In this document: one piece after another, positions 1 to 64,000 of the stretch
Layout: each line of letters begins with the position of its first letter
Position numbering within the stretch: the first letter of the stretch is position 1
From: Oxalicibacterium faecigallinarum
Lineage (GTDB): Bacteria > Pseudomonadota > Gammaproteobacteria > Burkholderiales > Burkholderiaceae_D
Direction of reading: 5' to 3'
DNA length: 64,000 bases
NCBI RefSeq assembly: GCF_014635705.1
Contig: NZ_BMDI01000001.1
Coordinates: forward strand, 760,008 to 824,007
Notes under the pieces: generated by a model
The model's database searches: none
The model's input: the letters and a program-made list of their open reading frames with translations, nothing else
Told to the model about the DNA's origin: nothing
Position numbers and translations under genes: made by a program

Positions 1-158
1 CCGTCATCGCCGCATTCGGACTCGGCGAGGTCAACAAATTCCTCGAGCCGGTTGCCGGTGCCGTGCTGGCCAAGATCGCGATTCTTGTCGTGATCATCAT
101 CTTCATTCAAAAGCGTCCGCAAGGCCTGTTTGCGCTGAAAGGCAGGAGTGTGGAATGA
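1..158 (+). CDS. urtB: Urea ABC transporter permease UrtB, C-terminal end (partial)
   Basis: The gene enters from the left edge. The last 51 codons are readable and end at a TGA that overlaps the next ATG by four bases. The visible tail has a hydrophobic segment (AKIAILVVIIIFIQ) and then the RPQGLFALKGR ending that is typical of branched-chain-type permeases of the LivH/UrtB group. The call as urtB rests on the downstream order, permease then two ATPases, which matches urtBCDE. The product would be one of two inner-membrane channel subunits for urea. LivH is the alternative if the substrate were an amino acid. Confidence 0.8.
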   Translation, partial: VIAAFGLGEVNKFLEPVAGAVLAKIAILVVIIIFIQKRPQGLFALKGRSVE

Positions 159-1264
159 GTACCCTCGTGATCAAGGAATCCCTTTTCTCCCGTCCGGCCA
201 TGATTGGCATCATCCTCTGCGGCATCGTGCTGGCCGCCTTGCCGATCATGAATCTGCTGTTTCCCTACGGCCATGCCCTGCACATCTCGAGCTATACCAT
301 CGGTCTGATCGGCAAGTTCATGTGCTATGCAATGGCAGCACTGGCGCTTGATCTGGTGTGGGGTTACACCGGCATCCTGTCGCTTGGCCACGGCGTATTC
401 TTTGCGCTGGGTGGTTACATGCATGGCATGTATCTGATGCGCGCCATTGGCAAGGATGGTGTCTATCAAAGTCATTTGCCAGACTTCATGGTGTTCCTGA
501 ACTGGAGCGAATATCCGTGGTACTGGTGGATGACCGAGCACTTCTGGTTTGCGATGCTGCTGGTTGTACTGGTACCAGGCGCCCTGGCCTTCTTGTTCGG
601 TTACTTTGCTTTCCGCTCGCGTATTAAGGGCGTGTACTTCTCGATCATCACGCAGGCGATGACCTTTGCCTTCATGCTGCTGTTCTTCCGCAATGACACG
701 GGCTTTGGCGGCAATAACGGCTTTACCGACTTCAAGCGCATTCTCGGCTTCTCGATCACGGCACCGGAAACCAAGGCTGTCCTGTACCTGGTCACACTGG
801 CTGCCCTGCTTGGCGCGCTCTTCCTGTGCCGTGCCATCGTCACATCCAAACTCGGACGCGTGTTGCAGGGTGTGCGTGATTCCGAATCGCGCCTGATGTT
901 CATCGGCTATAACCCGCTGTGGTTCAAGCTGTTTGTCTGGACCTTGTCCGCAGTCCTGTGTGGGATTGCGGGCGCCTTGTATGTGCCGCAGGTCGGCATC
1001 ATCAATCCGTCGGAAATGTCGCCGGCCAATTCGATTGAAATGGTGATCTGGACTGCCGTCGGTGGTCGTGGCTCGCTGATCGGACCGATCATCGGTGCCT
1101 TCAGCGTCAATGGTCTGAAGAGCTGGTTCACTGCTGCCTTCCCTGATCTCTGGCTGTATGCACTGGGCCTGATCTTCATCCTGGTCACACTGTTCATGCC
1201 GCAAGGCATTCTCGGCGTGGTGCAGAAACTGAAGAAACGCTCAAAAGAAGGAGACGCCGCATGA
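155..1264 (+). CDS. urtC: Urea ABC transporter permease UrtC
   Basis: A 369-residue polytopic inner-membrane protein of the BPD_transp_2 (LivM/UrtC) family. It would form the urea channel with UrtB. The family hallmark is visible around residues 65-85 (LDLVWGYTGILSLGHGVFF), as is the conserved loop near residues 230-250 (GRVLQGVRDSESR..FIGYN). The C-terminal part carries a TAVGGRGSLIGPIIGA segment. An insertion near residues 100-130 rich in W and Y (SEYPWYWWM) is typical of UrtC rather than LivM. The start overlaps the urtB stop, and the stop overlaps the urtD start (ATGA both times), so translation is probably coupled. Confidence 0.93.
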   Translation: MSTLVIKESLFSRPAMIGIILCGIVLAALPIMNLLFPYGHALHISSYTIGLIGKFMCYAMAALALDLVWGYTGILSLGHGVFFALGGYMHGMYLMRAIGKDGVYQSHLPDFMVFLNWSEYPWYWWMTEHFWFAMLLVVLVPGALAFLFGYFAFRSRIKGVYFSIITQAMTFAFMLLFFRNDTGFGGNNGFTDFKRILGFSITAPETKAVLYLVTLAALLGALFLCRAIVTSKLGRVLQGVRDSESRLMFIGYNPLWFKLFVWTLSAVLCGIAGALYVPQVGIINPSEMSPANSIEMVIWTAVGGRGSLIGPIIGAFSVNGLKSWFTAAFPDLWLYALGLIFILVTLFMPQGILGVVQKLKKRSKEGDAA

Positions 1265-2112
1265 AGGTCAGGAACCCTATTGGCCATGATGGCGTGATCG
1301 CAATGCCGGGTGGTGATCAGGCAGAAGCCAACTACGGACGCGTCAAACCGGAAGGCCTGGATACCGCCCATGGTGCGATCCTGTATATGGAAGATATCGT
1401 CGTCAACTTCGACGGTTTCAAGGCCATCAACAATCTGAATCTGGACATCTCCGTCGGTGAACTGCGTTGCATCATCGGTCCCAACGGTGCCGGCAAGACG
1501 ACCATGATGGATGTCATCACCGGCAAGACACGCCCGACTTCCGGCACGGTTTTCTTCGGCCAGACCATCGATCTGACCCGCATGACCGAATACGAAATCG
1601 CACATGCAGGTATTGGCCGCAAGTTTCAGCGCCCCACCGTTTTCGAGCAACATACTGTGTTTGAAAATCTTGAACTCGCGATGAAGATGGACAAGCGCGT
1701 CAAGACCACCTTGTTTGCTCGCCTGAATGCAGAGCAGCGCGATCGTATCGATGAAATCCTGCGCCTGATTCGCCTGAACGGTCAGGAACGTCGTCCCGCC
1801 GGCCTGCTCTCGCACGGCCAAAAGCAGTGGCTGGAAATCGGCATGCTGCTGATGCAGGAGCCGCTGTTGCTTTTACTCGATGAACCAGTCGCTGGCATGT
1901 CCGATGCGGAAACTGCACGTACGGCAGAACTGCTGAATGAATTGCGCGGCAAACATTCCATCATGGTGGTTGAGCACGACATGGGCTTCGTCGAGGAGAT
2001 CGCGCAAGGCGGCAAGGTCACGGTGTTGCATGAGGGCTCGGTACTGGCCGAGGGAAATATGCAGCAGGTGCAGTCAAATGAACGCGTGATCGAAGTCTAT
2101 CTGGGTCGCTAG
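1261..2112 (+). CDS. urtD: Urea ABC transporter ATP-binding protein UrtD
   Basis: A 283-residue ABC ATPase. The Walker A motif GPNGAGKT lies near residues 74-81, the signature LSHGQKQWLEIGMLL near residue 180 and Walker B LLLLDEPVAGMS near residue 205. It ends with the VLAEG..QQV..NERVIEVYLGR tail common to LivG/UrtD. The LSHGQKQWLEI form of the signature is characteristic of UrtD. About 40 extra residues precede the ABC core (which begins near YMEDIVVNFDGF). The ATG overlaps the urtC stop, but an internal start such as the ATG near residue 43 cannot be excluded. It would energise UrtBC together with UrtE. Confidence 0.93.
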   Translation: MKVRNPIGHDGVIAMPGGDQAEANYGRVKPEGLDTAHGAILYMEDIVVNFDGFKAINNLNLDISVGELRCIIGPNGAGKTTMMDVITGKTRPTSGTVFFGQTIDLTRMTEYEIAHAGIGRKFQRPTVFEQHTVFENLELAMKMDKRVKTTLFARLNAEQRDRIDEILRLIRLNGQERRPAGLLSHGQKQWLEIGMLLMQEPLLLLLDEPVAGMSDAETARTAELLNELRGKHSIMVVEHDMGFVEEIAQGGKVTVLHEGSVLAEGNMQQVQSNERVIEVYLGR

Positions 2113-2138
2113 GGATCAACCAAATCCACGGGAACACT

Positions 2139-2837
2139 ATGCTGCAAGTCGATCAACTCAATCAATACTATGGCGCGGCGCATACGCTGCGCGGCGTTTC
2201 ACTGTCGCTGGAAAAAGGCAAGTGCATGACGCTGCTCGGTCGCAATGGCGTCGGCAAGACGACGCTGCTCAAATGCCTGATGGGTGTATTGCCGGTCGCC
2301 AAAGGCAGCATTACGCTCGAAGGTCAGGACATCACACGCCTGAAGCCGCATCAGCGCGCCGCGCTCGGTATCGCTTACGTGCCGCAAGGTCGTGAAATCT
2401 TCGCGCGCCTGACCGTCGAAGAAAATCTGCTGATGGGCATGGCAACCAAGTCGGGACGCAAGGCATCGACAATCCGTGGCGAAGTCTATGAGCTGTTTCC
2501 GGTATTAAAAGAGATGCTGCATCGACGAGGCGGCGACCTGTCTGGCGGACAGCAACAGCAACTGGCGATCGCACGTGCCCTGCTTGCCGATCCCAAACTG
2601 ATCATCCTGGATGAACCTACCGAAGGCATTCAGCCCTCCATCATCAAGGATATCGGCCGTGTCATTCGCCTGCTGCGTGAACGTGGCGATATCGGCATCC
2701 TGCTATGCGAGCAGTACTTCGATTTCGCACGCGAACTGGCCGATGACTTCATCGTCATGTCGCGTGGCGAAGTCGTTGCCAGCGGTACACAAGATCAGAT
2801 GGATAGCGATGATGTAAAAAGACACCTTGCTGTCTGA
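2139..2837 (+). CDS. urtE: Urea ABC transporter ATP-binding protein UrtE
   Basis: A 232-residue ABC ATPase of the LivF/UrtE type. It has Walker A GRNGVGKT (near residue 34), Q-loop region YVPQGREIFARLTVEENL, signature LSGGQQQQLAIARAL and Walker B LIILDEPTEGIQPSII. The LSGGQQQQLAIARALL and EGIQPSIIKDI pattern is the usual UrtE form. It lies 26 bases after urtD and is the last gene of the transporter operon. No urease genes follow: the next gene, on the opposite strand, belongs to respiration, so urease must be encoded elsewhere. Confidence 0.93.
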   Translation: MLQVDQLNQYYGAAHTLRGVSLSLEKGKCMTLLGRNGVGKTTLLKCLMGVLPVAKGSITLEGQDITRLKPHQRAALGIAYVPQGREIFARLTVEENLLMGMATKSGRKASTIRGEVYELFPVLKEMLHRRGGDLSGGQQQQLAIARALLADPKLIILDEPTEGIQPSIIKDIGRVIRLLRERGDIGILLCEQYFDFARELADDFIVMSRGEVVASGTQDQMDSDDVKRHLAV

Positions 2838-2863
2838 TATTCAGAACGAAATCGCCTGTTCCT

Positions 2864-3211
2864 CTACTTGATGCAGCTCGTCATGAGAAAAACCGGCATG
2901 GCACACCACACGATGCCCAGCGTCGCAAGGATGGCAATGCCCAGGCGAGCAAAAGGCAGCAAGCCTTGCGGCTGACGTTGCAAGCCAAGCAAGGTGCGCC
3001 AAAGCATGCTCAGGGCAGCAACCAAGACAAGCGCGCTGATTGCCACGAGCATCACGCTTACTGCCGGTAGTCCACCCCACTCCCTATTGGCAAGTGCCGT
3101 ATCGCAGGCAACCGCCGAAAAGGCGTAGATGCCGAACAGATAAACGCCCCAGAGAATCAATGGTGCATTGGCATCGAGCAGTGGTTGAAAGAATCTGTCT
3201 TCATGTCGCAT
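2864..3211 (-). CDS. Small membrane protein of the oxidase operon
   Basis: A 115-residue protein with about three hydrophobic segments (LILWGVYLFGIYAFSAVAC; AVSVMLVAISALVLVAAL; LGIAILATLGIVWCAMPVFL). The ATG at 3211 is chosen because a strong AAGGAG lies seven bases before it and overlaps the stop of the upstream oxidase gene. The longer upstream frame merely shadows the oxidase gene. I do not recognise the family. Its place as the last gene of a caa3-type oxidase operon suggests an accessory or small subunit of the oxidase, which is inference from position only. Confidence 0.7.
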   Translation of the reverse strand: MRHEDRFFQPLLDANAPLILWGVYLFGIYAFSAVACDTALANREWGGLPAVSVMLVAISALVLVAALSMLWRTLLGLQRQPQGLLPFARLGIAILATLGIVWCAMPVFLMTSCIK

Positions 3212-3221
3212 GGCACGCTCC

Positions 3222-5852
3222 TTACAGATCCATGAAACGCGGCAGTACGTTGATAAAGAAAATGGCCGCCACTCCTTGCAACGTCGTGTAGTGCCACATG
3301 AGACTGACATTGTCCAATGTGCTGTGGCTGGTCGGTGTGACATGACCAGCCAGTGAGCGTGCAAGCAGGTATCCGCCTGCGAGCAGCAGCACGACGACAT
3401 GAAACCCCTGATACGCGACCAGCACCGCCACACCGGCGCTCCATGCCTGCGCGGTCGGCGTCAAACCTGCCTGCACGTGACCAAAGAAATCCGCCGCGTA
3501 AGCCAAGCAGAGCAATCCCAACGCGATCACAAGAGCAAGTTGCAACCAAGGCTGAAAATCCACATGGGTATCGCCATACAAGGAACGTGAGCGCCGCCGC
3601 GCCCATTCGATGCAGAACGATCCTGCTATCAGCAGCGCTGCGCTTGTCCACGGCCAGATCGTCTTTGGCAATGCAGCGTTGGGTGGTGGGCACACTTGCA
3701 GCAGCATGGAGATATGCAGGAAGACATAGACGAGCGCCGAGAAGATAACCGCATCGACAATGAGCATGATGATGGTGGCCCACCATGCGTGTGCAGCCGG
3801 TCCGGTTGCGCCCACAGGCAGCCACAGGTTGTCGCCGACTTCGACTTTTTCCATTTGCGGTTTCTTATCGACTTCCCACAGCCAGCGAATAATGGAAACG
3901 ATCGCGGCAATGCCACCAATGAAAGCGGGTACCACCAGCTCCATGGTCAGCAACAGAAAGAAAGCGGCAGTACCCGCAGCGGCGATCAGGGGCAACCAGC
4001 TATCACCGGGAAGAATCTGTACATGCGTGGGTAAGGCCTTGACCGGACTTGTAACCAGCGTTTCACGCCCGCCGGTCGCAGCGCCGGGCAACCAGTGACG
4101 GCCTTCCTCTACCTCTCTGGTCAGTTCCGGGTTATCCCACAGCGGTTCTCGCGAGTTGATCTGTGGAATGCTGCGTGACGAGTAATCGGCAGACGATAGC
4201 CATTCGAGCGTTGATGCACCCCATGGATTGTCGTTCTGACGCGGCCTGGCGCGAAACACACGAATCGCATCGATGAAGAACAGCAGAATGCCCAACGCCA
4301 TCATGAACGCACCAACTGTGGAAATCAGATTCCACACGTCCCATCCCATTTCGGCACTATAGGTAAAGACCCGACGTGGCATGCCCCACAAGCCCGCCAT
4401 GTGCATCGGGAAAAACGTGACGTTGAAGCCGACGAACATCAGACCGAACACCCATTTTCCGAGGCGCTCGGACATTGTGTTGCCGTTTAGAAGCGGCATC
4501 CAGTAATACAACCCGCCAAACATTGGAAACACCATGCCACCGATCAGCACGTAATGCAGATGTGCCACGATGAAATAGGTATCGTGCGCCTGCCAGTCAA
4601 ACGGCAGCACGGCGACCATCACGCCGGTCAAACCACCCAGCACGAAGATGAACATGAAGCCGAGCAGAAAAAGCATCGGTGTGGACATCCGTACCCGTCC
4701 GCTCCACAACGTGGCAATCCATGCAAAGACCTGAATCGCCGTGGGGATCACAACCGCCATGCTGGCAGCCGAGACAAAGCTGAGCTCCATCGCACCCAGC
4801 CCGGTGGTGAACATGTGATGTGCCCACAAGCCGAAACTCAATATACCAACACCGATCAGTGCCACCACGATACTGCGATAGCCAACCAGCCGTGTACGCG
4901 CGATGGTCGGGATCATGGTGGAGATCATGCCGGCAGCGGGCAGGAAGATGATGTAGACCTCGGGATGACCAAAGAACCAGAACAGATGCTGCCAGATCAG
5001 CGGATCGCCACCACGTGATGCAATGAAGAACGGCCAGTCGAAGGCACGTTCGAGTTCAAGCAGCATGGTCGCTGCAATGATCGCCGGAAAGGCAACCACG
5101 ATCATGAGTGCCACGACCAGCATGGTCCACGCGTAGATCGGCATGCGCGAAAGCTTCATGCCCGGTGCGCGGGTGAACAGAATGCCGATGATGATCTCGA
5201 TCGCACCGGCGATCGCCGAGATTTCGATGAAGCCGATACCGAGCAGCCAGAAGTCGGCATTGATGCCCGGCGAGTACTCCTTGCTCGTCAGCGGTGGATA
5301 CATGAACCAGCCGCCGTCGGGTGCCAGCCCGAAAAACAAGGTACAGAAAAATGCCAATCCGCCTATCGTGTATGCCCAGTATGCATAAGCAGATAAGCGT
5401 GGAAACGGCAGATCGCGCGCACCCAGCATGCCCGGCAGCAGATAAACGGCAATCGCCTCGATGATGGGGATGGCAAACAGGAACATCATCACCGTGCCAT
5501 GCATGGTAAAGATCTGATTGTAGGTACCCGCAGACAGGAAATCGTTATCGGGCACCGCCAGTTGCGCGCGGATCAGCAAGCCCAGAATGCCAGCCAGCAC
5601 GAAGAACAGCAGTGCCGTGCAGATGTACAGAAAACCGATGTTGACGTTGTTGACCGATTTGAAGAATCGCCAGCCGGGCGGCGTTTTCCAGACCGCCATC
5701 AAACGCTGCAATTCACCTTCGGGACGCGGCAGCGAATTCGGCAACGGCGTGCCGGCTAGCGCACGTTCCTGCACGCGTTCGACCTCCGACTGCATCTTGT
5801 CGCTGAAGACATAGTGACCGTCATGCTGCGGACGTTGATCTTGTGTGCTCAT
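3222..5852 (-). CDS. ctaD: Cytochrome c oxidase subunit I fused to subunit III (CtaD-CtaE)
   Basis: An 876-residue fusion. Residues ~70-560 are haem-copper oxidase subunit I: the QHLFWFFGHPEVYIIFLPAAG stretch carries the CuB histidine and the cross-linked tyrosine, HDTYFIVAHLHYVL carries the haem a3/haem a histidines, and further histidine helices are present. After a ~100-residue linker with two membrane segments, residues ~680-876 match subunit III (WWATIIML..LVYVFLH, ending WHYTTLQGVAAIFFINVLPRF). Fused I/III subunits are known in caa3-type oxidases. It would reduce O2 to water and pump protons in the inner membrane. The start overlaps the stop of the subunit II gene (ATGA). Confidence 0.95.
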   Translation of the reverse strand: MSTQDQRPQHDGHYVFSDKMQSEVERVQERALAGTPLPNSLPRPEGELQRLMAVWKTPPGWRFFKSVNNVNIGFLYICTALLFFVLAGILGLLIRAQLAVPDNDFLSAGTYNQIFTMHGTVMMFLFAIPIIEAIAVYLLPGMLGARDLPFPRLSAYAYWAYTIGGLAFFCTLFFGLAPDGGWFMYPPLTSKEYSPGINADFWLLGIGFIEISAIAGAIEIIIGILFTRAPGMKLSRMPIYAWTMLVVALMIVVAFPAIIAATMLLELERAFDWPFFIASRGGDPLIWQHLFWFFGHPEVYIIFLPAAGMISTMIPTIARTRLVGYRSIVVALIGVGILSFGLWAHHMFTTGLGAMELSFVSAASMAVVIPTAIQVFAWIATLWSGRVRMSTPMLFLLGFMFIFVLGGLTGVMVAVLPFDWQAHDTYFIVAHLHYVLIGGMVFPMFGGLYYWMPLLNGNTMSERLGKWVFGLMFVGFNVTFFPMHMAGLWGMPRRVFTYSAEMGWDVWNLISTVGAFMMALGILLFFIDAIRVFRARPRQNDNPWGASTLEWLSSADYSSRSIPQINSREPLWDNPELTREVEEGRHWLPGAATGGRETLVTSPVKALPTHVQILPGDSWLPLIAAAGTAAFFLLLTMELVVPAFIGGIAAIVSIIRWLWEVDKKPQMEKVEVGDNLWLPVGATGPAAHAWWATIIMLIVDAVIFSALVYVFLHISMLLQVCPPPNAALPKTIWPWTSAALLIAGSFCIEWARRRSRSLYGDTHVDFQPWLQLALVIALGLLCLAYAADFFGHVQAGLTPTAQAWSAGVAVLVAYQGFHVVVLLLAGGYLLARSLAGHVTPTSHSTLDNVSLMWHYTTLQGVAAIFFINVLPRFMDL

Positions 5853-6841
5853 TGAAGCGACTCCAGATACCGTGCCAACGCATCCAGCTCATGTTCCGGC
5901 ATATCGGCAAAACCAGGCATGCGCGCACCATGCTTGAAGCGCTGCGTCTGGGCAATCCAATCACGCATGTTCTCCCCCTCGTTACGCAAGATTCCTGCAC
6001 CCAGATACAGGCGACTGCCGATGTGCGTGAGATCGGGTGCCAATGTTTGCCCGCCGATCAGGTTTTCATCGGCGACACCCCGGATGGTGTGGCAGGCAGC
6101 GCAACGCTGCGTCAGAAAGACCTGGCGACCGGCGGCAAGCAAGGGATCGTTCGTCGCGCGCGCAGGTTGCGCCTGATTGCTCAGCCAGGCATCGAAGGCT
6201 GGCGCTTCCTCGACCACGACATGCAAAGCCATTTTTGCGTGTTGCTCGCCACAGTATTCGGCGCACTGGCCGCGATAAATGCCTGGTGCACCGGTTTTGA
6301 CACGCAGTCGTGTCAAACGGCCTGGCAGCATATCGACCTTGCCTGCCAACGCAGGCACCCAGAAACTGTGGATCACATCATCGCTGGTCAACGCCAGATA
6401 AACAGGCTTGTTCGCCGGCAGACGAATCTCGTTGGCGGTGACGATGTCGCGCCCTGTAACGGGATCACGGTAACGTACCTCCCACCACCACATCTTTGCC
6501 GTGACAGAAACGACCAGCGCGTCGTGCGATACCGGCGCCAGCAATTGCTGACTCCGATGAATGCTGTACACAAGCAGTGCCGACAACACCGTCACGGGGA
6601 AGACGACACCTGCGCCGATCAGCCATACCGCCGGACGGACGTGCGGGCGACCATGTCGCAAACTCATGGCCAGCATGATCATGACGCCGACGAAGATCAG
6701 TGTGCCGCCGCCGAACAAAACCCAGGCAATCTCGACAATCACTTCTGCATCGTTGCCGGCCGGATGCAGGACGGATTGCCAGTTCACATCGCTACATGCT
6801 GCGAGCGCGGGCAGGAGAAAAAGAGGAAATGTGCGCTTCAT
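5849..6841 (-). CDS. ctaC: Cytochrome c oxidase subunit II with fused cytochrome c domain
   Basis: A 330-residue lipoprotein with lipobox LAAC (Cys16). Two membrane helices (~35-60 and ~70-95) are followed by a periplasmic cupredoxin domain. The CuA ligands are visible as H158 (VIHSFW) and the cluster CAEYCGEQHAKM at 193-204. A C-terminal cytochrome c domain carries the CAACH haem site at 247-251 and an axial Met in ARMPGF. This layout defines caa3-type oxidases, which accept electrons directly through the fused haem. The ATG at 6841 overlaps the stop of the preceding cytochrome gene; longer starts only add a shadow of that gene. Confidence 0.94.
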   Translation of the reverse strand: MKRTFPLFLLPALAACSDVNWQSVLHPAGNDAEVIVEIAWVLFGGGTLIFVGVMIMLAMSLRHGRPHVRPAVWLIGAGVVFPVTVLSALLVYSIHRSQQLLAPVSHDALVVSVTAKMWWWEVRYRDPVTGRDIVTANEIRLPANKPVYLALTSDDVIHSFWVPALAGKVDMLPGRLTRLRVKTGAPGIYRGQCAEYCGEQHAKMALHVVVEEAPAFDAWLSNQAQPARATNDPLLAAGRQVFLTQRCAACHTIRGVADENLIGGQTLAPDLTHIGSRLYLGAGILRNEGENMRDWIAQTQRFKHGARMPGFADMPEHELDALARYLESLQ

Positions 6842-7242
6842 TGCAACGACAGCAGATAGGCCGCCATGTGTCGTGCTTCCTGTTCTGAAGCACCCATGGC
6901 CGGCATGGTCGTTGCAGGATTCATGCTGTGTGGATTGACGATCCAGCGTGCAAGCAAGGCCTCCGTATTCGGGACGCGTCCGGCAGCGTAGCTGCGACGA
7001 CCGAACTGCCCTAGCGGCGGACCGGCTGTACCGCGCGCGGCAGGAATGCCCGGAATCGCATGGCAGGCACCACATTGATATTGATCCAGCAAACGGCGAC
7101 CCTGCTCGATATCACCACGCGCGATGTCGGCAGAAGGCGCAACTGTCTGCGCCAACGCACTTGTGGTCGCCATCAGGAATAGTGCGACAGAACAGATTTG
7201 TATCCAGGTTGGAGCGACATGATAGATGGGCATGGCTGGCAC
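6838..7242 (-). CDS. Secreted c-type cytochrome, first gene of the oxidase operon
   Basis: A 134-residue protein with an N-terminal signal-like helix (IQICSVALFLMATTSALAQ) and one cytochrome c domain. The haem site is CGACH, followed by PGIPAARGTAGPPLGQFGRRSYAAGRVPNT and a Met axial-ligand region TTMPAMG. It is first in the leftward operon with subunits II and I/III. It probably passes electrons to, or is a subunit of, the caa3-type oxidase. Its C-terminal pattern (MPAMGASEQEARHMAAYLLSLQ) is closely mimicked by the cytochrome at 7959-8330 on the other side of the divergent promoter region, so the two are likely paralogues. Confidence 0.88.
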   Translation of the reverse strand: MPAMPIYHVAPTWIQICSVALFLMATTSALAQTVAPSADIARGDIEQGRRLLDQYQCGACHAIPGIPAARGTAGPPLGQFGRRSYAAGRVPNTEALLARWIVNPHSMNPATTMPAMGASEQEARHMAAYLLSLQ

Positions 7243-7353
7243 TGGAAATGATTACTCGCAGGCCGGCGGCCCGATCAAGGATGTCACGTGCGACCCGGCA
7301 ACACATGACGCGTTGCATCATTGTCGTTGTGCGCCCAAGACGACACAGTGCGC

Positions 7354-7366
7354 TGTCTAACAGACA
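7354..7366. promoter_or_regulatory. Inverted repeat in the divergent cytochrome promoter region
   Basis: TGTCT-AAC-AGACA is a perfect 5-bp inverted repeat with a 3-base spacer. It lies between the two divergent cytochrome operons (starts at 7242 and 7420). The position suits a regulator acting on both. No regulator is identified, and a repeat this short can occur by chance. Confidence 0.3.
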
Positions 7367-7419
7367 ACGGCGATCACACTGCCTAGACTGCAGTCATCCC
7401 CCCTTCCCTTCGATCCAGC

Positions 7420-7962
7420 ATGACGCCTTCCGAGAAAAAACTCGTCTTCAGGACCGTGCTCGCCACGCTGCTCGTGCTGATGATTGCCGGCGTCGTAGGC
7501 GGCTATGCGTTCATGCGCACCGGCATCTACAACATCTCTGCCACTTCTCAGCACTTGCAGCCGATCTATTCCATTCTTGAGAAAGGGATGCATTATTCGG
7601 TGCGTTATCACGCAGCTGATATCACAGCGCCACCGACAGACGACATGCAGATGGTCAAACGCGGCGCACTTACCTTTCATGGAGCCTGCGTGCAATGTCA
7701 TGGCGCACCAGGTGTCGCACCGCATGGGATCGGCATGGGTATGCAACCTGTGCCGGGGCCACTTGTTGAGAGCGCCAAAAAATGGGAAGCAAGGGAGTTG
7801 TACTGGATCGTGCGCCACGGCATCAAGATGAGTGGCATGCCGGCCTGGGAATATCGAATGAGCGAAGAACAACTCTGGGAAGTGGTCGCATTCATGCAGC
7901 ATCTTCCGCAACTCTCGCCTGCCGAGTACAAGGAGATGACGCGATCGGAGGATGCGCGATGA
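7420..7962 (+). CDS. Membrane-anchored c-type cytochrome
   Basis: A 180-residue protein with an uncleaved-looking N-terminal membrane helix (residues ~10-32, FRTVLATLLVLMIAGVVGGYAFM) and one cytochrome c domain. The haem-binding site is CVQCH, in the context FHGACVQCHGAPGV, with a likely axial Met in GIKMSGMPAWE. It faces the periplasm. It is divergent from the caa3-type oxidase operon and overlaps the next cytochrome gene by ATGA. The context suggests an electron carrier for the oxidase; the partner is not shown by the sequence. Confidence 0.88.
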   Translation: MTPSEKKLVFRTVLATLLVLMIAGVVGGYAFMRTGIYNISATSQHLQPIYSILEKGMHYSVRYHAADITAPPTDDMQMVKRGALTFHGACVQCHGAPGVAPHGIGMGMQPVPGPLVESAKKWEARELYWIVRHGIKMSGMPAWEYRMSEEQLWEVVAFMQHLPQLSPAEYKEMTRSEDAR

Positions 7963-8330
7963 CAAGATCGCAGATTGCCCTGATCGCCTTGACCTTGTTG
8001 GCGCTGACCGCATGCCGCAACGACAGTGAGGTCAAACCGGTTCATGCAGAAGGAGATCTTGAGCGCGGTCGACTCGCCCTGACGCAGTACGCTTGTCATT
8101 CCTGTCATGTCATTCCCGGGATCACAGGGTCGAGCACTTTTGTCGGGCCTAGTCTGTCCGGCATGGCATCGCGCCCGATGATTGCCGGCAAGCTGCCCAA
8201 TTCACGCGACAACATGATGCGCTGGATCATGCAGACGCAGGATGTCGACCCCGGCAACGCCATGCCGGACATGGGGGTCACCGAACAACATGCACGCGAT
8301 ATGGTGACCTATCTCGACTCGTTGAAATGA
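7959..8330 (+). CDS. Lipoprotein c-type cytochrome
   Basis: A 123-residue lipoprotein: the signal sequence MTRSQIALIALTLLALTAC ends in a lipobox with Cys19. One cytochrome c domain has the haem site CHSCH followed by VIPGITG..FVGPSLSGM, and the axial Met region is AMPDMGV. The ATG at 7959 is chosen because it overlaps the upstream stop (ATGA) and gives a proper signal peptide. It resembles the first cytochrome of the divergent oxidase operon in length and in its C-terminal motif, so an ancestral duplication is likely. Confidence 0.88.
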   Translation: MTRSQIALIALTLLALTACRNDSEVKPVHAEGDLERGRLALTQYACHSCHVIPGITGSSTFVGPSLSGMASRPMIAGKLPNSRDNMMRWIMQTQDVDPGNAMPDMGVTEQHARDMVTYLDSLK

Positions 8331-8389
8331 CCACCGATCAAAAGAACGACGCTGCAAGCGAAATTTGCCCTCCTTCGCACCGTAGCATT

Positions 8390-9019
8390 TCACCGCATGA
8401 TCATCTCCGTATGCGTTGCCAGTGTCTCAAGCGCCACATCCTTCCCCAACATGATCATTCTGGTGTGAAGATCTTCACGGACATGCGGACTTACCTCGCG
8501 CCCGAGAAAACGCAACGTCTTGGAACGCAAATCAACATAAATCAGCGCATAGTCCTCGCTCAGCGAATGCCATAAGCCATACGCACCGGCGGATTGACGT
8601 GCTCCGCTAATCAGGCAGTTTCCGCCATCGAGCCACCATCGATACAGCGTGCTTGCAATACCTTTGCGTTGATATGCTGGCGCGTACTTGGAATGCGTTG
8701 CACGCAGATATTTATCCTGACGGCGATTCAACTCGATCAGCCGATTAAAAACCGTATAACCAGCCAGACAGCCATTTTTTCTGTCTTCGACATAGACATA
8801 ATGCTCTCCGTCTGCCTCGCGGTAACGGAAGGCCAGATCAGAAAACTGAATGTCCAGGCAAGGCAGGTCAAAAAGAATATCGCCCGGCTGATGCAATCGC
8901 CGATACAAGGTCTCCAGTTCTTTTTTCAATTCCGACAAAGGGAGTTGCACATCAATGCGCAACGCCATAATGCGCGACAGCCAGAGCAGATAAGGAATGG
9001 ATAAGGACATACTTTGCAA
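8390..9019 (-). CDS. GNAT-like acetyltransferase domain protein
   Basis: A 209-residue soluble protein. The stretch YQRKGIASTLYRWWL near residue 120 resembles the acetyl-CoA-binding R/Q-x-x-G-x-A/G loop and following helix of GNAT acetyltransferases, after a central strand/turn region (YVEDRKNGCLAGYTVFNRL). The rest is not recognised. The start is a TTG at 9019 with CGGAG six bases before it; the ATG at 9010 lacks good spacing. It lies 56 bases downstream of the beta-helix repeat gene on the same strand, so the two are probably co-transcribed. The acceptor substrate is unknown. Confidence 0.65.
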   Translation of the reverse strand: MQSMSLSIPYLLWLSRIMALRIDVQLPLSELKKELETLYRRLHQPGDILFDLPCLDIQFSDLAFRYREADGEHYVYVEDRKNGCLAGYTVFNRLIELNRRQDKYLRATHSKYAPAYQRKGIASTLYRWWLDGGNCLISGARQSAGAYGLWHSLSEDYALIYVDLRSKTLRFLGREVSPHVREDLHTRMIMLGKDVALETLATHTEMIMR

Positions 9020-9075
9020 GATAGTCTCCGGATCAAGTTGAACGAAACAGGTGGGTCAGGACCGATTGCATGGCA

Positions 9076-9948
9076 TCAAACCAAGCCATCACCACTCCAC
9101 CATCCGCTCATCAAGCGCACCGGTTTCGTCCTTGCTCGTACGCGTGCACTGGCCTCCCATGCGTCTACATGCACATTCAATCCGGCATAGATGCCATAGC
9201 CATCCCCGGCCTGTATTTCTCCTTCCGCCTGCAAGCTTTCGCCTGCCTTGATCGATCCGATTGAAACGATGGTTTCGTTCGCCTTGATACCCCAGCTGGC
9301 TTCCAGATGACTGCCGCAATGGATGCTCATGCCGCACTCAATACCATTGCCGACCCAGATGCGATCAGCACTGTTGATCGCTCCGCCTGCGCGAATATTG
9401 CCGCTGCAGCGGAGCGTGCCCCTGGTCGTCAGGTCGCGCCCCACCAGGGCATTGCCGTCGACCGACAGATCACTGCCGCAAAACAGATCCCATTCGGTGC
9501 GCACATCGCCACCGCAGTGCAAATACGTTTGCACCTCGATTCCCCAGCCTGCCCTGACATTGCCGCCAGCAGTCAGAAGACCTTCACTGCGGATGCTGCC
9601 GCCACAGCGGATATCCTCTCCCGCGACGATCGAGTGACCGGCGCGAATGCCACCACCAGCACGCATGGTGCGACCGGTCCGGACTATCGATGCAACATCA
9701 ATGTTGCCCACGACCTCGAGTGAACCGGCAAACACGATGGCATCCGCCTCAATCGCATCGACTTTCAAAATGGTGTCCGTAGGACCGAACTGCGTGAGCA
9801 ACCAACAGGCGTCGTCAACACGCCCCGCATCTACCAGTGCGTTCAGAAGTGGCTGGTAATCGCAGCCTTCCTGATAATTGCGTAAAAACCAGCGAAAACC
9901 GTTGGCGCAAGGATTCTTGTGCTTTACAAAATTTTTGGTCAGTTCCAT
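9076..9948 (-). CDS. Beta-helix-type repeat protein, unknown function
   Basis: A 290-residue protein. The first ~75 residues are ordinary globular sequence with KNPCANGFRWFL and DDACWLLTQFGP. Residues ~80-265 are an almost continuous array of short periodic units of the kind G-x-I-x-A/C-G (GGGIRAG, GEDIRCGGSIRSEG, GGNVRAGWGIEV, GNGIECGMSIHCGS, GSIKAGESLQAEG). Such periodicity suggests a parallel or left-handed beta-helix, comparable in style to bactofilin or hexapeptide folds. There is no signal peptide or membrane segment. It is followed by a GNAT-like gene. I do not know a characterised homologue. Confidence 0.75.
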   Translation of the reverse strand: MELTKNFVKHKNPCANGFRWFLRNYQEGCDYQPLLNALVDAGRVDDACWLLTQFGPTDTILKVDAIEADAIVFAGSLEVVGNIDVASIVRTGRTMRAGGGIRAGHSIVAGEDIRCGGSIRSEGLLTAGGNVRAGWGIEVQTYLHCGGDVRTEWDLFCGSDLSVDGNALVGRDLTTRGTLRCSGNIRAGGAINSADRIWVGNGIECGMSIHCGSHLEASWGIKANETIVSIGSIKAGESLQAEGEIQAGDGYGIYAGLNVHVDAWEASARVRARTKPVRLMSGWWSGDGLV

Positions 9949-10540
9949 GAAGACTCAAGAGAAAAGGTACAACACACGCGCTGCGTCAAGCAGGCATGCC
10001 AAACAGAAAACGTGCGGCAGTAACGGCAGGCAGGCGCGAGCCAATACCCGGCGAGTCTAGTCACCGCAAGTGATCGAAGATGAAATTGTTCCCGGTACGG
10101 GCGAATGCGAAAAAACAAACGGCCGCTATCGCACCTGGCTTAGGCCCGGCGATCAATGAGTTGCGTCAAGGAAGAAGGAAAGTATCGCCGGGCTTAGGAG
10201 TCTGCTGCCGGCTGGAGGGCGTGGGTCATGCCCTGGAACTTGAGCACGAGCGAAAACAAAACCGTCATGAACGACAGTTTGGAAGCTGATGCGCAAAAGG
10301 ATGAAACGGGAAATGCCATGCACCAAGTATAGGCGTTTATGGAATTTTGATCAAATTTGGTGAAAATAAGGCCAGCATTCGCACCAAAATATGAATTAAT
10401 ACACGGATTAACGACATGGAATTGCACTATTTAAGTGCTTAATCATTTATATTACCCACCTTTTGCCGTGGCGCGTCGTACCGTTTCAGTCCTACTGGGA
10501 CGCGATGAATCACTGAACATGAATGAGAGGGGTGGTAATT
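9949..10540. other. Long intergenic region before gdhA
   Basis: About 590 bases without a convincing gene; the small frames inside show no domain and a composition unlike their neighbours. It holds an inverted repeat (10144-10153 and 10184-10193), a perfect palindrome TTTGATCAAA at 10346-10355, several CACCAA/TTGGTG words around it (10321, 10357, 10382), and an AT-rich stretch from 10330 to 10450 that probably contains the gdhA promoter. Confidence 0.5.
10144..10193. repeat. Inverted repeat GCCCGGCGAT ... ATCGCCGGGC
   Basis: Perfect 10-bp arms (10144-10153 and 10184-10193) enclose 30 bases. The outer word GGCTTAGG occurs in direct orientation at both ends (10137-10144 and 10192-10199). It has no run of T, so it is not an ordinary terminator. 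It could be a REP-like element or an operator upstream of gdhA. Confidence 0.5.
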
Positions 10541-11884
10541 GTGGGGTATAGCAGTGTAGATGATTTCATCGGAACGATCGCTCGACGTGATCCGCATCAG
10601 CCGGAATTCTTGCAGGCCGTGCGTGAAGTAATCACAAGTCTCTGGCCTTTTGTGAGCAACAATCCGCAGTATGCAAAAGCAGGATTGCTGGAGCGTCTGG
10701 TGGAGCCGGAACGTGTCATTCAGTTTCGTGTCTCGTGGGTAGACGATGCCGGACAGGTGCAAGTCAATCGCGCGTTCCGTATTCAACACAATTCCGCAAT
10801 TGGTCCGTTCAAAGGCGGCATGCGCTTCCACCCCTCGGTCAATCTGTCCATCCTGAAATTCCTCGCCTTCGAGCAGACATTCAAAAACGCCTTGACCACC
10901 CTGCCGATGGGCGGCGGTAAAGGCGGCTCCGATTTCGATCCCAAGGGAAAAAGCGATGGTGAAGTCATGCGTTTCTGCCAGGCATTGATGTTCGAGCTGT
11001 ATCGTCACCTGGGCTCGGATACCGATATTCCAGCGGGCGACATTGGCGTCGGCGCGCGTGAGATCGGCTACATGGCCGGCATGATGAAAAAGCTCGCCAA
11101 CGATACGTCCGGCATTTTTACCGGCAAAAGTCTGGCCTACGGCGGCAGTCTGATGCGGCCTGAAGCAACCGGCTACGGCACCGTGTACTTTGCCGAAGAA
11201 ATGCTGCGTCGCGCTGGAAAATCATTCGATGGCATGACCGTTTCAGTCTCGGGATCGGGCAACGTGGCACAGTTTGCTGCCGAAAAAGCCATGGAGCTCA
11301 ACGCCAAGGTCGTGACGGTTTCCGATTCCGGTGGCACGTTGTACGTCGCCGATGGTTTTACCGAAGAAACCTTGCAGGCACTGAAGGAATGGAAGAACGT
11401 CAAGCGTGGTCGTCTGGAAGAATTTGCGCGCCAGCACAACATGCAATTCGAAGCAGGCAAACGTCCCTGGCACATTCCGGTGCAGATCGCGCTGCCTTGT
11501 GCAACACAGAATGAACTCGATGCAAATGACGCCAACACATTGATTGAAAACGGCGTGATCTGCGTGGCCGAAGGTGCCAACATGCCGTCGACGCTGGAAG
11601 CAGTCGATGCATTCATTCATGCCCGAACCCTGTACGCACCGGGCAAGGCAAGCAATGCGGGAGGCGTTTCCACCTCGGGTCTGGAGATGTCGCAGAATGC
11701 CCTGCGCCTGTCATGGCATCACGCTGAAGTGGACGAACGTCTGCACAGCATCATGAAGGAGATCCACGCCAACTGCGCGCACCACGGCAAACGGTCGGAC
11801 GGATCGATCAATTACGTTGACGGTGCCAACATTGCAGGCTTTGTCAAACTGGCTGATGCCATGATTGCACAAGGCGTTTATTAA
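10541..11884 (+). CDS. gdhA: NADP-type glutamate dehydrogenase GdhA
   Basis: About 447 residues, the usual length for the hexameric bacterial enzyme that makes glutamate from 2-oxoglutarate and ammonium. It shows the FKGGMRFHPSVN substrate region, the PMGGGKGGSDFDPKGKS segment with the catalytic lysine, PAGDIGVGAREIGYM, the Rossmann GSGNVAQFAAEK and the C-terminal GKASNAGGVSTSGLEM. I prefer the GTG at 10541 because AGAGGGG lies eight bases before it and family members start with a similar Y-SSVDDF sequence; the ATG at 10523 overlaps that ribosome site. It is a single-gene unit ended by a terminator. Confidence 0.95.
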   Translation: MGYSSVDDFIGTIARRDPHQPEFLQAVREVITSLWPFVSNNPQYAKAGLLERLVEPERVIQFRVSWVDDAGQVQVNRAFRIQHNSAIGPFKGGMRFHPSVNLSILKFLAFEQTFKNALTTLPMGGGKGGSDFDPKGKSDGEVMRFCQALMFELYRHLGSDTDIPAGDIGVGAREIGYMAGMMKKLANDTSGIFTGKSLAYGGSLMRPEATGYGTVYFAEEMLRRAGKSFDGMTVSVSGSGNVAQFAAEKAMELNAKVVTVSDSGGTLYVADGFTEETLQALKEWKNVKRGRLEEFARQHNMQFEAGKRPWHIPVQIALPCATQNELDANDANTLIENGVICVAEGANMPSTLEAVDAFIHARTLYAPGKASNAGGVSTSGLEMSQNALRLSWHHAEVDERLHSIMKEIHANCAHHGKRSDGSINYVDGANIAGFVKLADAMIAQGVY

Positions 11885-11943
11885 ACCGATCCGGATATTG
11901 CTGCCTTTCTCTTTCATCCGCGTGAAGGCGTGAGGCAGAGTCA

Positions 11944-11969
11944 AAAGCCCGGTCATGCCGGGCTTTTTT
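11944..11969 (+). terminator. Rho-independent terminator after gdhA
   Basis: AAAAGCCCGG-tcat-GCCGGGCTTTTTT: a GC-rich stem with A and T runs on both sides, so it may also serve the leftward gene that ends at 12025. Confidence 0.9.
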
Positions 11970-12024
11970 ATGCGTCCGAAGGAAAGCCCTGATCCGGGAA
12001 TCGACATGAACGCGACCGGTGCCA

Positions 12025-12516
12025 TCAAGTTTCACAGAATTGTCTGCGGCCATTTCTTAGCATGACTATCTGTACGGTTACGCCAACAACGAGAGCCAGC
12101 AGTAGCAGCCCCTGCGCGCCCATTAGAAGCGGCGATGCCAGGTCGGTGACGAAGGGATGACCATCAGGAACACGACGAAGCGTCTCGCTGACCGTGGGCA
12201 CCATCAACAAGAACACCGTGACGCTAAGACTGATCGTTTCAATGTACTTGCGCCCTCTTCCCAGAAATGTCATCTGTCCTGCCGTATAACCTGCAGCCAG
12301 AAATAGCAAGGTTGCCACGCCAATTGCGTAACTCACCGGTTGTTTCGCAACCAGAAACACGGACAACGCGCCAACAAGCATGGATAGCAGATAAGCCATA
12401 CCTGCAGGGCCGCGAGGGGTGATTCGCCCATAACGGATCAACATGTAAATGGCCAACGGGATGGCCGGCAAACTGCCAAGTGTGTGCAACCAGCCGACTG
12501 GTGAAATTCCAAACAT
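12025..12516 (-). CDS. Polytopic membrane protein under TetR control
   Basis: A 163-residue protein with four to five hydrophobic segments (LGSLPAIPLAIYMLI; GMAYLLSMLVGALSVFLVA; YAIGVATLLFLAAGYTAG; ISLSVTVFLLMVPTV; LLMGAQGLLLLALVVGVTVQIV). I do not recognise a characterised family. It follows a tetR gene on the same strand, and a perfect 16-bp palindrome sits 49 bases before its start, so it is probably a target of that regulator. A role in export or stress is only a guess. Confidence 0.75.
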   Translation of the reverse strand: MFGISPVGWLHTLGSLPAIPLAIYMLIRYGRITPRGPAGMAYLLSMLVGALSVFLVAKQPVSYAIGVATLLFLAAGYTAGQMTFLGRGRKYIETISLSVTVFLLMVPTVSETLRRVPDGHPFVTDLASPLLMGAQGLLLLALVVGVTVQIVMLRNGRRQFCET

Positions 12517-12564
12517 AACGACGCCCTTTCAAGAACAAGACTGACTCCATCAGCTCACCAACAA

Positions 12565-12580
12565 TACCTACTAGTAGGTA
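12565..12580. promoter_or_regulatory. TetR-type operator upstream of the membrane protein gene
   Basis: TACCTACTAGTAGGTA is a perfect 16-bp palindrome. A closely related site (13196-13213) lies before the tetR gene, with the same ACTAGTAGGTAG half. The shared sequence before both genes is the main evidence. Confidence 0.75.
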
Positions 12581-12607
12581 GATAATAGAATCAAAAAAAA
12601 GCCGCTC

Positions 12608-13186
12608 TCAGGCTTGCAGCAAGCGCTTGAGTAATGGCTCGGTAATTACGGTAAAAACATGCGCATCACCACTCGCGCGAGCCGACAGCATCGCGCCATG
12701 TACGGTGGCCATGAAACTTTCCGCCTCCGCCGCCGCAGAAGTCGTCAGTCTGATTGTGCCTTGCTGCGCGCCCCGCTCCAGGACAGAAGCAAACCAGTCA
12801 GCCAATGCCTTGAAATGCGCCCTCACCTCAAGAACCACATCGTCTGGCAACGCAGGCACTTGTGCTGCCAGCAGCGCACAAATGCACAACGGTGCAGTGC
12901 CGTCAGCGATGCATGATTCCCAGTAGTGAACGTAGGCGCGCAGCTGATCGTCAGGTGCAGGAACATTTCGCTCCAGTTCAGCCATGCCAACCTGTGCTTT
13001 CCAGCGGTAATCAACGATCAAGGCGCGGACCAGATCGGCTTTGGTCGGGAAATGATGATGGATGGTTGCATTACGAACACCGACCACCTTGGAAATGTCT
13101 GCATAGCTGAATCCGTTATAGCCGCTAGACATGATCAGCGAACGGGTGCAAGTCAGGATCTCTTCGGCAGTATTATTTGGTTTCAT
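12608..13186 (-). CDS. TetR/AcrR family transcriptional regulator
   Basis: A 192-residue protein. The N-terminal helix-turn-helix occupies residues ~8-55 (AEEILTCTRSLIMSSGYNGFSYADISKVVGVRNATIHHHFPTK in overview), with the family hallmark of a YADI..VVGV turn followed by IHHHFP.K..L. The C-terminal ligand domain (residues ~60-190) includes a CICALLAAQVPALP segment. It lies upstream of a membrane protein gene on the same strand. Palindromes before both genes suggest autoregulation and control of the neighbour. The ligand is unknown. Confidence 0.88.
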   Translation of the reverse strand: MKPNNTAEEILTCTRSLIMSSGYNGFSYADISKVVGVRNATIHHHFPTKADLVRALIVDYRWKAQVGMAELERNVPAPDDQLRAYVHYWESCIADGTAPLCICALLAAQVPALPDDVVLEVRAHFKALADWFASVLERGAQQGTIRLTTSAAAEAESFMATVHGAMLSARASGDAHVFTVITEPLLKRLLQA

Positions 13187-13195
13187 GACCGCACT

Positions 13196-13213
13196 CTACT
13201 AACTAGTAGGTAG
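13196..13213. promoter_or_regulatory. TetR-type operator upstream of tetR
   Basis: CTACTAACTAGTAGGTAG is an imperfect palindrome (four mismatched positions) ending ten bases before the tetR ATG. Its right half ACTAGTAGGTAG is identical to that of the site at 12565, which supports autoregulation. Confidence 0.65.
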
Positions 13214-13277
13214 ATAGTCAAGGATCTTTTGCTTGAGCCGGTGCGAAGAGGCTCAGACTCCGAACGAAATCAGACAA

Positions 13278-15404
13278 TCAGAATTGCGTTCGTACTCCGA
13301 TATACAAGCGACGGCCAGGCGCAGGCTCAAAAAACCGTTGATTGCTTTCATTCACAACCACTGATCCTGCGTAGGAGCGGTCAAAGACGTTATCGATCCG
13401 CCCAAACAGCATCATCCTGGCCGCGCCCGCATCAAATGAATAGCCGGCTCTTAAATTAATTACTGCATAACCGCTTGCTGCATCGCTATTGATGTCATCC
13501 ACATAGACCTTGCTATCGGCACGCATCTCCACTGCTGCCGTCACTGCGTTCTGCCAGCGATACTGCAGCTCCGTATAAAGACTGTGCTGCGGCGCGCCTG
13601 GCAATCGATTGCCCGCGTCGGTCACGCCGTTGCTGCTGTTGAACGCCTGCCGAAAACGCGCATCAAGCCATGTGTAGGCGAGACTGGTCGATAACTGATT
13701 GTTCCATTCGCTACGCCATGATGCCTCTGCACCGCGACGTTCCACGCCATTGACGTTCTGAAAAATGGCGCGTCCGAACTGGGACTGCTCCTGCACGATT
13801 TCATTCTTGCTGCGGGACTGGAATACAGCTACATCCAGCAGATGACGGCCCTGTCTGATCTTCGCGCCGATCTCTGCCTGCGTGCTCGTCGATGCACGCA
13901 GGCCAAGATTAGGTCCCGTACCATTCGTGCGATAAGCAAGCTCTGCCAGTGTGGGCGTCTCGAATCCCTGTCCAAGGTTGGCATAGAGATTGATGTTGTC
14001 ACGTGCATGCCACACGAGTCCAACGACCGGACTGGTCTGGGTGTAGACGACCTTGCCGCTATCGTCCGGATTATCCAGGCTTGGATCAGGGTTGCGGACA
14101 ACATAGTCATCATCAACAAGCATCCTGACGCGACTCAAACGTACACCGGCGATCGCACGCCACTGCGGTGCAAAGGTCCAGTCTGCCTGAGCAAACACAT
14201 CTGTACTTCTCGCCTTATTCTTTTCGTCGCGACGCAGTGCGCCCTGCACACCATTGTCATTTACAAAGCCTCTGCGCCGTTCGCTCAAGGCATCCATTTC
14301 CATACCGAGCGTCCAATTTAACGGCAAGCCATTGACCTGTGTCTCGTGGCGCCAGTCGAGGCCAAGTCCACCATAGCCCCTATCCAGATCGATCACGCCA
14401 CCAGCCTGAACCAGAGCATCACCCGGAAATGCCAACGTCTGGAAAACCTTTCTTTCGCCACCATACACACGGGCGTTCAGTACGTCGCTGCTGCTCAAAC
14501 GCTGCTCAAGCACCAAACCTGCCTGCTGCTGGGTAATGGTCTTGCGTGTATCGAACGTCATGGCGCGCGGCGTCACCTGACGTGGGTTCATCTGGAAATC
14601 GGCACGCGTGAGCCCAAGGGGATCTTGAGACAGTGGTTGATCGATGCTGTTAAAGACGGCAGTCACCTTGGTGTCGCTGGATGGACGTGCGACCACTTTG
14701 GCATTCACGGTCGTCCGCCTTGTCGCACTGTGATCCCGATATCCATCTGTTGAGAAACGGGTAACGTCCAGCGTGCCGCCCAGAATGTCACTGCCTCCAC
14801 CAACAGCCACACCGAGCACACGCTGGTTATCCGATCCTGCTCCCAGGGAAAAGGATGCCTCCGGTTTCACTGGAGGATCCTTTGTGAAAACCTGCAGTAC
14901 GCCCCCGGCAGCGTTGCCGTACAGCTGTGCCATCGGACCGCGCAAGACTTCGATGCGACTGGCTGACGCCAGGCTTGCATTCGATGACTGTCCCTGCCCG
15001 TCCGGCATCGTCGCCGGAATGCCATCTACCAGAATACGTACACCGCGCACACCAAAGGTCGATCGTGTGCCAAAACCGCGTATGGACACCTGCAGATCCT
15101 GCGCATAGTTCTGACGCTCACGTATCTGGATGCCAGGGACTGCGCCAAGTACTTCCGACAAATTCACCAGCGGAGATTGTGCGGTAAACCCATTGAGCGG
15201 TATGACATCAATGGCAGCAGGCACATCAAAACGATTACTTTCGGAACGGCTTCCACTAACGACGATTTCGGGAAGTCTCTCCGCCGAGGATGCCGCCTGC
15301 TCTTGGGCATGGACGACGGAAGTCGACGCCATCATGCCAAGAACGGTCAGCGCAGGACTGACGCGTACGGAAAAAATAAGGCGTTTGACGATATCTTTTT
15401 GCAT
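13278..15404 (-). CDS. TonB-dependent outer-membrane receptor
   Basis: A 708-residue receptor. A signal peptide ends near TSVVHAQ; a plug domain covers residues ~45-160 (LPEIVVSGSRS, then VPGIQIRERQNYAQDLQVSIRGFGTRSTFGVRGVRILVDGIPATMPDGQ summarised, IEVLRGPMAQLYGNAAGGVLQV); a beta-barrel of about 530 residues ends in an aromatic residue (RLYIGVRTQF). The ATG at 15404 gives the signal peptide; the longer frame adds an unlikely leader. It would import a scarce ligand across the outer membrane. Neighbouring genes encode a sorbosone-dehydrogenase-like lipoprotein, so a sugar or quinone ligand is possible, but the ligand is not shown. Confidence 0.9.
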   Translation of the reverse strand: MQKDIVKRLIFSVRVSPALTVLGMMASTSVVHAQEQAASSAERLPEIVVSGSRSESNRFDVPAAIDVIPLNGFTAQSPLVNLSEVLGAVPGIQIRERQNYAQDLQVSIRGFGTRSTFGVRGVRILVDGIPATMPDGQGQSSNASLASASRIEVLRGPMAQLYGNAAGGVLQVFTKDPPVKPEASFSLGAGSDNQRVLGVAVGGGSDILGGTLDVTRFSTDGYRDHSATRRTTVNAKVVARPSSDTKVTAVFNSIDQPLSQDPLGLTRADFQMNPRQVTPRAMTFDTRKTITQQQAGLVLEQRLSSSDVLNARVYGGERKVFQTLAFPGDALVQAGGVIDLDRGYGGLGLDWRHETQVNGLPLNWTLGMEMDALSERRRGFVNDNGVQGALRRDEKNKARSTDVFAQADWTFAPQWRAIAGVRLSRVRMLVDDDYVVRNPDPSLDNPDDSGKVVYTQTSPVVGLVWHARDNINLYANLGQGFETPTLAELAYRTNGTGPNLGLRASTSTQAEIGAKIRQGRHLLDVAVFQSRSKNEIVQEQSQFGRAIFQNVNGVERRGAEASWRSEWNNQLSTSLAYTWLDARFRQAFNSSNGVTDAGNRLPGAPQHSLYTELQYRWQNAVTAAVEMRADSKVYVDDINSDAASGYAVINLRAGYSFDAGAARMMLFGRIDNVFDRSYAGSVVVNESNQRFFEPAPGRRLYIGVRTQF

Positions 15405-15461
15405 TGGGAAGCAGGCAAGGTCACCACGTAGAGAATGAGCAGAACGACTATCGCACAGCTC

Positions 15462-15493
15462 AAAAAAATGCCGCACACGACTGTGTACGGCAT
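15462..15493 (-). terminator. Rho-independent terminator after the dehydrogenase operon
   Basis: Read leftward: ATGCCG-t-ACAC-agtc-GTGT-g-CGGCAT and then seven T. It lies 30 bases past the stop of the gene at 15523 and so separates that operon from the TonB-dependent receptor gene. Confidence 0.85.
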
Positions 15494-15522
15494 CGCGCAA
15501 GTCAGTATTGCTCCATGCGGAT

Positions 15523-16815
15523 CTACCGCGTGCGCGTGACTCTCCAGATCGTATTGGAAAGATCATCCGCAATGATCAAGGCACCGCGTGGATCAACCGT
15601 GACACCCACAGGCCGCCCTCTCGTTTTTCCATCTTCACCACGGAAGCCTGTTGCAAAATCAATGGGCTCGCCGGCAGGCCGCCCGTTACTGAACGGAACG
15701 AAAATGACTTTGTATCCCACCGGCTGATCGCGGTTCCAGCTGCCATGCTCACCGACAAAGGCACCATCAGCAAATTTCTCTCCCATGACAGGAAGCGAAA
15801 AACTCAATCCCAGGGCGGCAACATGCGAACCCAGGCTGTAATCCGGCGTGATGGCGGCAGCAACCTTCTCCGGATTTTGCGGTTTGACGCGAGGATCGAC
15901 ATGCTGACCCCAATAACTGTATGGCCAGCCGTAGAATCCCCCCTCGCGTACGGAAGTCAGATAGTCGGGCACGAGATCCGGCCCCAGCTCGTCACGCTCG
16001 TTGACTACCGTCCATAACTGTCCTGTCTGGGGTTGCATTGCCATTGCCGTCGGGTTGCGCAGACCGGTCGCGTACGGTTTGTACGCGCCGGTGTTTACAT
16101 CCACCTGCCATACCATGGCACGATCGACTTCGGCTTCCATTCCACGTTCGGTAATGTTGCTGTTGGACCCGATGCCAACGTACAGAAAGCGCCCGTCCTG
16201 ACTGACGGTCATCGCCTTTGTCCAGTGGTGATTGATTTCCGCAGGCAACGCCACGACTTTCACGGGTGGCGTGCTGGCCTTTGTCTCTCCGCTCTTGTAA
16301 TCGAAGCTGACCAGCGCATCCTGATTGGCAACATAGATCTTGTTATTGGCAAAGGCCAGCCCGTACGGTGCATTCAGATCCTCGGCAAACACGGTTTGAG
16401 TCTCATACGTGCCATCACCATCCGCGTCACGCAGCAAGGTCAAACGATTGCCGCCTTTGACCTTGGTGTTGCCTTGCGCCTTGATGTAGCCCGCGATGAC
16501 ATCCTTTGGTTTCAGCTTGGCGGCATTCCCTCCGCGCCCTTCTGCGACAAGAATATCGCCATTGGGCAACACCAATGTCTGGCGAGGAATCTTGAGATCG
16601 GTCGCGATTGCACTAATGGCATATCCGTCAGGTACCGTCGGCTTCCGATCACCCCACTCCGCAGGCTGGGCAATTTTCATCGAAGGCAGAATGGTCTGCC
16701 GAGGCTCCGGCAATTTGGGATCGGGACCGCGCGACTGCACACTGTCTCCGTGATCACTGCAGGCGCTCAACAACAACACCATGCTCGCCATCGAGAGGGT
16801 ATATGAAAATCTCAT
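15523..16815 (-). CDS. Sorbosone/glucose dehydrogenase-like PQQ beta-propeller lipoprotein
   Basis: A 430-residue lipoprotein (lipobox LLSAC, Cys19) with the six-bladed propeller pattern of the soluble glucose/L-sorbosone dehydrogenase family: PRQTLVLPNGDILVAE at the first blade, NAPYGLAFANNKIYVAN, HHWTKAMTVSQDGRFLYVGIGSNSN, ATGLRNPTAMAMQPQTGQLWTVVNERD, EHGSWNRDQPVGYKVIF and PVGVTVDPRGALIIADD. Family members bind PQQ and oxidise sugars in the periplasm. The substrate cannot be read from the sequence. It overlaps the upstream DUF2231 gene by ATGA. Confidence 0.85.
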   Translation of the reverse strand: MRFSYTLSMASMVLLLSACSDHGDSVQSRGPDPKLPEPRQTILPSMKIAQPAEWGDRKPTVPDGYAISAIATDLKIPRQTLVLPNGDILVAEGRGGNAAKLKPKDVIAGYIKAQGNTKVKGGNRLTLLRDADGDGTYETQTVFAEDLNAPYGLAFANNKIYVANQDALVSFDYKSGETKASTPPVKVVALPAEINHHWTKAMTVSQDGRFLYVGIGSNSNITERGMEAEVDRAMVWQVDVNTGAYKPYATGLRNPTAMAMQPQTGQLWTVVNERDELGPDLVPDYLTSVREGGFYGWPYSYWGQHVDPRVKPQNPEKVAAAITPDYSLGSHVAALGLSFSLPVMGEKFADGAFVGEHGSWNRDQPVGYKVIFVPFSNGRPAGEPIDFATGFRGEDGKTRGRPVGVTVDPRGALIIADDLSNTIWRVTRTR

Positions 16816-17246
16816 TGCACACCTCCACTACGCGGCACACTCAAGCCAATCCAGGCAGCGACAACAGCCAGCGCAGCAACGATCGCAGAGAGAATCAGAC
16901 TTGATGGCATGGCGGCCCAGGCGTCCTTGGCATGTTCAAACGCATTGAACAATCCGATGATCCACGTCACCGCCAAGAGCAGGACCTGCATCAGGGGGCG
17001 TCCTGTCTTACGTGATGCGGTAAAAAGCTGCACAAGTGCGCATAACAAGGCCAGACCACAGAACAGCAGGCCCCCTGCATTCAGCCAGGCCGCAAAATTG
17101 ATCCATTGAATCTGGTAGGTCTTGTAATAAACAATGTCACCCAGCAAGGACCCCAGAAAAAGAGGAACAGTCCCTGCAAGCAGTATTGCGTGGAACGGAC
17201 CGGGATGACGGTAATAGACGGGAGCGGCGGATACAGAGGAATACAT
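16812..17246 (-). CDS. DUF2231-type membrane protein
   Basis: A 144-residue protein with four membrane segments. The N-terminal YRHPGPFHAILLAGTVPLFLGSLLGDI pattern, with a conserved histidine in the first helix, is typical of DUF2231 proteins. The ATG at 17246 is preferred because AAAGGA lies seven bases before it. It forms an operon with the sorbosone-dehydrogenase-like gene. Such membrane partners may bind haem or pass electrons, but this is not established here. Confidence 0.75.
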   Translation of the reverse strand: MYSSVSAAPVYYRHPGPFHAILLAGTVPLFLGSLLGDIVYYKTYQIQWINFAAWLNAGGLLFCGLALLCALVQLFTASRKTGRPLMQVLLLAVTWIIGLFNAFEHAKDAWAAMPSSLILSAIVAALAVVAAWIGLSVPRSGGVQ

Positions 17247-17402
17247 TGCGTGATCCTTTAGGGTGTGCCTGAAGACGGAAAGCAAACTGCTCATCAGTCT
17301 ATAAGCATGTGATTGCCCTACCCGTAAGAAGAATTCCTATCCTTGCGTCAGACAAATGCTTAAAGTGAACCGAGAACGCAGTCTCGATCATCACGAGATG
17401 AA

Positions 17403-17756
17403 GTGGTTGCAACGAGAAAGACAACGCTTACTTCTCAATCATTCTGTCGCCACTGGCTGGGTAGCCACGGGCTGGACAGTCGCTCACTGGCAGCAATGCA
17501 GATTCGCGGTGACAGCAATGCACCGACGATTGGTGATGGTGATATTGTCCTGATCGACATACAGGCAACCGACATTGAGGATGACAAAATCTATGTCATT
17601 CAGGATGCAGGCAACTTGTTGGTGAGACGCTTGCAACTGGAACCCGGCGACAAGGTACGCACTCTTTGCGACAACCCCTCTCATCGAGAATTTGAGGTGG
17701 CAAGAAGCAGCCTGGAAATCGTTGGACGTCTGGTGTGGAGAGGTGCGTTGTTGTGA
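17403..17756 (+). CDS. Orphan S24/LexA-like peptidase domain, probably inactive
   Basis: About 117 residues from a GTG start (an ATG lies at 17496). The segment MQIRGDSNAPTIGDGDIVLID matches the RGDSMEPTLRDGDLVLVD region of phage-repressor/LexA-type S24 peptidases, with the catalytic serine present. The second motif reads NLLVRRLQ where active proteins have LLVKRLQ, so the catalytic lysine appears replaced by arginine. No DNA-binding helix-turn-helix precedes the domain. It may be the remnant of a prophage-type repressor, or a short stand-alone protein. Confidence 0.6.
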   Translation: MVATRKTTLTSQSFCRHWLGSHGLDSRSLAAMQIRGDSNAPTIGDGDIVLIDIQATDIEDDKIYVIQDAGNLLVRRLQLEPGDKVRTLCDNPSHREFEVARSSLEIVGRLVWRGALL

Positions 17757-17786
17757 ATCCGGGTTTTACGCATTCAAACAAAACGG

Positions 17787-18536
17787 TCATCGAACCGTAT
17801 TGAAAGTACAACTGGCGACGAACTCATAACGCTCGGGACGGATGTAGAAAGTCGAGTAGTCGCAGCAATCACCATTGGCAAAGCAAGATATTCGCGTCAT
17901 AACCAGCACGGCACTTCCCGTCTTAATCTGTAGCAGCTTGGCCATTTGCCTGTCAGCCAACTGCGCACGAACAGCCACATCGGCGCGCGCCACGCCCTGC
18001 CCGTCCAGCTTGCGCAGGATGGTGTAGTTCGGCAGCATCTCCGCTTCTTCCCAGGGCAAATCAGCCACAGCCTGAGGCAAGTAGCTTCCACCCACTGCAA
18101 TCGGCTCACCGTCTACCAGATGCAGACGCTGCATGAACGTGCAGTGGGTTACGCGACGGCCGAATCGGACAGATAGTTCCTTTGGTACAGGAATCAGATC
18201 TTTTGCCAGTAACTGCATTGTTGGCTGAAGACCTTGCATCAACAAGGAGTCATGAAAGCTGCGTAATGCATCCAGTGCGTGGCGCACCTGACGTCCGGCT
18301 ACATAGGTGCCCTTACCTTGCTTGCGCTCAACCACCCGCTCGTCTTCCAGCTTCTTCAATGCAAGTCTGACGGTGACGCGGCTCACATCAAAACGTGCCA
18401 TCAGCTCGGCTTCCGAAGGCAGTTTTCCAGACGGATCAAAGATGCCACTCAACGCCTCTTCCCGAAGATGAGAGGCGATCTGTTCATACAGCGAAGTGAC
18501 ATTCTTTCTAACGAGCAGATCCGACATGGCAAGCAT
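17787..18536 (-). CDS. GntR/HutC family transcriptional regulator with UTRA domain
   Basis: About 249 residues. Residues ~10-75 form a winged helix of the GntR type (LYEQIASHLREEAL..PSEAELMARFDVSRVTVRLALKKLEDERVVERKQGKGTYV, in parts), and residues ~95-240 form a UTRA ligand domain (THCTFMQRLHLVDGEPIAVGGSYLP; YSTFYIRPERYEF). It is transcribed away from an ABC transporter/hydrolase operon. Overlapping palindromes in the shared promoter region are likely its sites. By analogy with HutC-type proteins it is probably a repressor released by the substrate or a breakdown product. Confidence 0.88.
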   Translation of the reverse strand: MLAMSDLLVRKNVTSLYEQIASHLREEALSGIFDPSGKLPSEAELMARFDVSRVTVRLALKKLEDERVVERKQGKGTYVAGRQVRHALDALRSFHDSLLMQGLQPTMQLLAKDLIPVPKELSVRFGRRVTHCTFMQRLHLVDGEPIAVGGSYLPQAVADLPWEEAEMLPNYTILRKLDGQGVARADVAVRAQLADRQMAKLLQIKTGSAVLVMTRISCFANGDCCDYSTFYIRPERYEFVASCTFNTVR

Positions 18537-18630
18537 TCAAAAAAAGTAGTCGCGATTATTACGCATTGCGGACAAGTATATAAAAAGGAAAGCGAATAAG
18601 AATATGCAAAAACCTTCGTTGGCCCAACTT

Positions 18631-18646
18631 GTATTAATACGTATTA
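18631..18646. promoter_or_regulatory. Overlapping palindromes, candidate GntR operator
   Basis: GTATTAATAC (18631-18640) and TAATACGTATTA (18635-18646) are both perfect palindromes and overlap. They lie between the divergent gntR gene and the ABC transporter operon, near the expected promoter of the latter. Confidence 0.55.
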
Positions 18647-18723
18647 TGACAAAAATCGCATGAATGACCCGAATTTTCGTTATTCATCTTGTCCGAATAT
18701 CACTGCCAGAACCCGCCAACACG

Positions 18724-19542
18724 ATGACTGTCGCTCGCAATGCTCACCTCACCGTTGAGAAAATCGGCTTCTCCTATCAGGAAGAACACACGGTATTCAA
18801 TGACTTTTCATTCGAGGCACGTCCGGGTGAGTTCATCGCTCTTCTTGGCCCTTCCGGCTGCGGTAAAAGCACGCTGTTGAATCTGCTTTCCGGCTTTCTT
18901 CAACCGAAAACCGGAAAGATCACCTTGAATGGCAAGTCCCTGCAACCGGAGTCACCGGAACTGGGATACGTTTTCCAGTCGCCGCAACTGTTCCCCTGGC
19001 TGAGCGCACTCGACAATGTGCGATTTGGCCTTCGCATGGGAGAAAGAGGCTCGACAACAGAGCAGCTGGAAAAGGCGCGCCATTATCTGGATATGGTTGG
19101 TCTGGCGCATGCAGAATCAAAACTGCCGCACGAATTGTCAGGTGGCATGCAGCAACGCGTTTCGCTCGCACGCACGCTGGCGATGGAACCATCACTCCTC
19201 TTGATGGATGAGCCGTTTGCGGCACTGGATGCAATTTCTCGTCAACTCATGAACGAAGAGTTGTTGAGACTCTGGTCCACCTTAGGTCAAACGGTTGTCT
19301 TTATTACGCATGACATTGACGAAGCCGTCTTTCTTGCCGACCGCGTGCTGGTGCTAGGTACCGCTCCCGCCGGCCTTCAGCACGAACTTCCTATCGCCTT
19401 GCCACGTCCGCGGACGCAGATAGAGACGCGTCGTCTGCCGCTTTTCCACGAATACAGCACCTCATTACTGGACAAGATATCCACCGCAGCACGACCTGTT
19501 GCTTCGTTCATACCTCATTTCATTTTCGAAAGCACCTTATGA
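18724..19542 (+). CDS. ABC transporter ATP-binding protein, SsuB/TauB type
   Basis: 272 residues from the ATG at 18724; an ATG at 18664 would add 20 residues, and neither has a strong ribosome site. Walker A GPSGCGKS, signature LSGGMQQRVSLARTLAM, Walker B LLLMDEPFAALDAISRQ and the H-loop VVFITHDIDEAVFLADRV identify the nitrate/sulfonate/taurine importer group. The product powers uptake with the permease at 20575 and the binding protein at 19539. It overlaps the binding-protein gene by ATGA. Confidence 0.9.
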   Translation: MTVARNAHLTVEKIGFSYQEEHTVFNDFSFEARPGEFIALLGPSGCGKSTLLNLLSGFLQPKTGKITLNGKSLQPESPELGYVFQSPQLFPWLSALDNVRFGLRMGERGSTTEQLEKARHYLDMVGLAHAESKLPHELSGGMQQRVSLARTLAMEPSLLLMDEPFAALDAISRQLMNEELLRLWSTLGQTVVFITHDIDEAVFLADRVLVLGTAPAGLQHELPIALPRPRTQIETRRLPLFHEYSTSLLDKISTAARPVASFIPHFIFESTL

Positions 19543-20573
19543 GAACCACCAAGCTTCTTCTCTCGGCCACGCTCGGCCTTTCCTTTCTTGGCGCCAGTCT
19601 GAGTACGCATGCACAAGATAAACCCTTGCGTATCGGCTGGGTATATGCACTTGGTAATGCGCCCGCAGTGATTGCCGACCGCAAGGGATTTTTCCGTGAA
19701 GAAGGTGTCAATGTCGAAATCAAATCCTTTGGCGATGGCCCTGTCGTGCAACAAGCACTCTCCTCTGGTGAACTCGATATGGCCTACATTGGCGTACCGC
19801 CTGTCTACCAGTGGTATGCACGCGGATTGAATAGTCGCATTCTGGCCAAGGTCAACTATGGTCAGGCTGCCGTGATCACGCAAGCCGACAGCAAGATCAA
19901 GGAAGTAAAAGATCTGAAAGGTGGCAAGATCGCTGGTATTGCCAAAGGTAGTGGCATGGACGTCCTGCTGCGCGGTTACGTACTGAAAGAGGCATCTGGC
20001 CTCGAGCCTGATCGCGACATCAATGTGGTCAGTATGCCGGCAGGCAACATGACAGCAGCGCTCGACCGCAATCTTGTGGATGCCGCATTCACATGGGAGC
20101 CTTTCATCTCGACAGCGCTATTACGCGGCACCAGCCGGGTCGTGCTGGATGTCAACAAAGCCATTCCGGAATATCCGTGGTATATCGTGATGGGCATGCC
20201 TCGCACATTGGCGCAACGTCCTGACGATGTGCTCAAAGTGCTCCGCGCACATCATCGTGCAATCGATTTTTTGAACAAGCATCCGGATGAAGCAAATCGT
20301 ATCCTGGCAGAAGCGTTCGAGATTGCGCCGGTGAAGACGGCTGATGGCCGTGAAATTGCACCGGTCAAGGTGATCGAAGAAGCACGCAAGCGGATCGGAT
20401 GGTCGGATCGTATCGAAAATACCGATCTGCAATTCATTCAGCGTCTGATCAACTACTCGCGCTCATTGGGCTTCCTGAACAAAGACCTCAAGGCGACCGA
20501 GTTCATTGACACGTCATGGCAGCAGCGCGCAGTACAAGCCCCGGCCAAACCTGCTGCTGCACGACAGAACTAA
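19539..20573 (+). CDS. ABC transporter periplasmic substrate-binding protein, SsuA/TauA-like
   Basis: 344 residues with a cleavable signal peptide (cut near STHAQ/DKPLRIG). The fold pattern LRIGWVYALGNAPAVIADRKGFFREEGVNVEIKSFGDG, in short form, with VVQQALSSGELDMAYIGVPPVYQW, matches the SsuA/TauA/NrtA group. Those proteins bind sulfonates, taurine, nitrate or pyrimidine precursors. The C-terminus is Ala/Pro-rich. The true ligand is unknown and should be the substrate of the hydrolase at 21369. It is followed by the permease gene after one base. Confidence 0.88.
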   Translation: MRTTKLLLSATLGLSFLGASLSTHAQDKPLRIGWVYALGNAPAVIADRKGFFREEGVNVEIKSFGDGPVVQQALSSGELDMAYIGVPPVYQWYARGLNSRILAKVNYGQAAVITQADSKIKEVKDLKGGKIAGIAKGSGMDVLLRGYVLKEASGLEPDRDINVVSMPAGNMTAALDRNLVDAAFTWEPFISTALLRGTSRVVLDVNKAIPEYPWYIVMGMPRTLAQRPDDVLKVLRAHHRAIDFLNKHPDEANRILAEAFEIAPVKTADGREIAPVKVIEEARKRIGWSDRIENTDLQFIQRLINYSRSLGFLNKDLKATEFIDTSWQQRAVQAPAKPAAARQN

Positions 20574-20574
20574 G

Positions 20575-21324
20575 ATGCGTCTTCCACGTCCTTCCTGGGG
20601 TTGGGCTTCGTTACCCGCCCTTGTTTTGCTATGGAGTCTCATTGCTACGCGTTTTCCTTCCTATATTCTTCCGCAGCCCTGGGAAGTTGCCGTGGAAGGA
20701 TGGCGCTGGCTGGGTGACGGCAAACTATGGCCGCATCTAGGCACCAGTCTTCTGGAAGAGCTTGGCGGTTTTTTTGCCGCTATCGTGGCGGCAGTCTTGC
20801 TTGGTGTTACCGCCGGCATATCGCCTGCATTCCGCAGTTTTCTCACACCGCTCAACAGCCTTTTTATGGCGATTCCACCGATTGCGTGGGCGCCGTTGAC
20901 GATGATCATCTTCGGACTCGGTTATCTATCGATCGTCAGCGTGATCTTCATTGCGGCCGTATGTCCGATGACGTTGGCGATCCAGGATGGCGTACAGGCC
21001 ATTCGGGGTGGCGAAGTACGCGCAGCACGCATTCTGGGTGCGAACCGCATGCAATTGCTGGTGCACGTGTACTTCCCTGCTTCACTGCCTGCATTCACAA
21101 CCGCATTGCGTGTGGGCTTTAGCCAGGCATGGCGTGCCCTGGTCGCCGCTGAAATGATCGGCGCCTCGCAAGGCATCGGCTGGATGGTATCGACCGGTGG
21201 TCAGATCGGAAATGCCAGCCAGGTTCTGCTTGGCATCGTACTGATCGGCCTCATTGCCTGGCTGGCCGAAAGCCTCGTGTTTCGAAGGATCGAACGCCAT
21301 TACCAAGTCTGGCGCAGTCACTAA
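20575..21324 (+). CDS. ABC transporter permease, SsuC/TauC-like
   Basis: 249 residues with about six membrane segments. The coupling-loop EAA-type motif is visible as EVRAARILGANRMQLLVHVYFPASLPAFTTALRVG, in pieces near residues 140-175, and is followed by AWRALVAAEMIGASQGIGWM, the typical SsuC/TauC stretch. The ATG at 20575 follows the upstream stop by one base; a longer frame would overlap the binding-protein gene by 68 bases. Confidence 0.9.
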   Translation: MRLPRPSWGWASLPALVLLWSLIATRFPSYILPQPWEVAVEGWRWLGDGKLWPHLGTSLLEELGGFFAAIVAAVLLGVTAGISPAFRSFLTPLNSLFMAIPPIAWAPLTMIIFGLGYLSIVSVIFIAAVCPMTLAIQDGVQAIRGGEVRAARILGANRMQLLVHVYFPASLPAFTTALRVGFSQAWRALVAAEMIGASQGIGWMVSTGGQIGNASQVLLGIVLIGLIAWLAESLVFRRIERHYQVWRSH

Positions 21325-21368
21325 TCTTCACCCATGTGATCGGCATCGCTGATCGACGAAAGTATTTT

Positions 21369-23771
21369 ATGAGCGATAAAACATCTTCCCTTTCTGTGCA
21401 GTATCAGGCATTACGCGAAAGACTCGGCCCGCATTATGCGCCGCAGGGGCTATACGAACGTAACAAGCAATTGCCATTTGTCGGTCGCGTAAACTGCAAT
21501 GTCTCGCAGCTGGAAACCGGCAGCTGGAACGAGATCGTGATCGACTATGAAGTCGGTGCTGCCGGACTTGCCGATGGCGGCTGGTTCAAGACGACCTTCA
21601 AGTTCTACTCGGACTGGGCCTTGTTTCAAACGAGCGATCCTTCGGCAGCCAACTACGTGAGTGCCGAATATCAGGCTGGTCCACTGGTAGCTGGCCAGAG
21701 CCCGGCAACCGTGCAGTCGCTAGCGGTGCGCTTTGACCAGAAAGGTCACGAACGTCCCTTTCAAAAAGCGATCATCGTCGATGTCGTAGACGGCTACCTG
21801 AATGCGGGCGACCACATCATCATTCGGCTTGGTGATCGACGTGGCGGTGGGCCAGGCACACGTGTACAGACGTTTACCGAAGATCGCTTCCGTTTCCGCT
21901 GCTATGTCGACCCACTCGGCACATCGCGTTTTGCGGCCGTTCCCGGCGATATCGTGATCGATATGGTGGCAGGTGATCCGGCGCGTATTCTGATTGCCGG
22001 TTCTCGCTTTTCGAAAACAGGAGAGGTCGCACCGTTCCGCGTTTCGCTGCAGGATCGCTGGGGCAATGCATGTACCGCGCAAGGTGGTGATCTTTTGCTG
22101 AAGGCCTTCGATGCCAAAGGTCATCAAGTCTATTCACGCACCCATGCATTTCCTTCAGAAGGCTGGGCAAGCATAGGAATCGATGATTTGCCAAGCGTGC
22201 GCGGCACATTAACCATCGTTGCAGAAACATCGGGACTCCCGGCAGTCAAGCCGGCAACGGCCTATCTGGACATTGACGACGATTATCCGGCACCGCGTTC
22301 CTTCTATGCCGATCTGCACGTACATGCCAGCGATACCGTTGGCACCAACAGTCCGGCCAGCAATGCGGCCTATGCGCGCGACATTGGCGGCATGGACGTA
22401 CTGGGCTACACGGCCAATGATTTCCAGATTACGGACGAGAACTGGCAACTTGGCGTGAGCACTGTCGAGGAATTCAACGAACCCGGACGGTTTGTCTGCT
22501 ATCCGGTTCAGGAGTGGTGCGGAAGTTCGACCGCAGGTGGCGATCACAACGTCGTGTTCCTTGGCGACGACAAGCCGGGATTCCCTTACAACGCGCGCGG
22601 CGAACATAACCGCACATTCCTCTGGAACGAGGACATGAAAGGCAGCGCTGTCGAAACAGGTCGCTGGCCGGTGGAAGAACTATGGGACGCCTACCTGCAT
22701 GATCCTCAGCATCACTTGATCATGCCGCATGTCGGTGGCCGTCGTTACATCCCCGACTGGCATCATCCGGAACTTGAACGCCTCGTTGAAATCGCATCGG
22801 CATGGGGTCACTTTGGCTGGTTGTACCAGGACGTCATTTCACGCGGATATCGTATCGGCGTCGCAGCCAGCGGCGATGAGCATCGCGGACGTCCAGGTGG
22901 CGGCCCGCCTGGCACCCAAGTGTTTGGTGTACACGGCGGCTTGACTGGCATCATTGCAGACACGCTCGACCGCAAGAGCATCGGTCGTGCGTTACGCAAT
23001 CGCCATACATGGGCAACCACCGGTGAACATACCGCCTTGCTGGTCACTGCCGGGCAACACCGGCAAGGCGATGAATTCACGCAGCAGGGGCCGCTAGAGA
23101 TCGATTACAAGTTGCTCGGCACCACCGGATGGGATGAGATTGCAGCCTATGACCATACGGGACTGATCTGGAAACGCAATTTGCATCAAGAACTCGGTTA
23201 CTCGGATCGCCTCATTCGCCTGCGTTGGGGTGGCGCACGCGTGCCGGATCGCTACCGCTGGGCTTCCTGGCGCGGTCGCATCACGATCACAAATGGCATC
23301 ATCAATCGCTTCCAGTCACATGGTTTCGAGCACGGTGAAGAAACCTGCTGGCGAGAAGGTGCAACCGATATCGGTTTTCGTAGCGATACTTATGGCGATG
23401 CCGATAGTATCGAAATCGACCTCAATAATCTGCGTAATTGCAAGATTCGTATCGAGGGAACAATTGACAGCTACGTCAAGGTTGGTGATCCGCTCAAACG
23501 AAATCCTTTCGTGCATGCGCCGGAATTCGTGTGGGAGATAAGCGGCGAAGAACTGATGGCAGGCGGTGCATTACGTCAGGAACTTGGCGGCACCGAACTC
23601 TTCCTTGCACTGGAACGTTTGACCGAAAAGGCATTGCCGATCTCCTTGACCGGCTCCTTGACGATCGATCCGAAGAATGCAGAATTTGGCCATCGTCCTG
23701 TCTATCTGCATGCACGCCAGCGCGATGATGCAAAGATATGGTCGTCTGCAATGTTCGTTACATTCGGTTAG
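21369..23771 (+). CDS. PHP/DUF3604-like metal-dependent hydrolase
   Basis: About 800 residues from the ATG at 21369. Residues ~1-300 are beta-rich. At residue ~313 a PHP-type motif begins (FYADLHVHASDTVG), followed by further likely metal ligands in YPVQEWCG, GGDHNVVFLGDD, LIMPHVGGRRYIPDWHHP and AASGDEHRGRPGG. This set matches DUF3604-like proteins of the PHP superfamily, which are metal hydrolases. There is no signal peptide, so it acts in the cytoplasm. As the last gene of an importer operon controlled by a GntR/UTRA regulator, it probably breaks down the imported compound, which is unknown. Confidence 0.75.
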   Translation: MSDKTSSLSVQYQALRERLGPHYAPQGLYERNKQLPFVGRVNCNVSQLETGSWNEIVIDYEVGAAGLADGGWFKTTFKFYSDWALFQTSDPSAANYVSAEYQAGPLVAGQSPATVQSLAVRFDQKGHERPFQKAIIVDVVDGYLNAGDHIIIRLGDRRGGGPGTRVQTFTEDRFRFRCYVDPLGTSRFAAVPGDIVIDMVAGDPARILIAGSRFSKTGEVAPFRVSLQDRWGNACTAQGGDLLLKAFDAKGHQVYSRTHAFPSEGWASIGIDDLPSVRGTLTIVAETSGLPAVKPATAYLDIDDDYPAPRSFYADLHVHASDTVGTNSPASNAAYARDIGGMDVLGYTANDFQITDENWQLGVSTVEEFNEPGRFVCYPVQEWCGSSTAGGDHNVVFLGDDKPGFPYNARGEHNRTFLWNEDMKGSAVETGRWPVEELWDAYLHDPQHHLIMPHVGGRRYIPDWHHPELERLVEIASAWGHFGWLYQDVISRGYRIGVAASGDEHRGRPGGGPPGTQVFGVHGGLTGIIADTLDRKSIGRALRNRHTWATTGEHTALLVTAGQHRQGDEFTQQGPLEIDYKLLGTTGWDEIAAYDHTGLIWKRNLHQELGYSDRLIRLRWGGARVPDRYRWASWRGRITITNGIINRFQSHGFEHGEETCWREGATDIGFRSDTYGDADSIEIDLNNLRNCKIRIEGTIDSYVKVGDPLKRNPFVHAPEFVWEISGEELMAGGALRQELGGTELFLALERLTEKALPISLTGSLTIDPKNAEFGHRPVYLHARQRDDAKIWSSAMFVTFG

Positions 23772-23782
23772 CAAGACTCTAT

Positions 23783-23812
23783 AAAAAACGGCGCTCTTCA
23801 GCGCCGTTTTTT
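23783..23812 (+). terminator. Rho-independent terminator after the PHP hydrolase gene
   Basis: AAAAAACGGCGCT-cttc-AGCGCCGTTTTTT, a perfect 7-bp GC-rich stem extended by A/T runs, 12 bases past the stop. Confidence 0.95.
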
Positions 23813-23897
23813 ATCGCAAATCAAATTTCTTCTCTATCCATTTGCCGCCTTCGCTGCATTTCCTCTCCTTAAATGGCAAATTCATGCGATTGGTTTA

Positions 23898-23917
23898 TAC
23901 TGTACATATAAACAGTA
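23898..23917. promoter_or_regulatory. LexA box (SOS operator)
   Basis: TACTGTACATATAAACAGTA fits the CTGT-N8-ACAG LexA consensus with both outer TA pairs also matching. It lies 154 bases before the nuclease gene and would block its promoter until the SOS response removes LexA. Confidence 0.88.
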
Positions 23918-24070
23918 TTTAACGATTGCCAGTGAAAATCACCGTCGATGAGACCTGGTGATTATTTAATCCTGATTTGTCGCGTCGATTCACAAGCAGG
24001 CGGACGGGACAATGCGCAGCTCCCGCCTCGTGACTATCACTGTCGGCATTAATCTGAAGCATAGCCGAGC

Positions 24071-25726
24071 ATGACCATCATCTTGACCGATCAGCCGAAC
24101 CCTTTGTATTACCTGGATAACTTCCGGCGCGTACTGGATTGGATCACTCAACGCTACAGCGATCTGCTCGTAAGCGAAGAGCAGGATTTTATCGAACGTT
24201 TTTCCCGATTACCGCAGGTTTCCCAGGCCTTGCTGGTGCGCATGGTCATGCGCAAAGGGACGCTTTTCCGCAGCAGCAAACTTCGTTACGACGAGATTGG
24301 CTGTTCAGATGCAGCCGTACAACCCTTGATCGCCCAAGGCTGGGTGGTGCCCAACCCTGTCATCTCCATTGAAGAGCTGTTTGGCCTGCTGAAAAAAGCA
24401 GAGGTGCTTGATACATTCAAGTTCGAGACGCACGCAAAGTCGGCACGCAAGGCTGACTTACTGGAGCATGTGCGAGATACGTTTTCCGAATCGCGCGCAT
24501 TTTCGGCGTGGTCGACACGTCTGGATGACAAGGTATATCAGGTATGCATTACAAATTGGTGCGAACGACTGCGTCTCATGTTCTTTGGCAATCTGCATCA
24601 GAACTGGTCGGAATTCGTGCTGTCCGATCTGGGAATTTATCGTTACGAGCAGGTCGAACTGACTGATACGGCGCGTGGCTTTCTGTCACGCCAGGATGTG
24701 GACGATTATCTTCATCTGCACAATTGTCGCGAATGCTTTGATCAGGGCGAGGCGCTTGATGACATCCTGTCAAAGATCCCGAATACGCCTTCTACCAATC
24801 CGTGGATCGAAAGCCGTCGCAACAAACTGCTATTCAAGCTCGCCTATCAATATGAGCGCTGTGGCGAAACCGACACCGCCCTGACCATCTATCGGCAATG
24901 CCGCTATCCAGGTGCGCGCCTGCGTCAGATTCGCGTTCTGGAACGTTGTCATGAAATCGATGCAGCCTATACGCTGGCACAGCTCGCCAGCCAGATACCA
25001 GAGAGCGAGGCCGAACATCAATCCCTGCAGCGCATCCTGCCACGTTTGATCAAGAAGCGCGGGCTTGTCAAACACCTACCGGTCAAACGTGCAGCGATCG
25101 AGCAATTCAATCTGGTGCTGCCCTACCCCGCACAGCCAACCAGCGTCGAACATCTGGTGTGCAAGCATTACTCTTGCGAACGTGCGCCGACGCTGTATGT
25201 GGAAAACACCTTAATCAATTCCCTGTTCGGCCTGTTGTGCTGGCCGGCGATTTTCGCGCCTCTGCCAGGTGCGTTCTTCCATCCGTTTCATCATGGTCCG
25301 GCCGATTTGCATAGTCCCGATTTTTATTCGCGTCGCGCTGTACTGTTTGACGCATGTCTGGCGCAACTTGATAGTGATGCGTATCGAGATGCGATACTGC
25401 AAACATTTCATACCAAGCACGGCATCCAGTCGCCGTTTGTTTTCTGGCATGCAATGGACGAAGCCCTGCTGACACTGGCGCTCTCCTGTCTGCCTGCTGC
25501 CCATCTAAGAAAATGGTTTGAACGCATCCTGCTTGACATTCCCTCCAACCGCTCGGGTTTTCCTGATCTGATCCAGTTCTGGCCGCAAGAAAACCGGTAC
25601 CGCATGCTGGAGGTCAAAGGCCCCCGTGATCGTCTGCAAGACAACCAGATCCGCTGGCTGGAATACTGTGTCGCACATGCAATGCCTGTTGCTGTCTGCT
25701 ACGTGCAATGGGAAGAAGCGGCATGA
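24071..25726 (+). CDS. Bacterial FAN1-type VRR-NUC nuclease
   Basis: 551 residues, close to the length of Pseudomonas FAN1. The C-terminal VRR-NUC domain shows the PD-(D/E)xK site: PD near residue 498-499 (GFPDLIQFW) and LEVKGPRD with Glu514 and Lys516, then DNQIRWLEYC. The N-terminal half has the SAP-like and helical wHTH layout of FAN1 (LVRMVMRKGTLFRSSKLRYDEIG, in short), and TPR-like helices occupy the middle. FAN1 cuts 5' flaps and unhooks interstrand crosslinks. It overlaps the helicase gene by ATGA, and a LexA box precedes it. Confidence 0.9.
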   Translation: MTIILTDQPNPLYYLDNFRRVLDWITQRYSDLLVSEEQDFIERFSRLPQVSQALLVRMVMRKGTLFRSSKLRYDEIGCSDAAVQPLIAQGWVVPNPVISIEELFGLLKKAEVLDTFKFETHAKSARKADLLEHVRDTFSESRAFSAWSTRLDDKVYQVCITNWCERLRLMFFGNLHQNWSEFVLSDLGIYRYEQVELTDTARGFLSRQDVDDYLHLHNCRECFDQGEALDDILSKIPNTPSTNPWIESRRNKLLFKLAYQYERCGETDTALTIYRQCRYPGARLRQIRVLERCHEIDAAYTLAQLASQIPESEAEHQSLQRILPRLIKKRGLVKHLPVKRAAIEQFNLVLPYPAQPTSVEHLVCKHYSCERAPTLYVENTLINSLFGLLCWPAIFAPLPGAFFHPFHHGPADLHSPDFYSRRAVLFDACLAQLDSDAYRDAILQTFHTKHGIQSPFVFWHAMDEALLTLALSCLPAAHLRKWFERILLDIPSNRSGFPDLIQFWPQENRYRMLEVKGPRDRLQDNQIRWLEYCVAHAMPVAVCYVQWEEAA

Positions 25727-28074
25727 CGGATGGTATCTGCCATATGCGTGACGATGCATCGGATCCCGACAAAGGCCGGATCTATACCGTAGCCGTACGC
25801 GCCTTGTGCGAATTCACAGCCAAACAAGGGGACCTCGATCTACGCTTCACACCCTCGCCTTCTGCCTTGGAAGGTATGGCCGGGCACACCACCGTAACCT
25901 CCCGTCGTGCCAAACATTACGAATCTGAAGTCAGTCTGTCCGGTGACTACAAACAACTGCACGTCCGTGGCCGCGCAGATGGCTATGATCCAAAACGAAA
26001 CCGGGTGGAAGAAATCAAGACCTTCCGTGGCGACTTGGAAAAAATGCCGGACAATCACCGGCATCTGCACTGGGCGCAAGTACGCATCTACGGATGGTTG
26101 CTGTGTCAGTCGCGCAGCCTTGCAGAAATCGAGACCGCGCTGGTCTACTACGATATCGGTACACAGAAGGAAACCGTACTGGTCGAAACCTGTACCGCCA
26201 GCATGCTGCAACAGTACTTCGAGGAACACTGTGAAGACTTCATCGCCTGGGCAGAACAGGAAGTACAACATCGCACTGTGCGCGATGCCGCCTTGACCAG
26301 CCTGACTTTTCCGCATGCAGATTTCCGGCAAGGTCAGCGGCAACTTGCAGAAGCCGTCTACAAATCAGCAGTGGCCGGCAGATGTCTGATGGCCCAGGCA
26401 TCGACTGGCATTGGCAAGACCATCGGCACCATCTTTCCCTTGCTGAAAGCCAGCGCCACGCAAAAAATCGACAAGCTTTTCTTCCTCACCGCCAAGACCT
26501 CTGGCCGTGCATTGGCGCTGGATGCCATTCACCTTATCCGGCAGCATCAACCCGCTTCGCCCTTGCGCGTGCTCGAACTGGTCGCGCGCGACAAATCCTG
26601 CGAGCATCCGGACAAGGCGTGCCATGGCCAGTCATGTCCGCTGGCCAAAGGCTTTTATGACCGTGTTGGTCAGGCACGGCAGGCGGCAGTCCGTGTCGTC
26701 ATGCTCAATCAGGCCAGCCTGCGCGCCATCGCGCTGGCCCACCAGGTATGTCCCTACTATCTCAGTCAGGAACTGGCACGCTGGAGCGATGTAGTCATTG
26801 GGGATTACAACTATTACTTTGACGGCAGTGCCATGCTTTACGCGCTGACGACTGAGAACCAGTGGCGCATCAGCCTGTTGATCGACGAAGCCCACAATTT
26901 GCTCGAACGTGCCCGCAAAATGTACTCCGCCGAACTGGATCAACAGCAGTTTCGTTCATTGCGGCAGACGGCACCCAAGTCACTCAAGGGCCCGCTTGAT
27001 CGCCTCCATCGACAATGGCAAGCGTTACACGCTGAACAAACGAGCGACTATCAGGTGCATGCCGGGATCAGCAGCAAGTTTCTGCTCTCGCTCCAGCAAG
27101 TCGGCGCCGATATCGCCGACTTCATTGCAGAAAATCCGGAGAGCATGCATGCTGACTTGCAACAGTTCTATTTCGATGCCTTGCACTTCACACGTCTGGC
27201 AGAATGTTTTGGTGACCATTCACTGTTTGACATTACCAAGACGAATGCACAAGGCGGTCGCAAGAATGGCCGGCTTTGCCTGCGCAATGTAATCCCGGCC
27301 CCTTTTTTGCAGAAGCACTTTACCAGCTCGCATGCATGCACGCTGTTCTCGGCGACGCTCAGTCCTTGGCATTTTTATGCCGACACGTTGGGCATGCCGG
27401 ACAATACAGTCTGGATTGAAGTCGAAGCGCCGTTTGAAACAAGACAGCTTTCCGTCCACATCGCTCACACAATTTCTACCCGCTATCAGGATCGTGAACA
27501 CTCCTTATCGGCAATTGTCGATCTGATCGCACGGCAATACAGCACACAAGCTGGCAACTACCTCGCTTTCTTCAGCAGTTTCGATTATCTAAACAAGGTC
27601 TGCACCTTGTTTGTAGAACGCTATCCCGATATCCCTGTCTGGCAACAATCGCGTCGTATGGCGGAAGATGAGCGCAAGGCGTTTCTTGATCGCTTTACGC
27701 CAGACGGTAATGGCATTGGCTTCGCCGTCTTGGGCGGCGCTTTTGCAGAAGGCATTGACCTGCCAGGCAATCGCCTGATCGGTGCATTTATCGCGACGCT
27801 CGGACTGCCGCAAGTCAATGAAATCAACGAACAGATGCGCTATCGCATGCAGGAATCTTTTGGTGATGGCTACGACTACATGTATCTGTATCCCGGCTTA
27901 CAGAAGGTCGTACAGGCCGCTGGGCGCGTCATTCGTACACAGCAGGACCAAGGCGTCATTCATCTGATGGATGATCGATTCGGAAGGGAAAAAGTACTGG
28001 ACCTGCTGCCACGATGGTGGGGGATGGGGAAAAGCGAAGCTAAAGAATATTGTCAGAAGAAAAATGAAGGCTAG
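25723..28074 (+). CDS. XPD/DinG-type DNA helicase with N-terminal PD-(D/E)xK-like domain
   Basis: 783 residues. The N-terminus (~60-170) resembles a RecB/Cas4-like nuclease fold with EEIKTF (Glu97, Lys99). Walker A STGIGKT has Lys232. Four cysteines between residues ~290 and 350 (SCEHPDKACHGQSCPL..HQVCPYYL) could hold an Fe-S cluster as in XPD/DinG. The DEAH box is at ~388-391 (LLIDEAHNL), and helicase motifs V/VI are seen in GGAFAEGIDLPG and QAAGRVIRT. It would unwind DNA 5' to 3'. The ATG at 25723 overlaps the nuclease stop, so the two proteins are made together. Confidence 0.88.
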   Translation: MTDGICHMRDDASDPDKGRIYTVAVRALCEFTAKQGDLDLRFTPSPSALEGMAGHTTVTSRRAKHYESEVSLSGDYKQLHVRGRADGYDPKRNRVEEIKTFRGDLEKMPDNHRHLHWAQVRIYGWLLCQSRSLAEIETALVYYDIGTQKETVLVETCTASMLQQYFEEHCEDFIAWAEQEVQHRTVRDAALTSLTFPHADFRQGQRQLAEAVYKSAVAGRCLMAQASTGIGKTIGTIFPLLKASATQKIDKLFFLTAKTSGRALALDAIHLIRQHQPASPLRVLELVARDKSCEHPDKACHGQSCPLAKGFYDRVGQARQAAVRVVMLNQASLRAIALAHQVCPYYLSQELARWSDVVIGDYNYYFDGSAMLYALTTENQWRISLLIDEAHNLLERARKMYSAELDQQQFRSLRQTAPKSLKGPLDRLHRQWQALHAEQTSDYQVHAGISSKFLLSLQQVGADIADFIAENPESMHADLQQFYFDALHFTRLAECFGDHSLFDITKTNAQGGRKNGRLCLRNVIPAPFLQKHFTSSHACTLFSATLSPWHFYADTLGMPDNTVWIEVEAPFETRQLSVHIAHTISTRYQDREHSLSAIVDLIARQYSTQAGNYLAFFSSFDYLNKVCTLFVERYPDIPVWQQSRRMAEDERKAFLDRFTPDGNGIGFAVLGGAFAEGIDLPGNRLIGAFIATLGLPQVNEINEQMRYRMQESFGDGYDYMYLYPGLQKVVQAAGRVIRTQQDQGVIHLMDDRFGREKVLDLLPRWWGMGKSEAKEYCQKKNEG

Positions 28075-28140
28075 CCACGTTGCTTTGATCGATTCACATG
28101 GTGACCTTGATGGCTATGCCCGTATGCCAATCACACCACA

Positions 28141-28557
28141 CTAGTGATAGACATCATTTGAAACAGATCGCGAGGATGCATACGCCGAATAATAAGGTAC
28201 GCGATACGTTGCCGATAAAACCTTGTCGATCAAAGTCAACAGGTCTTCCGTTTGAAACGGCTTTCCAAGCACAGGCCCAGATAAAGCTTCTGACGTAGGT
28301 GCAAACGCGGTAATAAAGACAAATGGGATGCCCTGATATCTCTCGTCGTTTTGCATGTATCGACGAAGTACCGTCCCTGTCGCCTCGGGCATCAATACAT
28401 CGCTGAGCACCAGGTCAATCGATTCACTTTCAAGCGCGATACGCGCTTCCTTGACGGATGCGGCTGTGATCGCACGGAAGCCGTGATACGTCAGCAGCTC
28501 TTTCATGACTTCGAGAATTTCGATTTCGTCATCGACAATGAGGACTGTGCATTTCAT
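28141..28557 (-). CDS. Stand-alone response-regulator receiver protein
   Basis: 138 residues from the ATG at 28557. It is a single receiver domain: acidic pair VDDE near residue 8, phospho-acceptor Asp in LVLSDVLMPEATG, Thr in FVFITAFAPTSE and Lys in LGKPF. No output domain follows, only a short tail. The TAFAPTSE..GKPF segment is shared with the receiver at 48594 (TAYAPTSD..RKPF), so the two are paralogues. It lies downstream of a NarL-type two-component pair on the same strand, but 220 bases apart. Confidence 0.85.
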   Translation of the reverse strand: MKCTVLIVDDEIEILEVMKELLTYHGFRAITAASVKEARIALESESIDLVLSDVLMPEATGTVLRRYMQNDERYQGIPFVFITAFAPTSEALSGPVLGKPFQTEDLLTLIDKVLSATYRVPYYSAYASSRSVSNDVYH

Positions 28558-28777
28558 ATACTTGACTCTCGTTCTGACAGTCAATTTGAACACGTCCCTC
28601 TGAAAATTCTTTGTTAGATAGGCCTCACAAGGTCAAAAATACATGAGTCGATAGTAAAAAATACAAGTTGGGATCGATAGCAGAAGTCATCCTTCCCGTC
28701 AAAGTGAAAACCTTGCCAAGTAAAATCATGTTGAATGCAGGCTTCTGGGGCAGTCGCTAACGACAAGTCAATGAAAA

Positions 28778-29416
28778 TCAGGCTTCATCGATCAAGCCAT
28801 GCTTGAGCGCGTAATGCACCAGATGCGTGGTAGTTGTCGCATCCATCTTTTGCAGGATGGCCGCTTTGTGCGTGCTGATGGTCTTGTTGCTTAGGGAAAG
28901 TATCTTGGCGATATCGTTTACCGCATGACCTTCGACCAACATGTTAAAGATCTGAAACTCACGCGCCGTCAGTTGCGTATGCGGCAAAGCCTCTTCCCGC
29001 TTGTGCATCTGCCGAATCAGCTTGGCAGATATTTCCGGAGACACGTAGGTCTCTCCCTTTGCGACAGCACGTATGCCTTCAATCAACTGACTCGATGCCG
29101 TGTTCTTTGAAATATAACCAGAGGCGCCGGCACGCATGGCCTGCACGGCATACTGACTTTCCTGATGCATGCTGAGGATCAGGATCGGCAATGCAGGCTG
29201 CAAGGCATGCAATTGCTGAATCAATGCAATGCCGCTACGGCCGGGCATCGACATGTCGAGCAATAACACCTCGAACTGACAGGTGCGTACTTTCTGCAAT
29301 ACTTCATCACCATCACCGGCCTCACCCACAACCTGCATCTCGGGCACAAAGGAAATAATCTGTTTAAGGCCGTCACGAATGATGGCGTGATCGTCTGCAA
29401 TGATGATGCGGATCAT
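28778..29416 (-). CDS. NarL/UvrY-type response regulator
   Basis: 212 residues: an N-terminal receiver (ADDH acidic pair, LLLDMSMPGRSG phosphorylation site, conserved Lys in SGYISKN) and a C-terminal LuxR-type helix-turn-helix (LTAREFQIFNMLVEGHAVNDIAKILSLSNKTISTHKAAILQKM in overview). It overlaps the sensor kinase gene by ATGA and is certainly its partner. The target genes are unknown. Confidence 0.93.
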   Translation of the reverse strand: MIRIIIADDHAIIRDGLKQIISFVPEMQVVGEAGDGDEVLQKVRTCQFEVLLLDMSMPGRSGIALIQQLHALQPALPILILSMHQESQYAVQAMRAGASGYISKNTASSQLIEGIRAVAKGETYVSPEISAKLIRQMHKREEALPHTQLTAREFQIFNMLVEGHAVNDIAKILSLSNKTISTHKAAILQKMDATTTTHLVHYALKHGLIDEA

Positions 29417-30477
29417 GGTGCACCTCCGTCAGTCGCTGCATGCAATGGAATATGAACAAGAATCCGCGTGCCTTCACCAGACTGGCTCTCCACTTCAAGA
29501 CGCCCGCCAAGCATGAAGACGCGTTCGCGCATGCCGACCAGCCCCAACCCTTTACTACGTATGGTGGACGGCTCGATACCGCGACCGTTGTCGGCAATCT
29601 GCATCACGAGCACTGCCCCATCCACATCAATCGCCACGTCGACATGACTTGCCTTGCTGTGCCGGCTGACGTTGGTCAATGCCTCCTGCAAGACACGAAA
29701 GATCGCAGTGCTGATATCAGAGGACACATCGTCTGGCAGCGCAGGTGTATGCAAGGCATAGGCGATACCGGTTCGTTCAGAAAACGATTCGAGCAACCAA
29801 TCCACTGCCGCATGCAAGCCCAGTTCATCCAGCATCTGCGGGCGCAAGTCGGCGGCGATGCGTTGCACCGATTCCATCGTCGAGCCGGCGATCGCCTGCA
29901 AGCGTTTTACCTGTTGCTGTCGGGATTGATCCGGCATGCCGGGTTGAGCATCAATCACGTCCAGACCGATACGGATTGCCGTCAGTGACTGCCCCAATTC
30001 ATCATGCAGTTCGCGCGCTATGCGTGTGCGCTCTTCCTCGCGTACGGATTGCAGGTAGGCAGACAGTTCGCGCAATTGGGTCCGTGATTCCAGCAAGGCC
30101 TGTTCAGCGCTCTTGCGGTCGGTGATGTCACGCGAAATGCCGGTCGTGCCGATCACCTCGCCCGACTCGTTGTAGATCGGCGTCTTGATCGTGTCATACC
30201 ACCGCATATGACCATCGGCGCCACGGCGTTGCTCTTCATAGCGATATCGCTGACCGCTCTGCATGACTTGCCGGTCCGAAATCTTGTATTTCTCGCCCCA
30301 CGCAACTGGCCAGACTTCGTCCGGCGTCTTGCCGATGATTTCCGCTTCGCTCTTCTGGCAGGCAGCCATGAAGGCATCATTGACGAGAATGTAACGCGAC
30401 TCCACATCCTTGAGCCAAGCCTGATCGGGGATATTGTTGAGGATGGCCCGTTGCAGCTCATCGTCATGATGCGTCAT
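29413..30477 (-). CDS. PAS-domain sensor histidine kinase of the NarX/HisKA_3 group
   Basis: 354 residues with no membrane segment, so the kinase is cytoplasmic. Residues ~8-120 are a PAS domain ending in a PAC motif (GTTGISRDITDRKSAEQAL). The dimerisation helix carries the phospho-accepting His in RIARELHDELGQSLTAIR (about residue 158). The HATPase domain shows DNGRGIEP and GLGLVGMRERV..LGGRLEVES. It is transcribed with the NarL-type regulator. The PAS ligand cannot be told from sequence. Confidence 0.92.
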   Translation of the reverse strand: MTHHDDELQRAILNNIPDQAWLKDVESRYILVNDAFMAACQKSEAEIIGKTPDEVWPVAWGEKYKISDRQVMQSGQRYRYEEQRRGADGHMRWYDTIKTPIYNESGEVIGTTGISRDITDRKSAEQALLESRTQLRELSAYLQSVREEERTRIARELHDELGQSLTAIRIGLDVIDAQPGMPDQSRQQQVKRLQAIAGSTMESVQRIAADLRPQMLDELGLHAAVDWLLESFSERTGIAYALHTPALPDDVSSDISTAIFRVLQEALTNVSRHSKASHVDVAIDVDGAVLVMQIADNGRGIEPSTIRSKGLGLVGMRERVFMLGGRLEVESQSGEGTRILVHIPLHAATDGGAP

Positions 30478-30565
30478 GCCTGATCTCCATGTTTTTCTTA
30501 CACTGTACGATCAATTGCTACATCGTGCAGCCCCATACATCGCGCATTTACGGAAAATACAGAAT

Positions 30566-30592
30566 AAAAAAGGACAGGCCAGCCTGTCCTTT
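30566..30592 (-). terminator. Rho-independent terminator after the first gamma-glutamyltransferase gene
   Basis: Read leftward: AAAGGACAGGC-tg-GCCTGTCCTTT followed by further T. An 11-bp stem, 15 bases past the stop at 30607. Confidence 0.9.
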
Positions 30593-30606
30593 ACATTCAC
30601 CCTGTT

Positions 30607-32304
30607 TTACACCGCTAATGCACGACCATCGCTGCGCGGATCGTGTGCACCAGAGAATTTCTTGCCTGATGCATCAATCACAATCGCACCCGGATGACCG
30701 GACAGCGGGCTTTGTGCCGGCAATGTACTGATCTCGTGCCCACGCTTGGCCAGCTCTGCAAATACCTCCTCGCCTGCATCCTGTTCCAGCTTGAGCGTAT
30801 CGCGCGTATCCGAGAAGGTTTTTCCAAGCAGAAAACGCGGCTTGGAAAGCGCCGTATAAGGATCCAGACCGTAATCGATCATGCGCGTCAGAATCGCCGT
30901 CAGCGTTTGTGGCTGGCCATCGGCACCTTGCGTTCCATACAAAATCCGCGGCTTGCCATTCTGCATAAACATGCCCGGATTGAGCGTATGGAACGGACGC
31001 TTGCCGGGCTTGAGTTCGTTTGGATGTCCGGGCTTGAGGCTGAACGACGCACCACGGTTATGCCAGAGAATCCCCGTATCGCCGGCCATCACGCCGCTGC
31101 CCCAATCGAAATACACCGTTTGCAACATCGAGACTGCATTGCCATACGCATCTGCTGCACCGATAAACACGGTATCGCCGGTACGGAAGACATGCGGCCA
31201 GGCCAGTGCCTTTTTCATGTCGATCGCCTGCGCGCGTTTCTTCAGGTGCTCGGTGGAGAGCAGCTTCGCGACCGGCACATCCACAAACTCCGGATCGGCG
31301 ACATACCGATTACGGTCAATGAAGGCCTGCTTCACCGCTTCGACCAGCAGGTGATAGTAGTCGGCACTGCCCTCGCGCATCTTCCGCAGATCGAACTGAT
31401 TGAGGATACCCATGATTTCCAGCGTCGTCATGCCCTGCGTCGGAGGCTGATTCGCAAGCAGGAAACCTTCACGATAAGCGACCTGCAATGGCGCTTCCAC
31501 ACGTGCCTGCGTTTTTGCGAGATCGCTTGCCGTAATCGGTGAACCGGCTTCGCGCAGGCCTCTGGCGATACGCTCTGCCAACTGGCCTTCATAAAAATCG
31601 CGATAGCCGCGTGCTGCCAAGGTCTCCAGCGTATCGGCCAATTGTGGCTGACGGAACGTCGCGCCGATCTCGGGCGCCTTGCCATCCTGCATGAAATGAT
31701 GTGCGATGGCAGGCAGATCGGTCAGCTCCTTCTGCCGAAAATCCATCCAGAAACGCTCGGATGGTGTGACCGGAAAACCGTTACGCGCCAAACCGATCGC
31801 AGGCGTCAATAACTCGGCCCAGCTGCGCTTGCCGCCCAGTTCGTTGCGACTGATATCGAATGCCTTGCCCAAGGTATCCACATTGGCCGCCGTCGTCAGC
31901 ATGGAGGCGGCACCGCGTACCGGAATGCTGTTGCCGTATTGCGGCAACACAGCCGGTGCCTGTCCGATACCGGACAAGGTACGCACCTTACCGTTGCTGT
32001 CACTGATGATCATGAAACCATCACCGCCAAAGCCTGAAAAATGCGGGTAAGTCACATTGAGGCAGGCGGCGATTGCAACAGCGGCTTCGATCGCATTTCC
32101 TCCCTCCTGCAACACACGCTGTCCGGCCTGCGTTGCCAACTCATGCGGACTGGTCGCCATGCCCTTGGTCGATTGCGCCAGACCGTTCTTGTCGGTGCCC
32201 TCCCGGCTCAGCGCCATCGGGGCCACCGAGCCGAGAGCAAGCGCACCCGATGCAGTCAGAAAACTGCGACGTGTCATCTCTGCAAACCTTGTCTTGTGTT
32301 CCAT
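30607..32304 (-). CDS. ggt: Gamma-glutamyltransferase, Tat-exported
   Basis: 565 residues. A Tat-type signal TRRSFLTASGALALG lies near residue 10, so the enzyme is exported folded. N-terminal hallmark MATSPHELATQAGQRVLQEGGNAIEAAVA, summarised; NAVSMLQTVYFDWGSGVM in the small subunit. The likely self-cleavage Thr is in RTGDTVFIGAADAYGNAV (near residue 370). The GTQGADGQPQTL motif is typical. The ATG at 32304 follows AAAGGAG by five bases. It transfers or hydrolyses gamma-glutamyl groups, e.g. of glutathione, in the periplasm. A second family member lies in the same operon. Confidence 0.9.
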   Translation of the reverse strand: MEHKTRFAEMTRRSFLTASGALALGSVAPMALSREGTDKNGLAQSTKGMATSPHELATQAGQRVLQEGGNAIEAAVAIAACLNVTYPHFSGFGGDGFMIISDSNGKVRTLSGIGQAPAVLPQYGNSIPVRGAASMLTTAANVDTLGKAFDISRNELGGKRSWAELLTPAIGLARNGFPVTPSERFWMDFRQKELTDLPAIAHHFMQDGKAPEIGATFRQPQLADTLETLAARGYRDFYEGQLAERIARGLREAGSPITASDLAKTQARVEAPLQVAYREGFLLANQPPTQGMTTLEIMGILNQFDLRKMREGSADYYHLLVEAVKQAFIDRNRYVADPEFVDVPVAKLLSTEHLKKRAQAIDMKKALAWPHVFRTGDTVFIGAADAYGNAVSMLQTVYFDWGSGVMAGDTGILWHNRGASFSLKPGHPNELKPGKRPFHTLNPGMFMQNGKPRILYGTQGADGQPQTLTAILTRMIDYGLDPYTALSKPRFLLGKTFSDTRDTLKLEQDAGEEVFAELAKRGHEISTLPAQSPLSGHPGAIVIDASGKKFSGAHDPRSDGRALAV

Positions 32305-32322
32305 AGCATCTCCTTTGCTCAA

Positions 32323-32877
32323 TCAAGCCTTGTGACGTGCGTGTACTTCGCCGTGTACCTTTTCAGGGAAGGTATTTTTCAGTGGCGTATGACGATGCGA
32401 GAAGTTGGCCGTGATCCATGCGTAGAGCGGACCGATGGCATTCATCACAATCACGATGCCGAGCGCAGACAAGGGATCTTTCGGCGTTGGACCAAAGCCG
32501 CCGAACATGGTGGCAAAGAACGAGGCAAAGCCGAAGAACATGCCGGGAATAAAACCAAGGCCCGGCAAACGTGCAAGCAACATCATGCCGGCGTTCAGAC
32601 AAAACAGAATGATCATCTCGGCGATGACCAGGCTGCTGCCCGAGAAATGCTGACCGGCGATGCCGAATCCTGTGACCACCAGAAAACCGGCGATGGAGCC
32701 AATCGGCAATGTCGGCCAGATGCGCTTGAGATTTTCCGGCGACGGCCCGCCCATGGCGAATGTGCCCGCCCAGCTGATAAAGATTGCCCAGACCGGCAGA
32801 TGCCATGGCAGTTGAACCATAAGTACGGTGGTAACGGCGAGCAGCGATGCAACGACTTCGTGTGGTGGCTTTTTCAT
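32323..32877 (-). CDS. DUF1097-type membrane protein
   Basis: 184 residues with about five membrane segments (LLAVTTVLMVQLPWHLPVWAIFISWAGTF at the start, ILFCLNAGMMLLARLPGLGFIPGMFFGFASFFATMFGG in the middle). The layout matches DUF1097 proteins such as YcdZ, whose function is unsettled. It lies between the amidohydrolase and gamma-glutamyltransferase genes, with gaps under 30 bases, so it may be a channel for their substrate or product. The C-terminus is His-rich (HGEVHARH). Confidence 0.8.
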   Translation of the reverse strand: MKKPPHEVVASLLAVTTVLMVQLPWHLPVWAIFISWAGTFAMGGPSPENLKRIWPTLPIGSIAGFLVVTGFGIAGQHFSGSSLVIAEMIILFCLNAGMMLLARLPGLGFIPGMFFGFASFFATMFGGFGPTPKDPLSALGIVIVMNAIGPLYAWITANFSHRHTPLKNTFPEKVHGEVHARHKA

Positions 32878-32904
32878 GTTTGTCTCCTGTTGGACTGCGC
32901 AGTT

Positions 32905-34227
32905 TTAATTTTTTGCAGTTTTCTTTTCTGTTTGATCGTGCTTGTGTTCTTGTGCATGGTCGTGACCGCAACAGCCACGCCCGTGAATCTCGCAGTGGTA
33001 GTGCGTCGTAACGGTGACCTTGCCGCGCTTGATTACCCATGAGCGCGGCGGCATATCCAGCAGCACGTCAGCCACGGCATAGGTATCGAGAATGACAAGA
33101 TCGGCCTGCTTGCCGACTGCAATCCCGTAATCGCTACCGATACCGATGGATCGCGCGGCATTCGTTGTTCCCATCTCGAGAATCGCAGCCTGATGTGCAG
33201 GGGTACCGTACGAGATCGCGTGCGCCAGCATGCTTCCGATCACGAGCATGTCGGCCTTGCCAAATGGCGTGAATGCATTGCGAATGTTGTTGGAAGAGTA
33301 GGCAACGTTGACGCCCCCCTCCTGCAAGGCACGCACCGGCGTCAAACCACGTCGACGATTCTTCGTGTCATTGCGGCCACCGAGATAAAGATCGGTCGCC
33401 GGCAAGGTCACCATGCTGACGTCGGCCTTCTGCAACAGCTCGATCACGGGTTTCAACTGATCCGGCTCCATCGAACCCAGACTGGTCACGTGCCCCAGCG
33501 AGACACGACCGTTGTAACCGGTATCAATGGTCTTCTGTGCAATGTAAGCCGTTGCTGCAAAACGCTGATCCTTGCATTCGTCCGAAAAATCGGCGTGCAT
33601 GTCGATCGGCATGTCGTGCTTCTGTGCCATCTCGAAGACGATATCGATATGACGTTTGGTATCGTCCCATGACAGTTCGTTGTATGGACAACCACCGATT
33701 ACATCGGCACCCATCTTGACCGCCTGCTCCATGAGTTCGGTCGTACCCGGTGATTTGAGTATGCCTTCCTGCGGAAACGCCACGATCTGGATATCGAGCA
33801 GATCACGATATTCATCCTGCAGCTCGACCAGCGTTTCGACACCGATCAATCCCTGAATCAGATCAACATCGGGATGCGCACGAATCGCGACCGTGCCGTT
33901 TTTGACAGCCATGTCAAGAATCTGGCGCGAACGTGCCAGCACATCCTTGCGTTCCTGCTTGCCCTTGAGGATGCCCGTGACGCGAATTGCCTCGTCGAGG
34001 GTCCCTTGCACCGGTGGCATGCGCCGATGCAAAAATGCCTTCTCAATATGCAGATGCGGTTCTACCAGCCCTGGAATGACCGCTCTTCCCTGCGCATCGA
34101 TTGTTTGCGTCGCGGAGGCTTCAAGGCCTTCTTCGATTGCGACGATCTTTCCGCCTTTCACGCCAATGTCCATCAAGGGCTTATCGTCCCAGATGCGCAC
34201 ATTGCGTACTAACAGGTCCATCTCCAT
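32905..34227 (-). CDS. Amidohydrolase of the cytosine deaminase/AtzC type with metal-binding tail
   Basis: About 440 residues. The metal-dependent TIM barrel shows PHLHIEKAF (HxH), further ligands in IDMHADFSDE and LGHVTSLGS, and a catalytic-Asp-type SSNNIRNAF segment where deaminases have DNVRDPF. Cytosine deaminase and related aminohydrolases are the nearest well-known relatives. The last ~35 residues are rich in His and Cys (HYHCEIHGRGCCGHDHAQEH) and may bind metal. The ATG at 34227 lies six bases after AAGGAG; the ATG at 34233 is too close to it. The substrate is unknown. Confidence 0.78.
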   Translation of the reverse strand: MEMDLLVRNVRIWDDKPLMDIGVKGGKIVAIEEGLEASATQTIDAQGRAVIPGLVEPHLHIEKAFLHRRMPPVQGTLDEAIRVTGILKGKQERKDVLARSRQILDMAVKNGTVAIRAHPDVDLIQGLIGVETLVELQDEYRDLLDIQIVAFPQEGILKSPGTTELMEQAVKMGADVIGGCPYNELSWDDTKRHIDIVFEMAQKHDMPIDMHADFSDECKDQRFAATAYIAQKTIDTGYNGRVSLGHVTSLGSMEPDQLKPVIELLQKADVSMVTLPATDLYLGGRNDTKNRRRGLTPVRALQEGGVNVAYSSNNIRNAFTPFGKADMLVIGSMLAHAISYGTPAHQAAILEMGTTNAARSIGIGSDYGIAVGKQADLVILDTYAVADVLLDMPPRSWVIKRGKVTVTTHYHCEIHGRGCCGHDHAQEHKHDQTEKKTAKN

Positions 34228-34251
34228 CACCATCTCCTTTGGATAAAACCA

Positions 34252-35844
34252 CTAGAAACCCAATGCAATCCCCTCGCCACGCGGATCTGCACCGCCTTCA
34301 AAAAATGCGGACCATGGCCCCGGCAAGCGCACTGCCTGTGCCGTTCCCATGCGCGGATACGGCCACTGCGCCGACTCAGCCGGATGTCCTTGTCCCTGCA
34401 GCGCCGTGAACGTAGAAGCCGGCACGGCAGACTCCAGCAATAAACGATTGCCGTCATCGCCCCAAGAACGTCCATACAACACGCGCGGCGCATCAATCGC
34501 CTGCTGCACATTCAGTCCGAAATCGACCACACGGGTCAGTACCGACGTCTGTGTCTGCGGTTGCACCTCACCACCCTGCGTCCCGTACACCATGAACGGC
34601 TTGCCGTTCTTGAATGCCATGCCGGACATCAGCGTAGAGGCACTTTGCTTGCCTGCCTTGAGCACGTTAGGATGATCGGGTTGCAGCGAAAAGAAACTGC
34701 CGCGGTTCTGCATCAACACGCCCGAACCCGGATCGGTCACACACGCACCGAAGTCGAAATACAAACTCTGCACGAGACCGACCGCATTACCATAGCGATC
34801 CGCTATGCTGATGAAAGTTGTATCACTGCCGCCTGCACGATTCTCATGCGTGCGTTGCGTGTCGTTCAGCCATTCGTCGCGTTCTGCATTTGCCAAGGCA
34901 GGATCAAGCAATTTCTCGATTGGGATATTGTAAAAATCGGGATCAGTCAGATAGCGGTCGCGCTTGTTGAACGCCCACTTGATCGCCTGAATCATCGCGT
35001 TGTAGTACTCAGGCGAGTCATACTTGATACCGCTGAAATCGATTCCATTGAGAAAATTCAGTATCAGCAATCCGGCGATGCCCTGCGAAGGTGGCGGTAC
35101 CTGATACACCTGCACATCGCGATAACTGGTCGAAATCGGTGCCACCCACTTGGCGTGGTACTGCTGGAAGTCTGCGATGGTCAGCAAGCCCCCCTGCTGC
35201 TTCAGATAGTCGACGATGGAATGCGCAGTCTGTTCGTAGAAGTGACGTGTACCATGTCTGGCAATGCCTTCCAGCGTATCAGCCAATGCGGTCTGCTTGA
35301 GACGTTCCCCGGGGCGATACGCCTGTCCGTTCTTCAGGAAGATATCCGCCGAACCCGGGTCCTGACGAAATACGTCGGCATCATCCGCAATCCATTGGCT
35401 GATGTCCTGTGTAACCGCCACGCCTTCCCTCGCATAACGAATAGCAGGTTCGAGCAAACGCGATAATGGCAGGGTACCGAAACGCGCATGGGCAAGGCCC
35501 CAGCTATCGACGGCGCCCGGCACCGTAATCGCTGCACGCGGACCGCGATGCGGAATCGCATCCAGACCCTGATAATCGTTGAGGGAAATATTGCGACCGC
35601 AGGTTCCGCTGCCGTTCAATGCGGACAGTGAATTCGAGCGTGCGTCATGAATCAGCCAGAAGGCATCGCCACCGATTCCGATCATATGAGGCAAAACCAC
35701 GCTCAATGTGGCGGCAGCGCAGATGGCAGCATCAACCGCCGTGCCGCCTTCCTTTAACACATCCAGTGCGGCACCCGTGCCAAGATAGTGCGCGGTGGCA
35801 ACCATGCCATGCTCGGCGTAACTGACGGGACGGGTGCTTCTCAT
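34252..35844 (-). CDS. Gamma-glutamyltransferase-like acylase without signal peptide
   Basis: About 530 residues from the ATG at 35844, with CTGGAG five bases upstream. The family N-terminus is GMVATAHYLGTGAALDVLKEGGTAVDAAI, in part. The cleavage Thr is likely in GGSDTTFISIADRYGNAV (near residue 350), followed by MQNRGSFFSL and GTQGGEVQPQTQTSVLTRVV. No export signal is seen, unlike the paralogue at 30607. This makes it similar to cytoplasmic YwrD-type proteins, whose substrates may be gamma-glutamyl compounds or acylated amides. It is the first gene of the operon. Confidence 0.85.
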   Translation of the reverse strand: MRSTRPVSYAEHGMVATAHYLGTGAALDVLKEGGTAVDAAICAAATLSVVLPHMIGIGGDAFWLIHDARSNSLSALNGSGTCGRNISLNDYQGLDAIPHRGPRAAITVPGAVDSWGLAHARFGTLPLSRLLEPAIRYAREGVAVTQDISQWIADDADVFRQDPGSADIFLKNGQAYRPGERLKQTALADTLEGIARHGTRHFYEQTAHSIVDYLKQQGGLLTIADFQQYHAKWVAPISTSYRDVQVYQVPPPSQGIAGLLILNFLNGIDFSGIKYDSPEYYNAMIQAIKWAFNKRDRYLTDPDFYNIPIEKLLDPALANAERDEWLNDTQRTHENRAGGSDTTFISIADRYGNAVGLVQSLYFDFGACVTDPGSGVLMQNRGSFFSLQPDHPNVLKAGKQSASTLMSGMAFKNGKPFMVYGTQGGEVQPQTQTSVLTRVVDFGLNVQQAIDAPRVLYGRSWGDDGNRLLLESAVPASTFTALQGQGHPAESAQWPYPRMGTAQAVRLPGPWSAFFEGGADPRGEGIALGF

Positions 35845-35924
35845 CGCGGCTCCAGGAATCGGGTTCATGGAAGATGAGCATACGGATCAAACGTCCCGTG
35901 GAAAATCGGGATTACCTGATTCGC

Positions 35925-35944
35925 ATCTAGGGATTTTCCTAGAT
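35925..35944. promoter_or_regulatory. Inverted repeat upstream of the gamma-glutamyltransferase operon
   Basis: ATCTAGG-GATTTT-CCTAGAT: perfect 7-bp arms around six bases, about 80 bases before the first start of the operon. A candidate operator; no adjacent regulator gene is seen. Confidence 0.45.
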
Positions 35945-36082
35945 TGCCACGGGGCAGATCAATACGCTAAGGCCTGCGCGGAAATTGATAAGCGTTTTGA
36001 GTTATACGCTGTCCCGAGTCATGCCGTCAGCGATGCAAAAGATACGCTGCCTGCCATGGACGGGAAATCATCAGCTCCCAAC

Positions 36083-36110
36083 AAAAAAGCGAGCTCGAAA
36101 GCTCGCTTTT
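36083..36110 (-). terminator. Rho-independent terminator after the DUF3325 gene
   Basis: AAAAAAGCGAGCT-cgaa-AGCTCGCTTTT; read leftward it ends in a run of six T, 16 bases past the stop at 36126. Confidence 0.93.
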
Positions 36111-36125
36111 CAATGATCGCCCGGC

Positions 36126-36479
36126 TTACCAGGCCAACCAGATTATCCCGAAAATCAAGGCAGCGATGCTTGCGCCCCGCCCCAACCCAATCGCTCGTTG
36201 CGGGGCATACGTCAACAGCAGCACCAGCATCAGTGCGCCGGCTGTCATCGTACCCAGACAGAGCACGCTGCCAACCGTCCAGCCCTGTAAACGCACGCTG
36301 ACCGCAAACGTCAGCAACAAGGCAATCGTACCGAGCAGACGACAGACATTGCGCGTCTTTCGGTCAGGCTCCTTGCCGCGGCCGTGGATATCCGCGTAGT
36401 GCCGATCCATACCCACGCTCAAGGCAGTCCAGCCTGCATATGCCAATGCAAGGCTGGCGACAAATCCGAAGCCGGTCAT
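36126..36479 (-). CDS. DUF3325-type membrane protein
   Basis: 117 residues with three to four hydrophobic segments and the LALAYAGWTALSVGMDRHYADIHGR, in short, and YAPQRAIGL features seen in DUF3325 proteins. These usually travel with PepSY and DUF3649 genes in iron-uptake clusters, as here. The start overlaps the PepSY gene stop. The function is unsettled; a role with the PepSY protein in reducing ferric complexes has been supposed. Confidence 0.82.
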   Translation of the reverse strand: MTGFGFVASLALAYAGWTALSVGMDRHYADIHGRGKEPDRKTRNVCRLLGTIALLLTFAVSVRLQGWTVGSVLCLGTMTAGALMLVLLLTYAPQRAIGLGRGASIAALIFGIIWLAW

Positions 36480-38119
36480 GTTGCCTCCCGCGTCACAAGT
36501 TCATCACCTTCGACGACAGATTGAGCGGGTTGCGGACGCGTCTTGGCGACTGACTTCAATGCGGTTTTCTTTTTCTGCAAATGGCGCACTGCATACAGCA
36601 GAGCAACACCAAATACCAGAGCAAACAGGTCGAAACCAACGACCGGCCACGGCCCTTTGCCTTGCAGCAGGGTGACGCCAAGATGGGACTGCGTGGTGAA
36701 CACATTCAGTACCGGTAAAGCCATGAACATCGCACCACCCACGCCCAGCACGACCTGCCACATGCCGCGTGTGGCACGTACCAACCCGATAACCATGACC
36801 ACCGCCAAAGGAATGAAGAACCAGCTGATTTCTGCCTCGACACGCTTTTCCATGCCAACCGGCAGTAGACGATTGGCCCAGAAGTAACTTGCGTAGGCAA
36901 TCGGCAAGCCACCAATCGCGCCAAGATTCAAACCTTCAACCAGTCGCAGACCAAAACCGACCTTGCCACCTTTGGCCAATACCTTGGCAGATTCCTGACG
37001 TTTCTTCACCGCCCACAGCAAGGCCCCGGTCGCAACCATCGCGCAACCCGCCAGACCGCAGATAAAAAACAGAAAGCGCAACAACGGATCGGCAAAGCCG
37101 GCCAGATGCAGGCCCATCAGAACACCGCGCGATTCAGCGGCCCCACTTGGCACATCGCCGGTGCTTGACGTCATTGCACCGGTCACGCCATCAAACTGGA
37201 CTGCCTGCCGCAAGGACGACAGTTTCTGTCCTTGCTGGCGCGAGATGTTGACGGTCGCATTGGCATCACCCGGATTGTTGACGGTGATGCGATCAATCTC
37301 GCCACCACCCCAATGCTTTTGGGCTTGGGCAATCATCGGACCAAGCGGTGCCAATGGTGCAGTCACGCCAGCCGGCTTCTTGTTCTCTGCACCTGGAAAT
37401 ACTTCCGACTGGAAAGTCTTTTGATCGCCGTTATACGCAACCTGTACACCTGCCGGCATGTACATGAACATCAGCGTAATCAGGCCGGTGTAGGTAATCA
37501 TCAGGTGATACGGCAATGCCAGTACAGCGACAGCATTGTGTGCATCAAGCCAAGAACGCTGACCTTTTTTCGGGCGGAAGGTAAAGAAATCCTTGAAGAT
37601 GCGCTTATGCGTGATCACGCCACTGATGATCGCCGCCAGCATGAACATGGCGCAAAAGCCGACCAGCCAGCGCGCCCATAGAACAGGCATGTAATGCAGA
37701 TCGAAATGAAGGCGATACAGGAAATCACCGCCACGCGTTTCACGCGGTTCGGCCATCGGCGCACCGGTAGCAGGGTCCAGTTCCTGACGTACGAACTTGC
37801 CGCGACCTTTTTCACCCGGCGCTGGGGGCAAGGAGTAACCTGCCGACACGGCCGGGTTGCGATCACTCGGTGCGCTAATGAACCAGCGCGACGCAGTCCC
37901 CGCCTCTTTTTCCATGGTGCGGATCGCGTTTTCGATCGCAACCGCACTGCTGACTTTCGCTGCTGCAGCTTCGTGCAGCTCCGGCTTCATCCACAATGAA
38001 ATCTCATCGCGGTAGTACGCCGATGTTCCTGCCGTAAATACGAGCAACAAGATCCAGCACACCAGCAAGCCGGACCATGTGTGCAACCACGCCATCGACT
38101 GGCGAAATCCCTCTTTCAT
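36476..38119 (-). CDS. PepSY-domain iron-cluster membrane protein
   Basis: 547 residues with four or more membrane helices. The opening QSMAWLHTWSGLLVCWILLLVFTAGTSAYYRDEI, in part, and later HDAHNAVAVLALPYHLMITYTGLI-like helices are the PepSY_TM pattern (FhuF/PiuB-like). Conserved histidines in HTW, HFDLHYMP and YHLMITYTG may hold haem. It overlaps the DUF3649 gene (ATGA). Such proteins are thought to reduce ferric siderophores at the inner membrane; this is family lore, not shown here. Confidence 0.87.
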   Translation of the reverse strand: MKEGFRQSMAWLHTWSGLLVCWILLLVFTAGTSAYYRDEISLWMKPELHEAAAAKVSSAVAIENAIRTMEKEAGTASRWFISAPSDRNPAVSAGYSLPPAPGEKGRGKFVRQELDPATGAPMAEPRETRGGDFLYRLHFDLHYMPVLWARWLVGFCAMFMLAAIISGVITHKRIFKDFFTFRPKKGQRSWLDAHNAVAVLALPYHLMITYTGLITLMFMYMPAGVQVAYNGDQKTFQSEVFPGAENKKPAGVTAPLAPLGPMIAQAQKHWGGGEIDRITVNNPGDANATVNISRQQGQKLSSLRQAVQFDGVTGAMTSSTGDVPSGAAESRGVLMGLHLAGFADPLLRFLFFICGLAGCAMVATGALLWAVKKRQESAKVLAKGGKVGFGLRLVEGLNLGAIGGLPIAYASYFWANRLLPVGMEKRVEAEISWFFIPLAVVMVIGLVRATRGMWQVVLGVGGAMFMALPVLNVFTTQSHLGVTLLQGKGPWPVVGFDLFALVFGVALLYAVRHLQKKKTALKSVAKTRPQPAQSVVEGDELVTREAT

Positions 38120-38406
38120 CCCGCACTCCGCAACGCCATGACACCAAGCCCGAGCAACAACGTCGGCACACCAATTCCCAACCAGGCACGCACGGCATCG
38201 CGCGCCGCAAATACCCAGATGACGGCACAAACATAGACAGTGAACGATAGCAGTGTGGCGGTCAGTACTGCATCTGCCCGCGCCATCGGCAAAGCGAGCG
38301 CCATCATGGCGGTAGACACTGCCGCGAGTGCGTAGCCACCCAGAATGGCAGCGATGGCACGCGAAGCCACGCCCACGCGATAGCGCAGTCCTTCATTCGA
38401 TTTCAT
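38116..38406 (-). CDS. DUF3649-type membrane protein
   Basis: 96 residues with three hydrophobic helices: VASRAIAAILGGYALAAVSTAMMALALPM, in part, then AVLTATLLSFTVYVCAVIWVFAA. The family is regularly found before PepSY proteins in iron-uptake clusters. It overlaps the PepSY gene by ATGA and lies 20 bases after the DUF4198 gene. Confidence 0.82.
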   Translation of the reverse strand: MKSNEGLRYRVGVASRAIAAILGGYALAAVSTAMMALALPMARADAVLTATLLSFTVYVCAVIWVFAARDAVRAWLGIGVPTLLLGLGVMALRSAG

Positions 38407-38426
38407 GTTGACTCAACGACCCGCAA

Positions 38427-39146
38427 TCACTTGTTCGGCGTTGCAGCCGGAGGGGCCGGCAATGCCTTGACGCCGGTTGGCTGCGTCAAGGACAAGGTCG
38501 TCACAAAGCTGGCTGAATCGTAAGCAGCACCATTGCGTTCACCCGGTGTTTTGTCGGTGTGATGCACTTCCAGCACATAGGTGCCGGCCCATGGCGTGTC
38601 GAAATCGACGAGCCCCTGCTCATCCGAGTAGGCTTCCTTGCCCCAACCCGACTGCACGATGATGCCGACTTTTGCCTTCGGCAGCGGCTGACCTTTGTAG
38701 GTCACTTTGAATTCGCCCTGCTTGCCGGTCGGCACGATATCCAGTGTCAGTTTCGGCTCGACGGCTGCATTGGATGTGATCAGACGGGCTGCAGGCGTCC
38801 AGATCATGCGCGAGACAATCTTGTCACCCTCCTTGCGCTCAATGACTGGATAGTTGGCTTCTTCTGCATAGATCGTTTCATTCTTGCCTGCACGTCCCGA
38901 CAGCACATACGATTTCTCGCCTTTCGTCAGAGTCAGTGCCTGTTCGCCTTTTGCACCAACCAGCGTCGCGCTTGGCTTTACAAATTTGTCGAGCAAGCCA
39001 GGCGATGTTTCACGCAGGTTTTCACCAAATTCACCGAAATAGAGGCTTGCGCTTTTGGCATTTTGTTCAAGCCAGACCTGGTGCGCCTGAGCGGAACCAG
39101 CAAACATCAAGGCGGAAATCAGCGGCAGCAATGCGAGACGTTTCAT
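38427..39146 (-). CDS. DUF4198-type periplasmic protein
   Basis: 239 residues. A cleavable signal peptide (MKRLALLPLISALMFAGSAQA/HQVWLEQ) is followed by the DUF4198 pattern: HQVWLE at the mature N-terminus, FGEFGEN and a C-terminal Ig-like half (PLPKAKVGI..GKEAYSDEQGLVDFDTPWAGTYVLEVHH, in parts) resembling NikK/CbiK-type metal or cobalamin-uptake proteins. It is the first gene of the operon, behind a Fur-like box, so its role is probably in iron or another metal. Confidence 0.82.
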   Translation of the reverse strand: MKRLALLPLISALMFAGSAQAHQVWLEQNAKSASLYFGEFGENLRETSPGLLDKFVKPSATLVGAKGEQALTLTKGEKSYVLSGRAGKNETIYAEEANYPVIERKEGDKIVSRMIWTPAARLITSNAAVEPKLTLDIVPTGKQGEFKVTYKGQPLPKAKVGIIVQSGWGKEAYSDEQGLVDFDTPWAGTYVLEVHHTDKTPGERNGAAYDSASFVTTLSLTQPTGVKALPAPPAATPNK

Positions 39147-39215
39147 GAATACATCCTTCTTTGGAAATAAGGAGAATGCCGGCGTGAATAAACCGGCATA
39201 TCAGGAATAAATACA

Positions 39216-39234
39216 AATGAGAACAATTATCGTT
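39216..39234. promoter_or_regulatory. Fur-like box
   Basis: AATGAGAACAATTATCGTT. Its core TGAGAAC-A-ATTATCG matches the TGATAAT-n-ATTATCA Fur core at 11 of 14 positions. It lies 70 bases before the DUF4198 gene and would repress the iron-linked operon when iron is plentiful. Confidence 0.7.
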
Positions 39235-39393
39235 GCTATTTTAAGAGGAATCAGCCACTCCTGCAATTGAAACCATGCCCACACCAGGGTCAGTGCGCTT
39301 GCAAGCAACACCCCATCACGCGAAGAACAAAGAAAAAGCGCGTGATTGTTGCCAATCCGCGCCTTTCCTTGCTTCAAAAGAAATGTATGCCGA

Positions 39394-42300
39394 TCAGCCT
39401 GTGCGCCCTTCATTCCGGTAAGCCAGTCGATACAGTAGCGGTAACACCAGCAACGTAAGGAAGGTGGACGACAGGATGCCCCCAATCACGACCGTCGCCA
39501 GTGGCCGTTGCACCTCGGCCCCGGTTCCCGTCGCCAGCGCCATTGGTACGAAGCCGAGTGACGCGACCAGTGCCGTCATCAACACCGGACGCAAGCGCGT
39601 CAACGCACCCTCACGCACCGCCTCGGCCACTGCCCTGCCTTCCTCCCGCAAGGTACGAATAAAGGAAATCATCACCAGGCCGTTCAGCACGGCAACACCG
39701 GACAAGGCGATAAATCCCACCGCTGCGGAAATGGACAAGGGAATCCCACGCAACCACAAGGCAATGATGCCGCCAGTCAATGCAAACGGAATACCACTGA
39801 ACACCAGCAAACCATCACGCAGATTGCCGAACATGGAGAACAGTAACGTCAGTACGATCAGCAAAGCCAACGGAATCACGACCTGCAACCGCGCTGTTGC
39901 GGATTGCAATTGCTCGAACTGTCCACCCCATGTGGTCCAGTAACCGGCCGGAATCTCAACCGTCTCACGCAGCCGCTCTTCCGCTTCCCGAACAAACGAG
40001 CCCATATCGCGGCCACGCACATTGGCACTGACCACGATCCGACGCTTGCCATCTTCACGACTGACCTGATTCGGTCCCGGCGCAACCGACAGACTTGCCA
40101 CTTCGCCCAGAGGAATGAAGCGCACCGCGGCAGCACCTGCGCCATCCGCACCATTGGCACCGCGCGGCAAGGCGATCGGCAGGCGCGAGATGGCATCCAG
40201 ATCCTGACGTACACGATCCGGCAGACGCACCACGATGTCGAATCGACGATCCCCCTGGAATACCGTACCGGCTTCGGTGCCGCCAATCGCGGTTGCAATG
40301 GCCGCCTGGACATCGGCCACGTTCAAACCGTAGCGCGATGTTTTGACGCGATCGATTTCGACCGTCAGCACGGGCAAACCAGTCGTCTGCTCAACCTTGA
40401 CTTCGGATGCACCAGTGACGCTGCGCAAGGCATCCGCAATGGTCTCGGCCGTTTTGTTGAGGACATCCATGTCGTCACCAAACAGTTTGACTGCCACATC
40501 ACTACGCACACCGGAGATCAACTCATTGAAGCGCAGCTGGATCGGTTGTGAAAACTCGTAATTGCTGCCCGGAATGGATGCGGCAGTCCTCTGCATCGCG
40601 GTAACCAGCTCGGCGTGTGACTGTCTTGGTTCAGGCCATTGATCCTTCGGCTTCAGCATCACGAGTGTGTCGCTGATGTTTGGCGGCATCGGGTCGGAGG
40701 CAATCTCTGCCGTGCCCGTCCGCGCAAACACACGCTCGATCTCCGGGTGTGCGTTCAGCAAGGCTTTCTCGAGCTGCTGCTGCATCAGTACCGATTGCGA
40801 CAGACTGGTGCCGGGTGCACGCAGTACCTGAATCGCCACATCGCCTTCGTTCAGATTGGGCGCGAACTCGCTGCCCACACGCGTCGCCAGCAAGCCGGAA
40901 ACGATGACCAGCACAACCGCAAAGGTCAGCACAACCGGTTTGTTCTCCATCACGCGATCCAGTACCGGTGCATACCAGTTGCGCGCCTTGGTCATCAGGA
41001 AGTTTTCCTTTTCCGCCACGCGCTCACCAATGAACAAGGCCACTGCGGCCGGCACAAAGGTGATCGACAGGATCATGGCGCTCGCCAGTGCAATCACGAC
41101 CGTCAACGCCATCGGATGAAACATGCGCCCTTCCACACCGGTCAGTGCGAAGATCGGCAGATACACGGCCATGATGATGAGCTGACCATAGATCAGTGGA
41201 CGACGTGCTTCTCTGGCTGCGGCAAAGACTTCCTTGAAGCGCTCTTCGCGTGTGAGCGTCCTGCCATACCCTGCCTGTGCATGTGCAAGTCGTCGCACGC
41301 AGTTTTCGACAATCACCACAGCACCATCGACAATGATGCCGAAGTCGAGCGCGCCCAGACTCATCAGATTGGCACTGACCTTGTAGCCGACCATTCCGGT
41401 GAACGTGAATAGCATCGACAAGGGAATCACCAAGGCCGTGATCAATGCCGCCCGCACATTGCCGAGGAACAGGAACAGCACAACGATGACGAGAATCGCG
41501 CCTTCCAGCAGATTCTTCTTGACGGTCGAGATTGCCTTGTCGACCAGATTGGTCCGGTCATACACGGTCACGGCCTGCACACCTTTCGGCAGATTGCGAT
41601 TGATTTCCTGCATGCGCGCATCCACCGCTTGCGACACGGCACGACTGTTCTGGCCAATCAGCATGAATACCGTGCCCAGCACGGTTTCACGACCATTCTC
41701 TGTTGCGGCACCGGTTCGCAACTCGCGCCCCAGACCGACTTCGCCCACATCCCGAATCCGGATCGGAATGCCGGCACTGTTGCCAAGAATGATGTTGCCG
41801 ATATCTTCCATCGTCGATACTTGGCCCGGTGTACGGATCAGCAACTGCTCGCCATTCTTCTCGATGTAACCGGCACCGACGTTGGCGTTGTTGCTCTCCA
41901 GCGCCAGCACCACATCCTGCAGGGTCAATCCGTACGATGCCAAGCGCTCCGGCACCGGCGCCACCTGATACTCACGCGCGAAGCCGCCAATCGCATTCAC
42001 CTCGGTAACACCCCGTACATTGCGTAACTGTGGCTTGATGATCCAGTCCTGAATCTCGCGCAGATCGGTCGGCGTATAAGGCGTACCGTCCGGCTTGCGT
42101 GCATCATCCGCTGCTTCGACCGTCCACAGGTAGATTTCCCCAAGACCGGTTGAAATCGGCCCCATGGTCGGTGAGATATTGGGTGGCAGGCTTTGACGCG
42201 CTTCCTGCAAACGTTCGCTGACCATCTGCCGCGCAAAGTAGATATCGGTACCGTCCTTGAAGATGACGGTGATCTGCGACAGGCCGTAACGCGACAGCGA

Positions 42301-42549
42301 GCGCGTCTGCTCCAGTCCAGGCAAACCGGAAAGAACAGTTTCAAGCGGATAGGTGATGCGTTGTTCGGTTTCCAGTGGCGAGTAACCGGGCGTGGATGTA
42401 TTGATCTGTACCTGCACGTTGGTGATATCCGGTACGGCATCAATCGCCAGCCGCTGGTAGTTGTAGATACCGAGTGCAGACATGCCAAGCACCAGCAGCA
42501 TGACCAGCCAGCGCTGGTCGATGGCGAAGCGAATCAGTCTTTCAAACAT
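39394..42549 (-). CDS. czcA: Heavy-metal RND efflux pump CzcA
   Basis: 1051 residues, the normal length of heavy-metal RND pumps. Twelve membrane helices and two large periplasmic loops are laid out as usual. The transmembrane helix IV motif LGALDFGIIVDGAVVIVEN (near residue 400) is the HME-RND signature. N-terminus MFERLIRFAIDQRWLVMLLVLGMSALG, in short. It exchanges Co, Zn or Cd ions for protons and works with CzcB and CzcC. It is the last gene of the cadA-czcICBA group. The metal set cannot be fixed by sequence alone. Confidence 0.95.
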   Translation of the reverse strand: MFERLIRFAIDQRWLVMLLVLGMSALGIYNYQRLAIDAVPDITNVQVQINTSTPGYSPLETEQRITYPLETVLSGLPGLEQTRSLSRYGLSQITVIFKDGTDIYFARQMVSERLQEARQSLPPNISPTMGPISTGLGEIYLWTVEAADDARKPDGTPYTPTDLREIQDWIIKPQLRNVRGVTEVNAIGGFAREYQVAPVPERLASYGLTLQDVVLALESNNANVGAGYIEKNGEQLLIRTPGQVSTMEDIGNIILGNSAGIPIRIRDVGEVGLGRELRTGAATENGRETVLGTVFMLIGQNSRAVSQAVDARMQEINRNLPKGVQAVTVYDRTNLVDKAISTVKKNLLEGAILVIVVLFLFLGNVRAALITALVIPLSMLFTFTGMVGYKVSANLMSLGALDFGIIVDGAVVIVENCVRRLAHAQAGYGRTLTREERFKEVFAAAREARRPLIYGQLIIMAVYLPIFALTGVEGRMFHPMALTVVIALASAMILSITFVPAAVALFIGERVAEKENFLMTKARNWYAPVLDRVMENKPVVLTFAVVLVIVSGLLATRVGSEFAPNLNEGDVAIQVLRAPGTSLSQSVLMQQQLEKALLNAHPEIERVFARTGTAEIASDPMPPNISDTLVMLKPKDQWPEPRQSHAELVTAMQRTAASIPGSNYEFSQPIQLRFNELISGVRSDVAVKLFGDDMDVLNKTAETIADALRSVTGASEVKVEQTTGLPVLTVEIDRVKTSRYGLNVADVQAAIATAIGGTEAGTVFQGDRRFDIVVRLPDRVRQDLDAISRLPIALPRGANGADGAGAAAVRFIPLGEVASLSVAPGPNQVSREDGKRRIVVSANVRGRDMGSFVREAEERLRETVEIPAGYWTTWGGQFEQLQSATARLQVVIPLALLIVLTLLFSMFGNLRDGLLVFSGIPFALTGGIIALWLRGIPLSISAAVGFIALSGVAVLNGLVMISFIRTLREEGRAVAEAVREGALTRLRPVLMTALVASLGFVPMALATGTGAEVQRPLATVVIGGILSSTFLTLLVLPLLYRLAYRNEGRTG

Positions 42550-42561
42550 GATGTCGCCTCC

Positions 42562-43848
42562 TTAATGCACGTGCACCGCATCGGCCTTGCCGAGCTCGGA
42601 GCGTACGATAAAGCTGCCGTCTGCCGCGTACTCGGTTCCCGCGTTCAGCCCATCGACGATCTCGGTCAGCTTGCCGTCGGTGCGGCCGGTCTTGACGACC
42701 TGCTCCTTGAATCCATCGGCCGTACGGACGAAAATCACGTCACGTTCATTGATGCGATGCAAGGCACCGACTGGCACCGCAACCGCCACCTCCGCTTCTG
42801 CGGTGACGACCTCGACATTGACGAACAGACCCGGGCGCCACGTGCCTTGCGGATTCACCAGCGTGACGCGCGCCGTTGCCGTACGTGTTGCTGCACCCAG
42901 CAGCGAACCGACATACGACACCGTACCTGCGGCGGAAGAATCAAAGGCATCGGCCTTGACCAGCACCTTTTCACCGACACGCACACGATTCAGGTCTCGC
43001 GCGGGAATGGCAATCTCTGCCCACACGGTCGATAGATCGGATACGGTGAAAATCGGCGCATCTTCCTTCAGTGCCTCGCCCAGTGAAATATGCTTTTCCA
43101 CCACCATGCCGTCAAAGGGGGCGCGGATTTCGAAACGATTCAGTTCACCATTGCCGACACCCTCTGCGCCAATCGCCGCCAGCTTCTGCCGGGCGTTTTG
43201 CGAGGCAATCTCGGCTTCCTGTAACGCCTGTCGTGCCTGCAGATAATCCTGCTCGGCAGATATCTTGTCCTGCCACAAGGTTTTCTCACGTTCGTAAGTC
43301 AGTTGCGCCAGTCGCAAACGCTTCTGCGCTGCGGCCAGCTCACTACGCTGTTCGGAAACAGCCGTACTGGCAATTACCGCCAGCACCTGTCCTTTCTTCA
43401 CGCTTTGTCCAAGATCGGCCGGTACGCTTTGCACCACACCGGCCACACGCGGCACGATGTGCGCGGTGCGATCGTCATTAAAACGGATCTCGCCCGGCAA
43501 CTGACTCGCTACTCGGATCGTGGCGCCATCTGCTGCCAGAATCTTGATGCCCGCCGCCTTGATTTGCGCATCCGTCAGGACGACGGTCTTGGCTTTGGCC
43601 GCTGCCGGTTTTTCCGCGTCCTGGTCGCGATGGTCGCGACCGTTGCCACCTGTCGCATCAGGTGCGCCTCCGGTTGTCTTCACATCGTTTTTATCTTCGC
43701 TCCTGGTCGTACCATGCGCATGACCGGCATGACCATCCGCTGACGATTCATGCTTGTCGGAAAACAGAATCAGCACACTTGCCAGCAGACCGGTCACAAC
43801 GATGATGGCGATCGCAATCGCCTGTTTCTTTTTCAAATTGAAGATCAT
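42562..43848 (-). CDS. czcB: Periplasmic membrane-fusion protein CzcB
   Basis: 428 residues. An N-terminal membrane anchor (AIAIAIIVVTGLLASVLILF) is followed by a His/Asp-rich metal-binding stretch (HESSADGHAGHAHGTTRSEDK in part) and DHRDQDAE. The lipoyl-like and alpha-hairpin core shows VPRVAGVVQSVPADLGQSVKKGQVLAVI, in part, with the coiled coil at ~170-225. It ends in HVH. It links CzcA to CzcC. The gap to czcA is 12 bases. Confidence 0.95.
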   Translation of the reverse strand: MIFNLKKKQAIAIAIIVVTGLLASVLILFSDKHESSADGHAGHAHGTTRSEDKNDVKTTGGAPDATGGNGRDHRDQDAEKPAAAKAKTVVLTDAQIKAAGIKILAADGATIRVASQLPGEIRFNDDRTAHIVPRVAGVVQSVPADLGQSVKKGQVLAVIASTAVSEQRSELAAAQKRLRLAQLTYEREKTLWQDKISAEQDYLQARQALQEAEIASQNARQKLAAIGAEGVGNGELNRFEIRAPFDGMVVEKHISLGEALKEDAPIFTVSDLSTVWAEIAIPARDLNRVRVGEKVLVKADAFDSSAAGTVSYVGSLLGAATRTATARVTLVNPQGTWRPGLFVNVEVVTAEAEVAVAVPVGALHRINERDVIFVRTADGFKEQVVKTGRTDGKLTEIVDGLNAGTEYAADGSFIVRSELGKADAVHVH

Positions 43849-43859
43849 GATGGTTCCCG

Positions 43860-45194
43860 CTACTTGCTTGGGTTGAAGGAAGCACTGGCCGACACGCCGA
43901 GCACGCGGTCGATCTCGGCAGCGGCAGCATAGGCATCCGCCATGGCGCGCAAGTGTTGTGTTCTGGTCTGCAGCAAGGTGCGTTGTGCATCCAGTACATC
44001 CAGAAAGCTGAACTTGCCGAACTCAAAGCCACGCGCTGCCGCGTCATATGCACTTTGGGCGCCCGGCAAGATGTCATCGCGCAGCACACGTGCCTGTTCG
44101 CGTGCGTTGTGCAAGGTGGTATATGCCTGCGCCAACTCGCCATCCAGACGAATGGCGACCGCCGCCAGCTCATCCCCCGCCTTGTCGGCACGGCGCAAGG
44201 CTTCCAGCAGGTTGCCCTGATTGCGATCAAAGACCGGTAATGGAATCGACACGCCAAACAAGGCCTGATCGCGCCCCAGTTCGTTGTTGCGCTGCATGCC
44301 CAGGCTGACGGTCACATCCGGAATGCGCTTGCTCTTTTCGACATCGACCTGTGCCTGCCAGCGCTGAATCTCGGTACGTGCACGCTGCATCAGCGGTGCA
44401 TCCTGCAGTTGTGCGTATATCGCGTCCCAGCTTGGTTCCGGTGGCAGGCTGTTCAGGTTGCCATCCACCTGAACAGCGGCTTGCATGCCCATCGCGTTGC
44501 CGCCCCAGGTTGCCGCCAGTTTGCGGCGCGCCAGAATCAGGTCACTGGCTGCTTGCTGCGACTCCAGCCGCACCCCCGCTTCGGCGATACGCGCTCTGGT
44601 TTCTTCCACCGGCGATACCTTGCCTGCCATGACACGGCGTCCGGCAATGTCCGTTCCCCGCTGCGCAATCGACAAGGCGGCATTGGCAAGGCGCACACGT
44701 TCCTGCTCAAGCAATACCGAGAAGAATGCGGTGATGACCAGCGCACGAATATCCGCGGCCTTGGCCTGCAGCTCTGCCTGGGCCGTGTCATAAGCACGGC
44801 TCGCTGCCGCCACACGTGCGGCACGTTTGCCACCCAGTTCGATAGGCTGACTCAGCTCGAATGCGGTCGTGCGCGTATCGCGCCGACGATCCTCGACGGC
44901 CATCGACACGTTGGGATTGGGAATAACGCCGGCCTGCCTGATTGTCGCTGCAACTGCTTCGGCTTCGCGACGCGCGGCAGACAATTCCGGATTGGCTGCC
45001 AGCGCACGCTCCAGCGCCTGCGGTAATGTCAGCGCTGGCGTGGATGGTGCGGATGATGGTGATGCGGTCGGAACCGACTTGCTTTCTGAAACATGAACTG
45101 GTGGTGGCGCAACGATTTGTGCCACGGCACCGTCAGTCCAGACCGGCAGCAGCGCAAGCGCCAGCATGCCGGATGACACGGAAACCCTGTACAT
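43860..45194 (-). CDS. czcC: Outer-membrane efflux channel CzcC
   Basis: 444 residues from the ATG at 45194, chosen for the AGGAG six bases upstream and the signal peptide MYRVSVSSGMLALALLPVW..AVAQ. TolC-type repeats are visible: LTLPQALERALAANPELSAARREAEA, in short, and later AYTTLHNAREQARVLRDDILPGAQSAYDAAARGFEFGKFSFLDVLDAQRTL in overview, the classic YxxGxxxxxxxLDAQR pattern. It completes the tripartite Czc pump. Confidence 0.94.
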   Translation of the reverse strand: MYRVSVSSGMLALALLPVWTDGAVAQIVAPPPVHVSESKSVPTASPSSAPSTPALTLPQALERALAANPELSAARREAEAVAATIRQAGVIPNPNVSMAVEDRRRDTRTTAFELSQPIELGGKRAARVAAASRAYDTAQAELQAKAADIRALVITAFFSVLLEQERVRLANAALSIAQRGTDIAGRRVMAGKVSPVEETRARIAEAGVRLESQQAASDLILARRKLAATWGGNAMGMQAAVQVDGNLNSLPPEPSWDAIYAQLQDAPLMQRARTEIQRWQAQVDVEKSKRIPDVTVSLGMQRNNELGRDQALFGVSIPLPVFDRNQGNLLEALRRADKAGDELAAVAIRLDGELAQAYTTLHNAREQARVLRDDILPGAQSAYDAAARGFEFGKFSFLDVLDAQRTLLQTRTQHLRAMADAYAAAAEIDRVLGVSASASFNPSK

Positions 45195-45289
45195 CGAATT
45201 CTCCTGAAGAAAAAGACGGAGTGAATTCGACAGGACGTGCTCTGCCAATCAGTTACCAGGCAGAGACAAGGAAGAATCGTCCCGTCGCG

Positions 45290-45646
45290 TTAAGCGACGG
45301 ACAAACGATCAGGCCGTCTGGGGCCCTCGGGAATATGGGAAGTGAATACGGCAGGCGGATCGTCCGCATACACGCGTGATGGCTGCATGACGGGCGGCTT
45401 ACCCGGCACAAAGATCGAAGCCTGCACTGCAGCCGCATGGCAGTAACCGCAATCGCCATGTACCTTGCCATTCACATCGCCATTGGCGGCATGAAAATCG
45501 GCATCTTCGGCATGCGTGTGATGACCGAAATGGCTGACTGGTTTGTCATCATGCTCGCAATAGACCGCCGCCGCCGCCCACGAAAAGTGGAATGGCAGAA
45601 TCAGCAACATCGCGATGACAAATAGTTTTTTCACGGCAGGCATCAT
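45290..45646 (-). CDS. czcI: CzcI-like periplasmic metal-resistance protein
   Basis: 118 residues. The signal peptide MKKLF-like core LFVIAMLLILPFHFSWAAAAVYCEH matches the CzcI pattern. The mature part is rich in His (HFGHHTHAEDADFHAAN) and has CGYCHAA, all potential metal ligands. CzcI proteins sit at the head of czcCBA operons and are thought to modulate the response. Here it lies between cadA (41 bases) and czcC (95 bases). A GTG start inside the frame is possible. Confidence 0.82.
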   Translation of the reverse strand: MMPAVKKLFVIAMLLILPFHFSWAAAAVYCEHDDKPVSHFGHHTHAEDADFHAANGDVNGKVHGDCGYCHAAAVQASIFVPGKPPVMQPSRVYADDPPAVFTSHIPEGPRRPDRLSVA

Positions 45647-45686
45647 AACGTGGAATGCGACTTTATGGCGAACGTCTCTGCAAACC

Positions 45687-47906
45687 TCATACCGCGCGCA
45701 GCAAACGCAACCCGTTCGCCACCACGATCAGGCTTGCCCCCATATCGGCAAACACCGCCATCCACAGGGTTGCCTGCCCGCTCAAAGCCAGCACGAGAAA
45801 CATGGCCTTGATACCCAGTGCAATCGTGATGTTCTGCATCAGAACGCGATGCGTGGTCTTGCTCAGCGCAATGAAGTCGGCCAGCTTGCTCAGACGGTCA
45901 TCCATCAACGCGACGTCTGCCGTTTCCAGCGCCGTGTCGGTACCAGCCGCACCCATTGCAAAACCGATATCGGCACGCGCCAGCGCAGGCGCATCGTTGA
46001 TACCGTCACCCACCATGCCGACCGGTCCGTATTGTGACGCCATGTCATTCACTGCTGACAACTTGTCATCCGGCAACTGATTGCCGCGTGCATCGGTGAT
46101 CCCCACCTTGCCTGCAATTGCACTGGCGGTATGCACGTTATCGCCTGTCAGCATGGCGACATGGACGCCCATTGCCTGCAAACGTTTGATCGCTGCATCG
46201 CCCCCTTCACGTACGCTGTCTGCAACCGTCACGATCAACTGCGGTCCCTGATCACTGGCCAGCACGACCGCTGTTTTGCCTTCGCGTTCGTACTTGTCCA
46301 GCGTGGCTTCCAGAGCGTCATTGCAGATACCCAGTTCGTGAATCAGCCGATGATTGCCCAATACCCAGTTCTGCCCATTGATCTCCCCCTGCACGCCACG
46401 TCCCGGCAAGGCTGTAAAGGCAGCAACATCAAACGGCGACTCGACCGATCCCTGACGCCAGGCCGTAAAGACTGCCGTCGATACCGGATGATCGGATACA
46501 TGTGCAAGACTGGCCGCGATTCTGAACAGATCACCCACTGCACCATGCAGCGGCAACACATCGACGACAGCCGGCTTCCCAACCGTGATCGTGCCCGTTT
46601 TATCAAGCGCAATGGCCCTGAGCTTGCGACCCATCTCCAGATAGACGCCACCTTTGATCAGAATGCCGTGCCGCGCGGCAGCCGCCAATCCACTTACCAC
46701 TGTAACCGGCGTGGAAATTACCAGCGCACACGGGCACGCAATCACCAGCAATACCAGCGCCTTGTACAACCACGGTTGAAAGGCAGCGCCTGTCAGCAAC
46801 GGTGGCAACAAGGCAACCAGCAAAGCCAGCACCACCACGACCGGAATGTAATAACGTGCAAACTGGTCAACGAAGCGCTGCGTCGGTGCACGCTCGCCTT
46901 GCACCTGCTGCACGCTGCGAATGATGCGCGCCAGTGTCGACTCTGACTGTGCAGCCGTTACACGGTAGGTAAAAGCACCATGCTCATTGATCGTGCCGGC
47001 AAAGACCGCATCGCCGACAGCACGCTCGACAGGCATGCTCTCGCCGGTAATTGGCGCCTGATTGATACTGCTCTGCCCTTCCACAATCACGCCATCCAGC
47101 GGCAAACGTTCGCCGGGACGGATACGCACAATCGCATCCAGCGCAACCGTCGTCGCAGCCACGTCCGTCCATGATCCGTCTTCGGCACGGATCGTCGCCA
47201 TGTCCGGTGTCATTGCCATCAGACTCTTGATCGCATTGCGTGCACGGTCCAGCGACATGGCTTCGATCATCTCGGCCGCTGCAAACAGGAAAATCACGAC
47301 CGCCGCTTCCGGCCATTGCCCGATGATCACTGCACCGATCACGGCCAGCGACATCAAAAAGTTCATGTTCAGGGAAAAATGCCGCAGAGCGATCCAGCCC
47401 TTTTTAAGGGTATCCAGACCACCTGTCATGATGGCAGTCAGCGCCAGCAGCACAACAGGAATGGAACTGTCCGTGCCGGTCGTCCATGCGACTATTTCCG
47501 AACCAATGGCCGTGATGCCCGAAATCGCCATCAGAATCCATTTACGCCGCGAAATGCGGAAATCGCCGGACACGGCTGCGCTATCGGTAACATGTTCGGC
47601 ATTGAGCGAGTCCGACTTGATGACGGGCTCCAGATCCAGCCTGGTCAGGGCGCGGACAATATCATCGGTCGACGGCAAGGTATGTTGTACCGTCAGTTCG
47701 CGCGCCATCAGGTCGAACTGCATGCCGACAATGCCGTCCATCTCCTGAAAGCGGTCGCGAATCAGCTTTTCCTCGGTCGGACAATCCATTTTCTGGATCA
47801 GCAATACCGCTTGCGCTGCACCAGCGACCGCAGCCATCGGCTGAGCCGGCGCGGCTTCCGCAGCTTTTGATGCAGAACAGGAATGATCGTGATCACAACA
47901 ACCCAT
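45687..47906 (-). CDS. cadA: Cd/Zn/Pb-exporting P1B-type ATPase CadA
   Basis: 739 residues. N-terminal GCCDHDHSCS and an HMA-like domain with the MDCPTEE form of the metal site (residue ~40). Six to eight membrane helices with the CPC motif (VIACPCALVISTPV, near residue 390), phosphorylation site DKTGTI and hinge GDGINDAPALARAD mark the P1B-2 group for Zn, Cd and Pb. The start follows CAGGAG by six bases. It is divergent from cadR and upstream of czcICBA, with which it probably forms one transcript. Confidence 0.94.
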   Translation of the reverse strand: MGCCDHDHSCSASKAAEAAPAQPMAAVAGAAQAVLLIQKMDCPTEEKLIRDRFQEMDGIVGMQFDLMARELTVQHTLPSTDDIVRALTRLDLEPVIKSDSLNAEHVTDSAAVSGDFRISRRKWILMAISGITAIGSEIVAWTTGTDSSIPVVLLALTAIMTGGLDTLKKGWIALRHFSLNMNFLMSLAVIGAVIIGQWPEAAVVIFLFAAAEMIEAMSLDRARNAIKSLMAMTPDMATIRAEDGSWTDVAATTVALDAIVRIRPGERLPLDGVIVEGQSSINQAPITGESMPVERAVGDAVFAGTINEHGAFTYRVTAAQSESTLARIIRSVQQVQGERAPTQRFVDQFARYYIPVVVVLALLVALLPPLLTGAAFQPWLYKALVLLVIACPCALVISTPVTVVSGLAAAARHGILIKGGVYLEMGRKLRAIALDKTGTITVGKPAVVDVLPLHGAVGDLFRIAASLAHVSDHPVSTAVFTAWRQGSVESPFDVAAFTALPGRGVQGEINGQNWVLGNHRLIHELGICNDALEATLDKYEREGKTAVVLASDQGPQLIVTVADSVREGGDAAIKRLQAMGVHVAMLTGDNVHTASAIAGKVGITDARGNQLPDDKLSAVNDMASQYGPVGMVGDGINDAPALARADIGFAMGAAGTDTALETADVALMDDRLSKLADFIALSKTTHRVLMQNITIALGIKAMFLVLALSGQATLWMAVFADMGASLIVVANGLRLLRAV

Positions 47907-47944
47907 GCAATTCTCCTGACAGATAACCTCAATTCACACTTGCA

Positions 47945-47975
47945 ATTAAAGACTCTGTAGCTACTATAGGGTCAA
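47945..47975 (-). promoter_or_regulatory. CadR/MerR-type promoter of cadA
   Basis: On the minus strand a TTGACC -35 (47970-47975) and a TTTAAT -10 (47945-47950) are 19 bases apart, the over-long spacing typical of MerR-activated promoters. The dyad ACCCTATAG-tag-CTACAGAGT (47952-47972) fills the spacer and fits CadR/PbrR boxes. Confidence 0.85.
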
Positions 47976-48004
47976 GCATCTTTCCGGGAATTTTTCAAAA
48001 AGGT

Positions 48005-48466
48005 ATGAAAATGACATCCCAAACCTTGAAAATCGGCGAACTGGCAAGCCAGACCGGCTCTTCCGTGGAGACGATCCGCTATTACGAGCAGCAACAATTG
48101 CTGCCGCCACCTTCCCGCTCTGCCGCAAACTACCGGCTATACAACGACACGCATGTGCGGCGCCTGCAGTTCATTCGCCATTGCCGTTCGCTGGATATGG
48201 CCTTGGACGAAATTCGCACTCTGCTGACGTTTCGCGATCAACCGGATGCCGATTGTGCAGGCGTCAACGCCGTGCTCGATCACCATATCAACCATGTCGC
48301 GCATCGCATTGAGGAGTTGAAAGGTTTGCAACAGCAATTGCTGGAACTACGCAGCCGCTGTGGCAGGGTTCAGTCCACGGACGCTTGCGGCATTCTGCAA
48401 GAGCTGGAAAACGGCGATGGTACAGAACCGCGCAATTTGGGATCGCATTCCGGTGGGTGTCATTAA
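48005..48466 (+). CDS. cadR: Cd(II)/Pb(II)-responsive MerR-family regulator CadR
   Basis: 153 residues. N-terminal MerR helix-turn-helix (KIGELASQTGSSVETIRYYEQQQLLPPPSRSAANYRLY, in parts), coiled-coil helix to residue ~120, then a metal loop with Cys in DADCAGVN and SRCGRVQSTDACGI. The C-terminus EPRNLGSHSGGCH is the His/Cys tail typical of CadR. It is divergent from cadA, with the over-spaced promoter between them, and would activate cadA-czc when Cd, Pb or Zn binds. Confidence 0.92.
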   Translation: MKMTSQTLKIGELASQTGSSVETIRYYEQQQLLPPPSRSAANYRLYNDTHVRRLQFIRHCRSLDMALDEIRTLLTFRDQPDADCAGVNAVLDHHINHVAHRIEELKGLQQQLLELRSRCGRVQSTDACGILQELENGDGTEPRNLGSHSGGCH

Positions 48467-48593
48467 GAAAGAACGACCTTCAGTCTCTATGCATCAAAAC
48501 GATCTGAGTGACGGCTTGGCTTATGTTGCGTAGCTAACGGTCAGGCCAGTCTGCACATGTTTAACTTCCGTAAAAGCCTTACTGGAGTACGAC

Positions 48594-48977
48594 ATGCCCA
48601 AATCAATTTTGGTTGTAGATGATGACCTCACGGTAACCAGCGACATCTGCAAGACAGTCAATGAGCTTGGATACGACACTTATAGTGCGCAGTCCGCAAA
48701 AGAGGCGTTCGATATCATCGTGCGTCAAAACGTCGATCTGGTGCTGGTCGATGTTTTGTTACCCGGCAAGCCAGGAACGCATGTAAGGCACCTGATCAAG
48801 CAATCGCCTTTAACCCGCGGCGTGCGGGTCGTGTACATGACTGCTTATGCGCCAACGTCTGATACCGATCCTGTTCCCGTGGTCAGGAAACCGTTTAGCA
48901 GCGAAGAGTTGCAGCAAGTGCTGACGCAATGCTTTGCGTCGCCACCGCCCGATTACAAGAACGAGGTCAGCATTTAA
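48594..48977 (+). CDS. Stand-alone response-regulator receiver protein
   Basis: 127 residues, a single receiver domain: VVDDD at residues ~7-11, phospho-Asp in LVLVDVLLPGKPG, Thr in VVYMTAYAPTSD and Lys in VVRKPF. No output domain. It is a paralogue of the receiver at 28141-28557, sharing the unusual T-A-[FY]-A-P-T-S-[DE] stretch. No kinase lies next to it. Confidence 0.85.
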   Translation: MPKSILVVDDDLTVTSDICKTVNELGYDTYSAQSAKEAFDIIVRQNVDLVLVDVLLPGKPGTHVRHLIKQSPLTRGVRVVYMTAYAPTSDTDPVPVVRKPFSSEELQQVLTQCFASPPPDYKNEVSI

Positions 48978-49191
48978 TTTGATCGGCACGAAAGGCGTTC
49001 TTGCGAACATGCGGCGCTGGAAAGGAATGACCATGGGTGTCAGCATTCAATCGTTCAACCGGCATGCATAAAGCACTTTCATCGCCAGCAATACCGATCA
49101 GCCTGCCATCCCGCCAGTTTTCGTTCAGCAAAAGGAACCCCGCTTGACGGCTGGACTCTACTTAACTTCACCAACCAACAAGGAGCATGTG

Positions 49192-49617
49192 ATGGAACGT
49201 TCAGCATCGGCCGTCTGGAGCGGCGGCATCAAGGATGGCAAAGGCGCCATTTCGACCCAAAGCGGTGTACTCAAGGATACACAGTATGGTTTTAATACCC
49301 GATTTGAAAATGGCCCTGGCACCAATCCGGAGGAGCTGATCGGTGCAGCGCATGCAGGTTGCTTCACGATGGCGCTGTCTGGTGAACTGGGCAAGGCGGG
49401 CCTGACTGCGGAAAAACTGGAAACCACTGCAACAGTGACCTTGGACAAGGTGCCAGGCGGTTTTTCAATCAGCGCTGTCCATCTGAAGCTGACTGCGAAA
49501 ATTCCAGGCGCCGACGATGCGCAGTTTCAAAGCATTGCAGATACCGCGAAAACCAATTGTCCGGTTTCCAAACTGCTGACTGCCAACATCACGCTGGATG
49601 CCAGTCTCGTCAAGTAG
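49192..49617 (+). CDS. OsmC-type peroxiredoxin
   Basis: 141 residues from the ATG at 49192, with AAGGAG six bases upstream. Two conserved cysteines lie in the family context: GAAHAGCFTMAL (near residue 60) and TNCPVSKLL (near residue 125). OsmC/Ohr proteins reduce organic hydroperoxides in the cytoplasm. The sequence lies closer to OsmC than to Ohr (VWSGGIKDGKGAISTQSGVL). It is a single gene, 214 bases after the receiver gene. Confidence 0.9.
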   Translation: MERSASAVWSGGIKDGKGAISTQSGVLKDTQYGFNTRFENGPGTNPEELIGAAHAGCFTMALSGELGKAGLTAEKLETTATVTLDKVPGGFSISAVHLKLTAKIPGADDAQFQSIADTAKTNCPVSKLLTANITLDASLVK

Positions 49618-49749
49618 CCACGCTCGCAATGCGGCAAGAAATCAATGCCTGTCGACTGATAAAGTCCACAGGCATTTTCATGATGGCGGCAGAAACGGTA
49701 TCCTTGTCAGCTTTGGCATTGCCGCAATCTCTTCTTCCATCCTTTCCAC

Positions 49750-50253
49750 ATGGTGCGCCGCAAGATTCTCCGTTATCCCGATCCGCGATTGCACACAGTC
49801 GCCCGTCCCGTAGAAGTGATCGATGATGCCTTGCGCTCCCTGATCACCGACATGGCGGAAACGATGTATGCCAGCCAGGGCATTGGGCTGGCGGCAACAC
49901 AAATCAATGTGCATCGGCGCGTCATTGTGATCGACACGTCCGACACGGGCAAAAATCTGCTGGTGCTCATCAATCCTGAAATCATCCGTGCCGGCGGCAG
50001 TGCCAGCCAGGAGGAAGGCTGCCTGTCCGTACCCGGCGTAACGGTGCGTGTACGGCGTGCCGAGTGGATTCAGGTGCAGTCAATTGATGAGGATGGCGCG
50101 CTTCAGGAATTTCGCGCGGATGGACTGGAAGCGATGTGCATCCAGCACGAGATGGATCATCTGCAAGGCATTGTCTTTACCGACCATTTACCTGCGGCAC
50201 AGCAATCGCGCTTGCGCAAGGACATGTCGGAGAGCGGCAATCGCCGCCGCTAA
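49750..50253 (+). CDS. def: Peptide deformylase
   Basis: 167 residues with all three family motifs: GIGLAATQI (residue ~45), EEGCLSVPG (residue ~87) and HEMDHLQG (residue ~131), which supply the metal ligands Cys and two His and the catalytic Glu. It removes the formyl group from new proteins. The gene stands alone, not in the usual fmt-def pair, so a second copy may exist elsewhere. Confidence 0.94.
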   Translation: MVRRKILRYPDPRLHTVARPVEVIDDALRSLITDMAETMYASQGIGLAATQINVHRRVIVIDTSDTGKNLLVLINPEIIRAGGSASQEEGCLSVPGVTVRVRRAEWIQVQSIDEDGALQEFRADGLEAMCIQHEMDHLQGIVFTDHLPAAQQSRLRKDMSESGNRRR

Positions 50254-50255
50254 AA

Positions 50256-50582
50256 TCAGATCACGATAGCAGCCACCGGATGCATGGCCCCGGTGGCCGG
50301 GTGGCGCAGTTTGGAAACGCGCGCTGCCAGCAGCGGATCTACCTGCTCCCGCGTCAGTCCGTTACGTGCAAAGAACGCATCATCGATATCCAGCTCGGCG
50401 CGTACCACGCCCTGCTCTTCCAGAATCCTGACCTCATTCACTTTGCCGAACAAATCGATCTGCAAACCAGTCACGGGGCTACGGACATCGATCAGACGCT
50501 GCTCGATCGCATTGGCAAACTGGCGTGCATCCAGGGCACGCAGAACGGGAAAACAATCTTTGATTTCAATCCAGGTCTTCAT
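50256..50582 (-). CDS. Small conserved-looking protein, unknown function
   Basis: 108 soluble residues (MKTWIEIKDCFPVLRALDARQFANAIEQ at the start, in part). No signal, membrane helix or known motif is seen. Its stop lies two bases from the def stop, on the opposite strand. Composition and codon use look like the neighbours, so I take it as a real gene. Confidence 0.6.
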   Translation of the reverse strand: MKTWIEIKDCFPVLRALDARQFANAIEQRLIDVRSPVTGLQIDLFGKVNEVRILEEQGVVRAELDIDDAFFARNGLTREQVDPLLAARVSKLRHPATGAMHPVAAIVI

Positions 50583-50767
50583 TGAGGGACAACTTTTCTA
50601 CGCAAATACAGGGTTAAACAGCATGTGACTGATGTCGGCACAGACGTTAAACACATTTTTCTTTAATTTAACAATTGTCCACACTTCATTACGCTTTCAC
50701 AACAATTGCGCTCTGTGCCTTCCGCTAGAATTGGTCAGGGTCACTTCCTCCGTCACGTCTTCTTCCA

Positions 50768-52315
50768 ATGAAAACCAAGCGTGCGCCTACCATCCGTTTC
50801 AAGCTCATCACGCTCGTGCTGGCATGCGTGGTACCCGCTTCGCTCATGGCTGTGCTGTTCATCGCACATGACTATCAACGCGCGCGCGATCATCTGCTCT
50901 TCAATCTGCTGACGACGGCACGCACCATGATGGCTGTCGTTGATCGGGACATCGCGAGTATCGAATCCGCGCTGAATGCGCTGGCGACTTCGCAACATCT
51001 CGACGACCATAACTTCGGCGCGTTTTATACGCAGGCAAAACGTATTCAGGACGCCAGCGAGAATATCAGCATTACGCTGCTGGATGCCAGCGGTACGCAG
51101 GTATTCAATACGCGCTATCCGTATAACGAGATGCTGGCCGACTACAGTCTGTCTGACGAATTTCAGACGATACAGGATACGGGAAAACCACTGATCTCGA
51201 ACCTCTTTGTGAGCAAGATCAATCCGCGTCCGTTACTGGCAATCGGCGTACCGGTACAAGCCGGCGGCCATGCCAATCGCTACACCTTGCATGCAACCAT
51301 CAACCCGGAACGACTGGAGAAGCTGTTGCAACAGCAAGGCTTGCCGGCAGAATGGATCTCTGCCGTATTCGACAGTAGCGGTACCATCATTGCGCGCAAT
51401 CGCGAGATGTCACGCTTTGTCGGCCGCAAAGGCTCGCCCGATCTGCTTGAAAACATCGCTGCGGGCAACAACTCCTTCGTTTCCACGACGCATGATGGGG
51501 TGACCGTTTATACGGTGATCAGTCATTCCAGTGTTTCCAACTGGTCGCTGGGTATCGGCATCCCGACACGGCTGATCGACAATCAGTTACGCGTCACGCT
51601 GTGGTGGCTGGTACTGGCGACGATCACGTTGCTGGCGACGAGTCTGGGCGCCGCCTGGCTCATTGGCGGGCGCATTGCAGAATCCATTCGCGGACTGACC
51701 GGCCCCGCCCTTGCACTGGGGTCTGGCGAAGTGGTGAGCATTCCACCTTTACATTTGCGCGAAGCCGATGAAGTCGGCAGCTCGCTGATCAAGGTATCGG
51801 AAATGCTGCATCGCGCACAGCATCTGGCCAATCACGATGTGCTGACCGGACTTGCCAACCGCGCGCTGTTCAATGAAATGGTCGAACAACATCTGTCACT
51901 ATGCGAACGCAACAACTCTACCTTGTCGATTCTGTATCTCGACCTTGATGGTTTCAAACCGATCAACGACCAGTACGGCCATGAAATTGGTGATCGTCTG
52001 CTGTGCATGGTGGCGGCTCGACTAAAAGCCGGTAGCCGGCATTCGGACATGGTGGCGCGTCTGGGCGGCGATGAGTTCGTCATCATGATGGTCGGTTCGA
52101 CCATGAAGGACAGCAGCGTGGTCGCGCGCAAGCTCGTCAGAAAACTGTCCGATCCGTATGAAATCGATGATCTGACGCTGCACATCTCCGCCAGTATTGG
52201 TGTCGCCAGTTATCCGGAATCAGGCGTTACGGTCGACGCACTTCTGCAACGCGCGGATACGGCCATGTATCGCGCCAAGGAAAAAGGTCGCAGCCGGGTC
52301 GAGACGGCTTCCTGA
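50768..52315 (+). CDS. Membrane diguanylate cyclase with Cache-type sensor domain
   Basis: 515 residues. Membrane helix 1 at residues ~10-32, a periplasmic dCache-like sensor at ~33-275 (RDIASIESALNALATS; VFDSSGTIIARN), membrane helix 2 near 280-300, a HAMP-like linker, then a GGDEF domain with RLGGDEF near residue 438. An intact RxxD inhibition site (RHSD) lies five residues before GGDEF. It makes c-di-GMP from two GTP. c-di-GMP could act on the PilZ domain of BcsA encoded 5 kb further on. Confidence 0.92.
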   Translation: MKTKRAPTIRFKLITLVLACVVPASLMAVLFIAHDYQRARDHLLFNLLTTARTMMAVVDRDIASIESALNALATSQHLDDHNFGAFYTQAKRIQDASENISITLLDASGTQVFNTRYPYNEMLADYSLSDEFQTIQDTGKPLISNLFVSKINPRPLLAIGVPVQAGGHANRYTLHATINPERLEKLLQQQGLPAEWISAVFDSSGTIIARNREMSRFVGRKGSPDLLENIAAGNNSFVSTTHDGVTVYTVISHSSVSNWSLGIGIPTRLIDNQLRVTLWWLVLATITLLATSLGAAWLIGGRIAESIRGLTGPALALGSGEVVSIPPLHLREADEVGSSLIKVSEMLHRAQHLANHDVLTGLANRALFNEMVEQHLSLCERNNSTLSILYLDLDGFKPINDQYGHEIGDRLLCMVAARLKAGSRHSDMVARLGGDEFVIMMVGSTMKDSSVVARKLVRKLSDPYEIDDLTLHISASIGVASYPESGVTVDALLQRADTAMYRAKEKGRSRVETAS

Positions 52316-52346
52316 CCGGACCTTCTGAAACACGACAAACCAAACA

Positions 52347-52378
52347 AAAAGGCGAAATGGAAATCCATTTCGCCTTTT
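52347..52378. terminator. Bidirectional rho-independent terminator
   Basis: AAAAGGCGAAATGGA-aa-TCCATTTCGCCTTTT, a perfect 15-bp hairpin between the convergent cyclase and PBP1A genes. Confidence 0.95.
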
Positions 52379-52402
52379 CATTTCAGGGCTGCGTCAACTG
52401 TT

Positions 52403-54820
52403 TTAGCCGCGATATAGCTCGTCCATACGTTTCTTTTCCCGCTCTTCCGGCGTACCCGGTGCGGGTGTAGTGGACCCTGGCTGCTCCGGCGTTGGGGTAA
52501 AGAAACGCTCCCAGAAGCTCTTCTCCTCATCCACATCCAGCGAGCGCACTGCGGCGTCACTATCCAGATATTCGCTATACATCCAGTCGTCCTCGGCGCG
52601 GATCAGGCCGGTCGGCACGACTGGTGGCAGTTCCGATTTGCCACGCAAGGCGGTACGCATGTAATCCGTCCAGATCGGCAGCGCCAGCGTACTACCAAAC
52701 TCGCGCCCGCCAAGAGAACGCGGCTTGTCATAGCCCATCCAGGCGACACCGACCACATCACGTCCGTAACCGGCAAACCAGCCGTCCATCGACTCATTGG
52801 TGGTACCGGTCTTGCCTGCCAGATCACTGCGACCAAGACGCTGGCTTGCCAGATAGCCCGTACCTGAGCGCACCACGTCACGCATCATGGAATCGGTAAC
52901 AAACGCATTCCGTGGCGAAATGGCGCGTATCGTTTCATCACCCGCCTTGGCGTGGTCGGCTTCCAGCAATACCTTGCCCTGATGATCCACGACTTTTTCA
53001 ATCAGATACGGGGTAACACGGAAGCCACCATTCGCAAACACCGCATACGCACCTGCCATTTGCAATGGCGTGACCGAGCCGGTACCCAGCGTCAGCGTCA
53101 GATTCATGGGCTGTTTGGCTGGGTCGAAACCAAACAGAGACAAGTGCTGGCCCGCGTACTGCGGCGTAATCTTGCGCAGAATGCGGATGGACACCAGATT
53201 CTTGGAACGCTTCAGGCCGTTGCGCATGGTAATCGGGCCATCGTACTGACCGTTATCATTACCCGGATTCCAGACCTTGCCATCCTGTTGCACACCACCA
53301 TCGTCGGAAAGCTGGGCATCGTTGACCAAAGTGCTTGGAGAAAAGCCCTTTTCCAGCGCGGCCGAATACACAAACGGCTTGATCGTCGAACCCGGCTGAC
53401 GCCACGCCTGCGTGACGTGATCGTACTGATTCAGTGCGAAGTCGAAACCACCCACCAGCGCTCTGATCGAACCATCCTGACCATTAAGTGACACAAAGCC
53501 TGCCGCGACTTCCGGCAACTGCACAATCGACCATTTATCCTTGACGGACACGACACGAATCACGGAGCCGGGCTTGAGTTTTTTGGCTTCTGCCGCTTTA
53601 GGCGATAAAGCCGATGCAACAAACTTCAAACCGTCCCCGGTCACCTCAATCACGTCACCCGACAGCAGCACTGCCTGCACTTTCTTTGGGGTGGCGTCCA
53701 GAATCACGGCAGCCTTCAAATCATCGCTGTCCGGAAAACGAACCAGGGCATCTTCGATTGCCTGTTCGCGCTCCTCCTGATCACCCGACAACTCGACATG
53801 AGCTTCCGGCCCGCGATAGCCATGACGACGGTCGTAGTCCAGAACGCCACGACGCAGCGCGGCATATGCGGCATCCTGATCGGCCTTGAGCAAGGTCGTG
53901 TACACCGTAAAGCCGCTGGTATAGATTGCATCACCGTATTTTTCATACATGAAGCGACGCACTGACTCGGCGGCGTACTCCGCATGGGTACGATACTGAC
54001 CGCCGTCTTTCCGCACACCCGGCTCCTCTTTCTTCGCCTGCTCGAACTGCGCATCGGTGATGAAATTCAGATCACGCATACGCTTGAGGATGTACTGCTG
54101 GCGTTCAATTGCGCGTTTCGGGTTGACGATCGGATTGGCACTTGCCGGTGCCTTGGGCAGACCTGCCAGCATGGCCGCTTCTGCCAGCGTCAGTTGTCCA
54201 ACCGGCTTGCCGAAGTAGATGCGCGAGGCACTACCGAAACCATAAGCGCGCTGGCCCAGATAAATCTGGTTCATGTACAGCTCAAGAATCTGGTCCTTGG
54301 TCAGATTGCGCTCGATCTGATACGACAGCAGTACTTCCTGCAGCTTGCGGCTATAGGTCTTCTGGCGCGTCAACAGGAAAGTCCGAGCGACCTGCATGGT
54401 GATGGTCGAGGCACCTTGCGAACGGCTGCGCACCAGGTTGGCCAGCCCCGCACGGACGATACCGAGAAAATCGACACCGCCGTGTTCGTAGAAATTGTTG
54501 TCCTCAATCGCGATGATCGCTTTTTTGAGGTTGTCCGGCATCTGCGCAATCGGTACAAAGTCACGGCGCTCTTCGCCGTATTCACCAATCAGCGCGTTAT
54601 CGGCGGTGTAGACACGCAGGGGAATTTTAGGTTTGTAATCGGTCAGCGCATTGATCGATGGCAGGTTGGGCATGATGAAGGCGAATACCCAGATCGCCAT
54701 CAGCAAGATGATGCCGGCAAATGCGACTGCTGCAGCGACCGCGGCCTGCCGCAGCTTGATATCGGTCGGACGCTCCGACCATGCAACGATTTCAGATGAA
54801 ATGAACTTGATGAAACGCAA
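52403..54820 (-). CDS. mrcA: Penicillin-binding protein 1A
   Basis: 805 residues: one N-terminal membrane helix (~28-52), a GT51 glycosyltransferase domain with EDNNFYEHGGVD (Glu106) and GASTITMQVAR, an OB-like insert, then a transpeptidase domain with the active Ser in STIKPF (near residue 478), SKN in KRSKNLVS and KTG in AGKTGTTN. It polymerises and cross-links peptidoglycan in the periplasm. The length and the long insert between domains favour class A PBP1A over 1B. It is divergent from the fnr-type gene. Confidence 0.95.
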   Translation of the reverse strand: MRFIKFISSEIVAWSERPTDIKLRQAAVAAAVAFAGIILLMAIWVFAFIMPNLPSINALTDYKPKIPLRVYTADNALIGEYGEERRDFVPIAQMPDNLKKAIIAIEDNNFYEHGGVDFLGIVRAGLANLVRSRSQGASTITMQVARTFLLTRQKTYSRKLQEVLLSYQIERNLTKDQILELYMNQIYLGQRAYGFGSASRIYFGKPVGQLTLAEAAMLAGLPKAPASANPIVNPKRAIERQQYILKRMRDLNFITDAQFEQAKKEEPGVRKDGGQYRTHAEYAAESVRRFMYEKYGDAIYTSGFTVYTTLLKADQDAAYAALRRGVLDYDRRHGYRGPEAHVELSGDQEEREQAIEDALVRFPDSDDLKAAVILDATPKKVQAVLLSGDVIEVTGDGLKFVASALSPKAAEAKKLKPGSVIRVVSVKDKWSIVQLPEVAAGFVSLNGQDGSIRALVGGFDFALNQYDHVTQAWRQPGSTIKPFVYSAALEKGFSPSTLVNDAQLSDDGGVQQDGKVWNPGNDNGQYDGPITMRNGLKRSKNLVSIRILRKITPQYAGQHLSLFGFDPAKQPMNLTLTLGTGSVTPLQMAGAYAVFANGGFRVTPYLIEKVVDHQGKVLLEADHAKAGDETIRAISPRNAFVTDSMMRDVVRSGTGYLASQRLGRSDLAGKTGTTNESMDGWFAGYGRDVVGVAWMGYDKPRSLGGREFGSTLALPIWTDYMRTALRGKSELPPVVPTGLIRAEDDWMYSEYLDSDAAVRSLDVDEEKSFWERFFTPTPEQPGSTTPAPGTPEEREKKRMDELYRG

Positions 54821-55126
54821 TGCGAACCCCTGTTAATTCTGCTCCGACGCAACTCTAGCAGGCATTACCCATCCGAGTTGCAACGATTTGTTTCGCATTC
54901 GACAGCAAAAAATCGGTTTCTTCTTCTGAAAAGCACAGTTTTGTGTGATTTATTGGCAAATGGATGCATATTCCCTTCCATTGACTGCGCGGGGAATCAG
55001 CACTGCGTTAAATAATTTCATGCGGTTGCGGCAGGAAAATCGTGCGGTTTTAACGGCAAACTAATAAAGCACTTCTTGCAAGACCATTTACAATGGCACA
55101 CGACTCTGCAACGACTCCATCCGACA
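54821..55126. other. Intergenic region between mrcA and the FNR-type gene
   Basis: About 300 AT-rich bases between divergent genes, expected to hold both promoters. I see no clear operator, small gene or RNA signal. A TTGACT (around 54980) might be part of a promoter. Confidence 0.4.
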
Positions 55127-55879
55127 ATGCTTGAAAAAACGTCTTCTCCTTCCGATCTCAGCGTCAAGGCCTTGCGCGCCAGTTGTTCTACCTGCAGCAT
55201 GCATCAGTTGTGCCTGCCCATGGGATTGGGTGAAAACGATATGGACCGACTCGATCAGATCATCGGCCGTCGCCGCAAAGTGCCGCGTGATGGTCATCTG
55301 TATCGCATGAACGATCCGTTCACCAATCTGTACGCGATCCGTCTTGGACACTTCAAGACCTGCCAGATCAACGCCGGCGGCGAGCAGCAAATTACCGGTT
55401 TTCAAATGACGGGGGAGTTGCTGGGAATGGATGCCATCAGCACAGATCGTCATCATTGCGACGCCATCGCACTGGAAGACAGCGAGGTCTGCGAAATTCC
55501 GTTTCAACGTCTGGAAGAACTGTTCGGCACCATGCCGACACTGCTACGCCACTTCCATCGCATGATGAGTCAGGAAATCACACGCGAGCAAAGCGTCATG
55601 CTACTGCTTGGCAATATGCGTGCAGAACAGCGCTTCGCCGCATTTCTGGTGAATCTGGCTTCGCGTTACAACACGCGTGGTTACTCCTCGACCAGCTTTC
55701 AGTTGCGCATGTCGCGTGAGGACATCGGCAATTATCTCGGCCTGACCATCGAAAGCATCAGCCGTCTGCTCTCCAAGTTCAAAAAACAGGAGCTGCTGAA
55801 GGTGAACAATCGCCATATCGAACTGCTGGACATGCCGACCCTCAAGGCCATGGCTGCCGGTAACGAAGTCTGCGGCTAG
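55127..55879 (+). CDS. fnr: FNR-type oxygen-sensing transcriptional regulator
   Basis: 250 residues from the ATG at 55127 (a TTG start would add 17). N-terminal cysteines in SCSTCSMHQLCLPMGL (near residues 20-29), with a further Cys in HHCDAI or EVCEIP, provide the 4Fe-4S ligands of FNR. A cyclic-nucleotide-like barrel fills the centre. The C-terminal helix-turn-helix SREDIGNYLGLTIESISRLLSKF has the E-SR recognition residues of FNR. It would switch on anaerobic genes. Betaproteobacterial ANR/FNR is the closest known relative. Confidence 0.93.
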   Translation: MLEKTSSPSDLSVKALRASCSTCSMHQLCLPMGLGENDMDRLDQIIGRRRKVPRDGHLYRMNDPFTNLYAIRLGHFKTCQINAGGEQQITGFQMTGELLGMDAISTDRHHCDAIALEDSEVCEIPFQRLEELFGTMPTLLRHFHRMMSQEITREQSVMLLLGNMRAEQRFAAFLVNLASRYNTRGYSSTSFQLRMSREDIGNYLGLTIESISRLLSKFKKQELLKVNNRHIELLDMPTLKAMAAGNEVCG

Positions 55880-55995
55880 CCAACACGATACCGGTCACTC
55901 GTCGGGACGCATTTCTCTGGCGCGTGACTGGAACCTCGTCCGGTTTTGCGTTAAGGTAACAATGGTTCACGCCACAGTTCTTCCATGGATGTCGC

Positions 55996-56763
55996 ATGCT
56001 CCTGAATTACCTGCGTCGTTTATCTGGCCATCGGCGCACGCGCAGCGCCAATCGGCAGTTGGGCGCGCTCCTCGCCCTGATCGCCGGGGCCGTCAATGCC
56101 GGCGGCTTTCTTGCCGTACATCAATACACGTCCCACATGACCGGTTTCGTTTCGGCGATTGCCGATAATCTGGTACTGGGCAATTTGTTATTGGTGCTGG
56201 GCGGTGTCGGTTCACTTATCGCATTTTTATGTGGCGCATCAGCCGCATCCGTCATGATCAGCTGGAGCCGTCATCGTGGACTACATAGCGAATATGCGCT
56301 GCCACTTGTGGTCGAAGCCTTTCTGCTGCTGCAGTTCGGCCTGCTAGGTGCCAATCTGCATGCCTTTGTTGCCATTACATTGCCGGCGACCGTATTGCTG
56401 CTGTGTTTCATCATGGGCTTGCAGAATGCGCTGGCCACCCAGTTATCAAATGCCGAAATCCGCACCACGCACGTGACGGGCGTCATCACCGACCTTGGCA
56501 TCGAATTCGGCAAGATGCTGTACTGGAATCGCAGCAATCAGCCACACGCCGAAGGCCACATTCATGCCGACCGCGACAAATTGCTGACCCTGATCGCCAT
56601 TCTGCTGATGTTCTTCATCGGCTGCCTGATCGGTGCCATCGGCTTCAAGATATTCGGGTTTTCAGCCGTTCTGCCTTTTGCGGCCCTGCTGATCCTTGCG
56701 GCATTGGTGCCGGTACTGGACGACGTGATCGCCCTGTCGCGGCAGAAGCTGCGCAACCGATAA
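55996..56763 (+). CDS. DUF1275 (YoaK-type) membrane protein
   Basis: 255 residues with six or so membrane segments. The N-terminus ALLALIAGAVNAGGFLAVHQYTSHMTGFVSAIADNLVLG, in part, is the DUF1275 signature, and the central FIMGLQNALATQL..EIRTTHVTGVITDLG supports it. The function is unknown. It stands alone between the FNR-type gene and bcsA. Confidence 0.87.
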   Translation: MLLNYLRRLSGHRRTRSANRQLGALLALIAGAVNAGGFLAVHQYTSHMTGFVSAIADNLVLGNLLLVLGGVGSLIAFLCGASAASVMISWSRHRGLHSEYALPLVVEAFLLLQFGLLGANLHAFVAITLPATVLLLCFIMGLQNALATQLSNAEIRTTHVTGVITDLGIEFGKMLYWNRSNQPHAEGHIHADRDKLLTLIAILLMFFIGCLIGAIGFKIFGFSAVLPFAALLILAALVPVLDDVIALSRQKLRNR

Positions 56764-56917
56764 CACAAACGACCTAACCTGTTTGCCGCTCTCGTACAGG
56801 ATCGATTAACACCATAAAAAAACGGTCACTTCTCTGTGACGGAACGTTAAAATATCGCACGCTTCATGGCACAATCTATTTGATTGTTCTCTCAACCTGA
56901 ACGCAGGCCGATCATCA

Positions 56918-59542
56918 GTGGAACGATTCATTTCTCTCGAAGCTGACTACAACGACCCGACCGACCCGCGACCTGCCTGGTTTCTTGGTGTGCTCTGGCT
57001 GGCAATCCGGCTGGGGGTCGCCAATCCCGGCGAACTGCGTGCCTGGCTGACCGGCATCATGCTGCGGCCTAAGCGCAAAGAGAAAATCTGGGTCGATACA
57101 GAGCAGATCGCAAACATCCCCGTTCGTCTGGCAGCCCATTTCGGCATCACCGACTATCGCTCATCCGCTGAATGGCTGCGCTGCCTGTTTTTCATCCCGT
57201 CCTCGCAACGCGCGCATTACACCAGTCGCTTCAATCCCGCCAATTTTGCCGTACAAAGCGCAGGCACGTCGCTGGATCTTGGCAGCCGCGGGGCGCTGGC
57301 TGCATTCGGCTATGTCATTCTGTTCATTCAGAAAATCGGTAATTTCGTCAATGCGCGCCTGCCGGACGGCGACTTCCTGAACCTTGAGCAGCGTCTCGAC
57401 CGTGCGGCCTTGTCCGCGCCTCTGGCGCATCCGCTGATCCGCTGGGCTGCGCTACTGCTTTCGCTGGCCGTCTTTGCGGTTGTGTGTACCACCCCGTTTT
57501 CACTGCAGGGCCAGATGATGTTTCTTGTGGCCCTGTGGACCGCGGCGATGTTCATTCGCCGCGTGCCCGGCAATATGTCCAAGCTGATCCTGATCGGCCT
57601 GTCCCTCATGGCTTCTGCACGCTATGCATGGTGGCGCATGACCTCCACGCTGGATCTGGAGACCGGCTGGGAAATCTTTTTTGCCACGCTGTTGCTCATG
57701 GCAGAAATCTACACCTGGGTGATCCTGCTGCTTGGCTATCTGCAGACCGCGTGGCCGCTCAAGCGCCCGGTCGCGGCCCTGCCTGCCGACGTATCGGATT
57801 TCCCGGCAGTAGATATCTACATCCCGACCTATAACGAACCGCTAAGCGTGGTCAAACCGACCGTACTGGCGGCGAAGGGACTGGACTGGCCGCAGGACAA
57901 ACTCCGCATTTACATCCTTGATGATGGCCGTCGTCCTGCCTTCCGGGCCTTTGCCGAAGAAGCGGGTGTGGAGTACATGATCCGTGATAACAACCACCAT
58001 GCAAAAGCGGGCAACCTGAACAGCGCGCTGAAGCAAACCAAAGGCGAATACATTGCCATTTTCGATTGCGATCACTTGCCGACACGCAGTTTCCTGCGCG
58101 AGTCCATGGGTTGGTTTGAACGCGATGAAAAATGCGCCATGCTGCAAACACCGCACCACTTCTTTTCACCGGATCCTTTCGAACGCAATCTGTCGACTTT
58201 CCGCCGCGTTCCCAATGAAGGTGCGCTTTTCTACGGTCTGATTCAGGATGCCAACGATCTCTGGAACGCGACCTTCTTCTGCGGATCGTGTGCAGTCATC
58301 AAACGCGGGCCGCTCGAACAGATCGGCGGGATCGCGGTTGAAACCGTGACCGAAGACGCGCATACGGCGCTCAAGCTGCATCGACTCGGCTACACCACCG
58401 CATATATCAATATTCCGCTTGCGGCAGGCCTCGCCACGGAAAGCCTGTCCGGTCATGTGGGACAGCGTATCCGCTGGGCGCGTGGCATGGCGCAGATTTT
58501 CCGTATCGACAATCCGTTTCTCGGCAAAGGCCTGAGCTTCTTTCAGCGCATCTGCTATGGCAATGCGATGCTGCACTTTTTCTACGGCATTCCACGCCTG
58601 ATCTTCCTGACCGCGCCGCTTGCCTACCTGTTCTTTGAACTGCATTTGATCAACGCGGCGGCCGGCATGATTGCGCTCTACGTGCTGCCGCATATCATTC
58701 AGTCCAATCTGGCCAATGCGCATATCCAGGGTGCGCATCGGCATTCGTTCTGGGCAGAAGTGTACGAAACCGTACTGGCCTGGTATATCGCCTTGCCAAC
58801 CACGATTGCGATGTTCAACCCTTCCGCAGGCTCATTCAATGTCACGGCAAAAGGCGGTCTGATCACGCGTACCTATTTCGACTGGAGCATCTCCAAACCG
58901 TACATTCTGCTCATCGTGCTGAACTTTGCCGGACTGGTCTTCGGTATCGTGCGTCTTTTCTATCTGAATACATACGAAGCCGGCACCGTGCTGCTGAATA
59001 TGATCTGGACGCTGTATAACTTTCTGATGCTCGGGGTTGCGGTTGGCGTCGCCACCGAAACGCGTCAGGTCCGTACCTCGCATCGGGTTTCGTCCCGCCT
59101 GCCAGCAACGCTGATCCTGCAAGACGGTCGCCGCGTCAGCACCTTTACACAGGATTATTCGCTCACCGGTCTAGGGCTCGAACTGCCAAGCGATCAGCAG
59201 GTCCATGTCGGCGACCATGTCGCGATCTCCCTGCATGACAAGGAACGCGAACACATCTTCCCTGCGCACGTGATCGTGCGCAAGATTGGTAGTCTTGGCA
59301 TTCAGTTCGATCCGCTGACGACCGAACAGGAGGCTGATCTGGTGCAATGTACATTTGCCCGCGCAGACGCATGGGTCGGCTGGAAAAACGAGCAGGATGC
59401 CGACCGCCCGATGCAAGGCCTGCATGAAATCTTTACGCTTGGTGTGGCCGGTTACAAAAAACTGCTTCTCATGCTTTCGGATGGACTGAAAACAAAACAA
59501 GCCGATCTGCTTGCCCTGCTGGGCAAACGTTTCGGCGGATAA
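56918..59542 (+). CDS. bcsA: Cellulose synthase catalytic subunit BcsA with PilZ domain
   Basis: 874 residues, from a GTG. Membrane helices flank a GT2 domain whose motifs are LDDGRRPAF (Asp335), FDCDH (DxD at 383-385), VTEDAHTALKLH (TED at 478-480) and GQRIRWARGM (QxxRW at 516-520). The C-terminal PilZ domain carries the c-di-GMP-binding R(723)-VSS-R(727) and DYSLTG (Asp746). It polymerises UDP-glucose and extrudes the chain through the inner membrane. No bcsQ or bcsR lies upstream, and bcsG follows after 19 bases. Confidence 0.96.
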   Translation: MERFISLEADYNDPTDPRPAWFLGVLWLAIRLGVANPGELRAWLTGIMLRPKRKEKIWVDTEQIANIPVRLAAHFGITDYRSSAEWLRCLFFIPSSQRAHYTSRFNPANFAVQSAGTSLDLGSRGALAAFGYVILFIQKIGNFVNARLPDGDFLNLEQRLDRAALSAPLAHPLIRWAALLLSLAVFAVVCTTPFSLQGQMMFLVALWTAAMFIRRVPGNMSKLILIGLSLMASARYAWWRMTSTLDLETGWEIFFATLLLMAEIYTWVILLLGYLQTAWPLKRPVAALPADVSDFPAVDIYIPTYNEPLSVVKPTVLAAKGLDWPQDKLRIYILDDGRRPAFRAFAEEAGVEYMIRDNNHHAKAGNLNSALKQTKGEYIAIFDCDHLPTRSFLRESMGWFERDEKCAMLQTPHHFFSPDPFERNLSTFRRVPNEGALFYGLIQDANDLWNATFFCGSCAVIKRGPLEQIGGIAVETVTEDAHTALKLHRLGYTTAYINIPLAAGLATESLSGHVGQRIRWARGMAQIFRIDNPFLGKGLSFFQRICYGNAMLHFFYGIPRLIFLTAPLAYLFFELHLINAAAGMIALYVLPHIIQSNLANAHIQGAHRHSFWAEVYETVLAWYIALPTTIAMFNPSAGSFNVTAKGGLITRTYFDWSISKPYILLIVLNFAGLVFGIVRLFYLNTYEAGTVLLNMIWTLYNFLMLGVAVGVATETRQVRTSHRVSSRLPATLILQDGRRVSTFTQDYSLTGLGLELPSDQQVHVGDHVAISLHDKEREHIFPAHVIVRKIGSLGIQFDPLTTEQEADLVQCTFARADAWVGWKNEQDADRPMQGLHEIFTLGVAGYKKLLLMLSDGLKTKQADLLALLGKRFGG

Positions 59543-59561
59543 AGAAATCGGGGTCGACCGT

Positions 59562-61121
59562 ATGCACTACTGGAGTCTTTACTTCTTTGCCAAATTTGCA
59601 CTGTTTCTGAATGAATCCATTCGGTTCAGCTGGCAATTGAATCTGCTACTGGCGATTTTTGTCAGTATCCGTTTTCGCGAACGCAAATGGCGTATCACCC
59701 AAAACGCGATTGCCGCGCCGCTTGCGCTGGCATTGCTCTATAGCGAATCCAATCTGCCGCCAATCGGTCGTGCGTTTGCGGCCGCCAAGGATCTGGCTGG
59801 TTTCAGTCCCACTTATCTGTTCGAGCTGATTGGTCGCTTCATCAGCGTTACCGATATTCTGATCGTGCTCGCAATGCTGGTCGTTTATCGCCTGTTGTCG
59901 AGCCGCGTTCGTTTTACCAGCTTTGCCTTTGGCGTGATCATGCTCGTGCCGCTGATCAATCACTTCACCAAACAGCAGGATGATCGCGCGCACTATCTGG
60001 CAACCAAGGCCAACGAAGCCGTCGCCAACCGCAAAGACCCGGCGAGCCTGCTCGATAATTTTTATACCGAAGAGCGTGCCCGCGCACCAATCAAGTTCCC
60101 GGCCGTATCGACCGAGAAATTGCCGTTCGACGTCGTTTTGCTGCACGTCTGCTCGCTGTCGTGGGACGATCTCGCTTTCGTTGGTGAAGGCAATCCGGCG
60201 ATTCTCAAACGCTTCGACGTGATCTTCCGCAATTTTAATTCTGCCGCCAGCTACAGCGGACCCGCGGCTTTGCGCCTGTTACGCAGTACATGCGGTCAAG
60301 TGCCTCACGCCACCTTGTATGGCGCTGATCCGGATGACTGTTCGCTGTTCCACAACTTCACGACAGCAGGCTATGACGTCAGAGGCATACTGAATCACGA
60401 CGGTGTTTTTGGTCACTTCGCTGGGGATATCCAGTCTTACAGCGGCCTGCCTTCTCCGCTGGAAGAAGGCAAATGGGGCGATATTGCCATGCGCAGCTTT
60501 GATGGTCGTCCGATTTATGGTGATCTCTCCGTGCTTTCCAAATGGTGGCAGGACAATCGCTTGAATGCCTCTGCATCGGCCAAGCCAACCGCGTTGTACT
60601 ACAACACCATCACGCTGCACGACGGCAATATCGTTGCAGGCACACCAGGCAGCAGTCTGCAGACGTACAAGCCACGCCTGGACAAGCTACTGGCAGATTT
60701 CGATCGTTTCATCTCGCAGCTCGAAGCGGCTGGAAAACCTGTTGTGGTGATCCTGATTCCGGAACATGGCGCAGCGCTGCGTGGCGACAAAATCCAGATT
60801 TCCGGCATGCGCGAAATTCCCAATCCCAAGGTCACGATGGTACCGGTTGCCGTCAAGGTGATTGGCATGAAAGCGAATGAAGAAGGTGCGCCACCGATTT
60901 TCGTGGACCGTCCCACCAGTTACAGCGCTGTCTTCACGCTGCTGGCAGACATCATGAATCGTGACGTCAGCAACCTCGATCAGATGCAGTTGTCCGATCT
61001 GGCACGTGCCTTGCCGACAACACGCTTTGTTGCCGAGAACGAGAAAATCATCGTGATGCAGAATGATCGTGATTACTTCATGCGCTCACCGGAAGGCACG
61101 TGGATCAATTACGCAAACTGA
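59562..61121 (+). CDS. bcsG: Cellulose phosphoethanolamine transferase BcsG
   Basis: 519 residues. Four or five N-terminal membrane helices (~1-165) precede a periplasmic alkaline-phosphatase-like domain. The region SGPAALRLLRSTCGQVPHATLYG holds the likely Ser/Thr nucleophile and disulphide Cys, in part; later motifs are DVRGILNHDGVFGHF and IPEHGAALRGDKIQISGMREIP, with metal ligands. BcsG adds phosphoethanolamine to cellulose in E. coli. The ATG at 59562 follows the bcsA stop by 19 bases. Confidence 0.93.
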   Translation: MHYWSLYFFAKFALFLNESIRFSWQLNLLLAIFVSIRFRERKWRITQNAIAAPLALALLYSESNLPPIGRAFAAAKDLAGFSPTYLFELIGRFISVTDILIVLAMLVVYRLLSSRVRFTSFAFGVIMLVPLINHFTKQQDDRAHYLATKANEAVANRKDPASLLDNFYTEERARAPIKFPAVSTEKLPFDVVLLHVCSLSWDDLAFVGEGNPAILKRFDVIFRNFNSAASYSGPAALRLLRSTCGQVPHATLYGADPDDCSLFHNFTTAGYDVRGILNHDGVFGHFAGDIQSYSGLPSPLEEGKWGDIAMRSFDGRPIYGDLSVLSKWWQDNRLNASASAKPTALYYNTITLHDGNIVAGTPGSSLQTYKPRLDKLLADFDRFISQLEAAGKPVVVILIPEHGAALRGDKIQISGMREIPNPKVTMVPVAVKVIGMKANEEGAPPIFVDRPTSYSAVFTLLADIMNRDVSNLDQMQLSDLARALPTTRFVAENEKIIVMQNDRDYFMRSPEGTWINYAN

Positions 61122-61144
61122 GTTTTGCGACAGCGAGGGGGAAT

Positions 61145-61174
61145 AAAAAAGCCGATCATCCGATCGGCTTTTTT
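61145..61174. terminator. Bidirectional rho-independent terminator between bcsG and bcsC
   Basis: AAAAAAGCCGATC-atcc-GATCGGCTTTTTT. A and T runs on both sides serve both convergent genes. Confidence 0.95.
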
Positions 61175-61184
61175 GTGTCGTTTC

Positions 61185-64000
61185 CTAGTACCGTGAATAA
61201 GGTGTCACCGTTGTCGGCCACAAGGAAATATCGCCTAGCTGCGATTTGAAGTGATAGCGCAAATACACCAGCAGCGAGTTTGGTGTGTAGTACGCAGAGC
61301 GATCAATATCGACCCGACCGCCCAGTGTCCAATGCGGGGTCAGACGATATTCGGTAACTGCCCGAAACGAGTAACCCAAGCCGCCGCCGTTGCCCCCCGG
61401 ATGATAGGCGTTGTCGTAATACGCAGGAAACAACGCCAGGTTTTCTGCAGCGGACTGCAATGCAGGATCGTTGGGAAACAGCGGTGCGTCGTCTTCCCTG
61501 GTGTGCGAGTACGCCACGCTGGCACGTACCATGTAGGACAGTTTTTCTTCACGTCCGTTGATCTGCAATGGCAGCGACAGCGAGGTACTGCTTTGCGGGC
61601 TGTAGTAACCACCATGACCAAAGGTGTAGAACGACTGATTGTTGTCGTAACGCAGATAAGAGAGGGTAAGTCCCGTATTGATGATCAGATCCTTGCTGCG
61701 ATACACATCGCGGTCCACACCGGTGCGCACGCTCAGACGATCGTTGTCCTTGGTGTTTTCTCCCCGCAGCAAGCCATAGGATGCGCTGGCAAACAGGTAG
61801 TTGTCGTCGATCTTCGTCGACATGCTTGCGGTGATGGCATTGTCTGTCACGCCGCCCCATTTTCTGCCGCTCACCGGATCGACTGCACCGGCGTAGGACA
61901 GCAGGCTTGATACCTGAGGCCGTCGCGAAAAACCTACCGAATAATCGATGCCATCCATCGACCATTTCCTTTGCACGCCGCCGACCACATTGGAAACAGG
62001 GAACCCCATGCCAATGACACCAATATCGTAACGCCACTCATCACCCTGATAACCGACACCAACGTTGGTTCCGGAAGCACGCTGAGAAACTGGCGCCGCC
62101 AGATTGGCCTGCGTCAGATCGACCGTACCGAATAGCGAGGCATCGTAAAAATCGGACGGCAGACTACCGGCGTCAAGATTGACTTTGTCGGCGTGCAGGA
62201 AGGCATGTCCGTCGTAGCCGACCGGTATCCATGCGACCAATGGAATCTCGCGGCCACGGAAGGTCGATGTGCCATCCGACGAGGACTTGGACAGCAGATC
62301 GAAACCCATCTCAATGCGAGGCTGGCGGCGCTCTTCTATTTCAAGAATTTCTCGGCGCGCGCGATCACGTGCCGTGTTTCCGCTGGATACCAGCATCGGC
62401 AAATCGCTGGTCGTGCCGGATTCGCCAAGACTGCTGGCCATCCGCAGCCATGGTCGTTCCTGTCCGCTCACGACGCTTTCCGGCGGACGTGTGGTGTCTG
62501 CGGGCAGTAAATCCAGCAAGACATCCGGGCGTGTCTGCGTTTGCACTTGCGGCTGCCCTGGTGCAATCGTCAGGGCTTCGCTCATTTTCAGGTACTGGAC
62601 AGCCTGAGCATAATCCCGTTCGCCGCGCGCGGCGCGTCCCTGCAGAAACAGGATCTCCGCATTGTTTTCATGCCGTTGCGATAAATCAGCAAGCAGACGT
62701 CGGGCAGATGCATAGTCGTCAATGCGGATCAACAGACGGGCCACATCCAGTCTGCCTTGCAAGTCGTCGGCGCGCGTCATGCCCATCAGCTCCACAGCTT
62801 CTTCACGTGCCTGCCGTCGTTCGCGGGCATCGTAATAGGCGATTGCCAGATCATTCCGCACGCTCACGTCATCTGGGTGACGCGCCTTCAATTCCTTCAG
62901 TATCGGAATCGCCTTTTCCGGCTGACGTACGATCAACCACTGCCGCGCAACCGTACGCTGCGAACTCTCGTTTTGCTCGCCCTCGGCACGTTGCGCGACA
63001 CGATAACGCGCATCGCCCATCATGCCGGCATCCACCATACGGACCAGATCCCGATCCAGCATGGCATTGCGAATCTCGCGCAAGCGCGCTGCACTGGAGG
63101 ATGCGGCATCACCTGTACTCTGTTGGGCAATCACTTCTTCAAGCTGTGGCAGGAAAGCAGTCAGTTCCGCATCCTTGCCAGCACGATCCAGCAGTGAGGC
63201 GTAGTACAACTGATCATCGGCCGGGCTCGACGGCCGCAAACGTGACTTCATCAAGGCCAGTCCGCGATCTGGCTGATCGAAAGAGAACCAGGCTTCAGCC
63301 ACTTGCTCGGTTGCGCCCATGCCAGGCTGCGCAGCAGCAATCCGTTCGGCATCGGCCATGATGCGGCGTACTTCCTCCACATCGCCCTGTGCCATCGCCG
63401 CGCGTGCCTGCGCAACGGCAAGATTCATGACGGCCCGTACTTCCGTATCCTTCATGCCTTGCGTGCGTTCCTTCTCGGGGATCACGGCCAGTTCCTGCAA
63501 GGCGCGCTGATTGTCTCCCTGACTGATGAGATTGAGCGCATTTGCATAACGCATATCTGCCGCTCTGGGTGCCAGAGCAACGCCGTCGTCCATGACCTTG
63601 CGTGCCAATTCGGGCAGACTCAGGTTGTCATACAGGCGCGCCAGTGCAAAACGATTCCAGGCATTGTCCGGCTGCAGGACAATCGCATTTTCCAGTGCCT
63701 GAATCGCGTGACTTGGACGCCCGGCGGCGATGTAATTGTCGGCCTCTTCCCTAAGCAAATCGGCGCGCACATCGGCATATCTGCCTTCTTGCTTGGGATA
63801 ACGTCTGGCAAATGCATCCAGCATGGCATTGGCTTCATCACGTCTGTCGCTGCGTGCCAGCAAGCTGACCAGTCCGCGCAAGGCGCGACTGTTATCCGGT
63901 TCACGCTGCAACGCAGTGCGGAACAGTTTTTCCGCATCTCTGGCATCACCCGCTTCAAGCCGAATGTTTGCCAGCAGGGTCAGCGCATCCGCATCATTGG
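61185..64000 (-). CDS. bcsC: Cellulose synthase outer-membrane subunit BcsC (partial, start beyond right edge)
   Basis: At least 938 codons are open up to the right edge with no stop, and no start is needed inside the window: the apparent start near 63911 is a TTG within TPR sequence (TLLANIRLEAGDARDAEKLF continues upstream). TPR-like helices fill about the first 500 residues seen, and the last ~350 residues form a beta-barrel (e.g. VGYQGDEWRYDIGVIGMGFP; LLVYLRYHFKS) ending in SRY. It would guide cellulose across the periplasm and outer membrane. bcsB and bcsZ may lie further right. Confidence 0.94.
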   Translation of the reverse strand, partial: NDADALTLLANIRLEAGDARDAEKLFRTALQREPDNSRALRGLVSLLARSDRRDEANAMLDAFARRYPKQEGRYADVRADLLREEADNYIAAGRPSHAIQALENAIVLQPDNAWNRFALARLYDNLSLPELARKVMDDGVALAPRAADMRYANALNLISQGDNQRALQELAVIPEKERTQGMKDTEVRAVMNLAVAQARAAMAQGDVEEVRRIMADAERIAAAQPGMGATEQVAEAWFSFDQPDRGLALMKSRLRPSSPADDQLYYASLLDRAGKDAELTAFLPQLEEVIAQQSTGDAASSSAARLREIRNAMLDRDLVRMVDAGMMGDARYRVAQRAEGEQNESSQRTVARQWLIVRQPEKAIPILKELKARHPDDVSVRNDLAIAYYDARERRQAREEAVELMGMTRADDLQGRLDVARLLIRIDDYASARRLLADLSQRHENNAEILFLQGRAARGERDYAQAVQYLKMSEALTIAPGQPQVQTQTRPDVLLDLLPADTTRPPESVVSGQERPWLRMASSLGESGTTSDLPMLVSSGNTARDRARREILEIEERRQPRIEMGFDLLSKSSSDGTSTFRGREIPLVAWIPVGYDGHAFLHADKVNLDAGSLPSDFYDASLFGTVDLTQANLAAPVSQRASGTNVGVGYQGDEWRYDIGVIGMGFPVSNVVGGVQRKWSMDGIDYSVGFSRRPQVSSLLSYAGAVDPVSGRKWGGVTDNAITASMSTKIDDNYLFASASYGLLRGENTKDNDRLSVRTGVDRDVYRSKDLIINTGLTLSYLRYDNNQSFYTFGHGGYYSPQSSTSLSLPLQINGREEKLSYMVRASVAYSHTREDDAPLFPNDPALQSAAENLALFPAYYDNAYHPGGNGGGLGYSFRAVTEYRLTPHWTLGGRVDIDRSAYYTPNSLLVYLRYHFKSQLGDISLWPTTVTPYSRY

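Follow-up and report, generated by a model that had tools for sequence, protein, structure and literature searches.

A FAN1 nuclease gene and an EndoDinG-type helicase-nuclease gene behind a predicted LexA box in Oxalicibacterium faecigallinarum

In humans, the repair of DNA crosslinks pairs the nuclease FAN1 with FANCJ, an Fe-S helicase of the XPD family; to our knowledge, the two are encoded by separate genes and FANCJ carries no nuclease domain. DinG and YoaA of Escherichia coli are XPD-family Fe-S helicases, as is the helicase described here, and dinG is a LexA-regulated SOS gene. Unlike in the present protein, we know of no nuclease domain in either of them.

For the FAN1 protein of Pseudomonas aeruginosa (PaFAN1, PA1865; PDB 4r89 and 5y7g), 5'-flap cutting and a role in crosslink repair are cited in the available texts of PMC9635880 and PMC12796719. 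According to the accessible part of PMC12796719, PA1865 is induced by UV-C and ciprofloxacin and PA1866 by UV-C, and both genes are placed outside the known LexA regulon; as far as the texts at hand extend, PaFAN1 is treated as a single enzyme, with neither a helicase partner nor a LexA box. EndoDinG, a helicase type named in 2025 (Cheng 2025, PMC11981726), is described in the available text as combining an N-terminal H-E-D-ExK nuclease, a CCCC Fe-S motif and an XPD-type core, all of which recur in the protein analysed here. A shortened Arch domain and the loss of beta7 from motor domain 2 further characterise the type. Its endonuclease activity is cited there as unpublished, FAN1 is not named in the main text of that paper, and the accessible portion says nothing on LexA control of the EndoDinG subgroup. 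The mycobacterial Lhr-Nei2 operon resembles the system proposed below in joining a damage-induced helicase to a DNA-repair enzyme and in its link to crosslink repair, but differs, as far as the available part of PMC11323726 describes it, in having another helicase type and a lyase instead of a FAN1 nuclease. A search of the available literature found no paper on the pairing of FAN1 with a helicase or on LexA control of such a pair. The type of the helicase itself is already described, as EndoDinG.

The two genes and their products

The window, by which we mean the whole stretch of 64,000 nucleotides that was analysed, carries at 24071–25726 on the forward strand a gene for a FAN1 nuclease of 551 aa. 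Its Pfam matches to FAN1_HTH (7e-39), FANC_SAP (1e-12) and VRR_NUC (1e-34) follow one another in this order and all lie above the curated cut-offs, while a TPR match falls under its own. The protein matches PDB 4r89 over nearly the whole length (E 4e-198) and has the domain order and catalytic residues of PaFAN1. Conservation was read from alignments of 124 helicases and 123 FAN1 proteins, which cover helicases with at least 700 and FAN1s with at least 480 aligned residues and leave aside the loci returned directly by the sample searches (L018–L023, L104–L121 and L140–L169); among the 123 FAN1 proteins, the catalytic residues E378, D499, E514 and K516 are invariant. The gene is a bacterial FAN1 of the PaFAN1 type within the VRR-NUC KIAA1018 clade, and flap cutting and crosslink unhooking are predicted for its product.

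The second gene (25723–28074, forward strand) encodes a helicase-nuclease fusion protein of 783 aa with Pfam matches to DEAD_2 and Helicase_C_2. Cysteines C293, C305 and C343 are present in all 124 aligned sequences and C300 in 123 of them (encoded within 26599–26751), as expected of an Fe-S cluster. The closest solved relative is DinG of Finegoldia magna (PDB 9kqh; E 5e-115 over residues 23–766, and E 3.6e-57 for the model in Foldseek), which we infer to be an EndoDinG itself. Neither NCBIfam equivalog cut-off was reached, the scores being 78 against 598 bits for DinG and 93 against 680 for YoaA. The N-terminal part, encoded at 25774–26322, is a predicted PD-(D/E)xK nuclease domain of the RecB/Cas4/EXO5 type: E97 and K99 of the motif EEIKTF are invariant in the 124 sequences, likewise H55, E69, D86 and Q119, and the modelled domain (pLDDT 89) has fold matches to RecE, EXO5, Cas4, lambda exonuclease, AddAB and AdnAB. 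We conclude from sequence and model that the protein is an XPD-family Fe-S protein of the EndoDinG type with predicted endonuclease activity.

The FAN1 stop codon TGA (25724–25726) and the helicase start codon ATG (at 25723) share the sequence ATGA at 25723–25726 on the forward strand, so that the two genes overlap by four bases; the start at 25708 assigned mechanically to the helicase frame was judged not to be the likely one. The initial annotation had proposed this overlap, an XPD/DinG core with a possible Fe-S cluster and a nuclease motif in EEIKTF, and all three are borne out by the data above. Upstream, a terminator-like hairpin at 23781–23814 on the forward strand appears to close the preceding DUF3604 gene (15-pair stem, −20.6 kcal/mol, z −6.8 in an RNA fold of 23772–23822; absent from the pattern-scan list), and the downstream gene at 28141–28593 lies on the opposite strand; for these two reasons we take the unit to consist of two genes.

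Single genomes showed departures from this pattern. The FAN1 of G162 has K in place of the catalytic E514, and the helicase match in G361 contains a TGA. The long open frame of the G420 helicase (1538 aa) was considered as a FAN1-helicase fusion and rejected, as FAN1 there ends at its own stop codon (L115).

The predicted LexA box and its counterparts

A predicted LexA (SOS) box, TACTGTACATATAAACAGTA, is located at 23898–23917 on the forward strand ahead of the FAN1 gene. Scanning the 64 kb with TACTGT-N8-ACAGTA gave 15 matches with up to three mismatches, exactly one of which, this box, has none, so that its earlier description as near-perfect holds; the looser matches are uninformative, as 9.0 are expected in shuffles of the window. 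The box also agrees with TACTGTATATATATACAGTA at 18 of 20 positions. Its 8-base core CTGTN8ACAG proves nothing by itself, since it occurs 46 times in the genome and its reversed control 53 times, and was rejected as stand-alone evidence, so that spacer, flanks, neighbours and recurrence were used instead. Flanks were read for 31 of the 46 sites, the first fifteen as loci and the rest in L001 or in stretches picked mostly for AT-rich spacers. The genome encodes LexA, two boxes before its own lexA belong to the same motif class as that of the FAN1 operon, and the latter ranks with the boxes before recA, lexA, imuA, dinB and a umuD-like gene.

A sigma-70-like promoter (ATGGCA-17-TATACT, 23873–23901, forward strand), found by consensus scan only, has a −10 element that runs into the LexA box; the scan gave 3 sites against 3.8 expected in shuffles, and the site is weak evidence. 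Neither the Rfam scan nor the tRNA scan gave a match in the window, and among the short frames between box and FAN1 in the window and in L024, none looks like a shared leader peptide.

The arrangement recurs widely. Among the named loci, 80 out of 588 taken by highest similarity and so not an even sample, the FAN1-helicase pair is found in 76 and a box within −150 to +10 of FAN1 in 74. Both pair and box are carried, for example, by Stutzerimonas stutzeri KOS6 (L095) and Herbaspirillum autotrophicum IAM 14942 (L025). The same interval holds a box in 65 of 70 loci from 69 Pseudomonadaceae genomes, a set that overlaps with the named loci. Dinucleotide shuffles give 0.04–0.26 boxed loci on average, with a maximum of 3 of 80. 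These counts do not represent independent events, since many of the sampled Pseudomonas share descent, and the cores of the 65 distinct box sequences collected are alike partly because the box rule demands it. In Pseudomonadaceae, 11 of the 30 loci closest to PaFAN1 and 4 of 40 others do not have the helicase beside FAN1.

In the Burkholderiales sample, every one of 16 FAN1 genomes has the helicase, adjacent and on the same strand in 15 as judged from match coordinates (the short loci alone show it in 11 of 15), the counts omitting three sub-cut-off FAN1_HTH matches (G185, G279 and G357). The class sample has it in 4 of 7, adjacent in all 4; in the remaining three FAN1 genomes (G060, G069 and G143) no helicase reached the cut-off, and two of them, G060 and G069, have no box either, with L020, where the start is less than 150 bases from the contig end, omitted from the class box count. 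The box follows the repressor: Burkholderiales FAN1 genomes with LexA have it in 7 of 10 cases by the strict rule, or 9 of 10 if CTGGN8CCAG is allowed, a variant admitted only after it had appeared among the misses, and FAN1-operon genomes without LexA have it in none of 6 by either rule.

Box, pair, domains, conserved active sites and the recurrence of pair and box are features of the sequences themselves, and such recurrence of pairing and switch in many related bacteria suggests a shared damage-repair unit. It also supports, at the level of sequence, the proposal of the initial annotation that FAN1 and the helicase-nuclease form one LexA-controlled unit; the contrary outcome that it had named, a majority of relatives with the two genes apart, did not emerge from the samples searched. 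The aeruginosa-like genome G569, whose FAN1 is the nearest to P. aeruginosa in the family sample (91% identity with 4r89 across 309 aa), has the box ATCTGTATGCATGAACAGTA at −36 of FAN1 with the helicase next, which makes LexA control in P. aeruginosa a testable prediction. Such control would explain why PA1865 and PA1866 respond to damage, a point that the available text of PMC12796719 leaves open.

Proposed action and alternative readings

We consider the locus to be probably a LexA-repressed two-gene repair operon whose FAN1 and helicase-nuclease would act on blocked forks, with crosslink repair as its likely role and the jointly acting machine dedicated to crosslinks, envisaged by the initial annotation, as a hypothesis. 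LexA, presumably bound at the box, would hold the operon off until damage to the DNA has activated RecA and LexA undergoes self-cleavage, making the operon damage-inducible in O. faecigallinarum; a single transcript would then yield FAN1 and, by translational coupling at the ATGA, the helicase. At a fork stalled by an interstrand crosslink or a bulky lesion, the presumed substrate of their joint action, the 5'-3' helicase would open the duplex and make or extend a flap, FAN1 would cut near the 5' flap junction and trim past the crosslink, and the helicase's nuclease domain would trim further or make a second cut. The resulting gap or end would pass to RecA and the translesion polymerases of the same SOS response. 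With a helicase-nuclease as partner and LexA as regulator, bacterial FAN1 would have a place in a pathway, the operon would assign EndoDinG a biological role, and the pair would be a simple system for studying possible cooperation between FAN1 and XPD-family helicases.

A broader function is a serious, if lesser, possibility: a general SOS unit for fork and flap processing, acting on flaps, R-loops and collapsed forks, with crosslinks as one of many substrates. It would fit the response of PA1865 to UV-C and ciprofloxacin, both non-crosslinkers (available text of PMC12796719), and the resemblance of the helicase's nuclease domain to EXO5, RecE and Cas4-type nucleases, but the biochemistry of the FAN1 family, as given in the accessible parts of PMC9635880 and PMC12796719, points to crosslink unhooking.

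It is unlikely, in our view, that the two are independent repair enzymes under a common promoter, both useful during SOS and never acting together. Of the 26 Burkholderiales genomes with the helicase, 10 have no FAN1 and 8 of these 10 have no box, so that on its own the helicase is not necessarily an SOS gene; the genes lie apart in G302 and four Pseudomonas. Yet FAN1 never occurs without the helicase in the order sample, and where the genes are apart each still has a box of the loose form CTG-N10-CAG in 5 of 5 genomes, two of the boxes being weak (3 of 5 when the strict rule is applied to the helicase box; the G302 FAN1 box, which starts at −8 from the chosen start, was missed by the automated count and added from inspection of the locus). 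An anti-phage or anti-plasmid defence system with a helicase like CasDinG or DdmD is highly improbable. The helicase matches the PADLOC typeIV_DinG profile PDLC01439 at 400 bits and has CasDinG and DdmD among its Foldseek matches, but no PADLOC profile matches FAN1, the box belongs to the LexA type, ten flanking genes are by Pfam transporter, sensor, regulator, enzyme or DUF genes, none cas-like, and no short-spaced repeat array was found within 18000–35000.

The LexA-repressed repair operon could be extended, speculatively and with considerable doubt on our part, to a partial bacterial counterpart of the Fanconi pathway, in which Pseudomonas, Halomonadaceae and Burkholderiales would share one SOS-induced crosslink machine of FAN1 and an XPD/FANCJ-type helicase-nuclease, and lineages that have lost LexA would use another repressor acting at the palindrome GAACGWWCGTTC. 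In 400 kb (7.6%) of the LexA-less genome G432, the palindrome GAACGNNCGTTC has one exact site, which does not precede any gene recognised as SOS-related; sites with one mismatch lie near a gene that by eye looks like a TetR-type gene.

The FAN1-helicase locus

The FAN1 gene (ORF call at 24071-25726, forward strand) and the helicase gene (25723-28074, forward strand) overlap by four bases, the helicase ATG at 25723 lying just ahead of the FAN1 end at 25726, as the initial annotation had described. Its claim of a LexA box before FAN1 is likewise borne out, since TACTGTACATATAAACAGTA (23898-23917, forward strand) has no mismatch at the twelve fixed positions of TACTGTN8ACAGTA and is the sole such site in the 64-kb window. 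From the first base of this box to the FAN1 start codon there are 173 bases (23898-24070); the distance is 20-85 bases in 71 of 80 loci (the best 80 of 588 named), and no shared leader peptide was seen between box and FAN1. The upstream DUF3604 gene ends in a terminator-like hairpin (23781-23814, forward strand; RNA fold -20.6 kcal/mol, z -6.8), and the next gene downstream of the helicase, a response regulator, lies on the opposite strand. The genes farther out are an NMT1/BPD-type ABC transporter, a two-component pair, gamma-glutamyltranspeptidase, DUF1097 and an amidohydrolase, and a search for a repeat array around the operon (18000-35000) found none, so that by these scans the surroundings do not form a defence island.

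The identification as FAN1 holds, as FAN1_HTH, FANC_SAP and VRR_NUC each exceed their Pfam cut-offs and the nearest solved structure is that of PaFAN1 from Pseudomonas aeruginosa (4r89, E 4e-198; human FAN1 about 2e-25). Residues E378, D499, E514 and K516 are invariant in 123 aligned sequences, a set taken without genome G162. In that genome (locus L018) FAN1 adjoins the helicase and K replaces the catalytic glutamate E514; either the nuclease has naturally lost its activity there or the sequence is in error. The FAN1 frame of G823 (L164) is shorter, at 420 open codons, is separated by about 400 bases from the helicase match and is possibly a broken copy. In G143 (L210, 4968-7124) a divergent FAN1 carries a DnaQ-like exonuclease at its C-terminal end; a LexA-like box TACTGTTTTTATAGACAGTA lies at -40 (17/20), and the helicase is absent at the cut-off used.

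The helicase contains DEAD_2 and Helicase_C_2, scores far under the DinG and YoaA equivalog cut-offs, and matched no nuclease family in the Pfam scan. The structure 9kqh aligns to residues 23-766 (E 5e-115); Foldseek, with the full-length model (pLDDT 79.5) as query, gives it as Finegoldia magna DinG with ssDNA. A separate model of the N-terminal domain (pLDDT 89) matches 9kqh, SSO0001, RecE, EXO5, lambda exonuclease, Cas4, AddAB and AdnAB. Among 124 sequences, the nuclease residues H55, E69, D86, E97, K99 and Q119, the Walker K232, the DEAH residues D388 and E389 and three of the four cysteines are invariant, the fourth cysteine being present in 123; because these sequences were chosen by similarity, their conservation is somewhat overstated. 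The proposed N-terminal PD-(D/E)xK-like nuclease, joined to an XPD/DinG core with Fe-S cysteines, is upheld by the invariant E97/K99 and the fold matches of the modelled domain. A 5'-3' polarity is characteristic of the XPD/DinG family. PMC11981726 describes an EndoDinG subgroup whose nuclease centre has H, E, D, E + K and whose Fe-S motif is CCCC, and mentions endonuclease activity, unpublished there, for a B. bacteriovorus member. Both motifs are present in the window helicase, whose sequence fits membership of this subgroup.

Recurrence of the pairing

Comparison of gene neighbourhoods, as had been suggested, found the pairing again in relatives. Among 250 Burkholderiales genomes, FAN1 exceeds the cut-off in 16 (the window's own counted) and the helicase (E <= 1e-30) occurs in 26, in one case (G361) with a TGA within the match. 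All 16 FAN1 genomes carry both genes, adjacent on the same strand in 15 and apart in G302 (Fisher p 8e-19 for co-occurrence, shared descent ignored). In the class sample of 185 genomes, FAN1 was found in 7, the helicase in 5 and both in 4, always adjacent, so that adjacency holds for 4 of the 7 FAN1 genomes. The helicase lies immediately downstream of FAN1 in 76 of the best 80 of 588 confirmed named loci; in the remaining four, all Pseudomonas, it lies elsewhere in the genome. FAN1 is present in 352 of 398 Pseudomonadaceae genomes and adjoins the helicase in 19 of the 30 best matches and in 36 of 40 other stretches (G569 plus 39 taken at steps down the listed rows; the 70 loci represent 69 genomes and overlap in part with the named loci). 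A start giving the four-base overlap is available for 49 of the 76 named helicases (from the best 80 of 588), 8/11 in the order and 21 of the 36 Pseudomonadaceae stretches taken down the rows.

LexA boxes and the presence of LexA

The genome of the window has one LexA gene, immediately preceded by two boxes. CTGTN8ACAG occurs there at 46 sites (53 for the reversed control), and twelve of the 31 whose flanks were read score at least 14/20: those before a TIGR03916 radical SAM protein and a PA0069-family radical SAM protein (19/20 each), between divergent HAD_SAK_2 genes, before imuA and before FAN1 (18/20 each), before dinB and a umuD-like gene (17/20 each), before recA (16/20), before lexA (15/20 and 14/20) and at two places without a nearby gene (16/20 and 14/20). 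Scoring 18/20 amid those of imuA, dinB, recA and lexA, the FAN1 box by its sequence ranks with those of canonical SOS genes. The TIGR03916 gene (L253, 1566-2819), a putative DNA modification/repair protein, thus has one of the two best boxes read. The HAD_SAK_2 pair (L249, 932-1456 and 1625-2071), with its shared box in between, is to our knowledge not a standard SOS gene.

In relatives, a strict rule (CTGTN8ACAG, a single mismatch in the core being allowed from a score of 13/20 upwards, within -150 to +10 of FAN1) detected boxes in 74 of the best 80 of 588 named loci, 29/30 and 36/40 Pseudomonadaceae, 5/15 Burkholderiales (without the window's genome) and 2/5 of the class; 50 dinucleotide shuffles gave means of 0.00-0.26 and a maximum of 3/80. 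The proposed check for a LexA box in relatives came out in its favour. A looser rule, which asks for CTG-N10-CAG and a score of 11/20 or more, gave 76/80 of the same named loci, 28/30, 40/40, 7/15 and 2/5, with at most two in any set for 20 base shuffles. The range misses a G302 box at -8 and one at -335 in L024 (18/20), whose intergenic region is otherwise dissimilar to that of the window. As a control, boxes of the same class precede lexA, under a looser rule, in 23 of 24 genomes with the start located (26 loci). Since variants occur before lexA itself, including CTGTN8CCAG and CTGGN8ACAG in G569, the Pseudomonas FAN1 variants look like ordinary LexA boxes.

LexA was found in 10 of the 16 Burkholderiales FAN1 genomes. 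Seven of these ten have a strict-rule box (the window's genome G000, G191, G239, G302, G316, G361, G390), and nine once CTGGN8CCAG, admitted post hoc, is counted (G321, G420); in the last, G303, lexA likewise lacks a box. None of the six genomes where no LexA was found has a box by either rule (Fisher p 0.011 strict, 9e-4 loose; descent is ignored, and only two families account for all six). The box thus appears to track LexA presence. Five of the six LexA-less operons (L105 in G360, L106 in G432, L108 in G391, L111 in G334, L113 in G371) have instead the palindrome GAACGWWCGTTC beside a TATAAT-like hexamer, about 50-70 bases before FAN1; the palindrome occurs once in 1.87 Mb of other loci compared. 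These operons may have come under another repressor; a search across 400 kb of the G432 genome did not point to a regulator.

Where the two genes lie apart (G302 and Pseudomonas G433-G436, the latter probably going back to one shared separation event), a box precedes each gene in 5/5 genomes by the loose rule and 3/5 by the strict rule, which the helicase boxes of G433 (12/20) and G436 (11/20) fail. Ten Burkholderiales genomes have an EndoDinG-type helicase without FAN1 (L122-L131); eight of these, including the LexA-less G299, have no LexA-like box, and the two with one are G341 and, by the loose rule, G281. Judged from these boxes, SOS control appears to accompany the pair, and a lone helicase less so.

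Published work and Pseudomonas aeruginosa

We infer a joint action of FAN1 and the helicase. A search of titles and abstracts, with most subscription journals outside its coverage, found no published account of the pairing or of LexA control of FAN1. Parts of PMC9635880 cite 5'-flap cutting by PaFAN1 and the grouping of VRR-NUC proteins by Iyer (2006), and state that most VRR-NUC clades, that of FAN1 included, adjoin DNA-metabolism genes. Given this neighbourhood survey and the limited coverage, the pairing may have been noted earlier; the separate parts were known, and their combination and the LexA control are apparently new.

PMC12796719 identifies PA1865 (PaFAN1) with the crosslink-unhooking nuclease and reports it and PA1866 among the genes that UV-C induces outside the known LexA, PrtR and AlpR regulons; ciprofloxacin also induces PA1865, and hydrogen peroxide represses it. 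We predict that PA1866 encodes the helicase and that LexA would control PA1865-PA1866. The FAN1 of G569 has 91% identity to 4r89 over 309 residues; the gene has ATCTGTATGCATGAACAGTA at -36 and adjoins that of the helicase.
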